From positions 620,001-684,000 of the forward strand of contig CP048715.1 of NCBI GenBank assembly GCA_022641835.1: DNA of 64,000 bases, read 5' to 3'. Positions 1-64,000 of this stretch are shown here, in pieces. The stretch comes from Petasospora fabianii. Its lineage: Eukaryota; Ascomycota; Saccharomycetes; Phaffomycetales; Wickerhamomycetaceae. Numbering within the stretch: the stretch's first letter is position 1; each line of letters begins with the position of its first letter. The notes beneath the pieces are model-generated. The model did no database searches. It saw only the letters and a program-made list of their open reading frames with translations, and was not told the origin of the DNA. The translations under genes and the position numbers were made by a program.

Positions 1-265
1 AACGACTGCTGATTTTGTCTTGCTAACTGTGGCCATTGTTCTTCTGAGCAGGCAACGGATGGTCATAAACAAGCTGTGAGGGCAAGTGTATTAATATTGA
101 AAGAGCTCAGAGAAGAGTCGAAAGTGCACAGTCATCGGACGGTCTTTTCGCGGCCAGAAACGAGACACCTAAAAACAACGACCGGGTAAGTCTTTTATTC
201 GTCAACTGGCCATCAATAGCTCATGACTAGAGACATGGTGCCGTATACCCGCATTGTCTGGTAAT

Positions 266-1906
266 ATGTTGCAGGACCTTTACATTGGAGCTGATGTGGG
301 CTCGACGGCAGTGCGCGTGGGGCTCATGGACGCTACTGGTGCTCTGATTGTCTCCACGACCCGCCCGATCGACCACAAGGTGAGCTCCATCGATCACCGA
401 TTCGTGACACAGAGCTCGGAGCAGATCCTCACAGCGCTCAAGAAGTGCATTGATGAGCTTACATTTCCCCAGGGAGTGAGGTCTTGTGTCAAAGGTCTCG
501 CAATCGTGGCTACATGCTCCGTGGTGGTGACAAGGCGTTCTGGAGACAAGTTGATCCCATACCCAGCAGACTATGGGTTCCAGAACGCAGACCAGAATGT
601 CATCTTTTGGATGGACACACGTCCACACAAAGAGACAAAGGAAATGAATCAAGTGCTTTCTGGTCATAGAGCTCTTGGGTATATGGGTGGGTGCTTTGTT
701 GAAGAAATGGCGCTGCCTAAGGTGAAGTACATTGTCGATAACGCTCCTGCTGATGATGTGGCTGATCTTGTCTTCTTCGATCTTCATGACTACTTGAGTT
801 TTATGATTGCGGAAACCGGGATCGACATTATTGAACTCTCAAATACCAGCAATCCTGTCGCCATAGATGGTGAAGTCAAGGGGTGGTCAGCGGACTTGCT
901 AGATCGTATCGGCCTCTCACAGTTATCCAAAAACAACTTTGCTGGTATCGGCTGCCTTGAGAGACACACGTCTTCCATCTTGTCACCAATTCCATACGCA
1001 GGAAGACCTATCGGATATACCTGTGAGGGTATCCCGATCTGTCAGGGTGTTATTGACTCTTACGGTGGCTGGCTTGGATCCTGTGGTAAGGAAGTTGAAG
1101 GAACGTTGACCATGGTGGCAGGTACTTCAACGTGTTTTATCGTGGGCCACAAGATCCCAAAACCTGTCAAGGGTATATGGGGTCCATTCAATGGCTTCTT
1201 TCCCGACTTACTCGTGACTGAGGGTGGGCAAGCTACTACTGGAAAGCTGATTGAACACCTTTTCGAGACACATCCAGCATATCCCGAGCTGAAGACTCTA
1301 GGACCAAATGTATTCAGGTCGCTAGAATCATTGATAACCCGCTTAGAAGAAGAATCTTCTTGCAACATCCATGTACTCTCACGGCATATGTTCCTTTTTG
1401 GTGAACTCTCTGGTAATCGTACACCATATGCTGATGCTTCCATGAGGGGCGCCTTCTTTGGAGAGTCCACAGACATTACCATCAAAGATCTGGTGCTGAA
1501 ATATGTTTGCATTTTGGAGTGTCTGGCATTCCAGACAAAACAGGTTTTTAGTGTTCTTGATGGCTATGGAATTGCGAAAATCAGGATTTGTGGAAGTCAA
1601 GCGAAGAATTCACGACTTGTGACTTTGTTATCAAGAGTAACAGGGCTCCCAGTGGAGGTAAGTAACTCTAATCCAGACCTTTCAGGTGTCAAGGGTTCAG
1701 CTTATCTTGCATACTCTGGCGCTAACAATGTTCCACTGGTTGAAGTTCTCAGGATGTTCAATGATGAAACTACAGTCTGTTATGGTGACGGAATCGATGA
1801 TCCAAAGCTCACAGCCCTTCTCAATACCAAATACGAGGTCATGCTGGATATAGCTGAACGCCAGCTGAAGTACAAGAAGATGATAGATTCCTGCCATTGC
1901 ACTTAA
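266..1906 (+). CDS. FGGY-family carbohydrate kinase (YDR109C / FGGY type)
   Basis: ATP-dependent sugar or polyol kinase of the FGGY family, closest in style to yeast YDR109C and human FGGY, which act on D-ribulose or related pentuloses. The 546-residue protein opens with the phosphate-binding motif IGADVGSTAVRVGL. It then shows the substrate-site motif FWMDTRPH, a second ATPase-fold segment TMVAGTSTCFIVG, the glycine-rich stretch VTEGGQATTGK, and GELSGNRTPYADASMRG in the C-terminal half. This is the usual order and length for the family. I chose the ATG at 266 because the frame is open slightly further upstream only through non-ATG codons. It is convergent with VPS10, about 135 bp away. The exact substrate is inferred, not shown. 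Confidence 0.85.
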   Translation: MLQDLYIGADVGSTAVRVGLMDATGALIVSTTRPIDHKVSSIDHRFVTQSSEQILTALKKCIDELTFPQGVRSCVKGLAIVATCSVVVTRRSGDKLIPYPADYGFQNADQNVIFWMDTRPHKETKEMNQVLSGHRALGYMGGCFVEEMALPKVKYIVDNAPADDVADLVFFDLHDYLSFMIAETGIDIIELSNTSNPVAIDGEVKGWSADLLDRIGLSQLSKNNFAGIGCLERHTSSILSPIPYAGRPIGYTCEGIPICQGVIDSYGGWLGSCGKEVEGTLTMVAGTSTCFIVGHKIPKPVKGIWGPFNGFFPDLLVTEGGQATTGKLIEHLFETHPAYPELKTLGPNVFRSLESLITRLEEESSCNIHVLSRHMFLFGELSGNRTPYADASMRGAFFGESTDITIKDLVLKYVCILECLAFQTKQVFSVLDGYGIAKIRICGSQAKNSRLVTLLSRVTGLPVEVSNSNPDLSGVKGSAYLAYSGANNVPLVEVLRMFNDETTVCYGDGIDDPKLTALLNTKYEVMLDIAERQLKYKKMIDSCHCT

Positions 1907-2041
1907 GTGTATACATGTCAGCTGGTAACGACAGGTAGGATACATCTATTTATTGGTTTCACATATCGGTAACAATGTTATTAACAATTCGTAAATAGTA
2001 TGGCCATATACATCGGGCCTTTTGTAAGCCCCTCACATAAC

Positions 2042-5000
2042 TCATAGACGATCATCCCCAGTCTCATTTAGATCACGATCATCAAGTAGTTCGTTATCCT
2101 CGATATCTGTCTGATCAAGCACATCGTCATCCTCAGGAGCAGATTCTGGGTATGTGGTGTGTAAGCTAGCAGTCTCCTCGTCCAGCACAATAGCTCTTCT
2201 CACAGCTCTGTCATATAGATGGTCAACAAAGCTATAGATTGTGGATCCAAACTGCTGAGCAAATCCAACAGTAGCAACCACAGCGAATCCAACGACGGAT
2301 GTAAACTTGTTCAGTGGCGAGGAGTTATCAAACTCGAACTCCTGCTCATCGCCAAGCTTGATCTGACCATATCTTCCAACATAGTGGTGATAAATAACAT
2401 AGAGAACAGTAGCAACACCACCAATTGGAATGACAATTACCAAGAACAAAGAGAGCCCGGTGAGACCTTTGTGCTTTTGCTTAAACTCATCCTCCTTGCC
2501 TGGACATGGCTGAGCCTCCACCTTATCAAACTCATGACCACCTTCACAAGTGGAGAGTGGGATCTTTCTGTAGCCAGTTGGTAGCCAATATTCATCAACA
2601 TCCATCTGCTTACAAACACTTGAGTGATCTGGTGGTGTGTACCCAGTAATGAGCTTGCACTCACCATTGTTGTCACGGAAGTAGTTGAAGTCACACTCGT
2701 AGTCTTGTCTGGTACACGCACAATTACGGATAACCTCAAATGGCTTGTCAAGCTTCTCACCAATATAACAATCCTTACCAGCGATCTTTCTGTAGTATTG
2801 AGCCTCATGACCGAAAAGACAGTTGTCAGACATGTGTGGGTGCTTTGGAGTCCACAAGTCAAAGTCATCAGTGTCTGGGTTGGCAAGATCTAAGTTACAC
2901 TTTCTTTTCAACAACTGAGAGAAGTCGATTTGGTATACTGTGGATTTGTCACCCCTCGAAGTTGGGAGTTTGGTGAACAACAAAAATCTTCTGGAATCAT
3001 CTGATGGAACGGTAGAGATATCAATGATCGAAACAAGATCATCGGAGAACTGATAGTCTGACCATGTCTTACCTTCATCCAGCGAGTAAGAGAGCGTGTT
3101 GGTAGAATCCTGGCCATTGACAAGAACTATGATGGAGCCCTGGTCACCATACTCCCACTGATACACACCCTTCTTAACCTCCTTCCAAGTAACACCACCG
3201 TCTCTTGTCAAGAAAGTATGTCCATCCAAGTAGTTACCCAATCTGTCTCCAACGTTACCGACTGCAAGCATCATACCAACGGCAGATCCAGATGAGAAAG
3301 TGTCTCTGTAGTCAGCTCTCTCAGTGTAGCCATGCAAGTGAAGAGCACACTCATCCAGCGACTTACCAGTACACTCATACTTTTTACCCTCTGAGTCAAC
3401 AGATGGGGGAGTCAGCAAGTCCCAATCGGCACCGTCATTGTGGGTGATCAAGGTCTTCAGCTGTTTTCTGGCACCCTGTTTGGCAGCCTTTGGGTTGGAA
3501 ACAGAATTGATCACAGCAACACCCTCAAGATTTTCCAACTGCTCGAAGTCGACAAAACCATAGTAATCTCTATTCACAAACTGGTTGGACATGACGTAGG
3601 AAGTACCATTGGAGTTGGACTTCAGCAGGGCACCGAACTCGGAGTTGTCTCTCTGGTTCGTGGTGACATGGATAAAGATAGCGTGGGACTTTGAAGAGAG
3701 GACAGTGTATGCTTGCTGCTTATCGACACGGATGTTGGCAGGGAAGAGCGCATCAGTCCAGTGTTCACCATCGACAGAGACGTGGGCCCTCAGAGAACCA
3801 TCGTTTTGGACAGTAGCAGCAACGAGGTAGTCATCAGATTGGACAAAACCGACGACCTCATGAAGTGGAGTGTCGTGCGTGGCAAAGAAGTCGGTAGAGA
3901 CGATCAACTCGTTGTTATGAATAGTGTTCTCGTTCTCCTCTCTGGTACAGATAATAAGCTGTTCATCAGTTGGTTCAAGCAGGTGACCAATGAACTGACA
4001 AGTGTTAACGTGCTCCTGTAATTTGGCGAATCTTTTACCATAAGACTTGGTATAGTAGGTTGCAGTTCTGCAGGCGCCTTGAAGACCGGCGTTCTCACAG
4101 CCAAGTTGACCAATGTAAATGAACCAGTTGGAGTGCTTTGGATGGAATTGGAGTGGCTGGGTACCAGGGACGTAATTAGCTGGGGTTCTGAAGAACTTCC
4201 AGTTATCAGCCCTGTCGGTGGAGTAGATGATCTTCATGTTGGTGGAGAGCAAGTAGACATGGTTGGCGTTGTATGGATTGACAATGATATCAAGAATCTC
4301 ATCATCTGGAGCAATCTGTTCCCAAGATGAACCCTGGTCATGCGTGACATATGCCTTATTGTGAGTGGTGAGTAAGACAATGGTCTCATCTCTCAAATTT
4401 GAACCTTTCACTCTGTCCAAATACTCATACTTCTTGATCTGACCAGAGAAAGCAAAGCTGGATGTCTTGACTCTACCATCATTCTTACCATCTTCGGCCT
4501 TCTTCTTGTCACCTTCTTTTTCCTCTGGGTTTGAATCACGATCGGTCTCATCTGGTGAGTCATCCAGGTCGTAATCAATCTTTTTGTGGTCACCAGATGA
4601 GCCCTTTTCAGTCTCGTAATTTGGACACTTCTTCTCAACATCGCCAGCCAAACTAACACCCTGAGTGGTGGAACAAACATTACCTGGTTGTTTGATATAC
4701 GCAGCTGGAACAACGTAAGTAGGAGAGTTGTTGATACACATGGCATCACGAGCAAAGGCATCTGTTAAGCTGTTGAGCAATGGAACACAAGTACCATCGG
4801 AGTTCTTCTTGAAGTTCAAAGAACAAACAAAGTCAGACTTGGTACATGGACAGGAATCCTCGACGGCAACTGCCTCCTTGTACTGCTTATCAACACGGCA
4901 ATCAGCACTTCTGATTCTTCTCTTGAACTTCTGCTTGTGACCAAGGATACACATTGGTTCATTAGACTGGGCGTCCTTCACATAAAAGTCTTCGAAGTCA

Positions 5001-6672
5001 TTATCACCGCATTTTCTTGGATAGAGACCGTTGAAGTCCAGAGCATATGTGGTGTAACGGCCACCAGTAGTGGCAACGAGCAAGAATCTGAAAGTCGTGG
5101 AATCTGGCGTAGTGGTGATGTACTTGGCACGGACGGTGGAACCGAGTGACACTTGCTGCCAAGATTGACCCATGTTAACGGTGTACTTGATGACGTTGGT
5201 ATCGGCATTGTCCTCAATTGCAACAATGATGGAACCTTGATCACCGAACTCAAACAGGTGTGGGCCGTTCAAAGTCTTGGACCAGGTAAGGCCAGCGTCC
5301 GTAGAGATGTATGTGTCACCTTCTTCATAAGACTTGAGAGAATCGCCAGTGTTACCAACACCGAGAAGGATACCTGGTACTGGGGAGGAGAAGTACTTTC
5401 CTGGAGCACCGTCAAAGTTGATGGCTCTTTGGACGAGTGAGTGCAAGTGCAAATTGGAGCCATCAGCTCTCAAACCTGTCCATGAAGCACCTTGATTGAA
5501 CGAAATTTTGGACTTGATCACTGGAGCTACATTTTCAGCAATGACATCTGGAGCATTCTCAACGGTGTTGGCGAGGACAACGCCATCAATGTTATCGACA
5601 AGCTCGTAATCAACGTTGCCGTTGCCGTCTCTATGTGTGTACTGCAGAGACTGGGTGAAGAATGAGGAGTTCACACCACCGGAGAAGAAAAGCTCACCAA
5701 CCTTATCTGTACCAGCGTATTTGACGTCAACAAAAAGAGAGTGCGCCGTTCCTTCAACAACGGTGTAGTCATCAGAGAGCTTACCCTCTGGGAATTCGAC
5801 GCGGTCCCATTGGTAACCATCGTAAGAGACGTAGACAAAGGTGGACTTATCATCGACCAGGTGAGCACCAACAGCTATGAGGTTATGAGAACCGTACCCG
5901 AGCTTCTGCACATTGGTGATCAAGCCCGCCATCCATGGGACATACTGTCTTGTGGAGAAGAAGTCGTGAGATCTGGCAAGAACCTTATCAACGCCAGCCT
6001 CACCTCCTACGATACATGTGATGAGATTGGAGTCTGATACTTCGGAAGATGGTGTAGCGTCGGAGAAGATACACGAGTATGCTTTGACGAGGGGTCTGAT
6101 CTCATCAAAGTTGTTGTTGGTGTAGTAGTACTGTCTTTCACACGAGTCCTCGTTGGAGTCGATACAACCACCTGCAAAGAGCAAGAGCTCATCTCTCTTA
6201 CCGTGGAAAACAATTGGTGAGTGTTTGTCGTGGAATGTTTCGATAGAAGCGTCGGCAGCCTTCTCGGGGGTGGTGAACTTCTTCCATGTCATACCTTGGG
6301 ACACAGTCTTAAAGTGTGTCGTGTCATCAGAAATGGCAAATGCATGTCCTGGCTTATGTGGGTGCTCAACGAGGTACTTGATCTTCTGCCCGTTGGTGTC
6401 CACCTCGGTGAACTTTGCACCTCCATTTTTAGAGAAGAACAGCTTATTTGTGTTCTGGTCAAGATAAAGAACGTTCTGTAGGTGATGGTTGTTAGTATTG
6501 TGGGCGGTGGTTGCTGTGAGGATAGTGATATGGGGTAAATACATACATCCGTGTCCTCGAAGTAGACAAGCTGTGGAGCACCATCAAACGTCGTGGATCT
6601 GACCTTGGGCTCGAATATAGCTGCGGTAGCCTGTATGAGCAGGGCCAGCACTGGCAGCGACAACAGCTTCAT
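2042..6672 (-). CDS. VPS10: Vacuolar protein sorting receptor Vps10 (spliced, 1519 aa)
   Basis: Type I membrane receptor that sorts carboxypeptidase Y and other hydrolases from the late Golgi to the endosome and vacuole. Exon 1 (6672-6547) encodes a signal peptide beginning MKLLSLPVLALLIQ and the start of the lumenal domain. Exon 2 (6475-2042) encodes two tandem Vps10 domains with many DGG.TW propeller repeats and cysteine-rich modules (for example CACTRQDYECDFNYFRDN near the C-terminus). A membrane span follows around LSLFLVIVIPIGGVATVLYV, then an acidic cytosolic tail. The intron (6546-6476) has GTATGT, a perfect TACTAAC and a CAG end. Without splicing, the signal peptide would be lost from the receptor frame. 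Length is close to the about 1580 residues of S. cerevisiae Vps10. Confidence 0.95.
6476..6546 (-). other. Spliceosomal intron of VPS10 (71 nt)
   Basis: GTATGT donor at 6546, TACTAAC branch site, CAG acceptor at 6476. It lies between codons 42 and 43 (phase 0). Joining the exons places the signal peptide in frame with the receptor domain. Confidence 0.92.
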
Positions 6673-7244
6673 TATCGGTAAGTGGGGTCAGGACGCCTGC
6701 GAGTGTGGTGCAGTGGGAAGGAACTCAGAAGACTTGCAAGTTTTTCAGCACACACACTCTCTTCGGGTGATGAGCTACAGTCTGCCACAAATTCTCATTG
6801 TGCCAAGCGGGAAGCGATGGTGGGCCGAGAAGTCCGGTCTCTCTGCTCTTGGGGCAAAATGCTTGGGAGCTGGGGAGAGGTGCCAGGGAGGTGCCAGGGA
6901 GGTGCCTCCGGCAGGTATCGGCCTAGGCGCGAAAAAACGGGTGTGCTTCCTGCCGGTGTAACTTGTGTTTAACGGTGAAGCAGTCGGTAGATATCGTACT
7001 CTCTCTAACGGGTACTTGGTGCAAGGACAGGGTTCCACATTGATGCGCGGATATTTCTCCTTCTGATGTTCTGTTGTTGTCTGTTGCGGTGTGATCTGCT
7101 CTGCTCTGATTTAGTGTGGGGTCGTACAATCTCTGGTGCGCGCACTACTTCGACCTACATGTCAAGTGTATTCGCATCGACCGTCCATCGACATTATGTC
7201 GGGTGGGAAGTAGAGTATGCACATTTCATTGACCATATCATTTG
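6673..7244. other. Intergenic: VPS10 promoter and VPS75 3' flank
   Basis: 572 bp between the VPS10 start codon and the VPS75 stop codon, both on the minus strand. It contains a local repeat of GGTGCCAGGGA (around 6879-6901). No gene or convincing regulatory motif was seen; it should hold the VPS10 promoter. Confidence 0.5.
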
Positions 7245-8147
7245 TTACATCTCATCTTCATCTTCATCGTCATCCCTTTTTCTCTTGGTGCCCTTGGACT
7301 CATCCTCACTAAGATCTAGGGGCTCGCTCGCATCAGAGTCAACTTCCTCCTCGAGACCATCCCTCTGTGCCTCTGTGTAGTACTTCACAGCACTTGGGAA
7401 GAGATCATCTGCGAATAGTCGAGCGAGGTCATCACCGTTCGGGAATTCCTTGCCCGGCTTGCGTCCTGTCCACTTGAAGAAGCCAAAGAAACTCTTCATA
7501 CCGGCTCTGTAGTTCTTCTTCCCCTGAGGTGTCTTCTTCTCTGTGATCTTGGATGGATTGATAGAATCATAGGACTTTGGCCAGATAATATCAGCAGCGT
7601 CAGAAACGAGTCGCTCTGTGTCTTCACTGGTGTCATCTTCATCATCACTCAAGTTTGCACTCGACTTCTTCTTGCTTGCAGCGGCTGCGAGCTCTTCTGG
7701 GTCAATCTGCTCGATCCAAAATCTCTTCTTCACAATCTGTGCGGGGAAATCACCATCTTCAGTTCCCTTGAAGTCAAACGTTATGCTAAAGTTACCGGGA
7801 TCAACACCGTTATCAGTAGACTCTGCAGCATCCCAAGAGACATAAATATCTGAAATCGTCTCGATATACTTGAAATCCTGTGCCCTAATGTATTCCGCAA
7901 ATTCTGGATGTTGAGAAAGAACAATGTGCCAAAACTTATCAAGAACTTTGGTGTGATCGCTTCTTGTCTTGAAAATCTTAGAAACGGCCTTGAGACGGGA
8001 AATTTCTGCCGCACGTTCAGCTTGTTCCATCTGGTCTTCAGCGGAGGCTAGGCCAATCAGCGCATTCTCCACTTTTTTCCTGTGATTGTTAGTACTAATC
8101 ATGGGGCTAACCACAACACTGACTTACAAATCAGATGCATTTGCCAT
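7245..8147 (-). CDS. VPS75: NAP-family histone chaperone Vps75 (spliced, 284 aa)
   Basis: NAP/SET-family H3-H4 chaperone; in S. cerevisiae it partners with the acetyltransferase Rtt109. The protein has the long N-terminal dimerisation helix (after ALIGLASAEDQMEQAE). The earmuff domain contains FWHIVLSQHPEF, YIETISDIYVSW, ITFDFKG and FFGFFKWTG. A very acidic C-terminal tail ends in DDDEDEDEM and carries a basic KRKR patch. Exon 1 is only 20 nt (8147-8128, MANASD plus TT). The intron (8127-8080) has GTAAGT, TACTAAC and CAG. Splicing creates a TTG leucine codon and an ATG start that the downstream exon lacks. DIC1 lies 300 bp upstream on the same strand. Confidence 0.88.
8080..8127 (-). other. 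Spliceosomal intron of VPS75 (48 nt)
   Basis: GTAAGT donor, TACTAAC branch, CAG acceptor, interrupting a leucine codon (TT|G). The preceding coding exon is only 20 nt. Confidence 0.88.
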
Positions 8148-8448
8148 ATTGATGTCTCGATGGTGATAAGCAATTGACTGATGATGATATCTTGTTGATC
8201 ACCAAAAATCTTTGTTAAGTATTCAATGGGATGTCTGGGTTTTTTTGACAACTCCGCACTCACCGTTAACTTATCTTATAGATATTAGCAGATTCATGAT
8301 TTACTGATGACTACATCCGAAGTAATGCTTATTAGAACAATAAATTAAGCTCTCTGAATCAGAGAGAACAATGGATTAATTACAACGGGCTATTGAGGGG
8401 CCCACAATAAAAGTATTCAACACAGAGCATGCAACCCAGATAGTACTA

Positions 8449-9375
8449 TCACATACCAACACGCAAGTGCTTGAGCTGCTCAACAACCAAGAATGTGATG
8501 ATAGTATTTGGACCCAATCTAACGAAACTTGGAACCCAGCCTCTAAACATGAAAGAAGGGCCCTCGTTTTTGAAAGCGGTGCTCAAGATGTGAACGACGC
8601 TCTCACCTGTTCCAGAAGAGTTCATGATTCTGGTCTTGAGAACGTCCGCTGGGGAGCAAATGGTGGTAGCAACGAGACCTGAAAGAAGAGAAGCGGAGAA
8701 GAAAGTGGAAATAGAGTCCTTGTTCATACCGAAGGATATCAGCCAGTCCTTGGCAACATCATAGGTGACAACCTGTGACGAGGTCATGAGCACTCCTCTC
8801 ACCAAGTTAGTTCCGAGACCTCTGAACAGAGCAGAAGTTCCCTCTTCACGAGCCACTCTGATGACACCATCGATGGCATGCTTGTAGTTTCTTCTCTGAT
8901 CTGGGGCAAGACCTGTATCATTCTGCATTCTGATGTTAACGATATCAGCTGGGTTACCAACAACACCACCAATACCACCAGACAACATGGAAACAGGAAG
9001 GAGGTATGCCATAGATGACTGCTTATCAGCAGGAACAACATTCTCTTTCAAATACTCGTACACACCAAATCTTGTGAGGGAATAAGTAGCCTGACGAAGG
9101 AGACCTGCAGAGAGACCAGAGTAAACACCCAAGAGACCATCATGAACCAAGATAGACTTTGCCATCTGGAAAAGAGTTGGTTTTGGGATCGGAGCGGTTT
9201 GAAGACGAACTTTTGCCAGATCAAGTGGATGAGTAAAGAGACATGCAACACCACCACCGAATCCTCCATACCAGAAGGGCCACTTCTGGCGTGCTGTCAC
9301 GTCGACTTTGTGGGATGTGGTGGATGATGGAGAGGAGCTGAGGGTGCTCTCAGTCTTGGACGCTATGCTCGACAT
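8449..9375 (-). CDS. DIC1: Mitochondrial dicarboxylate carrier Dic1
   Basis: Inner-membrane carrier of the SLC25 family exchanging dicarboxylates (malate, succinate) for phosphate. The 308-residue protein has three carrier repeats with signatures PLDLAKVRLQ, PADIVNIRMQ and SPADVLKTRI, and glycine-rich segments such as YGGFGGGVACLF. Dic1 is the best call from the signature set (RMQND after the second repeat) and from context: in several yeasts DIC1 flanks the MAT locus, and here it lies immediately left of MATa2. The start ATG at 9375 is well placed, with a serine- and threonine-rich N-terminus. Confidence 0.88.
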   Translation of the reverse strand: MSSIASKTESTLSSSPSSTTSHKVDVTARQKWPFWYGGFGGGVACLFTHPLDLAKVRLQTAPIPKPTLFQMAKSILVHDGLLGVYSGLSAGLLRQATYSLTRFGVYEYLKENVVPADKQSSMAYLLPVSMLSGGIGGVVGNPADIVNIRMQNDTGLAPDQRRNYKHAIDGVIRVAREEGTSALFRGLGTNLVRGVLMTSSQVVTYDVAKDWLISFGMNKDSISTFFSASLLSGLVATTICSPADVLKTRIMNSSGTGESVVHILSTAFKNEGPSFMFRGWVPSFVRLGPNTIITFLVVEQLKHLRVGM

Positions 9376-9849
9376 TGCGTGAGGAGTAATGTGGTTTGGG
9401 TGATGAGGTGATGATAAGGCGCGTGCTCTTTATTGTGAGATATATCCACAAATTTCTCTTGTAGTGCTCGCCGCCAGTAGATGAGAAGTGGTGATGGAGT
9501 GTTGGTAAGCAACAGAGGAAGGATGGTCAACGAAGAAGCACGTAAATAATAGTAAAGGAAAACTGTCCGGCTTCTACTGCAGGCTTCGCTTATATTGCAA
9601 TTTTTTTGCATTAAATTTTATCATACGGCGCTCAACCTTACCCAATTCGGTCGCGGAGAAAGTCGGAACGTCTAAGAATCCCAAAAGCGAAGGTGGGCTC
9701 TAACTGACGTTCCTCTGGGAGATTATTATTTGGGATCTTCAATTACCAAAAGAGATCTTACGAGAATATGCTGAGGTGTATCATGTAGAACTCTGTATTG
9801 GTGTATTGATGTTGTACGTCTTCAACGACTAGCCGAGCTTGCAGGAAAC
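9376..9849. other. Intergenic: DIC1 promoter and MATa2 3' flank
   Basis: 474 bp between the DIC1 start and the MATa2 stop. A T-rich patch lies at about 9600-9620. No ORF of note, no second MAT gene fragment and no repeat shared with the right side of the MAT genes was seen. Confidence 0.5.
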
Positions 9850-10863
9850 TCACATAGGGGAACTGTTGATGCAAATATCCTCGGCTTCACCATACAAAGG
9901 GGACCTGAATTTACTGAATACAAGCTCCAAATGAGGCGGCGTCTTCTTCTTTTTTGTGGGCTTTGTTACCTTATATGTTGTCCTGGCGTTTGTACTAGCA
10001 GAGTCAACCGGAGCTTTCATATTAGGCTCGTTAAGCGTTAATACAAGCACATGGTCTTTGTAGTCATCTGAATCGTGGAGAGCATCGACCCCCCTCCGTT
10101 TGCAGTCGTCTTCCTCATAAACACTAGTGCAAAGCTTGACATAACTGCTCATATCTTTGATATCACTAGCTGAAGCTTTTTCGGTCTTTTGCTTACTCTG
10201 CTTGATTGAGTTTTCCGGATCGTTCAAAAAGATAACTGACATGTTCTGTTCTAACTCACTGTTCTTAGCACTAGCAGTACAAGCACTGGCTTTAGCAACT
10301 GTGCTTCGGGACCGCGGATTGTAATGATAGAGTGGATAGCGACATTCGTGTGACTCGTTTTCAAGAAAAGAGAGATAGTCAAAATAGCTCAAGAATAAGC
10401 GATTTCCTGAGCCCCAGATCTAGATATCATGTTAGTATTCGACCGTTGAGATGCTGTGCGTGTGACTGAAGTTCATAGAGAATGTACCTACTTTGGATAT
10501 GATTTTGGAGACATCGTTAGTCGACCAAGGGTGTCTGGTCTTGACAATCCGGCTCAGTATAGTCCTGGCAATGATGAACTTATTACGAGGACGTGCAACG
10601 TTGTTGTGTGGAGCGTAAACATAGATCGATTTTGTGCTGGTTCCGGAAGATAGATGGGCAAAAGTAATCTCTTTGGGACTGCGGGGAGCGTTTGCTCCAG
10701 CAGCTAGTCGGCTCGCCACTGGAAACTGCTTCTTTTCCCAAAAGACTTTAGTTGGTAGGTCTGTCTTGGTGAGGGTGAATGATATTTTCGAGAGGATGGG
10801 AAAGGTGCTTATCGACGGAGGTGCTTCTCCGTTTCTGCAGCACTGGGCGCCAATAGTAACCAT
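9850..10863 (-). CDS. MATa2: Mating-type protein MATa2, HMG-box transcription factor (spliced, 313 aa)
   Basis: HMG-domain regulator encoded by the a idiomorph; in yeasts that keep it, a2 activates a-specific genes. Exon 1 (10863-10492, 124 codons) carries the first half of the HMG box: ARPRNKFIIAR, then the S/TNDVSKIISK helix. Exon 2 (10419-9850) continues directly with IWGSGNRLFLSYFDYLSFL and ends the box with YPLYHYNPRSR. The box spans roughly residues 88-162. The intron (10491-10420) has GTAGGT, a perfect TACTAAC and TAG. Unspliced reading stops 19 codons into the intron, so the DNA-binding domain depends on splicing. The last 150 residues are basic and serine-rich with no domain I recognise. 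It is divergent from MATa1. Confidence 0.92.
10420..10491 (-). other. Spliceosomal intron splitting the MATa2 HMG box (72 nt)
   Basis: Donor GTAGGT, branch TACTAAC, acceptor CTAG. Phase 0, immediately before the conserved IW of the HMG box. Frame and domain continuity across the junction both support it. Confidence 0.92.
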
Positions 10864-11436
10864 CTTGAAGCTTGGATACGGATATTCCTCTCTATCTATG
10901 CTAAAATTCTAAATCAAGAGTGAAACTTTGTTAATGGGCCAGACGGTCTGCGGTCCATATGTAGTTTATAAGTCTTGCGAGATGAGGCGTGCATATGCTG
11001 CCTTTACCGATGTTTTGCAACACACATCTAACAAAGCACTTCATATCAGTTTTGCCCTCCAGAAGGCGCTTCATGAGAGTCCAAAAATCATAAGATGATC
11101 AGCAGAGAATTCGAGTTGAACATGTATAGTGCCAAGTTTAAGAAGTCGGGAAATATTTCAGTAGCGAAGTCTCAAATATGCGTTGACACTACCCCACACA
11201 GGCGAAAGAGCCGAGTCGCCTATTTTTCTTGCAGCCGGATTCGCGGCCGTACCTTCAATCCTGTCGCGGGCAACCACGATTACACTTAGGCAGAGCCCGT
11301 TACATATAAGATTGGGCCCCCTCTGATTGTTTCTCTGAGGCAAGGTCAATATTGACACAACAACAATCGGAGAACTCTTTTGAATCCCAAACGAACAAAA
11401 TAGGCTAGCCAATATTCGACTGAGAGATCCTGCAAA
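10864..11436. promoter_or_regulatory. Divergent MATa2/MATa1 promoter
   Basis: 573 bp between the two start codons, so both mating-type genes must be driven from it. Weak matches to the Ste12 pheromone-response element (TGAAACA) occur as TGAAACT at 10921-10927 and TGTTTCT at 11328-11334. No full a1/alpha2 operator (TGATGTA..ACATCA) was seen. Site assignments are inference. Confidence 0.6.
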
Positions 11437-12136
11437 ATGGCCACGAGGGATCAAATAGCGTATAAGGAGGCAAGCGAGAAGCTTGATGCCCTTATCGAGT
11501 TTTCATCTAACTTCTCGACTAACCCAACGAAACCGAGATATGACAAAATAATGCTGGAAGATCCGTTTGAGAAGGACAGTTTACTGAGCAAGGTTCCGGC
11601 CTATGCGAGAGCAGCATTGGAAACTCTGATCTCAAACTTCGAACTATCCCTCGGACGTGTTATGGTAGGACAATCTCTTTCCCATAAATCTAACCAATCG
11701 GTCATAAAAACTAACAAACCATTAGGACCACGACTCAGTACCAAGGGAAACCATCTTCAAGACTTATAAACGTATTCTGGAGAGAGAGGTTGATCGAGCA
11801 CTTGTTGATGGAATATTGAGCATTCCACCGAAAGAAGACCCCGAGGCGTACGGACACAGAATAGCATCGTACGAAGTCCAGTCTACCACTATCGAAGTAA
11901 CGGGATCGACTTCTAGCCCTGTCTTTCCAGGTGGAGGTCGCAAGCGAAATGCGCTTCCAGCAAAGAAGCGAACATCAATTACCCCTGAATCCAAGGAGTT
12001 TTTGGAGAGAGTGTTTAAGGCTAAGAGGACTCCAAACAGTACGGAGAGGAAAGTTATAGCAGAAAAGTGTGGACTCACGCCACTGCAGGTTAGGGTATGG
12101 TTCACAAACAAGAGAATGAGGAACAAGGAAGGCTGA
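11437..12136 (+). CDS. MATa1: Mating-type protein MATa1, homeodomain transcription factor (spliced, 212 aa)
   Basis: Homeodomain protein of the a idiomorph; with alpha2 it forms the diploid repressor. Exon 1 is 11437-11664 (76 codons) and exon 2 is 11726-12136. The homeodomain lies at about residues 150-210 and ends CGLTPLQVRVWFTNKRMR, nearly identical to the recognition helix of S. cerevisiae a1. W48, F49, N51 and R53 are all present, with Thr at position 50. No intron interrupts the homeodomain. The intron (11665-11725) has a GTAGGA donor, ACTAAC branch and TTAG acceptor; splicing keeps phase 0 and joins GRVM to DHDSV. Without splicing the frame ends before the homeodomain. The conserved leucine before QV is a CTG codon, supporting standard decoding. 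Confidence 0.94.
11665..11725 (+). other. Spliceosomal intron of MATa1 (61 nt)
   Basis: GTAGGA donor, ACTAAC at 11710-11715, acceptor TTAG at 11725; phase 0. The donor shares its GTAGG start with the MATa2 intron and differs from the three other well-supported introns in the window. Confidence 0.88.
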
Positions 12137-12240
12137 AAACCCATGTGGACCTGCCGGCTTCCTTACGTATTTACAATATGAATAAAATTGTTGTGTAATG
12201 GCGCATTTTGCTTTTTTTTTTTTGAAGATTATACGCCTCA

Positions 12241-13470
12241 CTAGTTTCTTCTACCACCTCTTGTCATCTGTGGCAACTTGAATGGCACCTTGAGAGAGGC
12301 AACCTTGTAAGTCGAAGCGAGATTCTTCTTAATACCGAACGCCTCAGCCTCAGCAACAGTTGCGCTCTTGACAATAGCACCAAGAGCCTTGAAAAGACCA
12401 ATAAGCCTTGTCGGTTTCAGAGAAAGTTCTTGGGCCAATGGGACAACTTCAACATGGAAGCCGGAGATGTGCATGATGGTGGCAAGAAGGAAACAGAGAA
12501 GCTTATCCTCGTGATGTGGATCAATCTTGAAGCCTCTGTCCTTGGAACGACCGAACTGGCCAGGTCTTTGAATAGCGAAGCGGTCAATAATACCATCGAT
12601 AAGAACCTCTGGTGGAGAGTTGAGCTGGGTTGTGAGTGCAAGCTTGTTTGAGATACGTCTGTTATGGTAGACACCCATGAGGAGAGAGGCATAGTAGATG
12701 AGCTGTAGTTTGGATGTCTGGGAGTCGTCGGTGATTCCTGTGAGCTGTTTCTTGATAAATTCTGATTCCTGGTATGGCATGTACTCCAATCTCTTTTCAA
12801 GGTCCTTCTCTTTGATGATTGGACCTGCGCGGATGAATTGTTGTTCCTTCTTTGGAATGATGTTATCGATAGGATAGATGTCTTCAACCGATGTAGCACT
12901 AACATCGGCAACGGGCGTTGGTCTGTCGTCGAGTACCGTCTTCTCGAGCTCTTGTCTCGTAGGAAGCGATGTTGTGTGTCCCTTGACTGTGTCAATGATG
13001 TCGGCCTCAGCACTCACGAGCTTCTCGGCATCAATTCTATTTCTCTCAAGATCTGTGATGGCCTTCTTGGCTTTCTTTGTACCAAAGGCCTCACCGAGAG
13101 CAGTTCTTTGAATGTTGGCACGGACGTTGTTCTGTTTGACCTTAGGTCCTCTAAGTCTTTTGTGGGCCTTAGATGTGACGTTTCCGAGAAGGACAGGAGC
13201 CTTGTAGAGCTCGACGGACTTGTTCACCGGATCGTAGAGGGCAATGGCGTAGTCGCTTGGGTCATCATTGTTTGTGATCGAATCATACTCGAGTCTATCA
13301 TTCTCTCCGTGGAATATCACTTCATCATTCTTATTTTTGTAAAGATCGAAGTGTGCATCCTCAGGAACTGAGAAACCCTTGAAGAAAGATGTGACAGCCA
13401 GCGTAGGATCGGTCGTGACGCTGGAAACACGAAGCTCAGGTTGCTCGTCTCTTGATCTCTTCTCTCCCAT
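12241..13470 (-). CDS. RPA49: RNA polymerase I subunit Rpa49
   Basis: TFIIF/TFIIE-like subunit of RNA polymerase I that aids initiation and elongation on rDNA, in the nucleolus. The 409-residue protein matches the S. cerevisiae family along its length. SFFKGFSVP and FDLYKNKN mark the N-terminal dimerisation domain, LGEAFGTKKAKKAI the linker, and YPIDNIIPKKEQQFIR, PGQFGRSKDRGF and KVPFKLPQMTR the C-terminal tandem winged helix. ATG at 13470 (MGEKRSRDE) is the start; frame extension beyond it has no ATG. It is convergent with MATa1 across about 100 bp holding a 13-T run, and divergent from DPH4. Confidence 0.95.
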   Translation of the reverse strand: MGEKRSRDEQPELRVSSVTTDPTLAVTSFFKGFSVPEDAHFDLYKNKNDEVIFHGENDRLEYDSITNNDDPSDYAIALYDPVNKSVELYKAPVLLGNVTSKAHKRLRGPKVKQNNVRANIQRTALGEAFGTKKAKKAITDLERNRIDAEKLVSAEADIIDTVKGHTTSLPTRQELEKTVLDDRPTPVADVSATSVEDIYPIDNIIPKKEQQFIRAGPIIKEKDLEKRLEYMPYQESEFIKKQLTGITDDSQTSKLQLIYYASLLMGVYHNRRISNKLALTTQLNSPPEVLIDGIIDRFAIQRPGQFGRSKDRGFKIDPHHEDKLLCFLLATIMHISGFHVEVVPLAQELSLKPTRLIGLFKALGAIVKSATVAEAEAFGIKKNLASTYKVASLKVPFKLPQMTRGGRRN

Positions 13471-13774
13471 GACGGCTCTCTGTAAGAATGAGGTAACAGG
13501 GGGTACGTTGGGTGTTCGAGGGCCAGAAGGTGTCACTCAGAGAGAGACCGCATCGCACCGCTAAAAAAAATTTGTGTCGCGAGAAGAGCTGGTGGTCGGA
13601 AATCATATACAAGCACGTGCCATACAGCTTTCTGTACTTGAAACTTGATTGATCCCCCGGAAATTATGACTGAGGATGGTCTGCACTACGCACCAAGATA
13701 ATGCTGGTGTCACCCTCTCATCTATCTCGAAGTGTTGCTAATCTCGAACCATTCACAAACCTAGAACATACTAC
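13471..13774. promoter_or_regulatory. Divergent RPA49/DPH4 promoter
   Basis: 304 bp separating the two start codons. An A8 tract lies near 13563. I see no other clear element. Confidence 0.45.
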
Positions 13775-14296
13775 ATGAACAGCATAACTCAAAAGTCGCA
13801 TTACGAGCTTCTCGGAGTGGAGCCAACAGCAAGCAGCTTGGAGATAAAGGCCGCATATAGAGAGAAACTATTATCAACTCACCCAGACAAAACGAAAGAG
13901 GTTGTGAGTACAGATATCATTAATCAGATCAAGCAAGCCTACATCACACTTTCGGACAGCAATCTGAGGTCTGAATATGATGCCGATTTACAAGAGTCAT
14001 TTAAGAAGAGTGGACTCATCAGCAGTGGTGATGGTCTTGACATATTCTCGCTAGATGACTTCAAGTGTGAGATGATTGGGATCGGTGAGGACGAGATGGC
14101 TGTGTTCAAAAAGGATTGTCCCAGATGCACAACTCAAGATGGGTTCGAGCTGAACGAAGCCGATTTGGAACAAAGTGGGACCCGAGATGGTGCTGGAGGC
14201 TACGAGATCATTGTTCAGTGTGCTGCCTGCAGTTTATGGCTCAAAGTCAAATACTACGACCTTGACGATGAAGACGACGACAAAGATGAGGAATGA
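13775..14296 (+). CDS. DPH4: Diphthamide biosynthesis J-protein Dph4 (Jjj3)
   Basis: J-domain protein that supplies electrons or iron to the Dph1-Dph2 enzyme in the first step of diphthamide formation on elongation factor 2. The 173-residue protein starts with a J domain (YELLGVEPTA, with HPD in LLSTHPDKTK). It ends with a CSL-type zinc-binding domain whose two cysteine pairs are seen in DCPRC and QCAACSLWLKV. An acidic tail of Asp and Glu closes the protein. J plus CSL in a protein this small is diagnostic of the Dph4 family. Confidence 0.9.
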   Translation: MNSITQKSHYELLGVEPTASSLEIKAAYREKLLSTHPDKTKEVVSTDIINQIKQAYITLSDSNLRSEYDADLQESFKKSGLISSGDGLDIFSLDDFKCEMIGIGEDEMAVFKKDCPRCTTQDGFELNEADLEQSGTRDGAGGYEIIVQCAACSLWLKVKYYDLDDEDDDKDEE

Positions 14297-14533
14297 GACG
14301 GTCCTTCGGCTGTCCGAAAGATCGTTTGGTTCTAGAGGTATCTGTCAATATGGCCTTGATCAGCATAAACCCGCCAAGTACTCAGCTAGTGTCTAACCAA
14401 ACCGAAGAGTTGAGATTGTATATCTTCAAGACTCTACAGGAAATAACAATAGGAGAGACTCCACGGCTACAAATGAGCTAAGTATCAAGAAGTGAATGAA
14501 TTGCTTTCAAACCAGCTATCCTAGCTAATCACC

Positions 14534-16324
14534 TTATCCATCTCTAGCAGATAGTCTTGCTTTCTCTTCCTGTAGCACTGCAAATAGAGCGTCACCCATA
14601 GTTTCAAGGTCAGTCATAAGTGAAATGTGGCCCTCACCACTTGAAAGTTTGGCCGCAACAGGGAATCCTCTTCTCTCTGGCATCAACCACTTATGATGCA
14701 CAACACCATCACCAGGACCATAGAAGAAGTCATCGTAGTTACCATTCTTGATATCAGCGACACCATCAACACGGGCACCTCTCACAGTTGGAACCTGATC
14801 ACCATAAACGATTGCAAGTGGCGGGTATTTCTTCTCTGGGTCGTACTTAAGGTCATCGAGGAACTTTTTGGTTCTTTTTAATGTGCGCGAGAGGTATGCG
14901 TATGATTCGTCAAATGAGACGTTAAATTCTTCTGCTGTCGACTTGTGAGAGGACCTCAAAGAGAGAGAACGTTTCATGTCAAAAGAGTCGATGCCTTTCA
15001 AAATTGGTGACTTGACAGGTTCCAATTTTGCAGCTTTGGCACTGGCTTTCTGGCGGCTCTTAGCCACTGCTGGTGACAAGTTATACTCCACCCAAGTCTG
15101 CGGATCAAAATAGTCAAGGTTGTACTGTTCATGGGTTTTCTTGTCGATGAAGCAGCGGCCATCCTCAGGTAGGAAGACAAAACTGGACCTCATAAAGAAG
15201 TTGATCTCAGGTGTTAGGATCTTGTTGTTGAAAAGCACAGTATCACCATAGCGGATTGGACCGAGCACGTTTGGACACATTGATGGAACACCCACGTAGA
15301 TCAAGCCACGGAACAGATCCGGTCTCTGCTGCATGGCATGGTGGGCAACCAAGCCCCCCATTGAGTGAGCGATGACAATAGCACCTTTAGGATTCGATCC
15401 TTGGTTGCATTTTAACTTGGCCAAGAATTCGATCACCTTCTGTGAACTTATATCGCAGGACAGTCTCCAGTCATATCCAAAAGTATGCACATTGGTCTTA
15501 CCATTTGTCAGCTTCGCCCTCAGTTTCCTTGTGATATCAACTGGTCCAACATGATTTAGTGTCTTTGGAGAATATATGTGCTTCTGGACTTCGATTTCGT
15601 CCTCATCATTTGGGCCTATCAGCAATGTCTTCTTGTTCAAATTGAGCCCTGTCTTGAAAGAGGGAATCCAGAGACGGTTGTTGGTCTCCGTCTCCTTGAG
15701 GACACTCCCTCTGTAGCCTCCCAGAATTACCACCTCACCTTCAATCTGGTCCCACACTGATTCCTTCTTCCTCTTTTCGTCGATAAGTGAAGGGATGCTA
15801 ATGGCAGGCGTGAATGCTTTCTTCACTGCTCTGAACCTACCGTTGTCAACACCCTTGAGGTCCTTGAAAAGAAAACTTTCTTCGATCGTGCTTACCGACT
15901 GCTGCCTCTTGAGTTTCTGTTTGATCTCATGCCTTGAAAGAGTAGGGTCATACCCTCGATCATCTGTATCGTTGCTGCCAATGATAGGAAGATTCTGTCT
16001 AATCTGCTTTATTGATGGGAAGTGTATCGCATTTCCACCAAATGGAAGACTGAATGTGAAAATCTTGTGCTCGTTCTTGTAATGACTACTCTCAAGGTCA
16101 TCAGTGGTAACCTGGTTGTTTTCCAGCTGCTCGTCCTTGGATGAAGTCTCCTGGTGGTGATGTTCAGGATGTGCCGAAACGACACTTGAGCCACCGATGA
16201 AGGACTGCGCAGCATCCGAGCTGACGTCCGAGCCATCAGCGTGCTGTCCCGGGAAGTACTCGGTGTCTTCAGTGGCCTCTGAAGATTGGAGATTGTCTGA
16301 CATGGTGGATCTTGCCTTCTTCAT
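14534..16324 (-). CDS. LCAT-like alpha/beta-hydrolase (YJR098C type)
   Basis: Putative lipase or acyltransferase of the lecithin:cholesterol acyltransferase-like superfamily; I believe it corresponds to the uncharacterised yeast YJR098C. The N-terminal 180 residues are polar and low-complexity. The hydrolase core begins near EGEVVILGGYRGS. The nucleophile elbow AHSMGG puts the catalytic Ser at residue 321. A late DGVVHH segment and GEGHISLM could supply the Asp and His of the triad. A disordered insert rich in K and S sits near residues 430-480. No signal peptide or membrane span is obvious. It is divergent from MRPL17 over about 440 bp. Confidence 0.75.
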   Translation of the reverse strand: MKKARSTMSDNLQSSEATEDTEYFPGQHADGSDVSSDAAQSFIGGSSVVSAHPEHHHQETSSKDEQLENNQVTTDDLESSHYKNEHKIFTFSLPFGGNAIHFPSIKQIRQNLPIIGSNDTDDRGYDPTLSRHEIKQKLKRQQSVSTIEESFLFKDLKGVDNGRFRAVKKAFTPAISIPSLIDEKRKKESVWDQIEGEVVILGGYRGSVLKETETNNRLWIPSFKTGLNLNKKTLLIGPNDEDEIEVQKHIYSPKTLNHVGPVDITRKLRAKLTNGKTNVHTFGYDWRLSCDISSQKVIEFLAKLKCNQGSNPKGAIVIAHSMGGLVAHHAMQQRPDLFRGLIYVGVPSMCPNVLGPIRYGDTVLFNNKILTPEINFFMRSSFVFLPEDGRCFIDKKTHEQYNLDYFDPQTWVEYNLSPAVAKSRQKASAKAAKLEPVKSPILKGIDSFDMKRSLSLRSSHKSTAEEFNVSFDESYAYLSRTLKRTKKFLDDLKYDPEKKYPPLAIVYGDQVPTVRGARVDGVADIKNGNYDDFFYGPGDGVVHHKWLMPERRGFPVAAKLSSGEGHISLMTDLETMGDALFAVLQEEKARLSARDG

Positions 16325-16762
16325 CCAAAGTCGCCTGGGGAAGACGCAGATTACTCAAATGGCGGAGGAAAGTTTTAGTGGCTCGGATCTCACGGATTAC
16401 CGCTCCGGCCGAGGCGACCCGCAGCAATGGAGATCAACAGATGCAGTCATTAGACACACAGGCTTCCAGTCGAGGCTACGCGAGCATTGGTGGTCCTCAC
16501 GAGAAACAGAAAGGGATAGGCTGTGCTGTATGCTGTAACTAGATGGTTCCCTCGCCTCATCAATGTGCCAAGGATTGACAAAACTGTGCACCCGGTAACT
16601 TGTCATCTGCCTTCGAGGTGGCCCGCGCACGCAACCCTTCCTCTTCTGGACACCCCTACACCACCTCGAATTTTTCACAACGTCGATTTTGGTGAGAAAG
16701 ATGGGGATGAATCGATGTGTTGTTCCACAGAGTGACTTTCGTTCCTTCTGTACTCTATCGTA
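16325..16762. promoter_or_regulatory. Divergent lipase/MRPL17 promoter
   Basis: 438 bp between start codons. No ORF or repeat of note; probably the shared promoter. Confidence 0.4.
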
Positions 16763-17674
16763 ATGATGCAGAATGGTCTTCAGCGTAAGTTATAATGTCT
16801 TTCCCTTTTCCTTGTTGGCGGGAGCCTTTAACTAACAAGAAATGCAGCCATCAGAAGATGTTTAGCGACAGCGGCATCATCATCACCAGCTTCAGTGTCA
16901 CTTGAGAGCATCAAGGCCGGTCTTCTGCTCGCTCGTAACCCAATCGTCACCCCAGATCTCACACCTCTCGAAAATGCATACTTCAACTACCAGGAGGAAC
17001 TTGAACGCAGACTGATGTGGACATTCCCACACTACTACTACTTCAAGAAGGGTTCCCTCGCCGAACGTCGTTTCTTCAAGGCACAGCGTGGACCTGTATC
17101 TAAGCAGCCAGGTGTCTTCTACTCGAAAGGTGTGCCTGATATCGTGCACAACCGTGAACGTCGCTCGAAGCAGGAGGTTGTGATTCCAAAGGATGAATAC
17201 GAAGAATCCGCAATGTCGGACATTTCGAGACCAGTTTTACCAAACTCTCGTGTTACAAAAGCAGACGAACAGGGTGATTTGACAAGTTTGGAAAGACAGC
17301 TACCGAGAACACTTTATCTTCTTGTAAAGGATGGAAAGCTTGGCTGGAAGCTGCCAAGTTTCGACGTTACAGAGGGTACACCATTGCACAGAGTCGCCGA
17401 GGACGGTTTAAGACAACTTGGTGGTGACCAGATTAACACATGGACTGTCGCTCGTTCTCCAACGGCAGTCTTAAAGTTTGATGGCTGCTCTTTGGCTCCA
17501 GTGGATGCTCAGAAGAAGGGTCTCTCCAGAGAATTCATCATTAAGTCCAATATCCTCTCAGGTGCATTCAAGCCACAGAAGGTTGAGTATGCTTGGTTGA
17601 CTCGTGAGGAGATTGAAGAGAAGGTGAGTGGGGAATACTTCCAGGCAACTGAGTTTTTGTTCTCTCGTGTCTGA
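16763..17674 (+). CDS. MRPL17: Mitochondrial large ribosomal subunit protein mL46 (spliced, 282 aa)
   Basis: mL46 (yeast Mrpl17) is a Nudix-fold protein of the mitochondrial large ribosomal subunit. Exon 1 is 22 nt (16763-16784) and encodes MMQNGLQ. The intron (16785-16847) has GTAAGT, an AACTAAC branch and TGCAG. Exon 2 continues PIRRCLATAASSSP, giving a basic, serine- and alanine-rich mitochondrial presequence. Family landmarks follow: NAYFNYQEELERRLMWTFPH, then KLGWKLPSF and the VAEDGL Nudix-like helix. The mature part alone lacks an ATG start, so the spliced model is needed. Length matches the 281 residues in S. cerevisiae. Confidence 0.9.
16785..16847 (+). other. Spliceosomal intron of MRPL17 (63 nt)
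   Basis: GTAAGT donor, AACTAAC branch, TGCAG acceptor. It follows a 22-nt coding exon and completes a proline codon (C|CC). Confidence 0.88.
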
Positions 17675-17817
17675 ATTTCTGCAAAAGAGGAGGTTTGAGG
17701 GCTTGCTACATGTATATAAACCTAGCATACTACGTTTTTAATGACATTCAACATTCATACAGATCATCACTAGAGCCTGATGGTGCTGTTTGTAATAGCC
17801 GACGAACAATCTCTAGA

Positions 17818-19215
17818 TCAATTGGTACGTTCAACACCAGTGAAAACAGACCCATCACCATTTGTGTAAAGATATGAGATTGCCACTGGGCTGAATCTGA
17901 ACTTTCCATCGAGATTAGTTCCAGAATTACATCCTGGGAGCGACACGACCTCTTTACCGGTCTCTATGTTGAAGATCTTCGCAGAGTCTGCCTCTTGATA
18001 AGTCACACCAAGATGGACGCCATCAGCAAAGAGATCCATTCTATGAATTGACTGATCAACAGTTCCAATGGTTCGGGCCAATGATAGGTCTGTGGTGGAC
18101 CAGAGTGAGATGATGCCCTCGTGAGAACCAGCAGCGATGTAGCGACCCCGTGGGTCCATACACAGGGAATTGATCCTAGAACGGTGACCCTCAAGTATGC
18201 AAGCATTGGCAAAGGCACCATCACCGCCCTTGATAACAACAGAGATCTTACCGGTCACAAGACCGACAAAAATGGCCACGGAGTTGTTGCTCCAACAAAG
18301 CGACGATACGCCATCCTTTCCATACTCTAAGGTCTGCAACTGTTCGTATGTGTTAGCATTATAGATCACAAGTGTGTGTGCTTGTGTGATGACAGCCAAG
18401 TATTCTGCATTCGGAGAGTATGCAATATCAACTGGTGTTGTCTCTGCGGTCTCAATCTCATGCATTAGCTTACCAGTCACAATGTTCCAAATATGAATGC
18501 TCTTGTCCTTTCCAATTGTGGCTAAAATCTCATCGCTTTCTGGTCTCCATGCAATTCGTGTTACCATACATTCATGTAATTTCTTCATAACGGTTGGCTG
18601 TCTTGGTGTTGGATCACCATTGTTCTTGTTCACGTTCCATATAACGAGTATACCATCTGTACGTGACACAGCAATACGTGCACCGTTGTAACTCCATTCA
18701 GCAGCAGTTATTTCGAAGCCACGGTGAGTTTCACGATTTGGTTTGACAAGCTCTATATGATTCATCTTTTCCAACGGCTGTTGGCTTGGTCCCGATGGAA
18801 GCACCGTCTTCGATTTCTTGCTAGTAGAGGGCCTTGATTGGCGTGTAGTTGGGGCTGTATCTCGAGGCAGGTCATCTCTTCTCGAAGTGTGACGAGTAGC
18901 ATCAGCACGATCACTCACACGGTTACGGTCCGAAGCTTTATCTCCTCCGCGGATTGCTCCACGGTCATTCGGTCTACCAGTGTCTCTCGTGCCATGGCCG
19001 TCTCTATCACGATCATCCCTTGAGGGTCTGTCTCTGTCTCTTTCTCTTTCCCGGTCCCGGAGATCCCTGCCTCTGTCACCTCTATCACCTCTGTTACCTC
19101 TTCCTTCTCCTCTACCACTTCCTCGAGCGTCACCTCTTTCATGACCTCGATCACCACGAACACCTCGGCCAAGTCTGTCATCAGCACCCCTATCAGATCT
19201 TCTTAGAGTGGACAT
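17818..19215 (-). CDS. TEX1: WD40 THO-complex protein, Tex1/THOC3-like
   Basis: Probable Tex1, the WD40 subunit of the THO/TREX complex that couples transcription to mRNA export. Residues 150-460 form WD repeats: HRGFEITAAEWSYNGARIAV, DKSIHIWNIVTGKLM, HRSRINSLCMDPRGRYIAAG and EGIISLWSTTDLSLARTIG. The layout resembles THOC3, including a short terminal repeat. The first 150 residues are an unusual disordered arginine tail made of RGD/RDR and RGxRGxRG units, which S. cerevisiae Tex1 lacks as far as I recall. Such tails commonly bind RNA. It is convergent with MRPL17 and divergent from RTC4 by 204 bp. Confidence 0.72.
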   Translation of the reverse strand: MSTLRRSDRGADDRLGRGVRGDRGHERGDARGSGRGEGRGNRGDRGDRGRDLRDRERERDRDRPSRDDRDRDGHGTRDTGRPNDRGAIRGGDKASDRNRVSDRADATRHTSRRDDLPRDTAPTTRQSRPSTSKKSKTVLPSGPSQQPLEKMNHIELVKPNRETHRGFEITAAEWSYNGARIAVSRTDGILVIWNVNKNNGDPTPRQPTVMKKLHECMVTRIAWRPESDEILATIGKDKSIHIWNIVTGKLMHEIETAETTPVDIAYSPNAEYLAVITQAHTLVIYNANTYEQLQTLEYGKDGVSSLCWSNNSVAIFVGLVTGKISVVIKGGDGAFANACILEGHRSRINSLCMDPRGRYIAAGSHEGIISLWSTTDLSLARTIGTVDQSIHRMDLFADGVHLGVTYQEADSAKIFNIETGKEVVSLPGCNSGTNLDGKFRFSPVAISYLYTNGDGSVFTGVERTN

Positions 19216-19419
19216 TGTCTCAACACTCTCTGCTCCTCTTCTGCTTAACTATCCAGGAACTGATGTTGTACAATTCTGAGTTCCCAGTGTTTCGAGGTAG
19301 TGAATGTTATCGGAAAAATACAGAAGGCGCGCATCAAGAAGTCAGCTGCGGGTTACTAAATCGCATCACTACCAAGAGAAGATCACCTTCTAACAGATCC
19401 TTCTTTGACCCTTCCAACA

Positions 19420-21288
19420 ATGAATTCCCAACGGCATACACCCTATATTCGAGCTGACTCCTCCAGTGTGCTACCGAGGACGCTGGGCCGTCGACCGCCC
19501 GGCCCTGTCATCCCGAACCTGGGAGCTAAGCACCATCACAGCTCTCTTAACAAACCCCCTCGATCATCTCGACAGCATGATGAACGAGAGTCTTCATCAC
19601 CTCCCAGACCACACAGCTCCTTTGCCCCACCTATCAACTCCAATTCCTCAACCACGTCCGCCTCTAGTCCCAAAAAAAACGTTACCGATGGGCGGGACCC
19701 TGCCAACTTGATCTCCACAACGTACGCCTACTGCGGCAACAGGAAACGACTGCAGAATCCAAGGGATGTCGAAAATAAAAAGAGACTAAGAGAGATGGAA
19801 GCAAAAAATGCTCCTGGGGAACCGCCGGTGGCTCTACAGTCTAAAAGGTTTCAACAGGAAGCGTCAGTTGTCAAGGCGAATGATGGGGACACCTTTGAGC
19901 CTCTAACGTCTTCGTCTGGTGTGCTATCACAAGAGACAAACAACCGAAAAAGAAACATACTTTCTTCTTTGGAGAAACGTGCCCCAATAATGTCTCCAGG
20001 TGAAGAGGAACAAGAAGGTTCAAGGCATAGAATTCCTTCAATTCGATCAGACGCTGACTTCATGAACTCCATTCGTGCTCCAAGGATCCCCAGTCGAGCT
20101 GCTCAAGCTGACTACGAGAAGCACACTGCTAGCGCTCGTCTACAACATAAACGTGAGGATACAGAGGTCAAGGGAATGGATCAACAATTGCATGATGACA
20201 CGAATTCAGGGAAAAGGGAAACTAAAAAAGGGGAAGATGTCGCTCCAATACCAAGGAAGAGGGCGCTGATTAAAGGTGTGAAATCTTCTGCTAAGAAAAG
20301 CACAGGATCGACGAGTGAACCATTGGGTGATATTAGGGGCATGCTGTCTGGAAAGAAAAAGTCAGGGAGTAAGTCACCTCACCGCCGTGGCACCGAAGAC
20401 TTGGGTATTGAAGATCCAGGTGGTGAGACACACAAGCACCGGGGCCGTCATGAAGGTTCAGTGGGGGACGCTCTAGGCTCGGATGAAGAGTTGTTCAACT
20501 TCGACTCGCCTGGGCCATCCTCGCAGGAATTGCGTTCCGCCAAAGAGCTTCTCAAGGATGATGAAAGTCATAAAGCTATGAAGTCTGCAATTGACAGTCT
20601 CTCAATAAAAAGCGGCATATTGAACAAACGATTCAAACCCGATGGTGATGACTATCTTGAGATGATGAAGCGCAGGTCTGTCTTTGACCCAAAGCAGTCT
20701 CGAAACATTGAGTACGCTGACTTGAATCAGGATATCAGTGTTGGTCTACAAAATGAGTTTGAAGAGGTTGACGAGCAGGCAAACGAGGTCAAACAGCAAG
20801 CTATTGTGAAAAGGAAGTATGGAAATGAGGAGTTTCCGGGAACATTAACCCTCGGTGAGATTGAGCAAAAGGTCAACCAGCACATGGACTGCATTCCAAA
20901 AATTCTCAACGGTCGTCTTGACTCCACTTACCTGCAAAAAGCGAAAGTATTCATGCACGACTCTGGAGCAACAATCTTGTCCAATGCAGATCTCCAAAGA
21001 CCTAGTTTCAAGCAGTTCTTTAGTGGATTTTATGGTTTGAAAAGACAAGGGGCTATTGCTAATCTAATCAGAAGAAAGTACCATAAACTTATCAAGGAGA
21101 AGGCCGAGCACAACAGGGTTATCCAATTTTGGTCCATCGATACATTCACATTACACATTCTCGCTCCAGAGGTTGCTGCAAGAATGGCCGCCGAGGATAT
21201 GAGTATCAGCATCGATGAGGCTATCAGAGTGTTGGATAGAACAGTTGATTATGGTCAATACATCGCTGATTTGGTCCCTTGTGAATGA
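19420..21288 (+). CDS. RTC4: Rtc4 family protein (restriction of telomere capping)
   Basis: The 622-residue protein ends in an RTC4 domain, seen in FPGTLTLGEIEQKVNQHMDC, FKQFFSGFYGLKRQG and the final DLVPCE. In S. cerevisiae RTC4 is linked genetically to telomere capping; no molecular activity is established. The N-terminal 450 residues are disordered, with many basic and serine-proline sites and a PRKRALIKG basic patch. ATG at 19420 is the first in frame. It is tandem with SLA2. Confidence 0.85.
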   Translation: MNSQRHTPYIRADSSSVLPRTLGRRPPGPVIPNLGAKHHHSSLNKPPRSSRQHDERESSSPPRPHSSFAPPINSNSSTTSASSPKKNVTDGRDPANLISTTYAYCGNRKRLQNPRDVENKKRLREMEAKNAPGEPPVALQSKRFQQEASVVKANDGDTFEPLTSSSGVLSQETNNRKRNILSSLEKRAPIMSPGEEEQEGSRHRIPSIRSDADFMNSIRAPRIPSRAAQADYEKHTASARLQHKREDTEVKGMDQQLHDDTNSGKRETKKGEDVAPIPRKRALIKGVKSSAKKSTGSTSEPLGDIRGMLSGKKKSGSKSPHRRGTEDLGIEDPGGETHKHRGRHEGSVGDALGSDEELFNFDSPGPSSQELRSAKELLKDDESHKAMKSAIDSLSIKSGILNKRFKPDGDDYLEMMKRRSVFDPKQSRNIEYADLNQDISVGLQNEFEEVDEQANEVKQQAIVKRKYGNEEFPGTLTLGEIEQKVNQHMDCIPKILNGRLDSTYLQKAKVFMHDSGATILSNADLQRPSFKQFFSGFYGLKRQGAIANLIRRKYHKLIKEKAEHNRVIQFWSIDTFTLHILAPEVAARMAAEDMSISIDEAIRVLDRTVDYGQYIADLVPCE

Positions 21289-21745
21289 AATGACAGCCTG
21301 CACTTTCAAATGTGCATTTATATAGAAATTTTCTCAACAAAGGAAGGATCCATTCTTAAAACCAAAACGATAACGTTACTAGACATATTTGGGCCAAAAT
21401 CAGACACCTTCCTCTTTGGGAAGTTTCCCCGTCACGATTTCGCGAACAGCGCGGCGCGGGCGCAGTCTGCCGCGATCGGATTGGTTATGGAATTGACAAC
21501 AGGATACCAAGCATAGGCTGTCACCACCAATATCAGTACAGAAGGTCACCCATCGTTGATCAATCGTGAGTTCCCTTCACACTCTTTCTGAGCTGGGCAT
21601 GCTGCTATTGGCCCTGTCTCTTTTCCGGAAGTTACAGCCGGAATTGACTGAAGGTTCAGACAGCCGCCGGCCGATAACAACGACACCTTACTCAATGCAT
21701 ACCCGATCTTATCTATACTTCAGATGACTAACAATACTTGAAAAG
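21289..21745. promoter_or_regulatory. RTC4-SLA2 intergenic region (SLA2 promoter)
   Basis: 457 bp. A GC-rich stretch (about 21430-21485) contains GCGCGGCGCGGGC. A GACTAAC sits just before the SLA2 ATG; it resembles a branch site, but no upstream coding exon is needed for SLA2. Confidence 0.45.
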
Positions 21746-24700
21746 ATGTCGAAGACAATCTCCGACTCCGACCTTATTTCATCGTTGAAGAAGGCTACTT
21801 CTCTCGACGAAACTGCTCCAAAGAGAAAACACGTCAGAGCATGTATTGTCTACACCTGGGACCACAAGTCCTCCAGACAGTTCTTCAACCAGCTGAAACT
21901 GCTCCCTGTTCAGGGTGATGAAGTTCAACTCTTTAAGACACTGATCACCATTCACAAGGTTCTCCAGGAGGGTCATGGCTCTGCTTTGAAGGAGGCCATG
22001 CGTAATGCTGATTGGATCGAGGGCCTAGGAAGATCAGTCCATGGTGATGGATTCAAGGGCTATGGAAGACTCATCAAGGAATACGTGGTCTATTTGTTAA
22101 GAAAGCTCAACTTTCATAAGAACCACCGTGGATTCAATGGTACATTCGAGTATGAAGAGTATGTCTCCCTTGTTACCGTGCAAAACCCTGACGAAGGTTA
22201 CGAGGCCATTCTCGATCTCATGACTTTGCAAGATGCTCTGGACGATCTTCAAAGACTGATCTTTGCTAGTATCTCCCATGACAGAAAGTCTGAGTGTAAG
22301 ATCTCTGCTCTTGTGCCATTGGTTGCCGAGTCATACGGTATCTACAAGTTCATTACGTCTATGCTCAGGGCTATTCACCGCTCCACGGGATCTGATGAGG
22401 CATTGGAACCTTTAAGAGAACGCTATGAGTCTCAACATGCCAGACTCTACGAGTTCTATGCTGACTGCTCCTCAATCCGCTACTTGACTTCCTTGATTAC
22501 AATCCCAAGACTTCCAGAAACAGCACCAAACCTCATCTCTAAAGATGAGAGTGACGTGGAAAGTGAAAGACCGGCCTCAAGACAAACTTCGGTCGCTACA
22601 CCAGTTCCAGAACCAATCTCGGAACAGCCAACTATGGGTAACTTCCAACAGCCAATTGCATCTCAGCCAACTGGTGTTGATTTCTGGAACACCCAACAAA
22701 ACGTGTTTGAAGCCGAACAGCAGAGACTTGCAAGAGAAGCCCAAGAAAACATGCTTCAACAGCAGCAACAGGCTGAGCAACAGCGTATTTGGTTTGAACA
22801 GCAACAGGCTGCTCAGGCTGAACAGCAGAGGCTAGCCCAGGAACAGCTTTTGCGCGATCAGTTGCAGAACCAGGCAGAGGGAAGAGTCGCAGAGTTAGAA
22901 CGTGATTTGCTCGCAATGAGGCAACAGTACGAGAACGATCAGTTGTTATTACAGCAGTACGATCAAAGAGTCAAAACCCTGGAGCAGGAAATTGCCACCA
23001 CAACACAGACTGCTACTCAGCAACTTGGTTCTAAGGATGAGCTTTTGAACAGTTTGCAGGAACAGTTGACTTTATGGAAAAATAAGTACGATTCTTTGGC
23101 TAAGCTGTACTCACAGTTGAGACAGGAGCATTTGAACCTGTTGAACAAGTTTAAAAAGTTACAGCAAAAGGCTGCCTCGGCCCAGGAAGCCATCGAGCGT
23201 CGTGAGAAGCTTGAGAAGGACTTGAAGTCTAAGAACGTTGAGCTGGCAGGTCTGATCAGAGAACGTGACAGAGCTAGATTGGACTTAGAGAAAATTAAGG
23301 GTGGTAAAGACAGCGAGATTGATAAGTTGGAGCTCCAGATCAGGGACCTGACATTGAAGCTTGATGACTCTGAGAGAAGCCAGTCCTCGAACTTATCGTC
23401 GGTGTTTGCTTCTCACAAGAGAGAGATGGAAGACTTGAAGGCAAAACTTGAGACACAGTCTCGTGCTCTGAACCCAGACCTTGAACAGAAGCTCAAAGAG
23501 AAGGAAGAGGAGCTTGAGATTGTGCAGCAAACCATGGATGATGCCCTTCAGGAGCTTGCCAGAGTCCAGGGAGAGAACGATGAGGCTATTAACGAACAAC
23601 TTGATGCAGTCCTGATTGATCACCTCACTAAGCTCACATCATTGGTTGATGCCATCTTGGCTTCCGGTATCAAAAGGATTCAGGACTCCTTGTACGAGCT
23701 GGACTCTCCAATGCAGGCTGGTAATCAAAACTCATCACCGGAGTACTTGCTTTCCATCATCGAGAAGGCCCAATCGTCCGCTACCGACTTTGCCAACTCT
23801 TTCAATGACTTCATTGCCGATGGTCCAAATGGTGATCACTCTGAGATCATCAGATCCATTAACGAATTCACATCTTCTATCGCCGATGTTCTGCTCAATG
23901 CCAAGGGTATTGTGAGACTTGTGAAGACTGATAGTGAATCTAATCAGCTCATTGCCGCCTCCAGATCTACCGCTCAGGAATCTGAGGACTTCCTTATGTC
24001 TCTCCTCTCCGATATCCTTGAAGGAACTGAGGAAGAGAAAACCGAAGTTGTTATTTCCGGTAACTTGAACGTCCAAGAGAAGCTTCAAGAACTCATTGTT
24101 ATTGCTGAGAACCTTGCACCAAGATCTGTTCTCAAGAACATCAATGGTGATCTTGGTGATGCAGTTGATAACGAATTGAACTCTGCCGCTTCTGCTATCA
24201 CATCTGCTGCTGCTCATCTCAAGGATCTGCTTAACTCCTCTTTCGATTCATCCATCGACGGTGATATCAACAAGGCCATCTTATCTGCTGCTATTGCCGT
24301 TACCAACTCAATCGCTCTTTTGATTCAGGCCGCCATTGAGACACAGAATGAGATTGTGACCAAAAATCAGGGAAGTGGTACCCGTGCCCAGTTCTACAAG
24401 AAACACAATAGATGGACTGAGGGTCTCATTTCAGCTGCTAAGGCTGTTGCTGCTTCCACCAAGATCTTGATTGGTACTGCGGATGGTGTGTTGAGTTCTA
24501 AGAACACCCATGAAGAATTGATTGTGGCTTCCAATGAAGTGGCTGCTTCCACTGCCCAACTTGTTGCTGCCTCAAGAGTGAAGGCTACATTCATGTCCAA
24601 GACGCAGGATACGTTGGAGAATGCTTCCAAGACTGTTACGTCTGCCTGCAGATCTTTGGTCAACCAAGTTCAGGATATTTTGAACCAGAGAACGAATGGT

Positions 24701-24871
24701 GGTGATCAGGATATTGACTTCTCGAAGTTGACGAACCATGAGAACAAGACTATGGAGATGGAGCAGCAAGTGGAGATTTTGAAGTTGGAGAATGCCTTGG
24801 CTTCCGCTAGAAAGAGATTGGGTGAGATCAGAAAGTATGGATACAGAGATGGTGACAGTGATGAAGAGTAA
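21746..24871 (+). CDS. SLA2: Actin-binding endocytic adaptor Sla2 (End4, HIP1R family)
   Basis: Sla2 links clathrin-coated pits and PI(4,5)P2 membranes to actin during endocytosis. The 1041-residue protein has an N-terminal ANTH domain (to about residue 270; KRKHVRACIVYTWDH, FEYEEYVSL). A glutamine-rich coiled coil follows at about 325-620 (LAKLYSQLRQEHLNLL). A C-terminal talin-like I/LWEQ actin-binding module follows (RWTEGLISAAKAVAASTKIL, VAASTAQLVAASRVK, LENALASARKRLGEIRK). This matches the S. cerevisiae protein domain for domain. The CTG in HLNLL sits at a conserved leucine. SLA2 borders MAT in many yeasts; here it lies 9.6 kb right of MATa1. Confidence 0.97.
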   Translation: MSKTISDSDLISSLKKATSLDETAPKRKHVRACIVYTWDHKSSRQFFNQLKLLPVQGDEVQLFKTLITIHKVLQEGHGSALKEAMRNADWIEGLGRSVHGDGFKGYGRLIKEYVVYLLRKLNFHKNHRGFNGTFEYEEYVSLVTVQNPDEGYEAILDLMTLQDALDDLQRLIFASISHDRKSECKISALVPLVAESYGIYKFITSMLRAIHRSTGSDEALEPLRERYESQHARLYEFYADCSSIRYLTSLITIPRLPETAPNLISKDESDVESERPASRQTSVATPVPEPISEQPTMGNFQQPIASQPTGVDFWNTQQNVFEAEQQRLAREAQENMLQQQQQAEQQRIWFEQQQAAQAEQQRLAQEQLLRDQLQNQAEGRVAELERDLLAMRQQYENDQLLLQQYDQRVKTLEQEIATTTQTATQQLGSKDELLNSLQEQLTLWKNKYDSLAKLYSQLRQEHLNLLNKFKKLQQKAASAQEAIERREKLEKDLKSKNVELAGLIRERDRARLDLEKIKGGKDSEIDKLELQIRDLTLKLDDSERSQSSNLSSVFASHKREMEDLKAKLETQSRALNPDLEQKLKEKEEELEIVQQTMDDALQELARVQGENDEAINEQLDAVLIDHLTKLTSLVDAILASGIKRIQDSLYELDSPMQAGNQNSSPEYLLSIIEKAQSSATDFANSFNDFIADGPNGDHSEIIRSINEFTSSIADVLLNAKGIVRLVKTDSESNQLIAASRSTAQESEDFLMSLLSDILEGTEEEKTEVVISGNLNVQEKLQELIVIAENLAPRSVLKNINGDLGDAVDNELNSAASAITSAAAHLKDLLNSSFDSSIDGDINKAILSAAIAVTNSIALLIQAAIETQNEIVTKNQGSGTRAQFYKKHNRWTEGLISAAKAVAASTKILIGTADGVLSSKNTHEELIVASNEVAASTAQLVAASRVKATFMSKTQDTLENASKTVTSACRSLVNQVQDILNQRTNGGDQDIDFSKLTNHENKTMEMEQQVEILKLENALASARKRLGEIRKYGYRDGDSDEE

Positions 24872-25785
24872 GCTTGAGTCTGATATTTCACGAAAGCTCA
24901 TGTATGTACATTGGAATGAAAGACTAGCATAACACCTTTTTTAGTCTTTAGCGGCTGATGCTTTGCCACTCTGGTAACCATCAATGTCTATAAAACCGGT
25001 TGAGTGGCGCTGAGGGGGGGGGGGCCACGGCCATAAACGGCCGCGTATAATGGGTGCCCTATCGATCATCACTAGGCGCGTTGTGTCTATGTTCATTGCT
25101 TCTATGCTGGTTTACACACGTCATTTTGCAAGCTAAAGTGTCTTTAATAACATCAACACTAGAAATATAATTGATTTTGGATGATTAAACTCTTAGAGAA
25201 AAATAATTTTCTCGTGGCAGATAAAGGTTTTCCGAAAAAATATAGGTGACCCCTTGTGAAATGAAGCAGTAAAACTTCTCTTTAACTTTATCAAAGACTT
25301 TTTTAAATCAAAAAAATTCAAAAAATTGTCCTCAAAAGAAAGAAGTGAGAGACTTTGAAGTATTCAGGAAGAAAAAATTAGTTACTGAGATTTAGGTACA
25401 AATTGTGGTGCCAGTGAACGACTTTTATTCGAAGGATGCGAGATAAAGTGTTGGCCAGCGTAACCAAGCGCTAGCACGACATGTATGACAACTCGATCAT
25501 GAGCTACAATGTTGCTGTAGTATGATTATTCGGTACAGCTGGTCCTTCCATTAGTCTTACGCAGGATGTGATCGATCTATAAATAATAGAATGGTGTTTT
25601 TACTCAAATATATAAGCGAAAACGGCACTGGATGTTAAATAACAGATCAAGGAAAGCAGATCATAATAATCATAATAACGTAGAGACCAATAGTGTACAA
25701 GCCAGGGAGACTGGCCGACAGATACGGCAATAAATAACTGAATGGACACTTGATCGAGAGAATGTTCCATTTGATAGCGAACAAC
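24872..25785. other. SLA2-regulator intergenic region with G11 run and AT-rich segment
   Basis: 914 bp between convergent genes. It holds an 11-12-G run at about 25013-25024 and an AT-rich, A-tract-filled stretch (about 25130-25420). No ORF of note. Confidence 0.6.
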
Positions 25786-27624
25786 TTAAATCACACCAAT
25801 TTTTTTCAACACTTCATCAGTGGATTCCTTCTTCCAATCGACATTCTCCAAAATGACTTGAATGTCATTCATCTTCAAGTCGACGACATTTCTCTTCTTA
25901 GCAGAGATGGTTAATGCGATACTTTTCATCTTTTCACATGAAAGGGTAAAGTCCAGACTCGAAGTATCCTGCTTGAATGCATTAATCAACTGTGAAACGT
26001 TTTCGTTTTCCATAGTGATATCATGTCTTGTAAGGAAGTCGACAAGGACAGAATTGAACTCAGAGAACCCTTCATTGATCAAGATCAAACAATTCATTAG
26101 CACAAGTTCCAAAGTGAAGTCATCGACAAACAAGTTACCACCAGATGAATACATCTCTAAATAAGGTTCCCAAGTTTCCAAAAACTTCTTGAATTGTTTC
26201 TTCCAGGAGTGGATATTTGTGATTTCCCCATCGATAGCGACGCCTTGAGTAGTGACACTTGCATTCATCTTCATCAAGGCGAAATAAGTTTCAAACTCCT
26301 TACTCACGCTCTTCTTCTTGGATTGTGCAATGTGTAAAGCTGGATCCGCAGAGTCCCCAGAGAACACGTTCCATAATCGAACAAAACTTTCAATGAATCT
26401 CAAATCTCTCGATTTGTCAAAGTTGATCTTCTTACGGTTAAGGTTGATACTCACTTCGACAAACCTCACGAAGTCATTCATAATGCGAAGGTTATCATCA
26501 ATGCCAAAGAGAAGCACGTTTAAGAAAAGGATCTGAGTAAGTCGTTTGAGATAAACGTCCGAGTTGAAAACTTCGGCATCAACAAGCTCGCGCAGTTGTT
26601 GTTTATCAAAGACAGAACAGCCTGGGATGATGCTGTTAAGGAGATGGTTAGAGTAAGTGGAAGATGTAAGTGATTTGCTCTGTGATTCAATGATTTGGTA
26701 GAATGAGTTGAGGTAGTCTGAAAGAAAGACTGTGTATGATGGAAGCAGGGTATCGGTTGGGTAATAGAATGAAACTAGAAGAACTAGAAGGAACTTGTTG
26801 ACACGGAAAAGTTCACTTACGTGGAAGTCGATGTCGAACCATTGTAGAGAGTTCTGATGTAATGCTGATGTGGATGTCGATGGGGATGTAGAGCGATGAA
26901 GAGGCGAGTTGTGTATTGAGCGAGGCGAGGCAATTGAGGATTCAGATGATGATGAGTGTTGGGATTGTGTATCACTTTCGTAGTTTAACGCCATTGAAGT
27001 GGTGATTTGTGATGATTCTGGTGCGATAGTAGAGTAAAGGAAGTCGAGCTTTTTCACAAGTCCTATGAGCTTTGATTCAAGATCTGGGATGCTGATGATT
27101 TTGTTGTTGATTAGGAGTTGTTCTTGGTTCATGTAGTTCATAGAGATGAAAGATCCATCACTGAGTTTGATCAAACTGATAGAGTCTACTTCTTCCTCCT
27201 CTTCTTCGGGACATTCGGACAACTGTGATAGCTTATTGTCTCTCCATTCTTCAAAGCTTGGAACTTCAATCCCAAGAGAGGCAAACATAGCAAGGTATCT
27301 AGACTCGAGCTTGTCATAATCGTTTTGGACTTGATCCACTTGTGAGATGATGTGTTTCAAATTGTCAAAACGCTGTGGCGGTAGCACGTAGTCGATCTTA
27401 CAAGGGACACCTTTTTTCTCACAGGAGGAGCAGGCGCCAGGCTGTCGCTTATGAGCATCACATTTTGTCTTGTGTTTACGGCAGCGGATGCAAGACTTGA
27501 GAACTTTTGGCTTGGGTAGAGCGTGCTCAATGTTCATTACATCATCAATGTGCTGAAGGATGGTGTCCTCGGGCGTTGTGGTGAGCGCTGCGGGATGCGT
27601 GTGCTTTACCACTCTGTAGCTCAT
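25786..27624 (-). CDS. Zn2Cys6 fungal transcription factor
   Basis: Binuclear zinc-cluster regulator, 612 residues from ATG 27624 (MSYRVVKHTHP). Cysteines at residues 45, 48, 55, 65, 68 and 75 give C-x2-C-x6-C-x9-C-x2-C-x6-C, with KHKTKCDAHK between them. A short coiled coil (about 85-115, VDQVQNDYDKLESRYL) probably dimerises it. An acidic run (PEEEEEEVDS), a serine-rich linker and a long helical middle homology-type region follow. I do not recognise the ortholog. The frame stays open upstream but without an ATG. It sits beside a 4.9-kb gene-free region that would contain its promoter. Confidence 0.85.
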   Translation of the reverse strand: MSYRVVKHTHPAALTTTPEDTILQHIDDVMNIEHALPKPKVLKSCIRCRKHKTKCDAHKRQPGACSSCEKKGVPCKIDYVLPPQRFDNLKHIISQVDQVQNDYDKLESRYLAMFASLGIEVPSFEEWRDNKLSQLSECPEEEEEEVDSISLIKLSDGSFISMNYMNQEQLLINNKIISIPDLESKLIGLVKKLDFLYSTIAPESSQITTSMALNYESDTQSQHSSSSESSIASPRSIHNSPLHRSTSPSTSTSALHQNSLQWFDIDFHVSELFRVNKFLLVLLVSFYYPTDTLLPSYTVFLSDYLNSFYQIIESQSKSLTSSTYSNHLLNSIIPGCSVFDKQQLRELVDAEVFNSDVYLKRLTQILFLNVLLFGIDDNLRIMNDFVRFVEVSINLNRKKINFDKSRDLRFIESFVRLWNVFSGDSADPALHIAQSKKKSVSKEFETYFALMKMNASVTTQGVAIDGEITNIHSWKKQFKKFLETWEPYLEMYSSGGNLFVDDFTLELVLMNCLILINEGFSEFNSVLVDFLTRHDITMENENVSQLINAFKQDTSSLDFTLSCEKMKSIALTISAKKRNVVDLKMNDIQVILENVDWKKESTDEVLKKIGVI

Positions 27625-27984
27625 GGTGATGAATAAGGAGATCGAGGGGTAAAATGTGGGACAGGCGGGAAGAGGGGCAACGGTTGTCGCTAGTCTGTGA
27701 TATCTGGGGTACACTCTCAGCGGGGGAGGGGACCGGGGATTAGATAACACCACTGGTGGATGTTCGGTGGGTGGGGAGGTGATCAACGCTGTAGAGCGGG
27801 GGTGTGAGTGTGTAGTCAATTTGGGACAAAGCTCGGTTTGGCGTCCCTCGTGTCCGATATATAACGAGCTTTCTTCGAATTCTATATCAGCAGCCAGCTG
27901 CTAGAAAAGGCCGCACATAACACCTGCGAGAGACACAGAGACCGCAGCCCGGGGGAAGCACAAGCTTACCGCATATTGCGGATC

Positions 27985-28011
27985 TTCGCCAAAATGGCAT
28001 ACTTTGGCGAA
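27985..28011. repeat. Inverted repeat TTCGCCAAA...TTTGGCGAA
   Basis: Perfect 9-bp arms (27985-27993 and 28003-28011) around a 9-bp centre. The left arm overlaps GCCAAAATGGC (27988-27998), whose reverse complement GCCATTTTGGC recurs about 130 bp downstream. It lies about 360 bp upstream of the zinc-cluster gene start and could be an operator; that role is inference. Confidence 0.6.
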
Positions 28012-31000
28012 CAGTATTGTCGGACTCCATGGCCCAAAGGGGAAGTATTAGGAATTCCAGTACGTTCATTGGCCCGCCCCGCGTTATATGCGACATGCCG
28101 CCCCGGACAGCCGCGCGCCATTTGCGCCATTTTGGCACTACACCTGCCAGGACTGAATGCATTAGACGTTTTTGTAGGAGTCCTACGAACAATGCCGTAC
28201 TCGCAAAACGTCGCACTCCGCTGGAAAGCCCGGAAAAACTAGTGCCGGTAGCCGACCCCTTGAAAGATGGGCCATGGTTGTCCGTTAGTTTCGAACGGTG
28301 TTAACCTCTAGGTGATTTGAGATGACTATCTGGTTGAATCATTAGCAAATCCCCCTTAACTAAAGTTTACGCGTCTACACTGAAGGGTCACGATTCACAC
28401 ACAGACTGGAATCTCCACACTTTTTTTTTTCTTTTATTTGTAATTTGTTCGCCTTTCTTTTCCTTCTTATTCTAACGAGAAATCTTGATACAGTTTTTGC
28501 AACCCTTCGGCACCAGTTTAGAAAAATTGCAAAGGGCCAAGAGGCTCTTGTGGCCCCTAACACATGAGAAAACCCTCCATTAAACCGGACTCCGCGGCTT
28601 GACAGGGTACTCAATTTTAGGAAAATCGATTTCCGCCAATAGATTCACGCGCAAAATTCACCGAGCTTCGGGAAAGCTATATACGCGCCTTGGAACAACG
28701 CGCAGATCCACCTTAGCTCCCTCATAACATTATCTCCTTGAATTTCAGTGCCAAGCTGAAAAAGGCAAAGCTTCAAGGATGATCGGTATGAATCTGGGGT
28801 ATAATAATATCTTTAGTCGGTGGCTTGTGGTTTAGCATACTTTCCCTGTACCGTTTCAAGTGTTGCACTTTTCATACGACTGCGATGGCTCCCTAGCAAC
28901 AGTGTGCGGTTAAATTGATCTGCTGTGTAAAAAGGCCGCTATGCCAGGGATAGATCGTTTAGATAACAGTCGCTGTTAAGAACCTAGATACAACATCTCC
29001 ATCGTCTTTTGAAAAAGGGGCGGTGCGGCTTTTGCATTGATTTTTGAAACGAAGTACCTGGGGCTAAAGACTAAAATGGTGTCATATTGATTCTACCTTT
29101 ACGGACAACTTACACCACGGGGTGGTGTTTATCATCACCTCATGATTGGTAATCACATGATCATCTAGATATCCACCTCCATGCCTTCTCTGATTCAGTC
29201 ATGAACATGGTGGGATGGTTCTAGAACCGACGGAGCGCCACACGACTTCATTGCTAAACCTTACTAACGATTTGAGTATGTAGTAATACCCTAGTTGCAC
29301 TTGAAGTCATTAATGAGTAACTTTGAATTTGTTCTCTGATTGGTTGTCTATAGAAGTCGTGGACACCAGGTTCTTTTAAAACCATATATACGATCTCCCT
29401 TCAAAGCCACCCAATGATCTATGTGAACAGAGCGTGCTACTAGTGGTGCGGCTGCTTTTGAAGCTACAGTGTTATTGTTAGAGGCCATGATAGCGCTGCC
29501 CTAGTGAAGCGACAATATTGTACCCATCAACAAGTAAATAATAGGATTTACAAAGATTGAGATAGCTTGACTTAGCTATCGAAATACTTGTACTGTACTT
29601 CCCCAATACCTACTTCGTCAATTGATGCGTAGCACCGTTTATCACTCATCATATTAATCCCGAGATCATCTGCATCTGGCTGGGGACGTCATACGCCGCT
29701 TTAATCCGCGACAGGGATCTTGAAGCCAGGTACGCGAGGCTTAACGGCTTAGCGACTTTGATCGAGCGCTAAGATTTGTCAATCTTCGATCTATGAAGCA
29801 AGTGATGTTTCTGGTATGGCACCCTGTCGCCAAATAAACAATTGTCAGGTAAAGGCACCACAGTGGGTCTAAACTATGTATGTGCAGGTGTACTTTCCGC
29901 ACCATCATAGTATGGTATCAGCCTAGGCCTCATTGAGAGAGCAACCAACCAAGTGCGAAGAATATCAGAATTGACTTTGTCATATTGTCTTCATACAAAC
30001 AAGGTCGACTAAAGTAAAGGTACGTATTCTAGGTGTACGTTCTTCTCATGGCAACTCTCTACTATTAACTTCCCAGTCTCATATACTGGTTACAGTCTGC
30101 CAGTGGTTTTAGCTACTTTACCTATTCTGCGATCTACAATAGCACTGAGGGAGCTCTAAGAAGTGGCAAAAAGACTTTATCCCTACGCCCTGAGGCTCCC
30201 ATAGAAGAGCCAGATGAATCTTGCAGGAGCTTACACCGCAGAAAGCCTCCTATATTCGGAGCCCACTTTCACTTAATCTATATGCAGTTGTTTGCCAGAT
30301 CTAGAGTAGAGCTAAAACTAGTAATATTTGAGCCCCGTTTCAGAGTAGGCTCAACGGATTACCTACCTCTGGGGGACAGATGAGGAATACCAGCTATCTA
30401 TCAACAGCGCTAGAGAGCAGTAGCAAGCTAGGCTTCGAGTGATGAACTAAAAGTTTGCTTGCTGGATTAACTTGGTATCTGACGTTATGATCTCATTGAT
30501 TCGGTCATACTCAAAATCCAGCTTGTGCGGTGACTCTAAATGAGCAAAGCGTTTGCCCCAGTGAGTCATCTCACAGAAGGATGACGGCTGTAGTTTGCGT
30601 TTGTAAGACTGACCCTATAGCTGTGCTCATGAATTATTAACCTCATTGCCATGAATCACTAATATCATCGCGGCCGGATAAACTGGGCTGTAATATCCTG
30701 CACAGCTGATCTGCGCAACACGCCAGATACCCATCGATCGCAGATCTTCAGCGATTGGGTTAGATTTTCACAGATACACCGATGAGAGGTTGGGAAAGTG
30801 CAATCAGAGTGCTGACCTTTGAGTTCAAATTCAATACAACGCCACACCAGCCATACTACCAGAATGTCTGGAAACAGCTTCACTCATATGGGTTGGATAA
30901 CTACCTCACCGTGGCGATGATCATGGGCAGGCTGTTGTTTGAGCTCATTTCCCGAGCAAACAACAGTGTCATGTATGCACTCCAACTTGTAGTCAACCCG

Positions 31001-32398
31001 CAACGATGAGGTTTACACATTATCTAGCTTCAGTTGACACAATGGCCATATTGGCACCCACATGTTTGTACCAGAGCACATGGACACGATTTTGAGTCAA
31101 GTTGTGCCTGAGTTGACTACAGTCAAGCAACTTCACAGAAGTTAGCGAGTAGACTTATAGCTTACTGAACTTGTTCCAGAACAACTGTTGAAATACATTT
31201 AAATATAGCTCATTCTAATCTACATTCAAGCTCCGAATGGGAGACGTCATCTCCTAAGTGTTGATATCTTGATTCTAAAATATGGAGACAAAATAGGGGT
31301 GTTCACTTCTAGTACTACTCATGTTCTAGCCATCTCATCAGTAAAGCACTGAAACTTTCGATCGTTGCAAGCCATAGGCAACATGACGTGTAGTGTCTGT
31401 GGAATGGGGACCCCAAAACAGTTTCAAAGCCCTATGATCAATACTAGGGGTGCACACATCTAGGGATATCACTCCTGATGGACTGTATATCAGTCAGATA
31501 TCTTTGAATACATATCTTGGTTGCAATGGTTGCGACAGCTCATTGGGCGGTACGTAGAGGGCAAGTGTAGATGAGAACAGAAAAATTGATTGCCATCTGA
31601 TCTGCTAGTGCAAGGAGAATCGAGCCACTCCTTCGAGAATAGCGATTTACAACGTTGTTAGCCTTTGTATAAAGGGCCCACCTACGATCGGCGGCCCGGA
31701 TCTCGTTGTCGGATCTAGACCTCTGATTTCCGGACACCCAAAGGCGCACGTTTGAGGTCGGCAATTACTATTCTTGCAGAGTTGATAACTAATAGCGCCA
31801 GTAGGATAAGGGAAGCCTTAATAGCTAGAAAATGTGTACCATACACCCTGACTGCAATGGTGTCGACTGTGCAGCCGCAAGCAGCCTGGTTTCCTGTGAA
31901 CGGGCCCATCAGCTGTGGCGTGGCCGTTTTTTAAACTCTCTCTGCCTTTTCCATGATGTCCCCCTTACGGAATCGCACAGGAACCTCGTTTCTTCTTCTA
32001 TTAGATGACACCTGGGTGAAAGCCACATACCCGTGTACACTGGAGTCTTTGGTGCTTCCAGATCGATAAGGGACACAGTATACTCCGATTCTAGGCTAAC
32101 TGGGCACTGCGTATTATTCGGCGACCCATCGATGCTGCGATGAGATATGCTGCCGGCAACTGCACGACTGTTGACATCTGCATACTTTGCCCCTGGACTG
32201 TACTCGTCTCTTGCGGGACACCTCAGGCAGCAAACGTAGAGACACAGCCCTTCCATGGGTTGGATGACGTACAGGGACCTCAAAGCTCTATGTTCTGTAG
32301 GAGAGTGAGACAGGGTGCCTTTCAGACGATGTATGATTGCTGCTTCAGATTCTCTTTCCACAGCCTGGATACACATGTCTTCTCCTGACATATCAAGG

Positions 32399-32407
32399 GG
32401 TATAAAA
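32399..32407 (+). promoter_or_regulatory. TATA box of the His/Gly-rich secreted protein gene
   Basis: GGTATAAAAG lies about 80 bp upstream of the ATG at 32484, a normal yeast spacing. Confidence 0.6.
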
Positions 32408-32483
32408 GAGTAGTGAGGTCTCGCCTCTGATGGCACTTCATCTTCATTTGAGTCCAGCAAAAGACTGCAACATCCGCTTCACA

Positions 32484-32849
32484 ATGGTTTCCTTCACACA
32501 GATTGTTTCCGCTATCGCTCTTACCTCTGCTGCTAATGCTGCTGCCATCCCAGAGCCACACTTCCCAGGACATGGTGGCTTCCCAGGACATGGTGGCTTC
32601 CCAGGACATGGTGGCAGTCCAAGTCACAGTGGCAAGCCACCAAAACCAACTCACACAGGAAAGCCGGGCTTCCCAGGCCACCCTGGTTTCCCACACTGGA
32701 ACTTCACTACTCTGAGCTGTTCTACCTACTCTACTTACTCCTTCAACTTGACTGATGTCATATCCACTGATGCCTCTGCAACTGCCTCCGCTACTGCGAC
32801 CGATCCATGGTTTTACTCCCCAGGTTACGGTGGCCCAGGTGATCACTAA
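32484..32849 (+). CDS. Secreted His/Gly/Pro-rich repeat protein (121 aa)
   Basis: Small secreted protein I do not recognise as a named family. It has a clear signal peptide (MVSFTQIVSAIALTSAANA, cleavage near AAAIPEP). Three identical FPGHGG units follow, then degenerate SPSHSG, PGFPGHPGFPHW and an N-glycosylation sequon NFTT. A serine/threonine/alanine-rich segment ends in DPWFYSPGYGGPGDH. The repeats are exact 18-bp copies at 32562-32615. There is no hydrophobic C-terminus, so no GPI anchor is predicted. An in-frame ATG at 32430 is too close to the TATA box to be preferred. Clustered histidines suggest metal or proton-dependent binding; that is inference. Confidence 0.75.
   Translation: MVSFTQIVSAIALTSAANAAAIPEPHFPGHGGFPGHGGFPGHGGSPSHSGKPPKPTHTGKPGFPGHPGFPHWNFTTLSCSTYSTYSFNLTDVISTDASATASATATDPWFYSPGYGGPGDH
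32562..32615 (+). repeat. Three tandem 18-bp units encoding FPGHGG
   Basis: TTCCCAGGACATGGTGGC repeated three times without change (32562-32579, 32580-32597, 32598-32615), inside the secreted protein gene. Exact identity suggests recent expansion. Confidence 0.9.
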
Positions 32850-34089
32850 ATGGTAGATCGAGGTGATACTTCCTGGTGAAGTCTCTTTTTTTTGTTTCTA
32901 CTGAGTGATACCCGCTTTATTCAAACTTTCTGCTTTCTTGAGGGCGCTTTCAAGTCTAAGCTCACCTATTCTTCATAGTGGGCGGTTTACATTTCTCATT
33001 GATTACCTTGCTTCTAGTAATCATTATTTTGGACAGACATCTTCCTGTGTCAGGGTCCGGCTTTTCGATAGAGGCAGTGACGCTCTGCCGTGATGTTTTG
33101 GTTCTGCTTTATACTCACCCCTTCCCGTTCTTACTCTCAATCATAGATTTTGCTTATATGATTGTAGTCTGCCTTTGATGTGCTAGCCTCAACCTAGGGT
33201 GAAGACCATTGCGATTAATGAGGCTAATATCATTCCCCATATCATTCAACGGGAAACGGGGGCATACCGTCTTCACCTTCCTATGACAGAACCCCATTGT
33301 GTCATTTAGATAACTACCATCTATTCTTCTTCAACCAGCTGGCCTAGAAAAAGATGTCAGGACGTCTGATGCGCCGGCACAGCGTTTGCCAGACGGAACT
33401 TATTCGTGCGCCCGTTTTTGTACCTGCGTCGTTCTCGCCTTGACAATCACCGCTGATCAAAAACTTTACCCGCAATACGTAATCCGCATTGACGAAGTAT
33501 GTTCTAGGGCCTCCTTTTCAATCAAGCCGTTGTCTTAACTCAAGTGAAATCAGTGGTCATAGAAGCTCAATTGTGTGGCTCCCTAGGATGCTCAGACGAT
33601 CGCCGGGACAAAGTGACTGAGGCGGGTTCTAGCCACTATCTACTAGCTGCAAAGTGTGCAGCCGATGAAACCACCCCTTGCGGCGATTCCAGATATGACA
33701 CCGCTCAACTTGTTCAGCTGAAACCTTGAAGCTATCCGGTGCTGGGAGTAGAGGGTCTATGGTGTTTCGCGGTCTTTGAGATGATGAAACCTACATGGCA
33801 CTCAGCATCACCACTTTAGGAAGTCCATCGAAATGACGCCAACGATGTCCATGCATAGCCAAAATGATCAAAAGAGGTACCCTTTTCTTTCCTTTCCCGC
33901 TATGTTTTATGCTCTTGGTGCCTCCTAGACCAGCAGCCTAGCTTACTGGCGGTGCCATGATGATCACCACCTTCCGTCTACTCAGATCAGTGCTCACGCA
34001 CTTGAGACCAATCCCTTCCGTCTCTTCATACCGCAGTTTCTCCATATTTATGCCTATGCTAAAGGCAAAGAAACAAGAAAATACCTTTG
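32850..34089. other. Intergenic stretch upstream of the exonuclease-fold gene
   Basis: About 1.2 kb with no supported gene. An ATG-initiated frame from 33957 (MMITTFRLLRSVLTHLR) resembles a mitochondrial presequence and runs into the purine tract, but in a different frame from the downstream gene. Confidence 0.45.
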
Positions 34090-34093
34090 AGAC

Positions 34094-34264
34094 GAAGAAG
34101 AAGAAAAGAAGAAAAAGAAGAAAAGAAGAAAAGAAGAAAAGAAGAACAAGAAGAAGGAGGAGGAGGAGAAGGAGGAGGAGGAGAAGGAGAAGAAGAAGAA
34201 GAAGGAGGAGGAGGAGAAGGAGAAGGAGGAGAAGGAGAAGAAGGAGGAGCAGAAAGAAAAGGAA
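34094..34264 (+). repeat. Polypurine GAA/GAG/GGA microsatellite tract
   Basis: About 170 nt of almost pure A and G on the plus strand, with single C interruptions at 34147 and 34250. It mixes AAG, AAAG, GGA and GAG units. Few stops can occur in any plus-strand frame because no T is present. Such homopurine tracts can form triplex DNA and change length by slippage. Confidence 0.95.
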
Positions 34265-34282
34265 CCTGAGATTAAGATAAAG

Positions 34283-35380
34283 ATGAGCGAAATGATGCAA
34301 GTGGTGGAAACAGCGAACACATCCATTATCAAGAGTCTAGAGAAGAGAAATAAGATGCTAGCAAGATTTGAAAAAACCGAAGATTATCAATTGACAGCCA
34401 TGCGAACTCACCGCGTCTCTAGGCACTTCCATATGTTGCCTTTCTTTGATTCCAGCAACACGCATCTTACCGTGCCCCGGTCTACAGACTCCACACTATC
34501 GATTCTTGAAGGAATTCTGCTAGCCAAATTCAGCACAGAAAGTGATGAAGACTTGCTTCCACTTCAACTCCCAGATAACAGTTTTCTCACACTCACGGAC
34601 CGATCTATTTTTCTCAGCATTGACAGTGGTGGCTTCTACAAGGGCATTCCCAGTGATGTTGGTATTGTTATCTACGATACTAGTGATCTTATCCAAGTCC
34701 ACATCAACATAATCAACATGCCGTATTCTTCTGATCCATGTCAACTTACTACTCCGCCTGTGTTTCTCACATTGGACCAAGCACAGAACTTCCTGAATAA
34801 GATCTTCAGACTTTATCTTGAACACAAGACGCTAAACAGCTACAATGTCTGTCTTGTTGGTCACAATATTGGCAACGATTTGAAAGCCTTGGCTTTATTG
34901 GGTGTCCATATCCCCGATCACATCCCCATTCTGAATACCGACATCATTGCGAAGTCGCTATTTGGAAAGGAACTGTCGCTTGAAAGCGTTATTAACCGTC
35001 TTGGAATTAAGCAAAGGTTCTGCTTCCATCCATCTGTTAATGATGCTCTCTACACTCTCTATGCATTCTTCCAGCTGATTCAAAGACCACAAGTATACAC
35101 GTCCTTTGTCGAAGGTGAATCGAGGAAGTGGCTTATCAACTCAAGCAAAGACTATCTAACGGCGTCTCAGTCAAAGAGCCTCTCGAAGCTTTCCAGCTCC
35201 TTTGCCATGGCATCCCCCGAGCCTACAAAATCTACTGCTACATACAGGTGGTCCCCAGGACACAGAGCTGCAGACAAAAGAACGGCAAGTATAGTTGAGT
35301 GGACGGTCAGTGAACAAGGTGAATCACCAGAGACGAGACTTTCCAAGGTCATTAAAATCAGGGACGTTGAGGAAAATTAG
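34283..35380 (+). CDS. GFD2/YDR514C-like protein with RNase H-type (DEDDh) exonuclease fold
   Basis: The 365-residue protein has the layout of the Gfd2/YDR514C family, a 3'-5' exonuclease-like fold. Motif I is FLSIDSGGFYK (D114), followed by DVGIVIYDTSDL. Motif II is VGHNIGNDLKALALLG (D199). Motif III is HPSVNDALYTLYAF (H249, D254). The usual DxE of motif I reads D-S-G, so one metal ligand is missing and catalysis is doubtful. The frame stays open upstream through the purine tract as a Lys/Glu-rich stretch, so the true N-terminus may be longer than the ATG chosen here. S. cerevisiae Gfd2 is a multicopy suppressor linked to mRNA export. Confidence 0.68.
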   Translation: MSEMMQVVETANTSIIKSLEKRNKMLARFEKTEDYQLTAMRTHRVSRHFHMLPFFDSSNTHLTVPRSTDSTLSILEGILLAKFSTESDEDLLPLQLPDNSFLTLTDRSIFLSIDSGGFYKGIPSDVGIVIYDTSDLIQVHINIINMPYSSDPCQLTTPPVFLTLDQAQNFLNKIFRLYLEHKTLNSYNVCLVGHNIGNDLKALALLGVHIPDHIPILNTDIIAKSLFGKELSLESVINRLGIKQRFCFHPSVNDALYTLYAFFQLIQRPQVYTSFVEGESRKWLINSSKDYLTASQSKSLSKLSSSFAMASPEPTKSTATYRWSPGHRAADKRTASIVEWTVSEQGESPETRLSKVIKIRDVEEN

Positions 35381-35530
35381 ACTATATATCATGTAACTCA
35401 GTTAATTTAGTTCTCTGCCGTAGCTGGCGTGAATGGCTACATGTCAACGGCTCATCCTTAGTTCTTTATTGGTGATGTGGGTTCTCCAATACTTCTACCT
35501 GGAACTTAATATTATAACAACCCATGAACA

Positions 35531-36388
35531 TCAGTACTCAAGTCCTCTAATGATATCTAGGACTATGGTTCTAGTCATAAACTCATGAAGTCCTTTGGTA
35601 TCATCTGGTGGAGCAGGGGAGCCCTTAGGCAACGCAAAAGTGGCATTGACCATTCTGAAAACAAGCTGTTTCTCTCCCTTGTCATTCTTCTTCACAAAGT
35701 AGTCAAATCTGTGGATAGCACTGCCTGCACCAAGATCCGAACCGAAGGCCAAGGAGAAGAAACCACCATCTGAACGCTTACCGTTCTCGATGAAGTCAAA
35801 CATACCGTAGATGATGGTGTGTGGTGCCAATGGCCCCTTTGAAGACTTGATGTCGTCAGCGTTCCAAAGGTACTTCAACGATGGATTTGATGGCAAAAGT
35901 GGGATATCGAAGAGAGCGGTCTTTGGCTGGGAAGCCACATCAACCTTCTTTAATGCCGGCTCGAAGTAGGAGAATCCAGCGATACGGTTGTTTGGATCCT
36001 TAGACTTGAGGTATGGGGAGACAATGAATCTGTGTGGCCACAATGTTGGGCCAAGAAGGAGTGCTTTTTGCATAGCAGCGAGTAGCTCGTCGTTTGTCTT
36101 ATATTTGGCAAGGATCTTCTTGGTAGTCTCGACGTCAATCTCCTTTTCAAAGTAGTCGTGTGTCACTGGGTTCTTGTTCGGATTGCAGATTTTGGCAGAC
36201 TTAGTAGAGAGTACGTCGTCATTGGAACCAAAAAAGTTGTACTTGAGACGGCTTGGAAGGGAGAGGTCACCAGCTCTGAACGCTGGAGCCTCATGATAAG
36301 TGCCAACGTAAATATATGTCTTACCAACCAGATAAGCAGCTGAGCCACCGATGACTGTAAGAGCAGCTGCACGTCTGAAGAGACCCAT
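35531..36388 (-). CDS. Conserved-looking membrane protein, probably mitochondrial (285 aa)
   Basis: I do not recognise the family. The N-terminus MGLFRRAAALTVIGGSAAYLVG combines a short arginine-containing start with a single hydrophobic span, a typical signal-anchor for the mitochondrial inner membrane. The rest is soluble, with PHRFIVSPYLKSKDPNNR, FSYFEPALKK and GGFFSLAFGSDLGAGSAIHRF; no cysteine motif or nucleotide-binding loop is evident. The ATG at 36388 is the first in frame. It is divergent from ASA1 by 255 bp. Confidence 0.7.
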   Translation of the reverse strand: MGLFRRAAALTVIGGSAAYLVGKTYIYVGTYHEAPAFRAGDLSLPSRLKYNFFGSNDDVLSTKSAKICNPNKNPVTHDYFEKEIDVETTKKILAKYKTNDELLAAMQKALLLGPTLWPHRFIVSPYLKSKDPNNRIAGFSYFEPALKKVDVASQPKTALFDIPLLPSNPSLKYLWNADDIKSSKGPLAPHTIIYGMFDFIENGKRSDGGFFSLAFGSDLGAGSAIHRFDYFVKKNDKGEKQLVFRMVNATFALPKGSPAPPDDTKGLHEFMTRTIVLDIIRGLEY

Positions 36389-36643
36389 TATTGCACCAAA
36401 GACGGGATATCGCAAACTCGTGTGACCTTTGTGGGTGTCTATAAGTCAAAGATGGAGTTTGACACCCTTGTTCCTAGTCAATTCCAATCCGGGTGCAAGC
36501 CCGGTGATACGTGATACGTGGGGGAGGCCTTTAGAACAGAGATCTACCCGCGCTAAAATGGCAGATATTGCTAGGCGCAACATTTCCGCGGTTTCCTTTT
36601 TGGTGATTTCGATTGTTTTGTTCGTATCTCTTAAATGACATAG

Positions 36644-37960
36644 ATGCACTCTATTATATCGTCTCTTATCCCCATGTCACTGCTTGATGATGACTCCAAG
36701 GTTCCAGACTTTGTGCTACGAAAGCATACAAAGCCTATTACAGCCCTAGAGTTTGTGAGGGTGCCCATTGCAATGCAGCGAAGGGCTATAACGAACGACA
36801 AGGAGACACACGACCACTCTCTTACACTCAAACCGTTTCTTCTCTCGGGTGACCAGGAAGGAAATGTGAAGTTGTGGGACATGGCAACCAGGAGACCTGC
36901 AATTGAGAGACAATGTCATCAGTCGCATATCTTGACTATTCTTCAACTGGGAGCACGAGATGGAATCATCGACCATCGCTACTTTGGTCTCATCATCACG
37001 CATGGCCGTGACAATTGTGTCAAGTTTTGGAGACTGTTCGATCAACAAGGAAATTTCACATTCACTCAAGTTTATGACCTACCGGAGAATGCACTGAATT
37101 TTAGTAATGTTGATGTCATGGAAAACGAGCTAATCGCACCGAACACCATGAACTCCAATGCTTTTGACGTCTACGATATCGAGTTCATCACAGATGATGT
37201 TGTCAATGACCATAGGCTGGTACGTGACATGGAAGCTGTTGACGTGTTTGAAGCAGCCAGTGCCTCTGGAAAGTTTACATTTGAAGAGTTTACGCTAAAA
37301 AGAGACAGTGATGAAAGCGTCAACAGAGTTGACAAGTTTGGTATCATCATGAAGCTGCTCTGGGTGTCTGATGATACCGTATATATTGGCTACGAATCGG
37401 GTCATGTTGCATCAATTAGGATAAACCCAAAGTCCAAAAAATATGAAGTGCTATCTTTGACAAAGCATCATTATCCGCAGCCAGTACTCTCACTCTCCTA
37501 TGATCCCGTCCAGAATATTGTCATCTCCGCTTCTATTGCATCCCAGATTGTCATCTATGATGTCCCAACTCAGGCGGCCACTGCTATCAAGCTTGACAAT
37601 ATCGGAAAAATTTCCTCGATAAGCACCATAAAGGATAAGCTTGTGCTTTCCTCATGGAGCGGGCTGATCAGGTTCTACACATTTGACAAATCTACTTACA
37701 CACTTGAGTATCATCACTCTTTCAAAAAGCCCAAGGGCATGATCGCAGGCGATCTCAACATCATGGGCAATCTTCAAGACACTACTGGTCCTAAGAAAAA
37801 CACAGTCACGAAACCTAATTGCATGACAATGGTGGAGCGTTCCACCGTTCCCCTATCATTAAAGTCCAAGCTATCAAGGAGAGATGTCACTGTCATAGAG
37901 TCCTCATTCCTCTCTGTTGGATACGACGATGGAACTATCAGTATCTACACAGACTTATGA
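36644..37960 (+). CDS. ASA1: ASTRA-associated WD40 protein Asa1
   Basis: Asa1 is a WD40 subunit of the ASTRA complex, which supports PIKK kinase assembly (Tra1, Tel1, TOR). The 438-residue protein shows the family opening FVLRKHTKPITALEF, then SGDQEGNVKLWDMATRRP and HGRDNCVKFWRLF. Later repeats (YIGYESGHVASIRI, VISASIASQIVIYD, VGYDDGTISIYTDL) close the propeller. Length equals the S. cerevisiae protein (443). A second in-frame ATG lies 10 codons in (MSLLDDD) and could be the real start. Confidence 0.8.
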   Translation: MHSIISSLIPMSLLDDDSKVPDFVLRKHTKPITALEFVRVPIAMQRRAITNDKETHDHSLTLKPFLLSGDQEGNVKLWDMATRRPAIERQCHQSHILTILQLGARDGIIDHRYFGLIITHGRDNCVKFWRLFDQQGNFTFTQVYDLPENALNFSNVDVMENELIAPNTMNSNAFDVYDIEFITDDVVNDHRLVRDMEAVDVFEAASASGKFTFEEFTLKRDSDESVNRVDKFGIIMKLLWVSDDTVYIGYESGHVASIRINPKSKKYEVLSLTKHHYPQPVLSLSYDPVQNIVISASIASQIVIYDVPTQAATAIKLDNIGKISSISTIKDKLVLSSWSGLIRFYTFDKSTYTLEYHHSFKKPKGMIAGDLNIMGNLQDTTGPKKNTVTKPNCMTMVERSTVPLSLKSKLSRRDVTVIESSFLSVGYDDGTISIYTDL

Positions 37961-38060
37961 ATAGTTACTCAAGTTTGTCTATCTCTCAGTTGCACGTGTA
38001 TTGTAGCCACCATGTAATAAAAAATGCAAAATATGTTACCTCATGAGGGAATGCTCTAGC

Positions 38061-39647
38061 TCAGGATGACTCCTCACCGCTGTTCTCGCCATCGTCCCCT
38101 GTGTCCTCTTTGTGATCACCACCATTGTTGTTTCTTCTTCTGCGACGTCTCCTTCTCTTCTTTTTGCCGTCAGTTTCACCGTCTCCACGCAAAGAGCTTT
38201 GATCTACATGCAAGCTTGGTGTATGATCAATGACAGATGGTTTTCTGGAGTGCGTTCTCTCAGCGTTCGAAGATACCCGACTATTGTTATGTGATGCACT
38301 TCGGTCATAGATTTTGCTGGATCTTCTGGAATCTGTTCCGGAGTTGGCTCTAGATGTGTTTGTAGTCTTTCTCACGCTCTTATTGCGTGTCACCTTGGAG
38401 GGTGGATCAATCTTAGCTTCACGGTCGGTGAAGGGAATGGAATTGTTCAAGTCTTTACAGAGGGATGTAATTCTCTCTTCGGTACTCTGTTCGGACACCG
38501 ATCTGCCTGCGCTGCCTTGTCTTTCACCCCTCTTCTTCACCGACAACGCGATGTTGTTGTGCCCAACTGCGGTTGATGTGTCGAGCGTGGACTTCCCCGA
38601 TGGCTCCTTCACAGGAGCTGCGGTTGACTCATGGGTATCCTCAGTTTCAGCATCAGGTTCGAGATGATTAGAAGACATATCACCAGCCCTGTCATCGAAG
38701 TTGTTAGGCTCTGTGATGTCATTGAATGGATTTCTTTGGTCTTCAGAACTCGACAGATACTTCTGCATCAACTCAGTGCGATCAATCTGCAACTGGTCGG
38801 CAATTTGGAAGAATAGGCTCTTTGAAGCACTCAACAATGCATCTGTATCATTGCTGTTGTTCAGAACCCTCGTATGAAGGTCCTTGACGGTAGTATTGAG
38901 CGCCTCGTTCTTCTTTTGATACAGCGACTGTACCTTCTCAGCGTTGATGGTGATGGACTTGATTGATCTGAAGATGGTGGCATCACTCTTGTTGATCATT
39001 CCAATGTTTCTTGTGATCTCTGCGTCTTTGGTGGTCAAGAACTCTTGGAGCTTTTCTCTCAACTCTGTGACCTCCTTCGTGTAGTGTTCCCTGTACTGCT
39101 TCTGACTGGAAATGATGGTGTCGTATGCAATCTTGGTTCTCTCATTCTCAGCAACAGCTACCATCTCACTCTCCTGGAGTTTTAAGCACCTTGACTCTAG
39201 CGCTTTCACGCGGAAGTTCAAGTCGTCCGTCGAGCTCATGTAACCATTTAACTGGTTCTCCAAGTCAGCGATTCGTCTTTGCTTCCTCTCCAGAAGAGCA
39301 TTAACAGTGTCATTCTCATGCTTCACATTAGAGATTTGTTCCACCAGCTGATCTCGTCTCTTCTTGATGACATCGTTCGTCTTTTTGAGCTCTTCGCTTC
39401 TGCTTCTAGCTTGAATCAACTCAGACTTCAACTCATCGATCTCGGAGTGAAGCGCCTCAATCACCCTTGACGATCCACCTTTCTTCGGCGTCAAAGATGG
39501 GGCAGCATCCGCGGTGTTCTGTCGGAAAGGTGACTCCATGTTAATCCGGCCGAGTGGTCTCCTTGTTGGTGAGTTGTTGGTGTTGTCTGATAGCTTGAAG
39601 TCTGGTGGCGGGTCAAAAACCAGTTCAATGTTCTCCTTGTCGGCCAT
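38061..39647 (-). CDS. SHE3: mRNA-transport adaptor She3
   Basis: She3 links the myosin Myo4 to the RNA-binding She2 and to localised mRNAs. The 528-residue protein (start MADKENIELVFDPP) contains the hallmark SSRVIEALHSEIDEL at about residue 59. A long coiled coil with LLERKQRRIADLENQ and QKQYREHYTKEV runs to about residue 320. A disordered C-terminal half rich in serine and basic residues follows (KKKRRRRRRRRNNN), the part that binds RNA in S. cerevisiae. The frame is open upstream of 39647 only without ATG. Presence of SHE3 implies asymmetric mRNA transport in this yeast. Confidence 0.88.
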   Translation of the reverse strand: MADKENIELVFDPPPDFKLSDNTNNSPTRRPLGRINMESPFRQNTADAAPSLTPKKGGSSRVIEALHSEIDELKSELIQARSRSEELKKTNDVIKKRRDQLVEQISNVKHENDTVNALLERKQRRIADLENQLNGYMSSTDDLNFRVKALESRCLKLQESEMVAVAENERTKIAYDTIISSQKQYREHYTKEVTELREKLQEFLTTKDAEITRNIGMINKSDATIFRSIKSITINAEKVQSLYQKKNEALNTTVKDLHTRVLNNSNDTDALLSASKSLFFQIADQLQIDRTELMQKYLSSSEDQRNPFNDITEPNNFDDRAGDMSSNHLEPDAETEDTHESTAAPVKEPSGKSTLDTSTAVGHNNIALSVKKRGERQGSAGRSVSEQSTEERITSLCKDLNNSIPFTDREAKIDPPSKVTRNKSVRKTTNTSRANSGTDSRRSSKIYDRSASHNNSRVSSNAERTHSRKPSVIDHTPSLHVDQSSLRGDGETDGKKKRRRRRRRRNNNGGDHKEDTGDDGENSGEESS

Positions 39648-40221
39648 GTGTGCCAAATAGCTGGTCGATGCGCTGGTGCGTTCGTTCACGGTCTCCAGTG
39701 TGGCGATCGGGGAGTGGACACGACAGTGATGGGGTAAATGTGATTGCTGACCCAGTGGGGAAACCTCTGTAGATATCCGAGAGTCTGTTAAACTAAGAGT
39801 AGGACGTCGGTGAGCTCTTGTTAGTAAATGTGAACTAAACCGGAGAGTAAAGTGCCAAGTTTCCTTCTTTGGCGGCGGAATGGTATAGATTTTCAATGTT
39901 TACCATTCTCGGCGATGCGTTGCGCGCGTTGTCATGTCAACGATACGAACACGGGAATGCGCAGCACCAACCGGTGAAGACTCAGGAGTTCGTGCTCTTA
40001 GCATGTCTGTCGTTTGCACAGGTGTACAGGTAGCTCATCAAGTCGTTCTCCCGGCACTCGGTTCCTAAGCAATTACGTCATACGCTAAATCCTTATCTGG
40101 ATTGATCTGCGATGGCCGCTACAGACTCGATTGGGCATGGCCACTTCACCAGCATCAACGCAGACCAATGCCTCTACAAGAGAGACAAAAATTACAGGGA
40201 CTCATAGCTTTATTATACAAA
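39648..40221. other. SHE3 promoter and SRP54 3' flank
   Basis: 574 bp between two minus-strand genes. No further gene seen. Confidence 0.4.
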
Positions 40222-41829
40222 TCAACCCATACCGAACTGCTTCATCATGTTCTGCATCTGTGGGTTGTTCATCATCTGACTCATGTCTGGCATACCACCA
40301 CCGCCTCCTCCCATCATCTTCATCATGTCTGCCATGTTTGGCATACCGCCGCCACCACCGCCCATCATCTTCATCATCTCGCCCATATCTGGCATATTAG
40401 CACCACCAAGTCCCAGTTGCTTCATGGCGTTCTGCATCATTCCCGGATTCTGCTGGATCTGCTGCATTCTTCTCTGCATCTCAGCCTGTGACAGACCACC
40501 AGGGCCTGCACCGGCACCACCAGCATCCGTCATAGATTTGGCTCTCTTTGCCATTGTAGCCATCATACGTGCCTGAAGAAGAATCATTTCAACTTCCGTC
40601 GATGATGTACCAGAACCCCTAGCGACTCTGATGATTCTTGATGGCTCATCAATGAAGATCTGTCCATCACTCTCCAACTCAGCCTTGTTCATGGAGTCCA
40701 TCACGTACACCATACGCTTCATCTTATTTGATGCCTCATCCTCTCCGATTTGGTTCATCATATTACCCATACCCGGAATCATGTTGGCAATTTGTGACAG
40801 TGGACCCATCTTCATGATATTTTGCATCTGTTTCTGGAAATCATTGAGTGTGAACTTACCTTCCTGGAAGTTCTTCACTGTGTCCTTGTTATCCAAATCA
40901 AGAGACTGAACGTGTTCCATGAATCCCTGGATATCACCAATACCCAAAAGTTTGGAAATGAATGATCTTGGTGCGAATGTCTCAAAGTCCTGAACATGTT
41001 CACCAGTACCAATGAACACAATCGGCGTCTGTGTAGCAGCAACAGCGGATATGGCACCACCACCTTTAGCATGACCATCAAGTTTGGTCAAGATGATCGA
41101 ACCGAAGTTCGAACTCTCCTTGAACGCCTTGGATTGTGACTCAGCAGCCTGACCAATGGATCCATCAAGGACCATGATCGTCTGATCTGGCTTGATGGTG
41201 TCAGCAATCTCAATCATCTCATTGAACAAGTCCTCCTCCTGTCTGTGTCTACCAGAGGTATCCACAATGATGATGTCGAACTTCTCCTTCTTAAATTTTT
41301 GAACACCTTCCTGAGCAACAGCAACAGGATTCGTCTCTGTGTAGGAACCATAGTATGGGATTCTTGCCTTTGTAGCGTTCTGCTTCAACTGATCAAAAGC
41401 ACCGGCTCTGAAAGTATCGGCACACACCATACCAACTTTGAAGCCTCTTCTTTGGTAATACACGGCGAGCTTCGTACAAGATGTAGTCTTACCAGCACCT
41501 TGCAAACCAACAAACATAATCACATTACGCTTACCCTTCTTTGGCTTGTACGGTTGGACACCGGTATCGACCAATGCACACAACTCGTCAAAGACAACCT
41601 TTTGCAAGATGTTTTTCTTCTTGATAGCAGGCTTCTCTTTCGTCTCAGCCTCAAGTTTATTCTTGATCTGATTACGCAACTTGGCAACGAGCTTGATGTT
41701 CACGTCGGACTCTAAGAGTGCGTTACAAATCTCCTTCAGCATCCCATCGATGGCGGAATCAACGTCAGAGGACTTCATGGCGCTGGAGAGCGCACCGTTG
41801 ATACGGCGGCCCAAATCTGCAAGCACCAT
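40222..41829 (-). CDS. SRP54: Signal recognition particle subunit Srp54
   Basis: GTPase of the signal recognition particle that binds signal sequences on ribosomes. The 535-residue protein starts [14 protein letters not shown]. The N domain includes ALLESDVN. The G domain has [17 protein letters not shown] (P loop), [26 protein letters not shown] and [10 protein letters not shown]. The M domain begins near [13 protein letters not shown], with [18 protein letters not shown]. The C-terminus carries two copies of a Gly6-Met repeat ([13 protein letters not shown]) where S. cerevisiae has a PGMPGM-type tail. It is divergent from CCZ1. Confidence 0.97.
40264..40390 (-). repeat. Tandem Met/Gly-rich repeat in SRP54 C-terminus
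   Basis: Two nearly identical units of about 48 bp encoding [13 protein letters not shown](N/D)M, plus a flanking partial MPDMGEMMK copy. Confidence 0.8.
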
Positions 41830-42156
41830 TGTGTCAAATGTAAGTGATCTTTGGAAACAGTAGAGACGTTTGTAGAAAGGGATGTAAGTCTGTGCGATGC
41901 AGATACCGTGCGACAATAGTGTCGGCTTCTTCTCCACGTCGTCCAACCGCCAGCAGCGAGCGAGCACTTTGGAAAATCCAATGGTGTTTGGATGTACCCT
42001 AGTCGCGTTGGTACAAGTTTCGCGAATGCGTTTGATGTTCATGCATGTCCCCTCGATCCATGGGGTTGAAGGCCAACGTCTCTTCACCGGTTTTAATCGC
42101 TTTCTTGTCCTCTTAAACATCTATATTGTCTCCATCAAGAGCAGTGTGAAGCTTGT
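41830..42156. promoter_or_regulatory. Divergent SRP54/CCZ1 promoter
   Basis: 327 bp between start codons; the SRP54 frame runs through most of it without an ATG. No clear element was picked out. Confidence 0.45.
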
Positions 42157-43998
42157 ATGATGGATTTTTTTCTCTCGAAACCAGAGACGACAATAACGCC
42201 GTCCTCGATCTCCTATTTTGCCATATATGACCCCACAACCTTCTCCCAAGAATCCGAGACTGAAACCGTTTTAACGCCCAAATCACTATCCCAACGCGGT
42301 GTATTAGTGCTACAGCCACAGTCTCCCAATACGGATGTGAACTCAATCCTACGCCGCGTTGGTCTCTTGCAGGGAATGACCGATTTTGTTAAGGGGTACA
42401 GCTCATCAGATGAATCCTTACAATACGTCCAGTTGGATAATCAGCAGATTGTCGTTGGTGAGTTTGAATCCCGATACAAATTCGTGCTCTCGGTAATGCT
42501 TGGAAAAGTTGAAGGCAAGGATGAGGAAGAGAAGATTGAGTATAGCTCCTCTGATGTGATGCCCTCGGGATTGTTGATTAAGTGGGTCATGCGTGGGTAT
42601 GATGCGTTTCGGTTGCATAATGGATCGATGGAGAGTATATGTGGGAGTATGGATGGTGAGGAAGTGAGCATGTTCTTGAATAAGTGGTGGGATGTTTGGT
42701 TAGAAAACCTGGGGCTCCAAATTGAGGAGGATGGGTTCCTCAAAATGTTTGACTCCGTTAGGAGGAGTCGAGTGAGGGTTGACAGTGAGATTAAGGGTAC
42801 ACTTGATTCATTAAAGGAGAAACATGATTTCAAAGAATGTCTGATCTGGTGCAATGATAAGAATAACTATGAAGACTATGGACTGGTGTATGAGCACACG
42901 AAGATGTTGACTGTTGATTCTAAAAGGAGACTCCTTCAATGGCTTGCCGAGACGGATCACTATGGGCTAACACCACAAACCCTTTCACAACCAGTTGTTC
43001 CGAAAAAGTCTAGACGCGGTGGTGATCGAGAAGGTGACCATAATGAACAGATCTATGATCCATTCAAGATGGTTTGGTCTACATTGGGTGATGTCTCAAA
43101 GGCGACTGGAATCACTGCTGGTGTCGATGCGGGGTTCAAGACCATTGCTGAAGGTGTTAATTTGGTGGGGAGTGGTGTCCAAACTATGAACAGTTTTGTT
43201 CCCTGGTGGGGAAGTCGGGGAAAATCATCCAGGGGTTCAGTTTCCGATGCGGTGAATGGTTCCGAGTCTCAGAGAGTCAGTGAGAGTGCTGAAGAAGAGA
43301 GAGCTTATTCTACGGGTCATGAAGTTGGATCTGGTGAGGAGGAGAGATTCTTAATTGGGAGAGTTGGTGACACCGTTGTATTTAAAAATGTCTGCTTAGA
43401 ACTGGACGCTGATGAGAAACTTCATCGACTTGTACTGTTTCAGTATCATGAGTTTGTTGTCGTGTTGGTGTATGACTTTTCAGTGAACACACTGAACGAT
43501 GCATCATATTACGATGACTTGTTTCTCGATTTGAGACGAATGGCGGTTCAACATTTGCCCGAACTCAGTGATGAAACGAAAAATTTCTACTTTGCTGCAT
43601 ATGATAAGGCTAGAAATATCCTTGAGGCGAACTTACCGAACATTCCTGTTGAGGAGGATGATGATGATGCCAACAACAGTCGTTTCCACTATGACTTATC
43701 AATTTCCCGAATGCATTCGCTGATTCTACACCAAACAATCTTGACCACTATGGATTTTAACAAGAGGGATAAGGAGTTGGAGAAGCTAGTACGCACAAGG
43801 AATGGATGGTGGGTTTATAATCACAAAAGTGCTGGTCATGATATTGTGATTGTGAAAAAGTGGAAGTTGTTCAAGAGCGCTGCTGAACATCGCAACAACT
43901 TGTTAGAGAGCTCAGCGAATGTGGTTGCTTCCATCGGCCCAGATGCCAAAGCGTGGTTGGACAACTACCTGGAACTGCACCCTACAGGTATTGATTAA
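42157..43998 (+). CDS. CCZ1: Vacuolar GEF subunit Ccz1
   Basis: Ccz1 with Mon1 activates the Rab7 homolog Ypt7 for fusion at vacuoles and endosomes and in autophagy. The 613-residue protein opens with a longin-type domain: SISYFAIYDPT, then a short loop and RRVGLLQGMTDFVKGYSS, the Ccz1 hallmark. A middle charged segment (GGDREGDHNEQIYDPF) is followed by a C-terminal HPS-like region (YNHKSAGHDIVIVKKWKLF). Two adjacent ATGs start it (42157 and 42160). Confidence 0.78.
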   Translation: MMDFFLSKPETTITPSSISYFAIYDPTTFSQESETETVLTPKSLSQRGVLVLQPQSPNTDVNSILRRVGLLQGMTDFVKGYSSSDESLQYVQLDNQQIVVGEFESRYKFVLSVMLGKVEGKDEEEKIEYSSSDVMPSGLLIKWVMRGYDAFRLHNGSMESICGSMDGEEVSMFLNKWWDVWLENLGLQIEEDGFLKMFDSVRRSRVRVDSEIKGTLDSLKEKHDFKECLIWCNDKNNYEDYGLVYEHTKMLTVDSKRRLLQWLAETDHYGLTPQTLSQPVVPKKSRRGGDREGDHNEQIYDPFKMVWSTLGDVSKATGITAGVDAGFKTIAEGVNLVGSGVQTMNSFVPWWGSRGKSSRGSVSDAVNGSESQRVSESAEEERAYSTGHEVGSGEEERFLIGRVGDTVVFKNVCLELDADEKLHRLVLFQYHEFVVVLVYDFSVNTLNDASYYDDLFLDLRRMAVQHLPELSDETKNFYFAAYDKARNILEANLPNIPVEEDDDDANNSRFHYDLSISRMHSLILHQTILTTMDFNKRDKELEKLVRTRNGWWVYNHKSAGHDIVIVKKWKLFKSAAEHRNNLLESSANVVASIGPDAKAWLDNYLELHPTGID

Positions 43999-44148
43999 TC
44001 TTTTAAGAGATCAATTCATGCGCCATTCATTAAAAAACCAACCGTTAACAAGATGCAAAAAGCAAAACTAAACAGACCCAAGCGACAAAAATGTAACATC
44101 AAGAGAGACTCCTATTCTTGATAGTCATAGATCTGTAAGGATCTAACC

Positions 44149-44862
44149 TCATTTCCTCGACATGATATCAGTGACGGTTTTTTCAAATGTAACATCACTC
44201 TTGCGAACACCTAAATCTGACTGACCTTGTAATGAATCAGACAAGACATCATTTGCGAAAAACTCAATCATGCTGACAACTTCACTTCTCCAGGCATTCC
44301 AGTTCTTCTCACCTACACCAACAACAGTAGGATGGACCCTTTGCATTTCCTTACGGATCATCGTGTCTCTTTTCCCCTTTGTAGATGTTAATGCAGTGTG
44401 TACGAGGTCATCTCTAGGAACCACTGGAATGGTATATTTCTGCTTTTTCTTGGGCAGATTTGTAGTTTGGTTCTTCACTGCTAAAGGCTCCTTCTCTACA
44501 CTTGTCTCCCTTGTTTTGCACTTTTCCTGTGAGAATAAGGATGTGTAGCTTTTACAGTGTGTGTATGTGTAGTTTGAATTAGAGGAAGCAGCCAGTGCGT
44601 CTTTATTGATAGTGGATTTTTTGGTCTGTGGGGAAGAAGGACAGTTTGGTGGTCTGTAGAAGAGTGATGTAGGTCTTGACGATGATGCAGTTCGTGGTTT
44701 GTTGTTATGTTTCCCAGTGTCTTGACGCTTGGACTTGGGTAGGAGGTTGTCGATGTTGGTCTTGAAGAGACGCTCAATGTCCTCGATGGACTTGTCAAAG
44801 ATCTCAAACTCGATTCGCTGTCGTTTTGTAAGCGGTGATTGTGAGTTGAGGGCCGTAGACAT
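44149..44862 (-). CDS. Unknown basic protein with terminal helices (237 aa)
   Basis: I do not recognise this protein. A helical N-terminus (KRQRIEFEIFDKSIEDIERLF) is followed by a disordered, serine- and lysine-rich middle with a KKKQK patch, suggesting the nucleus. A compact C-terminal helical block (NWNAWRSEVVSMIEFFAND) is the most conserved-looking part. Codon use resembles its neighbours. It is convergent with CCZ1, 150 bp away. A 12-bp palindrome lies about 100 bp upstream. Confidence 0.7.
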   Translation of the reverse strand: MSTALNSQSPLTKRQRIEFEIFDKSIEDIERLFKTNIDNLLPKSKRQDTGKHNNKPRTASSSRPTSLFYRPPNCPSSPQTKKSTINKDALAASSNSNYTYTHCKSYTSLFSQEKCKTRETSVEKEPLAVKNQTTNLPKKKQKYTIPVVPRDDLVHTALTSTKGKRDTMIRKEMQRVHPTVVGVGEKNWNAWRSEVVSMIEFFANDVLSDSLQGQSDLGVRKSDVTFEKTVTDIMSRK

Positions 44863-46398
44863 AGCTGCTGATATTATAGTCTTGTAGAGGTGTCACACAA
44901 ACCTTCTTAATGTCAAGAGATGGATGAGTTTCTGCCACAGCGGAGGGTTCTCGCCTTAAGTATCGCGCGATAAGCTAAAGGCGCGCCGTGTGGAAGTACT
45001 CGCTTTTGTTGACGTTTTCGGTGAGGAGATAAAGCGGAGAGAGCTTAGTTCAGCCAGGGCAACCCCTCAAAGCGGAGAAACATAAACCCCTCCGTGGGGA
45101 GAGAGGAAGCTTAGAGGTGTGAGGGTCTTTAGAGGTTGACCCATATACTAGAATTTAGCATTCAGCAAACATAGGTTGCCTTTGCTAGGAACGGGAACGT
45201 CTAGATTAACGATCTCCGGCTCCGTCTCCCGATGCAACCTTTGACAGGTTGTTCTGCAGCTTTTGGGGGCAGCACGGAGTCAAGAAACTCCTCGGAACAT
45301 CGGACACTTTAAGTTAGCTAGTTCGGGCTCTGCAACTACGGCAAAAAGTCTGGTTCTACTGACAGCTCATATCTAAAGAGCTAGTAGTACAGCTAATTAC
45401 TAGTCATCAAATTACAGCTCATGGCCGTGACAGCTCTGACAGCGCCTATCGTTTCATCCGCGCCACAGTGTCAAATGTGATTGCCCTCCTCTATCTCAAA
45501 CTCCTATCTCTCACTACTCCCGAACCGGGCAGCAGATCCCGACACCCCAGGTGTTTCGGCGCAAGCAATCCTTCTCTGGCTCTAAACGCTAGCGTCATCT
45601 CCAGGGTCGTAGTTAACGCAGCGTGCTCCTCTGACTACGATATGCCGCAGGTTGGCTTTGGTTGTAGTTTATTCATCTCTCCTCTCAGCACAAGCCCATA
45701 CAATAATACTACACACACTACCATGACGACATCGTTGCTCGTTGCTCGTTGCTCCCCCCACAGTGTTCTCCCCACCTCTCACCTCTCGCCTCGCATGGGG
45801 AGCCTGTCATCACTGGTCCCTTGTGTGCCTGGATTTGCTGATCTAGTCATCACGAGACTCATTGACTGGGGACCGGAGTCAGCATATTCTGTGCGGAGAG
45901 GTCCACACCATCTCTCTCTCTCTCTTTTATTTTCTCCACTTTCTTCTCTCTTCTCTCTACGTTCGGCTTCGGCTTCAACCTATGGCACCACCCCCACAAG
46001 TAAGGTGAGAGTAACCGCCCGCTGCCACGGCAGTCTATGGGAAACACGTTTCCTACTTACCCTCTCTTGCCTTTGGAACTCTGAGCGCCTAAAAGCCCTA
46101 AGCGCGTGGCCGTACCATCTCGCATCTCAAGTCGCGAAAATTAGTCTTTGGCTCCGCTAAGCAAAATTTTTTTTTTCGGCCACACGTCTACACACATTCA
46201 CTTTCATTAACATCAATAACATCAACAACAGACGTGTACTACTGGTCTGAAATTAGAGGGAATCTCTTGAATCGGGCTCAGTTGAGCCCGTCAGAGATTC
46301 TCCCTTTTCAGTCACCTGGATAAGTAAGTACCCACATCTACTGTACAATCACACTATGGAGAGAGCTCGGCGAAGACAAGCATCAATGGCAAAGATTA
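44863..46398. other. Gene-poor stretch upstream of the five-exon gene
   Basis: About 1.5 kb. It contains the palindrome TATCGCGCGATA (44961-44972), two AAAGCGGAGA copies, several CCCCT/AGGGG motifs (possible stress elements), a CT-rich tract (about 45910-45960) and a hairpin at 46258-46304. A frame of 230 codons is present but looks spurious. Confidence 0.5.
46258..46304 (+). repeat. Nested inverted repeat (hairpin)
   Basis: The inner arms CGGGCTCA (46273-46280) and TGAGCCCG (46283-46290) are perfect. The outer arms GGGAATCTCT and AGAGATTCTCCC pair with a 2-nt bulge. Transcribed, it would be a stable stem-loop just upstream of the five-exon gene. Confidence 0.75.
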
Positions 46399-47330
46399 AT
46401 GTGCAAATTATACCAATTGTTCCAACTGAATAAGTGTATGTCGACAACTGCTAATATCGTTAAGTTTCAGCCTTGTATGAGCCATTTGAATGTTGTCTTC
46501 CCCTCGTTGTCTCTGAATGGTTATTGTCATGTCAATCACATTGCCAGATCATGGAACTAACATGTGTCAAAAGTTTGTATGTCAAATCAACAACATTATT
46601 TTTGAACGAGAACAATGAACCTAATTCGGATTGGAAACATCACTTGAATGAGGATACGTATCGACCGGGCGGACATATAGTGCTTGATCCATCACCAGCA
46701 ATGGTAGTCGCGCTCTCTGTGTACATTTTTTGAGGGTGTTGATGGATTGAGATTGATGAGAGGTCGTTTTGCTGACTAGAAGTGACTATTCGAATGTGGA
46801 TCTGTTCTTGTTATCTATGTGGAGTACCTTGACTAACATTTTTATCTAGATGATCTTTAGGTCATGATTACACCTCTGTACAAAAGATGTATTCAAATGA
46901 GTATGTTTTATTTTTTAACTCAACTTCCTATCCCACACTCAACACACTCAATCTGACGACGCCAGGGCACTCATTTTTGTGATGATCTTTTATATTCACA
47001 CTGTCCGAGGAAGTTTAACTACTCTCCAGTGATTAACAAACAAAAAAACTGATTTAATGACTCTGATTCTTGTTCCAGTGTCATGGTGTTTATCACTTGA
47101 GTCGTTGTATGTTGGGATGGGCCAATCCAACCACTTTTGTCCAGTTGACTAACAATGATTACAGATTCGCGTCATTTAGACTATCGTTTACATGGAATAC
47201 ACTAATCATATCAGATGTCTTTGTAGAATCAAACAGTTATGAAACCTCATCCCCAAAATTAGATATTGTGAAGCTAGTTGTACGGTTGCCTCCCCCATGC
47301 GGCACTGGACCAGTGGAGACATCAATATGA
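46399..47330 (+). CDS. Candidate five-exon gene of unknown function (167 aa model)
   Basis: Inferred model, not a recognised gene. Exons are 46399-46435, 46471-46703, 46861-46900, 47079-47106 and 47165-47330, joining to exactly 168 codons with no internal stop. Supporting splice signals are GTATGT at 46436, GACTAAC followed by a TTTAG acceptor at 46860, GTATGT at 46901, CCAG at 47078, and a textbook intron GTATGT...TTGACTAAC...TTACAG at 47107-47164. The weak points are a 35-nt first intron, a GTAGTC donor at 46704 and an uncertain 5' end. Product pieces include NSDWKHHLNEDTYRPGGHIV, VMITPLYKRC and SFRLSFTWNTLIISDVFV. No family is recognised. Several introns in a short yeast gene is typical of meiotic genes, but that is only an analogy. 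Confidence 0.45.
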
Positions 47331-47695
47331 GAGTCTCAAAACACATACAGAAACACCTCGAGATAAATGTGTTATTTTAACGCCGTACACAATCAACTTC
47401 TCACCATTAAAACTTCTTTATCATCAACCTCTTTTCGAGAGTTGATCCTGCGTTCATCTCCGCAGAGTTGCGGTTGGGCGCGCCTTCGTCGAGAAAACCA
47501 AAACAACAAAAATGTACGCGTCGTGGAAAGGGTCCTATCTTTATTACCCACATCACCGAAAAGTGCACCTCGGATCTTAGACAAAGGACAATACACCCTT
47601 TGAGTAGCTGACTTCCATCTCCCTATTATACATACCCTTCAGCACCATCTCAACAGACCACACATCCACAACACAGCAACTTGAGACATAACATA

Positions 47696-49384
47696 ATGGT
47701 TGCCATTGGGTTTGGTTTCCCACGCTTTCGTCGGGTGCTAATCATGGCACTTGGCCTTGGACTCGTGTTTTATGGGTCTCTACTGATGTTCCAAGACCCA
47801 GAGTCATATGCACCAGCCATGGGACGTGAACACATCCAAAACTTAAAAAGTCACCTCTCTTATTACTTTGATGAGAATGATAATAATGATAACATCTTGG
47901 ACAGTTTTGCTAACACGGATATTGATCTTGAGGGGAAGACTTTGGCTGAAAGTGTCAAAGGTGTTAAGGATGAAGAAGCCAATCACATCAGCCAGCAGTT
48001 TTACACGCCCTTGTTGAGGCTAATGAATGCGAAGAAGGATTCCATCCCAAAGTTATCACTTACGAGAAGGGCAACTGATGATAAGGGATCAGTATTCACG
48101 AAGGAGAAGTTGTTGGAGTATTTGGTTATTGACACTGATGACATCCCAAGATTGAAAGACATCCATCAAGAGATTTATGATGCCCTTCCTGACAAATTCC
48201 CTAAGGGTTTATACAAAGGCACCGGTATCGTCTTGATTGGTGGTGGTCAATACTCATGGTTGTCATTGCTCAGCATCAAATCCGTGAGATCATTCGGATG
48301 TCAATTGCCAATTGAGATGATCATCCCTACTGAGGAGGAATACGAACACGATTTATGTGAGGAGATCTTGCCAGCTCTCGGTGGTAGTTGTGTCTTGCTT
48401 TACAACGTTTTGGGTGAAGAAGTGATGAAGGAGATTGAATTCAAGGGCTACCAGTACAAGTCATTAGCATTGATTGCTTCAAGTTTCGAAGAAGTACTGC
48501 TGCTTGATAGTGATAATGTGCTGGTGCATAATCCTGAATCATTCTTTGAGATGGAACCATTCACATCTACTGGTATGGTTACGTGGCCGGACTACTGGAC
48601 TCGTACCACATCTCCACACTTGTATGAGATTATGGGTATCAATGTTAAAAACACAAGAGTGAGAGATGGTAAGTGGCCTTTGAAGACACCGGTTGAGCTT
48701 GATGATATCAGCGATGTGAGTTACCACGACTTGGAGGGCACTTTCCCAGATCTCTCGACTGAGTCTGGTCAATTGTTGTTGAGAAAAAGTGATCACTTGA
48801 AGACATTGCTCCTTTCCCTTTTCTATAACCTTTATGGTCCAGACTTCTTCTACCCACTCATCTCTCAGGGATTTGATGGTGAAGGTGATAAAGACACTTT
48901 TGTTTTGGGTGCCATTAAAGGTGGTGAGAAGTTTTACCAAGTTAAGTCAGAGATCCAGTCTTTTGGATGGTTCGATGAGGGCAATTTCAACGGTGTCTCC
49001 ATGGGTCAAAGAAACCCATTGAACGACTATGAACAACTCAAGGAGATTGAAAACTCTGAGAACCCAGATTATTCCCAATTCGACACAAGACAAGCACCAA
49101 TCTTCACCGTTCATGCCAACTTCCCTAAGTTGAACCCATTCCTCCTGTACAAAGAAGAGAAACTGAAAAACAGTAAAGGTGAGGACTTCCGCATGTATTC
49201 TGACATCTCTCACTTCTTACCTGAGCCATTTGATTTTGAACATGTCCAGTATAAGAGAATGAAATTCCTGTTGTGTGAGTTGAATATCTCGCTCAAGTAC
49301 TTCAACCCAATCTCCAGAGCTGAGCTTTGTGAATTTATCGAGGGACACTTGAAGTTCTTGGAGAACAATCCAGTCATGAATTAG
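47696..49384 (+). CDS. Golgi alpha-1,2-mannosyltransferase, MNN2/MNN5 type
   Basis: Type II Golgi membrane enzyme adding branching alpha-1,2-mannose to the outer chain of N-glycans. The 562-residue protein has a short N-terminal tail, one signal-anchor (RVLIMALGLGLVFYGSLLMF), a stem region, then the Mnn2 catalytic domain: GTGIVLIGGGQYSWLSLLSI, LIASSFEEVLLLDSDNVLVH with the DSD metal motif, GMVTWPDYWTRTTSPHLYE and GKDTF-like DKDTFVLGA. MNN2, MNN5 and their many paralogs cannot be separated from sequence alone. ATG 47696 is the first in frame. Confidence 0.88.
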   Translation: MVAIGFGFPRFRRVLIMALGLGLVFYGSLLMFQDPESYAPAMGREHIQNLKSHLSYYFDENDNNDNILDSFANTDIDLEGKTLAESVKGVKDEEANHISQQFYTPLLRLMNAKKDSIPKLSLTRRATDDKGSVFTKEKLLEYLVIDTDDIPRLKDIHQEIYDALPDKFPKGLYKGTGIVLIGGGQYSWLSLLSIKSVRSFGCQLPIEMIIPTEEEYEHDLCEEILPALGGSCVLLYNVLGEEVMKEIEFKGYQYKSLALIASSFEEVLLLDSDNVLVHNPESFFEMEPFTSTGMVTWPDYWTRTTSPHLYEIMGINVKNTRVRDGKWPLKTPVELDDISDVSYHDLEGTFPDLSTESGQLLLRKSDHLKTLLLSLFYNLYGPDFFYPLISQGFDGEGDKDTFVLGAIKGGEKFYQVKSEIQSFGWFDEGNFNGVSMGQRNPLNDYEQLKEIENSENPDYSQFDTRQAPIFTVHANFPKLNPFLLYKEEKLKNSKGEDFRMYSDISHFLPEPFDFEHVQYKRMKFLLCELNISLKYFNPISRAELCEFIEGHLKFLENNPVMN

Positions 49385-52300
49385 AGACTTTATGCATCGT
49401 CAATATATACAATCTTTATTTATCACAACCGTGTGCGAAGTACTAAGATGGTCCGGGCCAAACGGAATCTTGGAGAGGCGAATGTTTCGCTTGCAGCTGT
49501 CCAACAGGCATGGAAGGGCCTTCTTGAGACAAATGTAAAGAGAAGAATTGATAAGACGATAACAATTCCGACGGTGGTGGTGTCGGTGTGGTTCGTGCAT
49601 GGACGATAACATCGTTATCAGAAGCTATACAGCATATGTACTCCCTTGATAGACAAATGTCTCAAAACTATATCGTGAAGTATGGGCCGTAATCGATAAG
49701 ATAACGTCTCGGCACACTAAGTTGACGATATCATATGAACCATGCACCCTCTCTCTTGCACTAATATGCCTGACTGTTTACTACTACATGTGCTTCCTCG
49801 TGATCGATAAGAAAGACACGAGGCACATGTTGTTTCATGTGCGAAAGTTATATGCACCGTCTCCACGTGTACTGTGGCCTAATGGAATACATCATAAGGG
49901 TGACAGGTTATTGTTATGTTAGGTGTCTACTTTCCTGACTGGATTCTTATGAACATTTTTGTCCTTGGGCAGGTTATTTGGTCCTCTTGATAGTGTTCAT
50001 GTAGGTGGATGCTAGGACGGCATCCCGAGGCTCGTGAAGATGCTTATCGCACAGTCGTAATGCAGAGATTTTTCGACGGAACCTGTCAACGGTTACCAGG
50101 GAGTACAGATTAGATTAGGTTCCAAAATGTTGTGGAATTTCAGCCTTTGAGTTAGGGCATCATGATGACTGCAACGTGATAGATATGAGGGAATGCGAAG
50201 GCAGGAGATGCGATGTTGTTATCAAGATCGGTGCCGTATATCTCAAGAGGCTAGGGGATGCCGAGAGAGTTCCTAAAAATGGTGATGAGAACTGTCTATT
50301 TCTGGTAAAATCAAAGGTGGATTAGCAGGATATTGTGTATTTTGGTAGCTCACAGCTAAAGAACTCCAGTGTTGTAATCAATTGGTGGAACTGCCTTAGG
50401 TTATGCGCATCAAAGGTCGGATGCACCTGCTGTAGTATCAGAGCTAGTACGGCTTTCCTAAAATAGGGGTACTCCTTCAGGAAGTATTTTCCAAGGCAGA
50501 ATTAACATCAATTGGGGCATTTCATTCCACTTGAATGTGGAGAGTGGCATCGTGGTGGTTGAGCCACTATCTAACACAGTTTTCTCCAGGGGAGCATTAA
50601 CTGGTAGTCTACGCGAAGGGGGAAGCAAGCACAGTAGTTACATCACTAGGCGGATGAATCTGTTAACACTTGGAATGTACTATGCGCTAATCCTTCTGCG
50701 AAGAGGTGTATTTCAGATCTCGAAACTGCTAAACGTTGTAATTCCAGCTGTGTGTCCATGCGCCTTCTCCACCTGTCAGGTTGCATGTCACATCATAGAC
50801 ATCCCCGGATTTCATTTGAGTTGCCAAGGGCATGGCGATGTCTCTATGGAACGATTCGATATCACCTCACTGTACTCGTGAGAGATGTCAGGATAAGTTC
50901 TATGATGTCGGAGGGAGCAAGTAGTTGCGTTGCTAATGCGCTGCCAGTGCGGGGTTTCAGGGTGTCAAATAATTTTCCGTTGGAGGATAAGGAGATCACA
51001 TCACGTTATTGCTGTCCAGCATCTCCTTGATTATGATGAGTGATCAGCTCGAGTAGCAAGGATCATTCTTTAACAGGTGGGCACATGTGCAAGTGTGGGT
51101 TCGTTTGAGCCGGCCCTTGGGTAGCGGGCTTATCTCCAGGGTTGAGACGGTGCTTCTCCCACTTGATATGCGCATGCTGATCATTTGGAAATCTTCGTTG
51201 CAGCAGACACTGTATAGATGAAAGCTGTATGTCATAGGAATGTTATCTGAACAACCACCAAATCATCATCGAAAACACCGTCTCCACTAGTAAATTGCCC
51301 ACACTTCTCTTCCCATCAATATATCATACTCCTTCTTCTACTCTCGAATATTTCCCCATCCGGTTTAATTTAGTTGCAGGAACCGACATATCTGGTCCAG
51401 ACACACCTCTTCCAGGACCAAGATCAGCACTTAGTAGAGCCTGACTAGCCAATGACAACAAAGCTTGATTTCAAAGGCCCACATGTAAGCTCATTTGTTT
51501 ATTCAGAGACATCAAGGAGGACTCAGCCATCTAAAGCTTCTGTTGGCTTGTAGAGACTCGTGGGCCGGCCTTTGCAGACGCTCAAGGCTATGATGAGCTC
51601 ATCCTTGGTCAGGCGCACAAGGTTTAAGGCACGGTAATCGGAAAATCACATGGCTTGCGCAGGATTGAACACCCAAGTACTCTACATGTTCTGTCACAAA
51701 TCATCTTTGATACATTCCTTCTGTTGTAATGGTAACACAGCAAGATGCAATGTGGCGAACGGTTCAACCGCTGTTAGATCGCGGGGTGACGAGGTGTGCG
51801 TTGGGCCCCACACACTCTAGTGTCATTGATGCTATGATGCGATCGCACAGATACAGCGCCCCTATCAAGGCCGAGAACACGTCATGGAGGGCTAGTTGTT
51901 TTGATTGCTAGGGAAGATGTTGAAATACTAAAATTTTTGATTGTGGGGAGATAGCTATCCAAAGAGTGAAGTATTAGGAGTTGCGGCGAAGTCGGTTTTG
52001 GATAGACTTGCTCGCATAAACTGGCCCCGTTCTCGAACATAGGAATTGACCTTGATCTTCCTGGAAATGATCACTAATACTTTCGCTTAACAAATTACTA
52101 GATGTTGTCACAGGTTTCTATCATATCACTTCCAACGTCCTTGCCCCCGGTTCTTTACATTGGTGCGTGCGTCAAGTTTCCATCAAGAACTCATCTCATC
52201 GCACCGCTGCTCGGGCTAACGGTCCTGGGATTTGCAGCGTAGTGCCACACTCCCTATCTGAAATTGCTCTCCCAAAGGGCCCCCCACAAAACAAAATCCG

Positions 52301-52972
52301 CCAGAACTTTAGCTTCAAATAATACTAGCTAGTGTATATTGTTATAGGAACAAAAGAGTTTGAGTTGCCATGGGCAACCGCTTATTTTCCATGCCGGTGA
52401 TTGGACCGGTGCTTAGCGGAGTTCTTGGGCGGGCGTGCCGTGTAGACAGCGGAGCGCCGTTCTGCCCAAGAGATTTACCCAGGCAGAGAGCTTCTGCCTA
52501 GGACTAGGCCGACGGTCGCGAAAAGGTCTGCCTAGCTTCTACCTAGCTTCTGCCTAGCTTCTGCCTAGCAGGCAAAGAGAGCGCGAACTTCTTGGCCTAC
52601 CCTCGGAAGTTCACCGCATATCTTCTGCAGGAATATGCAAGGTTTTGTTTTTTTTTCCCACAAAAAAGAAATTTGTGTGCTTATGCAGGAAAAAAAAAAT
52701 TGGAGCATCGCAGGGGCGTATGGCATAAAACCATAAGAATCCCCCCAGCAGCGATAGGAACCGTCGTCCAGCAACACAATTGTTGTGAAGTTTATCTTTA
52801 ATTCATCCCACTTGGTATTGACTAGCTCGAACTTCGTGTGGACATTTATTAACTCAATCCCTTCTTCAATACCGCCGTGGCATTATATTCAGTACCTCTC
52901 CATTTGGAGTTTTTTTGATACCCAACTTATTGTCTCCTATTGCCACCCACGATATTTTCTCTTGCATCCACA
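49385..52972. other. Large gene-poor region (3.6 kb)
   Basis: No supported gene. The longest plus-strand frame (116 codons near 50.5-50.9 kb) lacks recognisable motifs. Composition is mixed, as in the 28-32 kb region. It ends in a C/T-rich 11-bp minisatellite and the promoter of the next gene. Confidence 0.5.
52528..52569 (+). repeat. 11-bp minisatellite (CTGCCTAGCTT)
   Basis: Consecutive units at 52528-52538, 52539-52549 (one change) and 52550-52560, and a partial unit to 52569. A related CTTCTGCCTAGG lies just upstream (about 52490). It ends about 400 bp before the next start codon. Confidence 0.9.
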
Positions 52973-53929
52973 ATGGCCGTCCAAACTCGTAAGTCTACTC
53001 GTTCCCGTGTCCCAACAACCAAAGCTAAACAAAACCAAGAAACCATTAAGCCGTCTAAGCCAGTTCTCAGATCGATCTCTACGATTGACGACAATGAGAA
53101 TACTTACAACAACGTCAACTTCAAGAGAAGAAGGCTCGCTTCTCCTACAGAGAATTCTGTTGACCAGAAGCAGGAGTTTGTGATGCCACCAAGATATCCT
53201 CTTGCGTACAACACAACCATTGATGATGATGACAATGAGGATGACCTCTTCAACTCTGTCAGTGATGAGGAGAACATCTTCAACTCTGAGGATGATGACT
53301 ACTATTCAGCTATCTCCGACTATGAATCCGACTCCAAGTCCCGCTTCATTGTTGGTAAGCCATCTCTCAAGAAGTCAATGGATGATGAACTCCACTCCCA
53401 CATGAAGCTTTCACAGACTCATCTTCTCTCTGGCGGTGACTCTCTTTTCGACACTGACGAATCCGAGTCTGACTCCCCAATCACCCCAGTCACATCCACC
53501 CTCATGGACAGTTTCTCGGAGCTCAAGTCTCTCGAGGCTAACTTCCAAAAGATTGCCGATGAAAATCAGCACCAGACTTCTACCCCAACATCTCCATCAA
53601 CCGCAACTCACCCAGAGGTTATCTCCAATGTCACCATTGAGGATTGCCTCAATTATCAGGACTCTCTTGATGAGATCTCTGAAGAGCAGTCGGAGAAACT
53701 CACGAAGCAAAAATTTCTCCACTATCGCCACGATGAACGTCACAACCTCGCATTCCCAGATGTCTCCACTTTCCCAGTGCGCTACGACCCATTGGTTCAC
53801 GACATGACTGCTTACAAGAAGATGGGCGCCACGAAGCGTGTTCGTGCTTTGAAGAGACGTGCTATCCTCTCGGGCAAGGCCTCTGAGATGGTTGTCACCG
53901 GTGTCTCTGTTGGTGACTTCATGTTGTGA
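52973..53929 (+). CDS. Unknown acidic, serine-rich protein (318 aa)
   Basis: Not recognised. It starts MAVQTRKSTRSRVPTTK, with a basic stretch and FKRRRLASP that could be a nuclear signal. Two dense Asp/Asn/Glu/Ser acidic runs follow (IDDDDNEDDLF, SEDDDYY). The C-terminus is ordered and basic: FPVRYDPLVHDMTAYKKMG, then TKRVRALKRRAILSGK and a hydrophobic end GVSVGDFML. Codons are well biased (for example CTC, TCC, CCA), as in expressed genes here, and there is no frame disruption. Confidence 0.75.
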   Translation: MAVQTRKSTRSRVPTTKAKQNQETIKPSKPVLRSISTIDDNENTYNNVNFKRRRLASPTENSVDQKQEFVMPPRYPLAYNTTIDDDDNEDDLFNSVSDEENIFNSEDDDYYSAISDYESDSKSRFIVGKPSLKKSMDDELHSHMKLSQTHLLSGGDSLFDTDESESDSPITPVTSTLMDSFSELKSLEANFQKIADENQHQTSTPTSPSTATHPEVISNVTIEDCLNYQDSLDEISEEQSEKLTKQKFLHYRHDERHNLAFPDVSTFPVRYDPLVHDMTAYKKMGATKRVRALKRRAILSGKASEMVVTGVSVGDFML

Positions 53930-55124
53930 TGACGAGAGTTATGACTTTGTTATTTGGTGTTGTTTTCGCTTGATTTTGTTTTAGAGGAGCTGTACGGCGC
54001 CTCGATTGGCTCGCTCCATCATTGGGACTTTTGCACACTTGGTTACAATCAAGTGGTTCTTTTGTGATTACATTTATTTCTGGTTTTGAGGCCATCATAT
54101 ATCCATCCTCGGATGCTATCACCACTCTTCAACATTGGTTGCAGGGCGGGCAGCTAGTCTGTTTCTGAACCCCTGCAGTTGATAGGTGAGACATGAGGAT
54201 TTTGACCCTACACTCTCGTTTTAATATTGGTTACACAGTCTACTGTGGTTTTCTGTCTTGATTGGTCTTGTTTTTTGATCTGCTACTTTATCGCTTGGTT
54301 TCACTCGCCCCATGAAAACGGTCGGGCTTATAGATGCTTGGTTTTCCTTTTTTTTTTCTTTTGATTTGTCCCCCCTTTTATTTGCTTCTCTTGTTGTACC
54401 CTGTATATACCCGACACGTACAATATGATGTTATATATTCCGCTATTAATCCCCTCCTATTATCGTAGAAAGCAGGTGATGATATATCGAAGATGTGATA
54501 ATGCCCAGCTTTGTGCGGATGAGGTGGGATGAGGTGATCGATCGATTAGCTGAGTGCCCCTGGGTGTGCCTGTGTCCCTAAGTTTTTGGGCCCTGCTTAA
54601 TATCGCTGAAGCTCGCTCCTCGAACCAGCGCTCTCAACGGCGATCTCCGCACCGGCCGCAACCCTCTAATAGAGGCTACGAAGGGTCTTTTAAACGCATA
54701 GTTGGAAAACAATAGATATGATGGAAATGATGGTGGGAAAGATGCAAGAAGGAGGCTCGCGCCACTCTTCCCACGCCCTTGCGGCACAGAGTCGCTTCAC
54801 GCAAATTACCGAATTTAGTACGTCATGAGGCGCTGTGGAGAGCAGATGACTTGTGCCGCGGACGAAAGCAGCACTCAATAGAGAAAGATTTTTGACAATG
54901 AGCACAGAGTTGTCTCACCACACATCAACCAGAGACCTTAGATCACCACCACACAACAGCACCCCGTTGATCATCGAGCATCGGCCGTTGTTCCAGATAT
55001 ACTCGATTATTCGTCCCTCGTCGTTCTCTTTACCTTGCGTTTGTTTCCCCACACGCCCGTCTCAAGCATCTCTTCTTCAGGCAGCTTTTATTCACAGCCG
55101 CCCATCTTTTTCACCCACCACCAT

Positions 55125-55156
<32 letters not shown>

Positions 55157-55162
55157 TCAAGC
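53930..55162. other. AGP2 upstream region with CAY-repeat leader
   Basis: 1.2 kb with no supported gene. A 92-codon ATG frame from about 54897 runs through the leader and ends just inside AGP2 in another frame. A (CAC/CAT)n tract at 55116-55159 abuts the AGP2 start. Confidence 0.5.
55116..55159 (+). repeat. (CAY)n microsatellite immediately before AGP2
   Basis: About fourteen CAC or CAT triplets in a row, ending 4 bp before the AGP2 ATG, so probably within its 5' UTR. Confidence 0.9.
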
Positions 55163-56914
55163 ATGGGGTTCATGACTGAGATGAAGGACATCTTTGTCCC
55201 ACTGCCGCCTCCAAAAAGTGGGGAGGCGGCCCTCGGCGATGCTATGGAGGATATCACCTTTGACAAGAAGAACTCTGAGGTTCATGGTGACACGATCTCT
55301 ATCAGTGAAGCATCAACGCTCGTTTCTCAAACGCAGCGTAGACTCAAAAATCGTCATGTTCAGCTGATTGGTATTTCCGGTGTCATCGGAACCGCCCTCT
55401 TTGTCGCCATTGGTGGTGCCTTGCAGAAAGGTGGTCCAGGTAATCTTCTCATAGGATTCGCCTTCTGGTGCATACCAATCCTTTGTATCACCGTCTCCAC
55501 TGCTGAGATGGTTTGTTATCTTCCAATTAGCTCACCGTTTATTAGGCTCTCTGGTCGTTGCTGTGATGATGCCTTTGAGTTCATGGCCGGTTGGAACTTT
55601 TGGTTCTTGGAATGTGTTCAGATTCCATTCGAAATTGTCGCTGTCAATACCATCATCCACTACTGGAGAGATGACTACTCCCCCGGTATCACCCTTGCCG
55701 TGCAAGTTGCACTTTATTTCCTCATCTCCATTCTCGCTGTGAGAGTGTATGGTGAGACTGAATTTTGGCTCGCCATTGGTAAGATCGTCTTGGCTATTGG
55801 TCTCATGTTCTTTACTTTCATCACTATGGTTGGAGGTAACCCACAACATGACAGATTCGGTTTCAGAAATTGGCAACACGGTGCATTTGCCGCTTACAAG
55901 TCCACTGGATCACTTGGTCACTTTCGTGGCTGGCTGCAATGTGTCATCCAGGCTTCTTTCACTATCGCTGGTCCGGACTATCTCTCTATGGTTGCCGGTG
56001 AGACTATTCTTCCACGTTCTTCCACACTTCCAAGAGCTTTCAAACAGATCTTTTACCGTCTCACATTCTTGTTCCTAGGTGGATGTCTTTGTGTTGGTAT
56101 CCTCGTGTCCCGTGACGATCCGGAGCTCATTGCTGCCATCTCCGAGTCCCGTCCTGGTGCTGGTGCTTCTCCATATGTCATCGCCATGGATAACATGGGA
56201 ATCAAGGTTCTCCCACACATTGTGAATGGTGCATTGGTTATTGCTGCCTTCTCCGCTGGTAACGCTTACACATACTGCTCATCCCGTTCTCTCTATGGTC
56301 TTGCCCTTGATGGTAAAGCTCCAAGAATATTTGCATACTGTAACAAATCCGGTGTTCCTATTCTTGCAGTTCTCGTGTCGCTTGCATGGGCCATGTTGTC
56401 TTTCCTCCAACTGAATAACAACTCGGCTGTGGTCTTGAACTGGCTCATTAACCTGATCACTTCCTGTCAACTGTTCAACTTCTGTGTGATGACCATAACA
56501 TACTACTTCTTCCGTAAGGCATACATGGCTCAAGGAATTGACCGAAACGGATTTACATTCATCTCTTGGTACCAGCCATACACTTGCCTCTTTGGTTTTG
56601 CCTGTGCATTTGTAATGATGTGGGTTAATGGGTACAACGTGTTCACCAAGGGTAACTGGAACTATGAAACCTTCTTGTTCAACTATCTCGCCATCTTTGT
56701 TGATTTTGGTCTCTTTATTTTCTGGAAATTGTTGAAGAAAACTAAGTGGCGCAACCCAGAGGAAGTTGATCTTGTTACTGGCTTGCAAGAGATCGACGAT
56801 CACGAAAGAGAGTATTATACCATCCTCGAGAACAAAGGCGTTGAGGGCCAGTCCCGTGGAGCCTTGCGCAAAATGTTGGACTCTGTGCTCTCATTACTTG
56901 TGGGTAAGGACTGA
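55163..56914 (+). CDS. AGP2: Amino acid/carnitine/polyamine permease Agp2
   Basis: Plasma-membrane transporter or sensor of the yeast amino-acid-permease family; Agp2 affects carnitine and polyamine uptake in S. cerevisiae. The 583-residue protein matches Agp2 almost motif by motif: RHVQLIGISGVIGTALFVAI, ITVSTAEMVCYLPISSPF, WNFWFLECVQIPFEIVAVNT, GASPYVIAMDNMGIKVLP, SAGNAYTYCSSRSLYGLALD and NSAVVLNWLINLITSCQL. About twelve membrane spans are apparent. The cytosolic N-terminus is short and acidic. Confidence 0.93.
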   Translation: MGFMTEMKDIFVPLPPPKSGEAALGDAMEDITFDKKNSEVHGDTISISEASTLVSQTQRRLKNRHVQLIGISGVIGTALFVAIGGALQKGGPGNLLIGFAFWCIPILCITVSTAEMVCYLPISSPFIRLSGRCCDDAFEFMAGWNFWFLECVQIPFEIVAVNTIIHYWRDDYSPGITLAVQVALYFLISILAVRVYGETEFWLAIGKIVLAIGLMFFTFITMVGGNPQHDRFGFRNWQHGAFAAYKSTGSLGHFRGWLQCVIQASFTIAGPDYLSMVAGETILPRSSTLPRAFKQIFYRLTFLFLGGCLCVGILVSRDDPELIAAISESRPGAGASPYVIAMDNMGIKVLPHIVNGALVIAAFSAGNAYTYCSSRSLYGLALDGKAPRIFAYCNKSGVPILAVLVSLAWAMLSFLQLNNNSAVVLNWLINLITSCQLFNFCVMTITYYFFRKAYMAQGIDRNGFTFISWYQPYTCLFGFACAFVMMWVNGYNVFTKGNWNYETFLFNYLAIFVDFGLFIFWKLLKKTKWRNPEEVDLVTGLQEIDDHEREYYTILENKGVEGQSRGALRKMLDSVLSLLVGKD

Positions 56915-58424
56915 AAGGATATTTATATTTTAAACCTATGAGTCATATATATATTGTCAATAAAAGTTACAACAGTTAGTATTTGTCAACAACTTTGTTT
57001 CGGTAGTGCCATCCAATGATTTAACTGACTTGCCGATATAAATGTTGACTCTAGACTTGACCTGTGCTTCGCACCTGTCAATCTAGGTGAATAAGCGGCT
57101 TCTCGGATTGCTCCTACGTGATACATATGAACAACCACATTCACTCCTGAAAGAAGCTTTTTGCTACCACAGGCACACTCTTGAGATGACCACAACAAAC
57201 TTCGCAAGGTTCACTTGATTGTTTCATTGATCGCTGGTACACTGAAGGGCTCATGTGCTCTTATCAAAACTTTAAGCTCGAAAAAATAGGTTACCCCAGT
57301 GACAGCGTACGTTGGTGCGGATAGGAGACGTTCTCCGCACCTGCCGAGAAAAGAAAAAACGAAGAGAAAGAGCTACCTGCGGGTATCTTGGGATTTGGGA
57401 TCCCAAGATCATTATCAGAGCTTGTTTGGTGGAGTTAAAAGGCCGTTTTCACTCTTCTATTGAACCATACTAATTATTGTTGTTTTGGGGGCTGATGATG
57501 ACCTTCTCAAAGAGGTGGAGTACCCGAAAGCTTATTTCATGAGTTTCATTCAACACCTCGAAAGCCCTGTCCCGGCCACACCCTTCCAGCCCCAAAACAG
57601 TCGCCTGGTCCCCCAATTAGGCCAAGTAGGCTGCAGCCCATCGTGCAACCTTTTTTGAGCTTTGCTATGTTCGTTTGGGAGCCTGTTCTTTACTATGGCT
57701 TTCGGCGCTGCTGGATCGCACAACCCACACATAGCGCAAATCATAGACAACATTGTTTGGTGATACACACGACAAAAGACATTTCGGGTGGAACAAGATG
57801 CGGTGACAGGATGGTCTATAGCCAGCCACTAGGGCGAAGACGACCATTACAACGAAAAGCAAGCTGTAAGCTATGTGTATCACATATACAAATGTCTACA
57901 GTATATCTATGTAGTGGAGGCAGCACTCCCGCCTATCCCCCCCTCTCCCTCAGGCACCTGATCTTTTCAGGAAAAGGCCCTCTCGGAAGTGAGCGGCAAG
58001 GATCGTAACCGGCATGGCCTATAATTAGCAAGCCTGGGAATCTCGAGACAGGGAGAGGGTGGTCTAAGAGGAGCGGATGCTCTGAAAACGCTGCTAAAGG
58101 TCTCGGACATTTGACCTGAAAGTGATATATTGCTCAGTGGTACTCTAAAAGGTAACCAACGGTGTAAATGCCAACCTTTTGGCACAAGAGACCCCTGGTA
58201 GAGGTACCTCGACTGCCGAGTCTCGAACCCCGCGAAGTGGCGCACTTCCTAATTCGATGACGTTACGGCCACTGCAATAGCACACCACACATGAACCGCC
58301 TGTCTCGATTTTCGCCCCCTTCTGAAAGCTATAAATATCAGTCAAGTACCCACCTTTTCCTGACCAGCTCCCGTGTTGAACTTACACTGACATCTAATCA
58401 CAAAAAGTCAATCGCTCAATAACA
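56915..58424. other. Intergenic region upstream of the PIR-repeat gene
   Basis: 1.5 kb with no supported gene. One stretch near 58.18-58.25 kb looks superficially tRNA-like but fails. A C-rich run occurs at about 57937. Confidence 0.5.
58330..58337 (+). promoter_or_regulatory. TATA box of the PIR-repeat gene
   Basis: TATAAATA lies 95 bp before the ATG at 58425. Confidence 0.6.
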
Positions 58425-58748
58425 ATGCAGTTCTCTACTATTGCCCTCACTTTGGCCGCTTCTTCCGCCGCTTTGGCTCAGGTTGTCTCCCAGATCTCCG
58501 ATGGTCAGATCCAGGCCACTACCGCCACTGTTGAGCCAACCACCGCCGCTGTTGTCTCTCAGATCTCTGACGGTCAGATCCAGGCTACTACCTCTACTGC
58601 TGAGCCAACCACCGCTGCTGTCGTTTCTCAGATTTCTGACGGTCAGATCCAGGCCACCACTGCTGCCGTTGAGGTTCAGTCTGCTGGTGCTGCCCAGGTT
58701 AAGGTTGCCGGTGCTGCTGCCCTTGCCGCTGCCTTCTTGATGATCTAA
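58425..58748 (+). CDS. Mini cell-wall protein with PIR repeats and a GPI-like tail (107 aa)
   Basis: Has a signal peptide ([18 protein letters not shown]) and three copies of [12 protein letters not shown], which fits the PIR repeat consensus Q-[IV]-x-D-G-Q-[IV]-Q. In PIR proteins a glutamine in this repeat makes an alkali-labile ester bond to beta-1,3-glucan. Full 23-residue units repeat at residues 20-42 and 43-65, the third is partial. The hydrophobic end [14 protein letters not shown] after small residues looks like a GPI-attachment signal. It lacks the C-terminal four-cysteine domain of classical Pir proteins. Strong codon bias suggests high expression. Confidence 0.82.
58482..58673 (+). 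repeat. 69-bp tandem repeat coding PIR units
   Basis: Two full 69-bp units (58482-58550, 58551-58619) and a partial third, each encoding [14 protein letters not shown] plus a T/A/P linker. Confidence 0.88.
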
Positions 58749-60972
58749 GTTGGCATGTACTGTGGCTCCATGATACCCCTTTGAGTCATTGTCGTGCTAA
58801 CCGGTTTGGCTGGTTCAAGCTCTTAATAACATATATTTAATACCTAAATCCTCAACTGATGTAGTGATTCTTATCTGAGCCTCTGGATGTGACCCTTTGT
58901 TCTCCCATTGTTCACAAAGCTGGGGTAGACCGGTCTCTGGAACTTTGGGGCCTCTGGCTTGTGGTGGTCCATCTTCCCTTGTGACACATCAGGGCTTGGA
59001 ACAACTTTGTGCATGAGCAGGACGCTCATAAGAACACTGTCAAGGCAACTTCAAGCAAAATATATCTTGTCTCGGCTCATTACCTTGCCCTTAGCTACTC
59101 AGTATCTTGAAAGGCTGAGCAACATCCTTTGTTCGTTATAAAGCGATGCGAGCGCAATGTCGTTGATCGAGGGGAACAACCATTACCCACGCACCGGCCC
59201 CCCGGGTACCTAGAGCTGGACAGTCAGCAACTGTCCAGTAATAATCACACAATACAACACGGGCTCTCATTTTAAACCTTCCCACACAAGCACACATTGG
59301 CCCAGTTTGAAGAAACATTTTTCACTGCCTCATCGCCCAGGACTACTGAGTATGTGACAGTGGACAAAACAACACAGAGGGCCCCGGACTCTCTGTCTTG
59401 ACCCCTGGAAATCCTCATTGACCTTTTAATCCAACACAGTTAGTCACCGACGATCTAACATAGTTAACCACTGATGACATATCGGAGTAGTTTGTAATGA
59501 ATATGTCCTCCGACATACCATGTAATGACTGTTATGACAACAACAGCTCACCTGACACGAAGCGCAAACAGGCATGCGGCACAAAGGATCTAGAAAAGTA
59601 AACAAGTATTCAGCAGCTGCTCGACTAGTGTTTGATCGCCTTTAGTCTCGCTTTTCTAAAAACATACCGACACTATCAAAGGATATCAAAATATGACAAC
59701 GCTCTTTGTTGAGGCTTCCATCGGTAGCCGGCATAGTATATTTGCTCTTACGGATCACCTCATGTTCTCCATGAAGCGTTCTCTTGAGGAAGGAATAATC
59801 TGTAAAAAGTGGATTATATGTTTAGCACTTCACTAAGGACTTGAGGGCACATTCATTATACTTGATTGTAAATAAGTAATCTAATGAACTAAAAATACTG
59901 GAAGTATAGTTTTTTTTTTCGAGTAGTTCAAACACTAAACTTAGAGCTCAAAACTTTTTTTTTCTCAGAACCAATGATGAACCCAATGGGCTTCAAACAC
60001 GATAAAAATAGTGCTAAGCTGCAGTAAAAACTGGAACAACCCTTCTTGAATAAAAAAACAGGCAACTTGAACTTTATTCCTTACTCCAGATAATTTAATT
60101 GATAATTTCGCATGTATATTATGGTCCTGTAGAGCGGCGTGGTGTTCGGGTGCGGTTATCACCGTCGTTTGGGCAACGGCGCTCGGCTACTTGCTGAATA
60201 CTTGTAAATTGATGAAGGTAACCGGCTGTCTTGGAAATTGGGTCTAAAAGTTTGGGCCAAAATTGAATTGGAGCAACACTAGAGTGTACGAGACAAGCTG
60301 CTTCGTCAGGGGTTTCCCCTTTAGGGTCAATCTCCACGGAAGGGCAACATATCTTTTTGTTTCTTGTATGTACAATTACGACACACTGCAGGTCCACCTA
60401 GTGAACTTGTGTTTGTGACTCAAGTCTTTATCTCCCCTGAGAACACTCGGGGAGCTGCCGTCCTGGAGTACAAAGAGTGATCACGTAGAGATGGAAAGCT
60501 TGTGACGTAATTCACTGGGGAGTCTCATAGCCTCTTTGGTGGGGTTTGTCGGATCCACTGTTGGCGCGTGTCGCCTGGCACAGACTTAGTCACACCATCG
60601 TCGGTAATCATGGGTACACAAGGTAAGACTACTCTTTTCTATCTGTTGCCTGGGTTGACTCAGGAGAAACTTGTCAAGCGAAGAGTCTCAAACTTCTTTG
60701 ACAGGAAGGGCTCCTAGCTGGTGAAGGGTAAGGGTGCCGAGGGTGCAGCAGAATTTTAAGCCCTTGCAGTCTACAGCGCCCGAAACGCATTTTCCTTATC
60801 GCACCAAGATATGGCATTGCTGCCTGTAGATCTTGACGCGTGTAATAAATTTGCACTGCCTTTGCGCTCAAGTATAAAAGGGTGGCCAGCCCCACCCTTG
60901 GCGTCTTCTTCTTCTACTGAGAGGTATCTATCCTACATTGCACCCACCCAACGCCTGTTACAAAAGAAAAGA
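58749..60972. other. Gene-poor region between two small wall-protein genes
   Basis: 2.2 kb with no supported gene. AT-rich patches with T9 and A7 runs lie at about 59.8-60.1 kb. A diverged 22-bp direct repeat (CACAGTTAGTCACC / CATAGTTAACCACT) occurs near 59.43-59.48 kb. Confidence 0.5.
60873..60880 (+). promoter_or_regulatory. TATA box of the 53-aa wall-protein gene
   Basis: TATAAAAG lies 93 bp before the ATG at 60973, the same spacing as for the PIR-repeat gene. Confidence 0.6.
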
Positions 60973-61134
60973 ATGCAGTTCACATACGTCCTTGCCGCCT
61001 TCGCCGCTACCGCTGTTGCCCAAAACGCTTCTAACGGTTCCTCCAGCTCTGCCTCTAACGCCGCTGCCGCCTTGGACTCCTACAAGTACGGTGCTGCCGG
61101 TGTTGCCGTTGCCGCTGCTGCTCTCTTGCTCTAA
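60973..61134 (+). CDS. Very small GPI-type cell-surface protein (53 aa)
   Basis: Secretory signal MQFTYVLAAFAATAVAQ, a serine-rich and N-glycosylation-competent spacer (NASNGSSSSASNAAAA), and a hydrophobic tail GAAGVAVAAAALLL that fits a GPI signal. If anchored, the mature peptide would be only about 20 residues. The signal start MQF and the composition echo the PIR-repeat gene at 58.4 kb. No family is recognised. TATA and strongly biased codons support expression. Confidence 0.7.
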   Translation: MQFTYVLAAFAATAVAQNASNGSSSSASNAAAALDSYKYGAAGVAVAAAALLL

Positions 61135-61884
61135 GCATCTCTTCAGTCGGATGATGGCCGCGTGATTTCCCATCCTTTTTACGTTTTATGTTGACACTAT
61201 AGTCGTGATTTGTTCGATTACACATCGCTCAGCCAGGGTCGGTGTGTGCCGGCTGTAATGTACTAATACTTCTTTTTACACATGATTCTCACTTTGTAGC
61301 TTCACTTGGAGAGCCGTCTCTCACCTTATCTCTACTTATATCCTTATCAAGAGGACAATCCCGCAAGAGCTGCATGGCGTTATTTCATCCAATTGGCCAG
61401 CGCATGGAACACTTTTTTACTTGTTTGCTCTCGTTTTCATATCAACGATTTGGCAGGCCCTCGTGCTGGATGCCCAGCACTCCCTGGGGAGCGGCTTTGT
61501 GCACAAGTTAAGCCTCTGCTGTACCAACCTGGAACTGGAAAGGCTCCCTTTCGGAAATCTTACCCATCCGAAAAGGAAATCCGGTCAAGATCCCACCGGG
61601 AGTTACCGCGTTGGGTACTCCTCGTGACGACGTGCGCGTACCAGACCACTAGGCCCAGCATGCGCCTATTCTGTCACCTATATTCAAGCCACCCCAGCCA
61701 TAACAACAAAGACGTCACACTAAACCAGTGCAAGGTCAGATCAAGCTTACCTCGCACATTACACCACTACGGAGCAGACTGGCCTACACCAAAAAGTGCA
61801 CACCGGTTCAATTGATTGACGGCTAGTTATCAGGCATTGGCATCTTCCTCACAGACGTCAGGTTGCTCTTGGAACGCCCCCACC
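61135..61884. other. NVJ2 upstream region
   Basis: 750 bp; a 169-codon frame crosses it but lacks motifs and starts close to the previous gene end. Probably the NVJ2 promoter. Confidence 0.4.
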
Positions 61885-64000
61885 ATGTCTCTCAAGACAT
61901 TACTCATCACATATGTGGTTGGCGGTCTTACACTTCCGCCATTACTCATCATTGCAATCCTCTACCTTTTCTTCACATTTGCTCCCAAGTTTGATGAGGA
62001 CAGCCAGGAGGACGATGATCTCACGGACTTCGCTACTAAGGAGTACAAGTCTCTCAGCTTGACCGAGCTTGAGGAGAAGGGTTCATCCGGAGTCAAGGCT
62101 TACAAGGCTGGATGGATAACTGTCACAAGGGAATATCACATATACTCCCCGGCTGACAAGGAAAAGTCCCAAGATCAGAAGGACGGTTCCAAATCAGCAT
62201 ACACTGCATTATACCGTTTGGTCAAGAACACCAAGAAGGATGGCAAAGACGGCAAGGATTCCAACGGAAAGGAGAGTGACGGGCCTTCGAGCCCTTCCTC
62301 TAGCAATACGTCGGTCGCCAAGACTGTTCAGAAAAAGAAGAACAGATACTTTGCTGTTCTGAGGCACGGTAACTTGTTTCTTTACAAGAGTGAGGAACAG
62401 AAGGACGTGCAACACGTCATCGTTTTGTCAAACAACATTGTTACAATCTGGCCAAGGGATCTCAGAGATGGTGAATTGTTCACTAAGAAGACTGCGATCT
62501 GCTTGCTGAAAAGAAAGGCAAAAAAACAAGTTGACCAGCCGCCGAAGAGCTCTGCTGCTTCGTTGAGCGAGAAGGAGTCCGAGGCCACCTACGATATCTT
62601 GGAGAATGGACACATACCTCCGGGCGGCATGGGTTTCTTCATCTACTGTGACACAAATTACGAGAAGGAGGATTGGTATTTCGCTTTGATCAATGCTACA
62701 AAGAGGGACAATTTTGAACCGACAGGAACTGAGCTCGACCATATCGAGCCGTCAATCTACGCTAATGCCTTGCACTTCAAAACTGCAGACATCCTCTCAT
62801 TGATCCAGACTCTACACTCGTCTGAAGGCCAACTCCAGACAAGATGGCTCAATGCCGCTGTGGGAAGAATCTTCCTTGCTCTTCAGTCCACCGATTTCTT
62901 TGAACGTGTTGTTGAGACCAAGCTCTTGAAGAAATTGGCTAAGATCAACAGACCCGGATTCCTCGAGGAGTTCCAAGTAAAAAAGATCGATATTGGTAAT
63001 GCTGCTCCATTCATCAGCTTCCCTAAACTTGAAACGTTGAACCCAGATGGATCAATGAGGGTATCTTTCAAGTTCTCTTACAGCGGTAAACTCTCGCTCC
63101 AGGTTGCTACCAAGGCCAACATATCCCTCGGTGCTGCTTTCAAGACCCGTGAAGTTGGATTACTGCTTGCCGTCACACTCAACAAGCTTGAAGGTCCACT
63201 TGTGATCTCTGTCAAGCCACCACCATCAAGCAGAATCTGGTGGACTTTTGAGAAGATGCCATCGATGGACTTGACTATTGAGCCAGTTGTCTCCCAGCGT
63301 CAGATCACCTACGGTATGGTTACCAAGGCAATTGAGAACAAGTTCAGAGACGCAATCAAGGAGTCGCTGGTGGAGCCATACTGGGATGATATCAGCTTCT
63401 TTGATACTACTGACGAGTTCTACAGAGGTGGTATCTGGGATATCAAGAAGAGACCAACCACCGACACGCACCAGGCAGATGATGAAGTGAAGGCTGAAGG
63501 TCTCGGCAGTGGCGAAGACTCAACATTGAGTGAAGAGGAGATTGCACACACGGATGAACATGTCGAAGAGACTCTCAATTCGGAGAATGCTGACACTACA
63601 GGCAATAACACTACCCTCCATAGTGAACAGGCTTCATTAAGATCTCGTGGTCCAAAGCCCAAGGGATCATTCAACAACATTTCCAACATCTCTAAGAGAA
63701 AGTCTGATGCATCTATTGCTACGACTGAGGATCAATTCTTGGCAGATGGGTCATATGTCAGCAGAGAGCCGAACAGAAGCCAGGATACTGCTTCTGATGC
63801 TGATTTGAGTGCTGGAACAAGCAGGAGCTCTACTATGCAACTCTTGTCTGAAGAGACTGCTGCTGGTAAGAAGGCAATCTCAACTGGACTGAAGAAGATT
63901 GGTAACTGGTATGAGAAGAACAAGTCGTCATCCAACAAGTCCAAGAAGGACAAGACCTACACACCTCCAGAAATGATTTCCAGAAGACGTGCTCCATCCA
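61885..64000 (+). CDS. NVJ2: SMP/PH-domain lipid-transfer protein Nvj2 (Tex2 family), 3' end outside the window
   Basis: Nvj2 sits at ER contact sites (nucleus-vacuole junction, ER-Golgi) and moves ceramide or other lipids. It starts MSLKTLLITYVVGGLTLPP, an N-terminal ER membrane anchor. A PH-like domain lies around KKNRYFAVLRHGNLFLYKSE. The SMP domain runs from about EPSIYANALHF through RWLNAAVGRIFLALQSTDFF, VKKIDIGNAAPFIS and SLVEPYWDDISFF. The final visible part is disordered (SGEDSTLSEEEIAH) and the reading frame is still open at 64000. The gene is therefore truncated by the window edge only. Confidence 0.88.
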   Translation, partial: MSLKTLLITYVVGGLTLPPLLIIAILYLFFTFAPKFDEDSQEDDDLTDFATKEYKSLSLTELEEKGSSGVKAYKAGWITVTREYHIYSPADKEKSQDQKDGSKSAYTALYRLVKNTKKDGKDGKDSNGKESDGPSSPSSSNTSVAKTVQKKKNRYFAVLRHGNLFLYKSEEQKDVQHVIVLSNNIVTIWPRDLRDGELFTKKTAICLLKRKAKKQVDQPPKSSAASLSEKESEATYDILENGHIPPGGMGFFIYCDTNYEKEDWYFALINATKRDNFEPTGTELDHIEPSIYANALHFKTADILSLIQTLHSSEGQLQTRWLNAAVGRIFLALQSTDFFERVVETKLLKKLAKINRPGFLEEFQVKKIDIGNAAPFISFPKLETLNPDGSMRVSFKFSYSGKLSLQVATKANISLGAAFKTREVGLLLAVTLNKLEGPLVISVKPPPSSRIWWTFEKMPSMDLTIEPVVSQRQITYGMVTKAIENKFRDAIKESLVEPYWDDISFFDTTDEFYRGGIWDIKKRPTTDTHQADDEVKAEGLGSGEDSTLSEEEIAHTDEHVEETLNSENADTTGNNTTLHSEQASLRSRGPKPKGSFNNISNISKRKSDASIATTEDQFLADGSYVSREPNRSQDTASDADLSAGTSRSSTMQLLSEETAAGKKAISTGLKKIGNWYEKNKSSSNKSKKDKTYTPPEMISRRRAPS

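Follow-up and report, generated by a model that had tools for sequence, protein, structure and literature searches.

Gene order at the MAT locus

The window analysed here is a 64,000-nucleotide stretch of the Petasospora fabianii contig CP048715.1, and within it a pair of MATa genes sits between DIC1 and RPA49, with SLA2 to the right at a distance of 9.6 kb from the MATa1 stop to the SLA2 start. The features, in window coordinates, are these:

7245..8102, minus strand: VPS75, NAP-family histone chaperone (Pfam NAP 2.3e-09; VPS75 3c9b E 4e-60)
8449..9375, minus strand: DIC1, mitochondrial dicarboxylate carrier, left of MAT (Pfam Mito_carr E 1.1e-58)
9850..10419, minus strand: MATa2 exon 2, second half of the HMG box, C-terminal tail and stop (frame, splice sites, weak HMG box)
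10420..10491, minus strand: MATa2 intron, 72 bp, interrupting the HMG box (GTAGGT...ACTAAC...TAG)
10492..10863, minus strand: MATa2 exon 1, ATG at 10863 (reading frame)
10864..11436, no strand: divergent a2-a1 promoter region, 573 bp (CATTGT absent from both strands)
11437..11664, plus strand: MATa1 exon 1 (splice-pair analysis of reading frames)
11665..11725, plus strand: MATa1 intron, 61 bp (GTAGGA...ACTAAC...TAG)
11726..12138, plus strand: MATa1 exon 2, carrying the homeodomain and the stop codon (homeodomain E 1.4e-17; MATa1 1f43 E 4.7e-17)
12241..13470, minus strand: RPA49, right of MAT (Pfam 5.6e-115; RPA49 4c2m E 1.3e-151)
13775..14296, plus strand: DPH4/JJJ3 (DnaJ 4.4e-17; CSL zinc finger 5.4e-14)
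14534..16324, minus strand: LCAT/lipase-like alpha/beta hydrolase (Hydrolase_4 5.1e-05; LCAT 7.3e-05)
17015..17674, plus strand: MRPL17, mL46 (mL46 8ux4 6.1e-58; 3j6b 8.4e-58)
17818..19215, minus strand: TEX1/THOC3-like WD40 protein (best Pfam THOC3 3.4e-44, 151 bits vs a 305 cut-off)
19405..21288, plus strand: RTC4 (Pfam RTC4 7e-28)
21746..24871, plus strand: SLA2 (ANTH 1.4e-74; I/LWEQ 6e-60; single copy)

DIC1 and its S. cerevisiae namesake share 59% identity across 292 aligned positions, and a PDB search with the TEX1-like protein did not decide its identity. The MRPL17 frame is open already from 16895, with GTG. The interval 9376-13470 first marked out as the idiomorph covers the whole of RPA49, so that its MAT-specific portion is at most 9376-12240, and a MATalpha allele is required to define the true edges. 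Otherwise the original prediction of an authentic MAT locus stands up well: the coordinates and gene families agree with DIC1 abutting on the left and SLA2 lying beyond six genes on the right, and a1 and a2 are complete, divergent and spliced, each modelled with one intron, with the HMG box of a2 being weak.

The MATa genes

Six possible splice pairs keep the homeodomain of MATa1 in frame, and the GTAGGA...TAG pair was chosen, giving a product of 212 aa from a gene with a single intron. The homeodomain is found by Pfam profile search, and the top PDB match of the protein is S. cerevisiae MATa1 itself, the first other protein following at 3.9e-10; the homeodomain gene that marks a Saccharomycotina MATa idiomorph is present.

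Recognition of MATa2 is a fainter matter. Its 313 aa product, from a gene with a single intron transcribed divergently from MATa1, reaches E 0.068 against PF00505 (14 bits vs the 25.4 cut-off of Pfam), and a genome-wide HMG family search missed it. Among the five PDB sequences matched at E up to 1 the top four are HMG-box proteins, led by SOX-5 (E 0.019, spanning the entire box), and a model built from five HMG boxes of the same genome scores it at 5.0 bits, where the highest of 1000 shuffles reaches 4.2. The gene has the position, orientation and intron expected of the divergent HMG-box gene, and so its identity as a2 rests on context together with a weakly recognised box, there being no strong sequence match.

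A probably reordered neighbourhood

The six genes between MAT and SLA2 had been seen as an insertion, which is better read as local shuffling, given that all of the genes (15/15) of the YNL243W-YNL257C run have family matches within 49.6 kb at C1:595-645 kb. In S. cerevisiae this run holds, with SLA2, RPA49, MRPL17, TEX1 and RTC4 from the right side of MAT, as well as VPS75, MPA43, the Cys-tRNA synthetase, RAD50, CWC25, SUI1, NRD1, FOL1, GIS2 and SIP3 from the left. The neighbourhood is then better described as conserved in gene content and shuffled in order: an old SLA2-side gene block may through small rearrangements have come to hold MAT, adjoining DIC1, and genes that seem to have been put in next to MAT can thus be long-standing companions in a new order. 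Literature searches pairing RPA49 or the YNL names with MAT or the neighbour genes gave either no paper or papers in which RPA49 does not occur.

In the sections on yeast MAT loci of Krassowski et al. (2019, PMC6692504), SLA2-MATa1-MATa2-DIC1 is the ancestral context, kept in Ambrosiozyma, with SLA2-MAT-DIC1 in Candida arabinofermentans, and so the DIC1-MAT arrangement on which the original prediction leaned is indeed shared by relatives. The present locus has in common with that context the order DIC1, a2, a1 and then SLA2 on the a1 side, and differs from it in having RPA49, DPH4, the LCAT-like gene, MRPL17, the TEX1-like gene and RTC4 between a1 and SLA2. In Cyberlindnera saturnus and C. jadinii, the latter placed there in the heterothallic class and having one MAT locus, MAT lies between SLA2 and VPS75 (PMC6692504, same sections). 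Here too VPS75 is on one side and SLA2 on the other, but DIC1 separates VPS75 from MAT and SLA2 is six genes away; in further contrast to Cyberlindnera, no alpha set and no matching inverted repeat were found.

Candidate a2-Mcm1 operators

Genes for both pheromone receptors are present with no internal stop (STE2 E 2.9e-79, STE3 E 6.9e-84). A candidate a2-Mcm1-like operator, CATTGT-N5/6-CCCAATNNGG, stands twice in the 1,080-bp region before STE2, where both CATTGT words, a motif known from earlier work, have CCCAATNNGG after a spacer of 5-6 bp; a sharper form of the motif is CATTGTYTCKTCCCAATNNGGAA. CATTGT does not occur on either strand of the 573-bp a2-a1 promoter region, and no candidate operator was found at the STE3 locus. 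The looser pattern has five exact matches in the genome vs two for the reversed pattern, a small excess of which two of the five matches, those at STE2, had themselves defined the pattern, and simulated sequence of 12 Mb gave one match.

The other three matches lie upstream of a small membrane-protein gene, of RCE1 and of EXO5, the last on C13 and with no mating link. RCE1 encodes the CAAX protease needed for a-factor maturation; its candidate operator is 106-126 bp upstream, with a spacer pattern equal to that of one STE2 site and of the small membrane-protein gene site. As for the small gene, at L030:8363 on C1, the name ASG7 was rejected on grounds of sequence, since S. cerevisiae ASG7 scored no better than its 1000 shuffles and the sole Pfam match, at E 0.2, is to a bacterial family; ASG7 is hinted at solely by its architecture and the operator.

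The candidate operators suggest, though they do not prove, activation of the ancestral type by a2. In other yeasts the roles of a2 and a1 are known, and by analogy a2 with its HMG box would in the haploid bind these operators together with Mcm1 and so turn on the a-specific genes, STE2 among them; a1 alone would be inactive, and after mating it would join with the alpha2 of the partner in repressing haploid functions. Activation of a-specific genes by a2-Mcm1 is described by Tuch et al. (2008, PMC2253631). The present genome resembles such a system in having an a2 gene and, as far as sequence alone can tell, a CATTGT word next to an Mcm1-like site in front of STE2. Such control cannot be assumed, because expression of STE2 and STE3 in Ogataea polymorpha is reported, in the relevant part of PMC5720833, to be independent of cell type. 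The operator finding at STE2 is new here, and RCE1 is not named among the a-specific genes in the portions of the a2-Mcm1 literature drawn upon (PMC2253631, PMC5720833). That RCE1 has been drawn into an a2-Mcm1 regulon, making a-factor processing cell-type-specific, and that MAT inside the SLA2-side block may be a precursor of a Cyberlindnera flip/flop arrangement, is a tentative joint proposal, conceivable but rather doubtful. The matches do give a few possible a2 targets that can be tested, and could help place the switch from a2-activation to alpha2-repression of a-specific genes.

Copy number and the search for alpha genes

Genome-wide DNA searches of the assembly (12.3 Mb, 32 contig ends) were made with two window stretches, 8300-14500 holding MAT and 20700-26200 holding SLA2, and each occurs there in one copy, as far as can be told by a search that might miss repeats as short as 0.2 kb. 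An inverted-repeat scan of 1-34000 (seed 12, length 25 or more) gave two pairs only, one of 34 nt at 71% and the other of 25 nt at 80%.

With E values up to 10 allowed, the alpha-box PF04769 has no candidates in the genome, and S. cerevisiae alpha1 has no matches, both searches run without a positive control. In a tblastn of S. cerevisiae alpha1 against the contig ends one weak match appeared (L036, 20% over 69 aa), which at E 0.16, and likewise without a positive control, is treated as chance.

Homeodomains at E up to 10 were found in five places, namely MATa1, genes that by eye look PHO2-like, YOX1-like and CUP9-like, and one more TALE gene; the search reported matches down to E 0.013, and none of these genes was judged alpha2-like, the CUP9-like one alone being compared with solved alpha2. 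That CUP9-like gene, the TALE gene L005 on C3, was rejected as alpha2, as the best of its 24 PDB hits are TGIF homeodomains and alpha2 reaches only 2.4e-06, and also because its neighbours are by eye CBC2-like and PPZ/PPQ1-like, as beside S. cerevisiae CUP9. L006, the other TALE gene, was not judged alpha2-like, by eye only, and inspection by eye of the reading frames on either side of the CUP9-like gene revealed no alpha gene. Exact a1-alpha2 operator words are absent from the window and selected loci, a scan too narrow to weigh. The genome-wide searches agree with what the original prediction had said of the window, that it holds no alpha gene and no second copy.

Mating system

The classes of Krassowski et al. 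(2019, PMC6692504) include a heterothallic class with MATa genes only or MATalpha genes only. By that definition the present genome falls in the heterothallic class, with MATa, as judged by the homeodomain search and by alpha1 searches without a positive control, none of the 18 contig ends examined, out of 32, carrying a telomere-like array. With the searches covering 8300-14500 and 20700-26200 genome-wide and 1-34000 for inverted repeats, no second MAT set with inverted repeats near MAT (flip/flop, FF1 or FF2) was found; nor were silent cassettes for a and alpha flanked by repeats (three-locus, 3LOC), or a and alpha genes both present but not allelic (primary homothallic, PHC/PHN), the last subject to the same uncontrolled alpha1 search. 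On the question of heterothallism or inversion, earlier left open, the genome-wide check that the original prediction had proposed yielded neither an alpha gene nor a further copy of the MAT and SLA2 stretches, and so points to heterothallism rather than inversion. The locus is very likely the single active MATa of a budding yeast that is heterothallic or, at the least, does not switch, and so gives the budding-yeast mating-system map a clean example of MATa at one locus; one genome cannot prove heterothallism.

A secondary homothallic, using flip/flop or a silent cassette, could keep a silent MATalpha in an unassembled subtelomere, and with telomere-like arrays at none of the 18 ends a subtelomeric MATalpha may be missing from the assembly. 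Such a system has been proposed for Wickerhamomyces canadensis (PMC6692504), in which MATa is flanked by full SLA2 and DIC1, while MATalpha is on a contig of 7 kb that is probably subtelomeric, but that system has SLA2 and DIC1 end repeats whereas here both stretches are single-copy, and the short, imperfect inverted-repeat pairs also make silent copies of this kind unlikely. Alpha genes too diverged or intron-split for detection would make the strain a primary homothallic with MATa and MATalpha both present; the uncontrolled alpha1 searches, the HMG search that missed MATa2 and the weak match at L036 lean that way, but a homeodomain search sensitive to E 0.013 turned up no gene judged alpha2-like, nor did the frames around the CUP9-like gene, which leaves this very improbable. 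MATa could even be a relic persisting unused in a strain no longer sexual, yet the a1, a2, STE2 and STE3 frames are all open and operator-like sites persist in the STE2 promoter, and so this is scarcely to be expected.

As a side observation, RPB1, taken with VPS75 next to the locus, leans towards Phaffomycetales, perhaps Cyberlindnera: its core matches 1i3q (S. cerevisiae) with 2631 bits and 5x4z (Komagataella) with 2574, and all eight CTG codons in RPB1 (8/8, by hand count in the alignment) fall at leucines of S. cerevisiae RPB1.

The mating-type locus

The locus is a real, intact MATa within a 12.34 Mb assembly of 16 contigs (the window, C1:620001-684000, has a G+C of 46%), and a divergent pair of genes lies in the DIC1-RPA49 interval:

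8449-9375, minus strand: DIC1, left flank of the pair
10863-10492 and 10419-9850, minus strand: MATa2, two exons, 313 amino acids when spliced
11437-11664 and 11726-12138, plus strand: MATa1, two exons, 212 amino acids when spliced
12241-13470, minus strand: RPA49, right flank of the pair

The original prediction of an intact MATa is borne out, both genes being complete, divergent and spliced between these flanks. MATa1 has a 61 bp intron with an ACTAAC branch site and a clear homeodomain (Pfam E 1.4e-17), and its top solved matches are the S. cerevisiae MATa1 structures (4.7e-17), the first other protein following about seven orders behind. The HMG box of MATa2, interrupted by a 72 bp intron, is weak (Pfam E 0.068, under cut-off), and so the MATa2 call is made mainly on position, orientation and intron. 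Five PDB matches were obtained for it, the best four being HMG-box proteins (SOX-5, E 0.019), and with a model built from five HMG boxes of the same genome it scores 5.0 bits, where the highest of 1000 shuffles reached 4.2.

Copy number and mating system

Repeats matching the locus had been proposed as a check. By DNA search both 8300-14500 and the SLA2 region at 20700-26200 are single copy genome-wide, and blastn of these intervals against 213 kb of other DNA from the same genome gave no match. Across 1-34000 (seed 12, length at least 25) only two inverted pairs occur, of 34 nt at 71% and 25 nt at 80%, both chance-like.

The accompanying check, for alpha genes elsewhere, found none. A genome-wide homeodomain search with E up to 10 found five places, namely MATa1, a PHO2-like and a YOX1-like gene (labels assigned by eye) and two TALE genes, one of them assessed by eye. 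The other was rejected as alpha2, being closer to TGIF and adjoining CBC2-like and PPZ/PPQ1-like frames (by eye), presumably the same neighbours as those of S. cerevisiae CUP9. The MATalpha_HMGbox family (E up to 10) gave no candidate and an S. cerevisiae alpha1 query no match in the genome, both searches being run without a positive control. Neither STE2 nor STE3, both of which are present, has an internal stop. By published criteria (a genome with only MATa or only MATalpha genes; PMC6692504) the yeast is heterothallic. A subtelomeric copy could be missing from the assembly, since no terminal telomere-like array is seen in the terminal 2 kb of any of the 18 contig ends examined out of 32. 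Contig C16 (51.6 kb) probably represents mitochondrial DNA, the G+C of its first 2 kb being 16%.

Gene neighbourhood

Six genes lie between MATa1 and SLA2: RPA49, DPH4/JJJ3, an LCAT-like gene, MRPL17, a TEX1-like gene (scoring under the THOC3 cut-off) and RTC4. Directly left of DIC1 are VPS75 (E 4e-60), VPS10 and an FGGY kinase (MPA43), and farther left a Cys-tRNA synthetase, a CCHC zinc-knuckle protein (GIS2), FOL1, NRD1, SUI1, CWC25 and RAD50, after which, with four other genes between, comes a BAR/PH/VASt protein (SIP3). The presence of VPS75 here, together with the RPB1 comparison, points tentatively to a yeast of the Phaffomycetales. We take the S. cerevisiae run YNL243W to YNL257C to hold SLA2, SUI1, CWC25, VPS75, YNL247W (presumably the Cys-tRNA synthetase), RPA49, MPA43, RAD50, NRD1, MRPL17, TEX1, RTC4, GIS2, FOL1 and SIP3. 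All 15 of these 15 genes have family matches in C1:595294-644871 (window 1-24871 plus left flank), in shuffled order, the assignments being at family level with several possibly paralogues and the S. cerevisiae order being presumed. The six genes had been read as an insertion beside MAT, which is not the favoured interpretation here, four of them (RPA49, MRPL17, TEX1 and RTC4) matching this one presumed run; in the favoured view no foreign genes came in, and the SLA2-side block was rearranged, with MAT and DIC1 now within it. Krassowski et al. 2019 (PMC6692504) describe SLA2-MATa1-MATa2-DIC1 as the ancestral arrangement; in their survey SLA2 and VPS75 flank MAT in Cyberlindnera saturnus and C. 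jadinii, and in Saccharomycopsis MAT lies between SLA2 and YJR098C.

Candidate a2-Mcm1 operators

In the ancestral circuit a-specific genes are activated by a2 with Mcm1 (PMC2253631). The stretch of 1,080 bp ahead of STE2 (position 2320 of C2:1360500-1364500) holds two CATTGT words, separated from a following CCCAATNNGG by 5 and 6 bp (CATTGT-N5/6-CCCAATNNGG); these candidate operators stand 308 and 189 bp upstream of the start codon. A pattern built from the two, CATTGTN{4,7}CCNAATNNGG, has five matches in the whole genome against two for the reversed pattern and none in the window; simulation from window composition gave one match in 12 Mb. Three of the five lie outside STE2, before EXO5 and before two other genes:

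L030:8363-7884 (C1), minus strand: two-exon gene near STE3, 141 amino acids, two hydrophobic stretches; candidate operator 180 bp before it
L031:8014-8949 (C3): RCE1-like CAAX protease gene (Pfam 6.3e-12); candidate operator 106-126 bp before it, in opposite orientation

The spacer NTCNT is common to the 5-bp STE2 site and the small-gene and RCE1 sites; the EXO5 spacer is without it, and that match is probably chance. The evidence is at the level of sequence, from a small independent sample of sites, and an a2-Mcm1 operator upstream of STE2 is plausible. The kind of locus is already known, and the modest additions are the shuffled ancestral neighbourhood and, plausibly, this putative operator. 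A study of Ogataea polymorpha (PMC5720833) names BAR1, AXL1, ASG7, RAM1, RAM2 and STE6 as a-specific, and RCE1, as a gene of a-factor maturation, would be in keeping with that list. As a counterpoint to possible a2 control of STE2 here, STE2 and STE3 expression is there reported to be independent of cell type. The small gene resembles ASG7 in architecture only, and that name was rejected, sequence comparison with S. cerevisiae ASG7 having failed.

Other features

Adjacent C/D-box snoRNAs, snR41 and snR51, lie at 46386-46485 and 46975-47068. At 58482-58657 a coding tandem repeat (69-bp unit, 2.6 copies) encodes a peptide repeat which we take to be as in PIR cell-wall proteins. On C12 (1159-1441 of C12:1-2000) another coding tandem repeat, of 2.1 copies of a 135-bp unit, has the unit WGQCGG...C...C, presumably a fungal cellulose-binding module, which is unusual in budding yeast.
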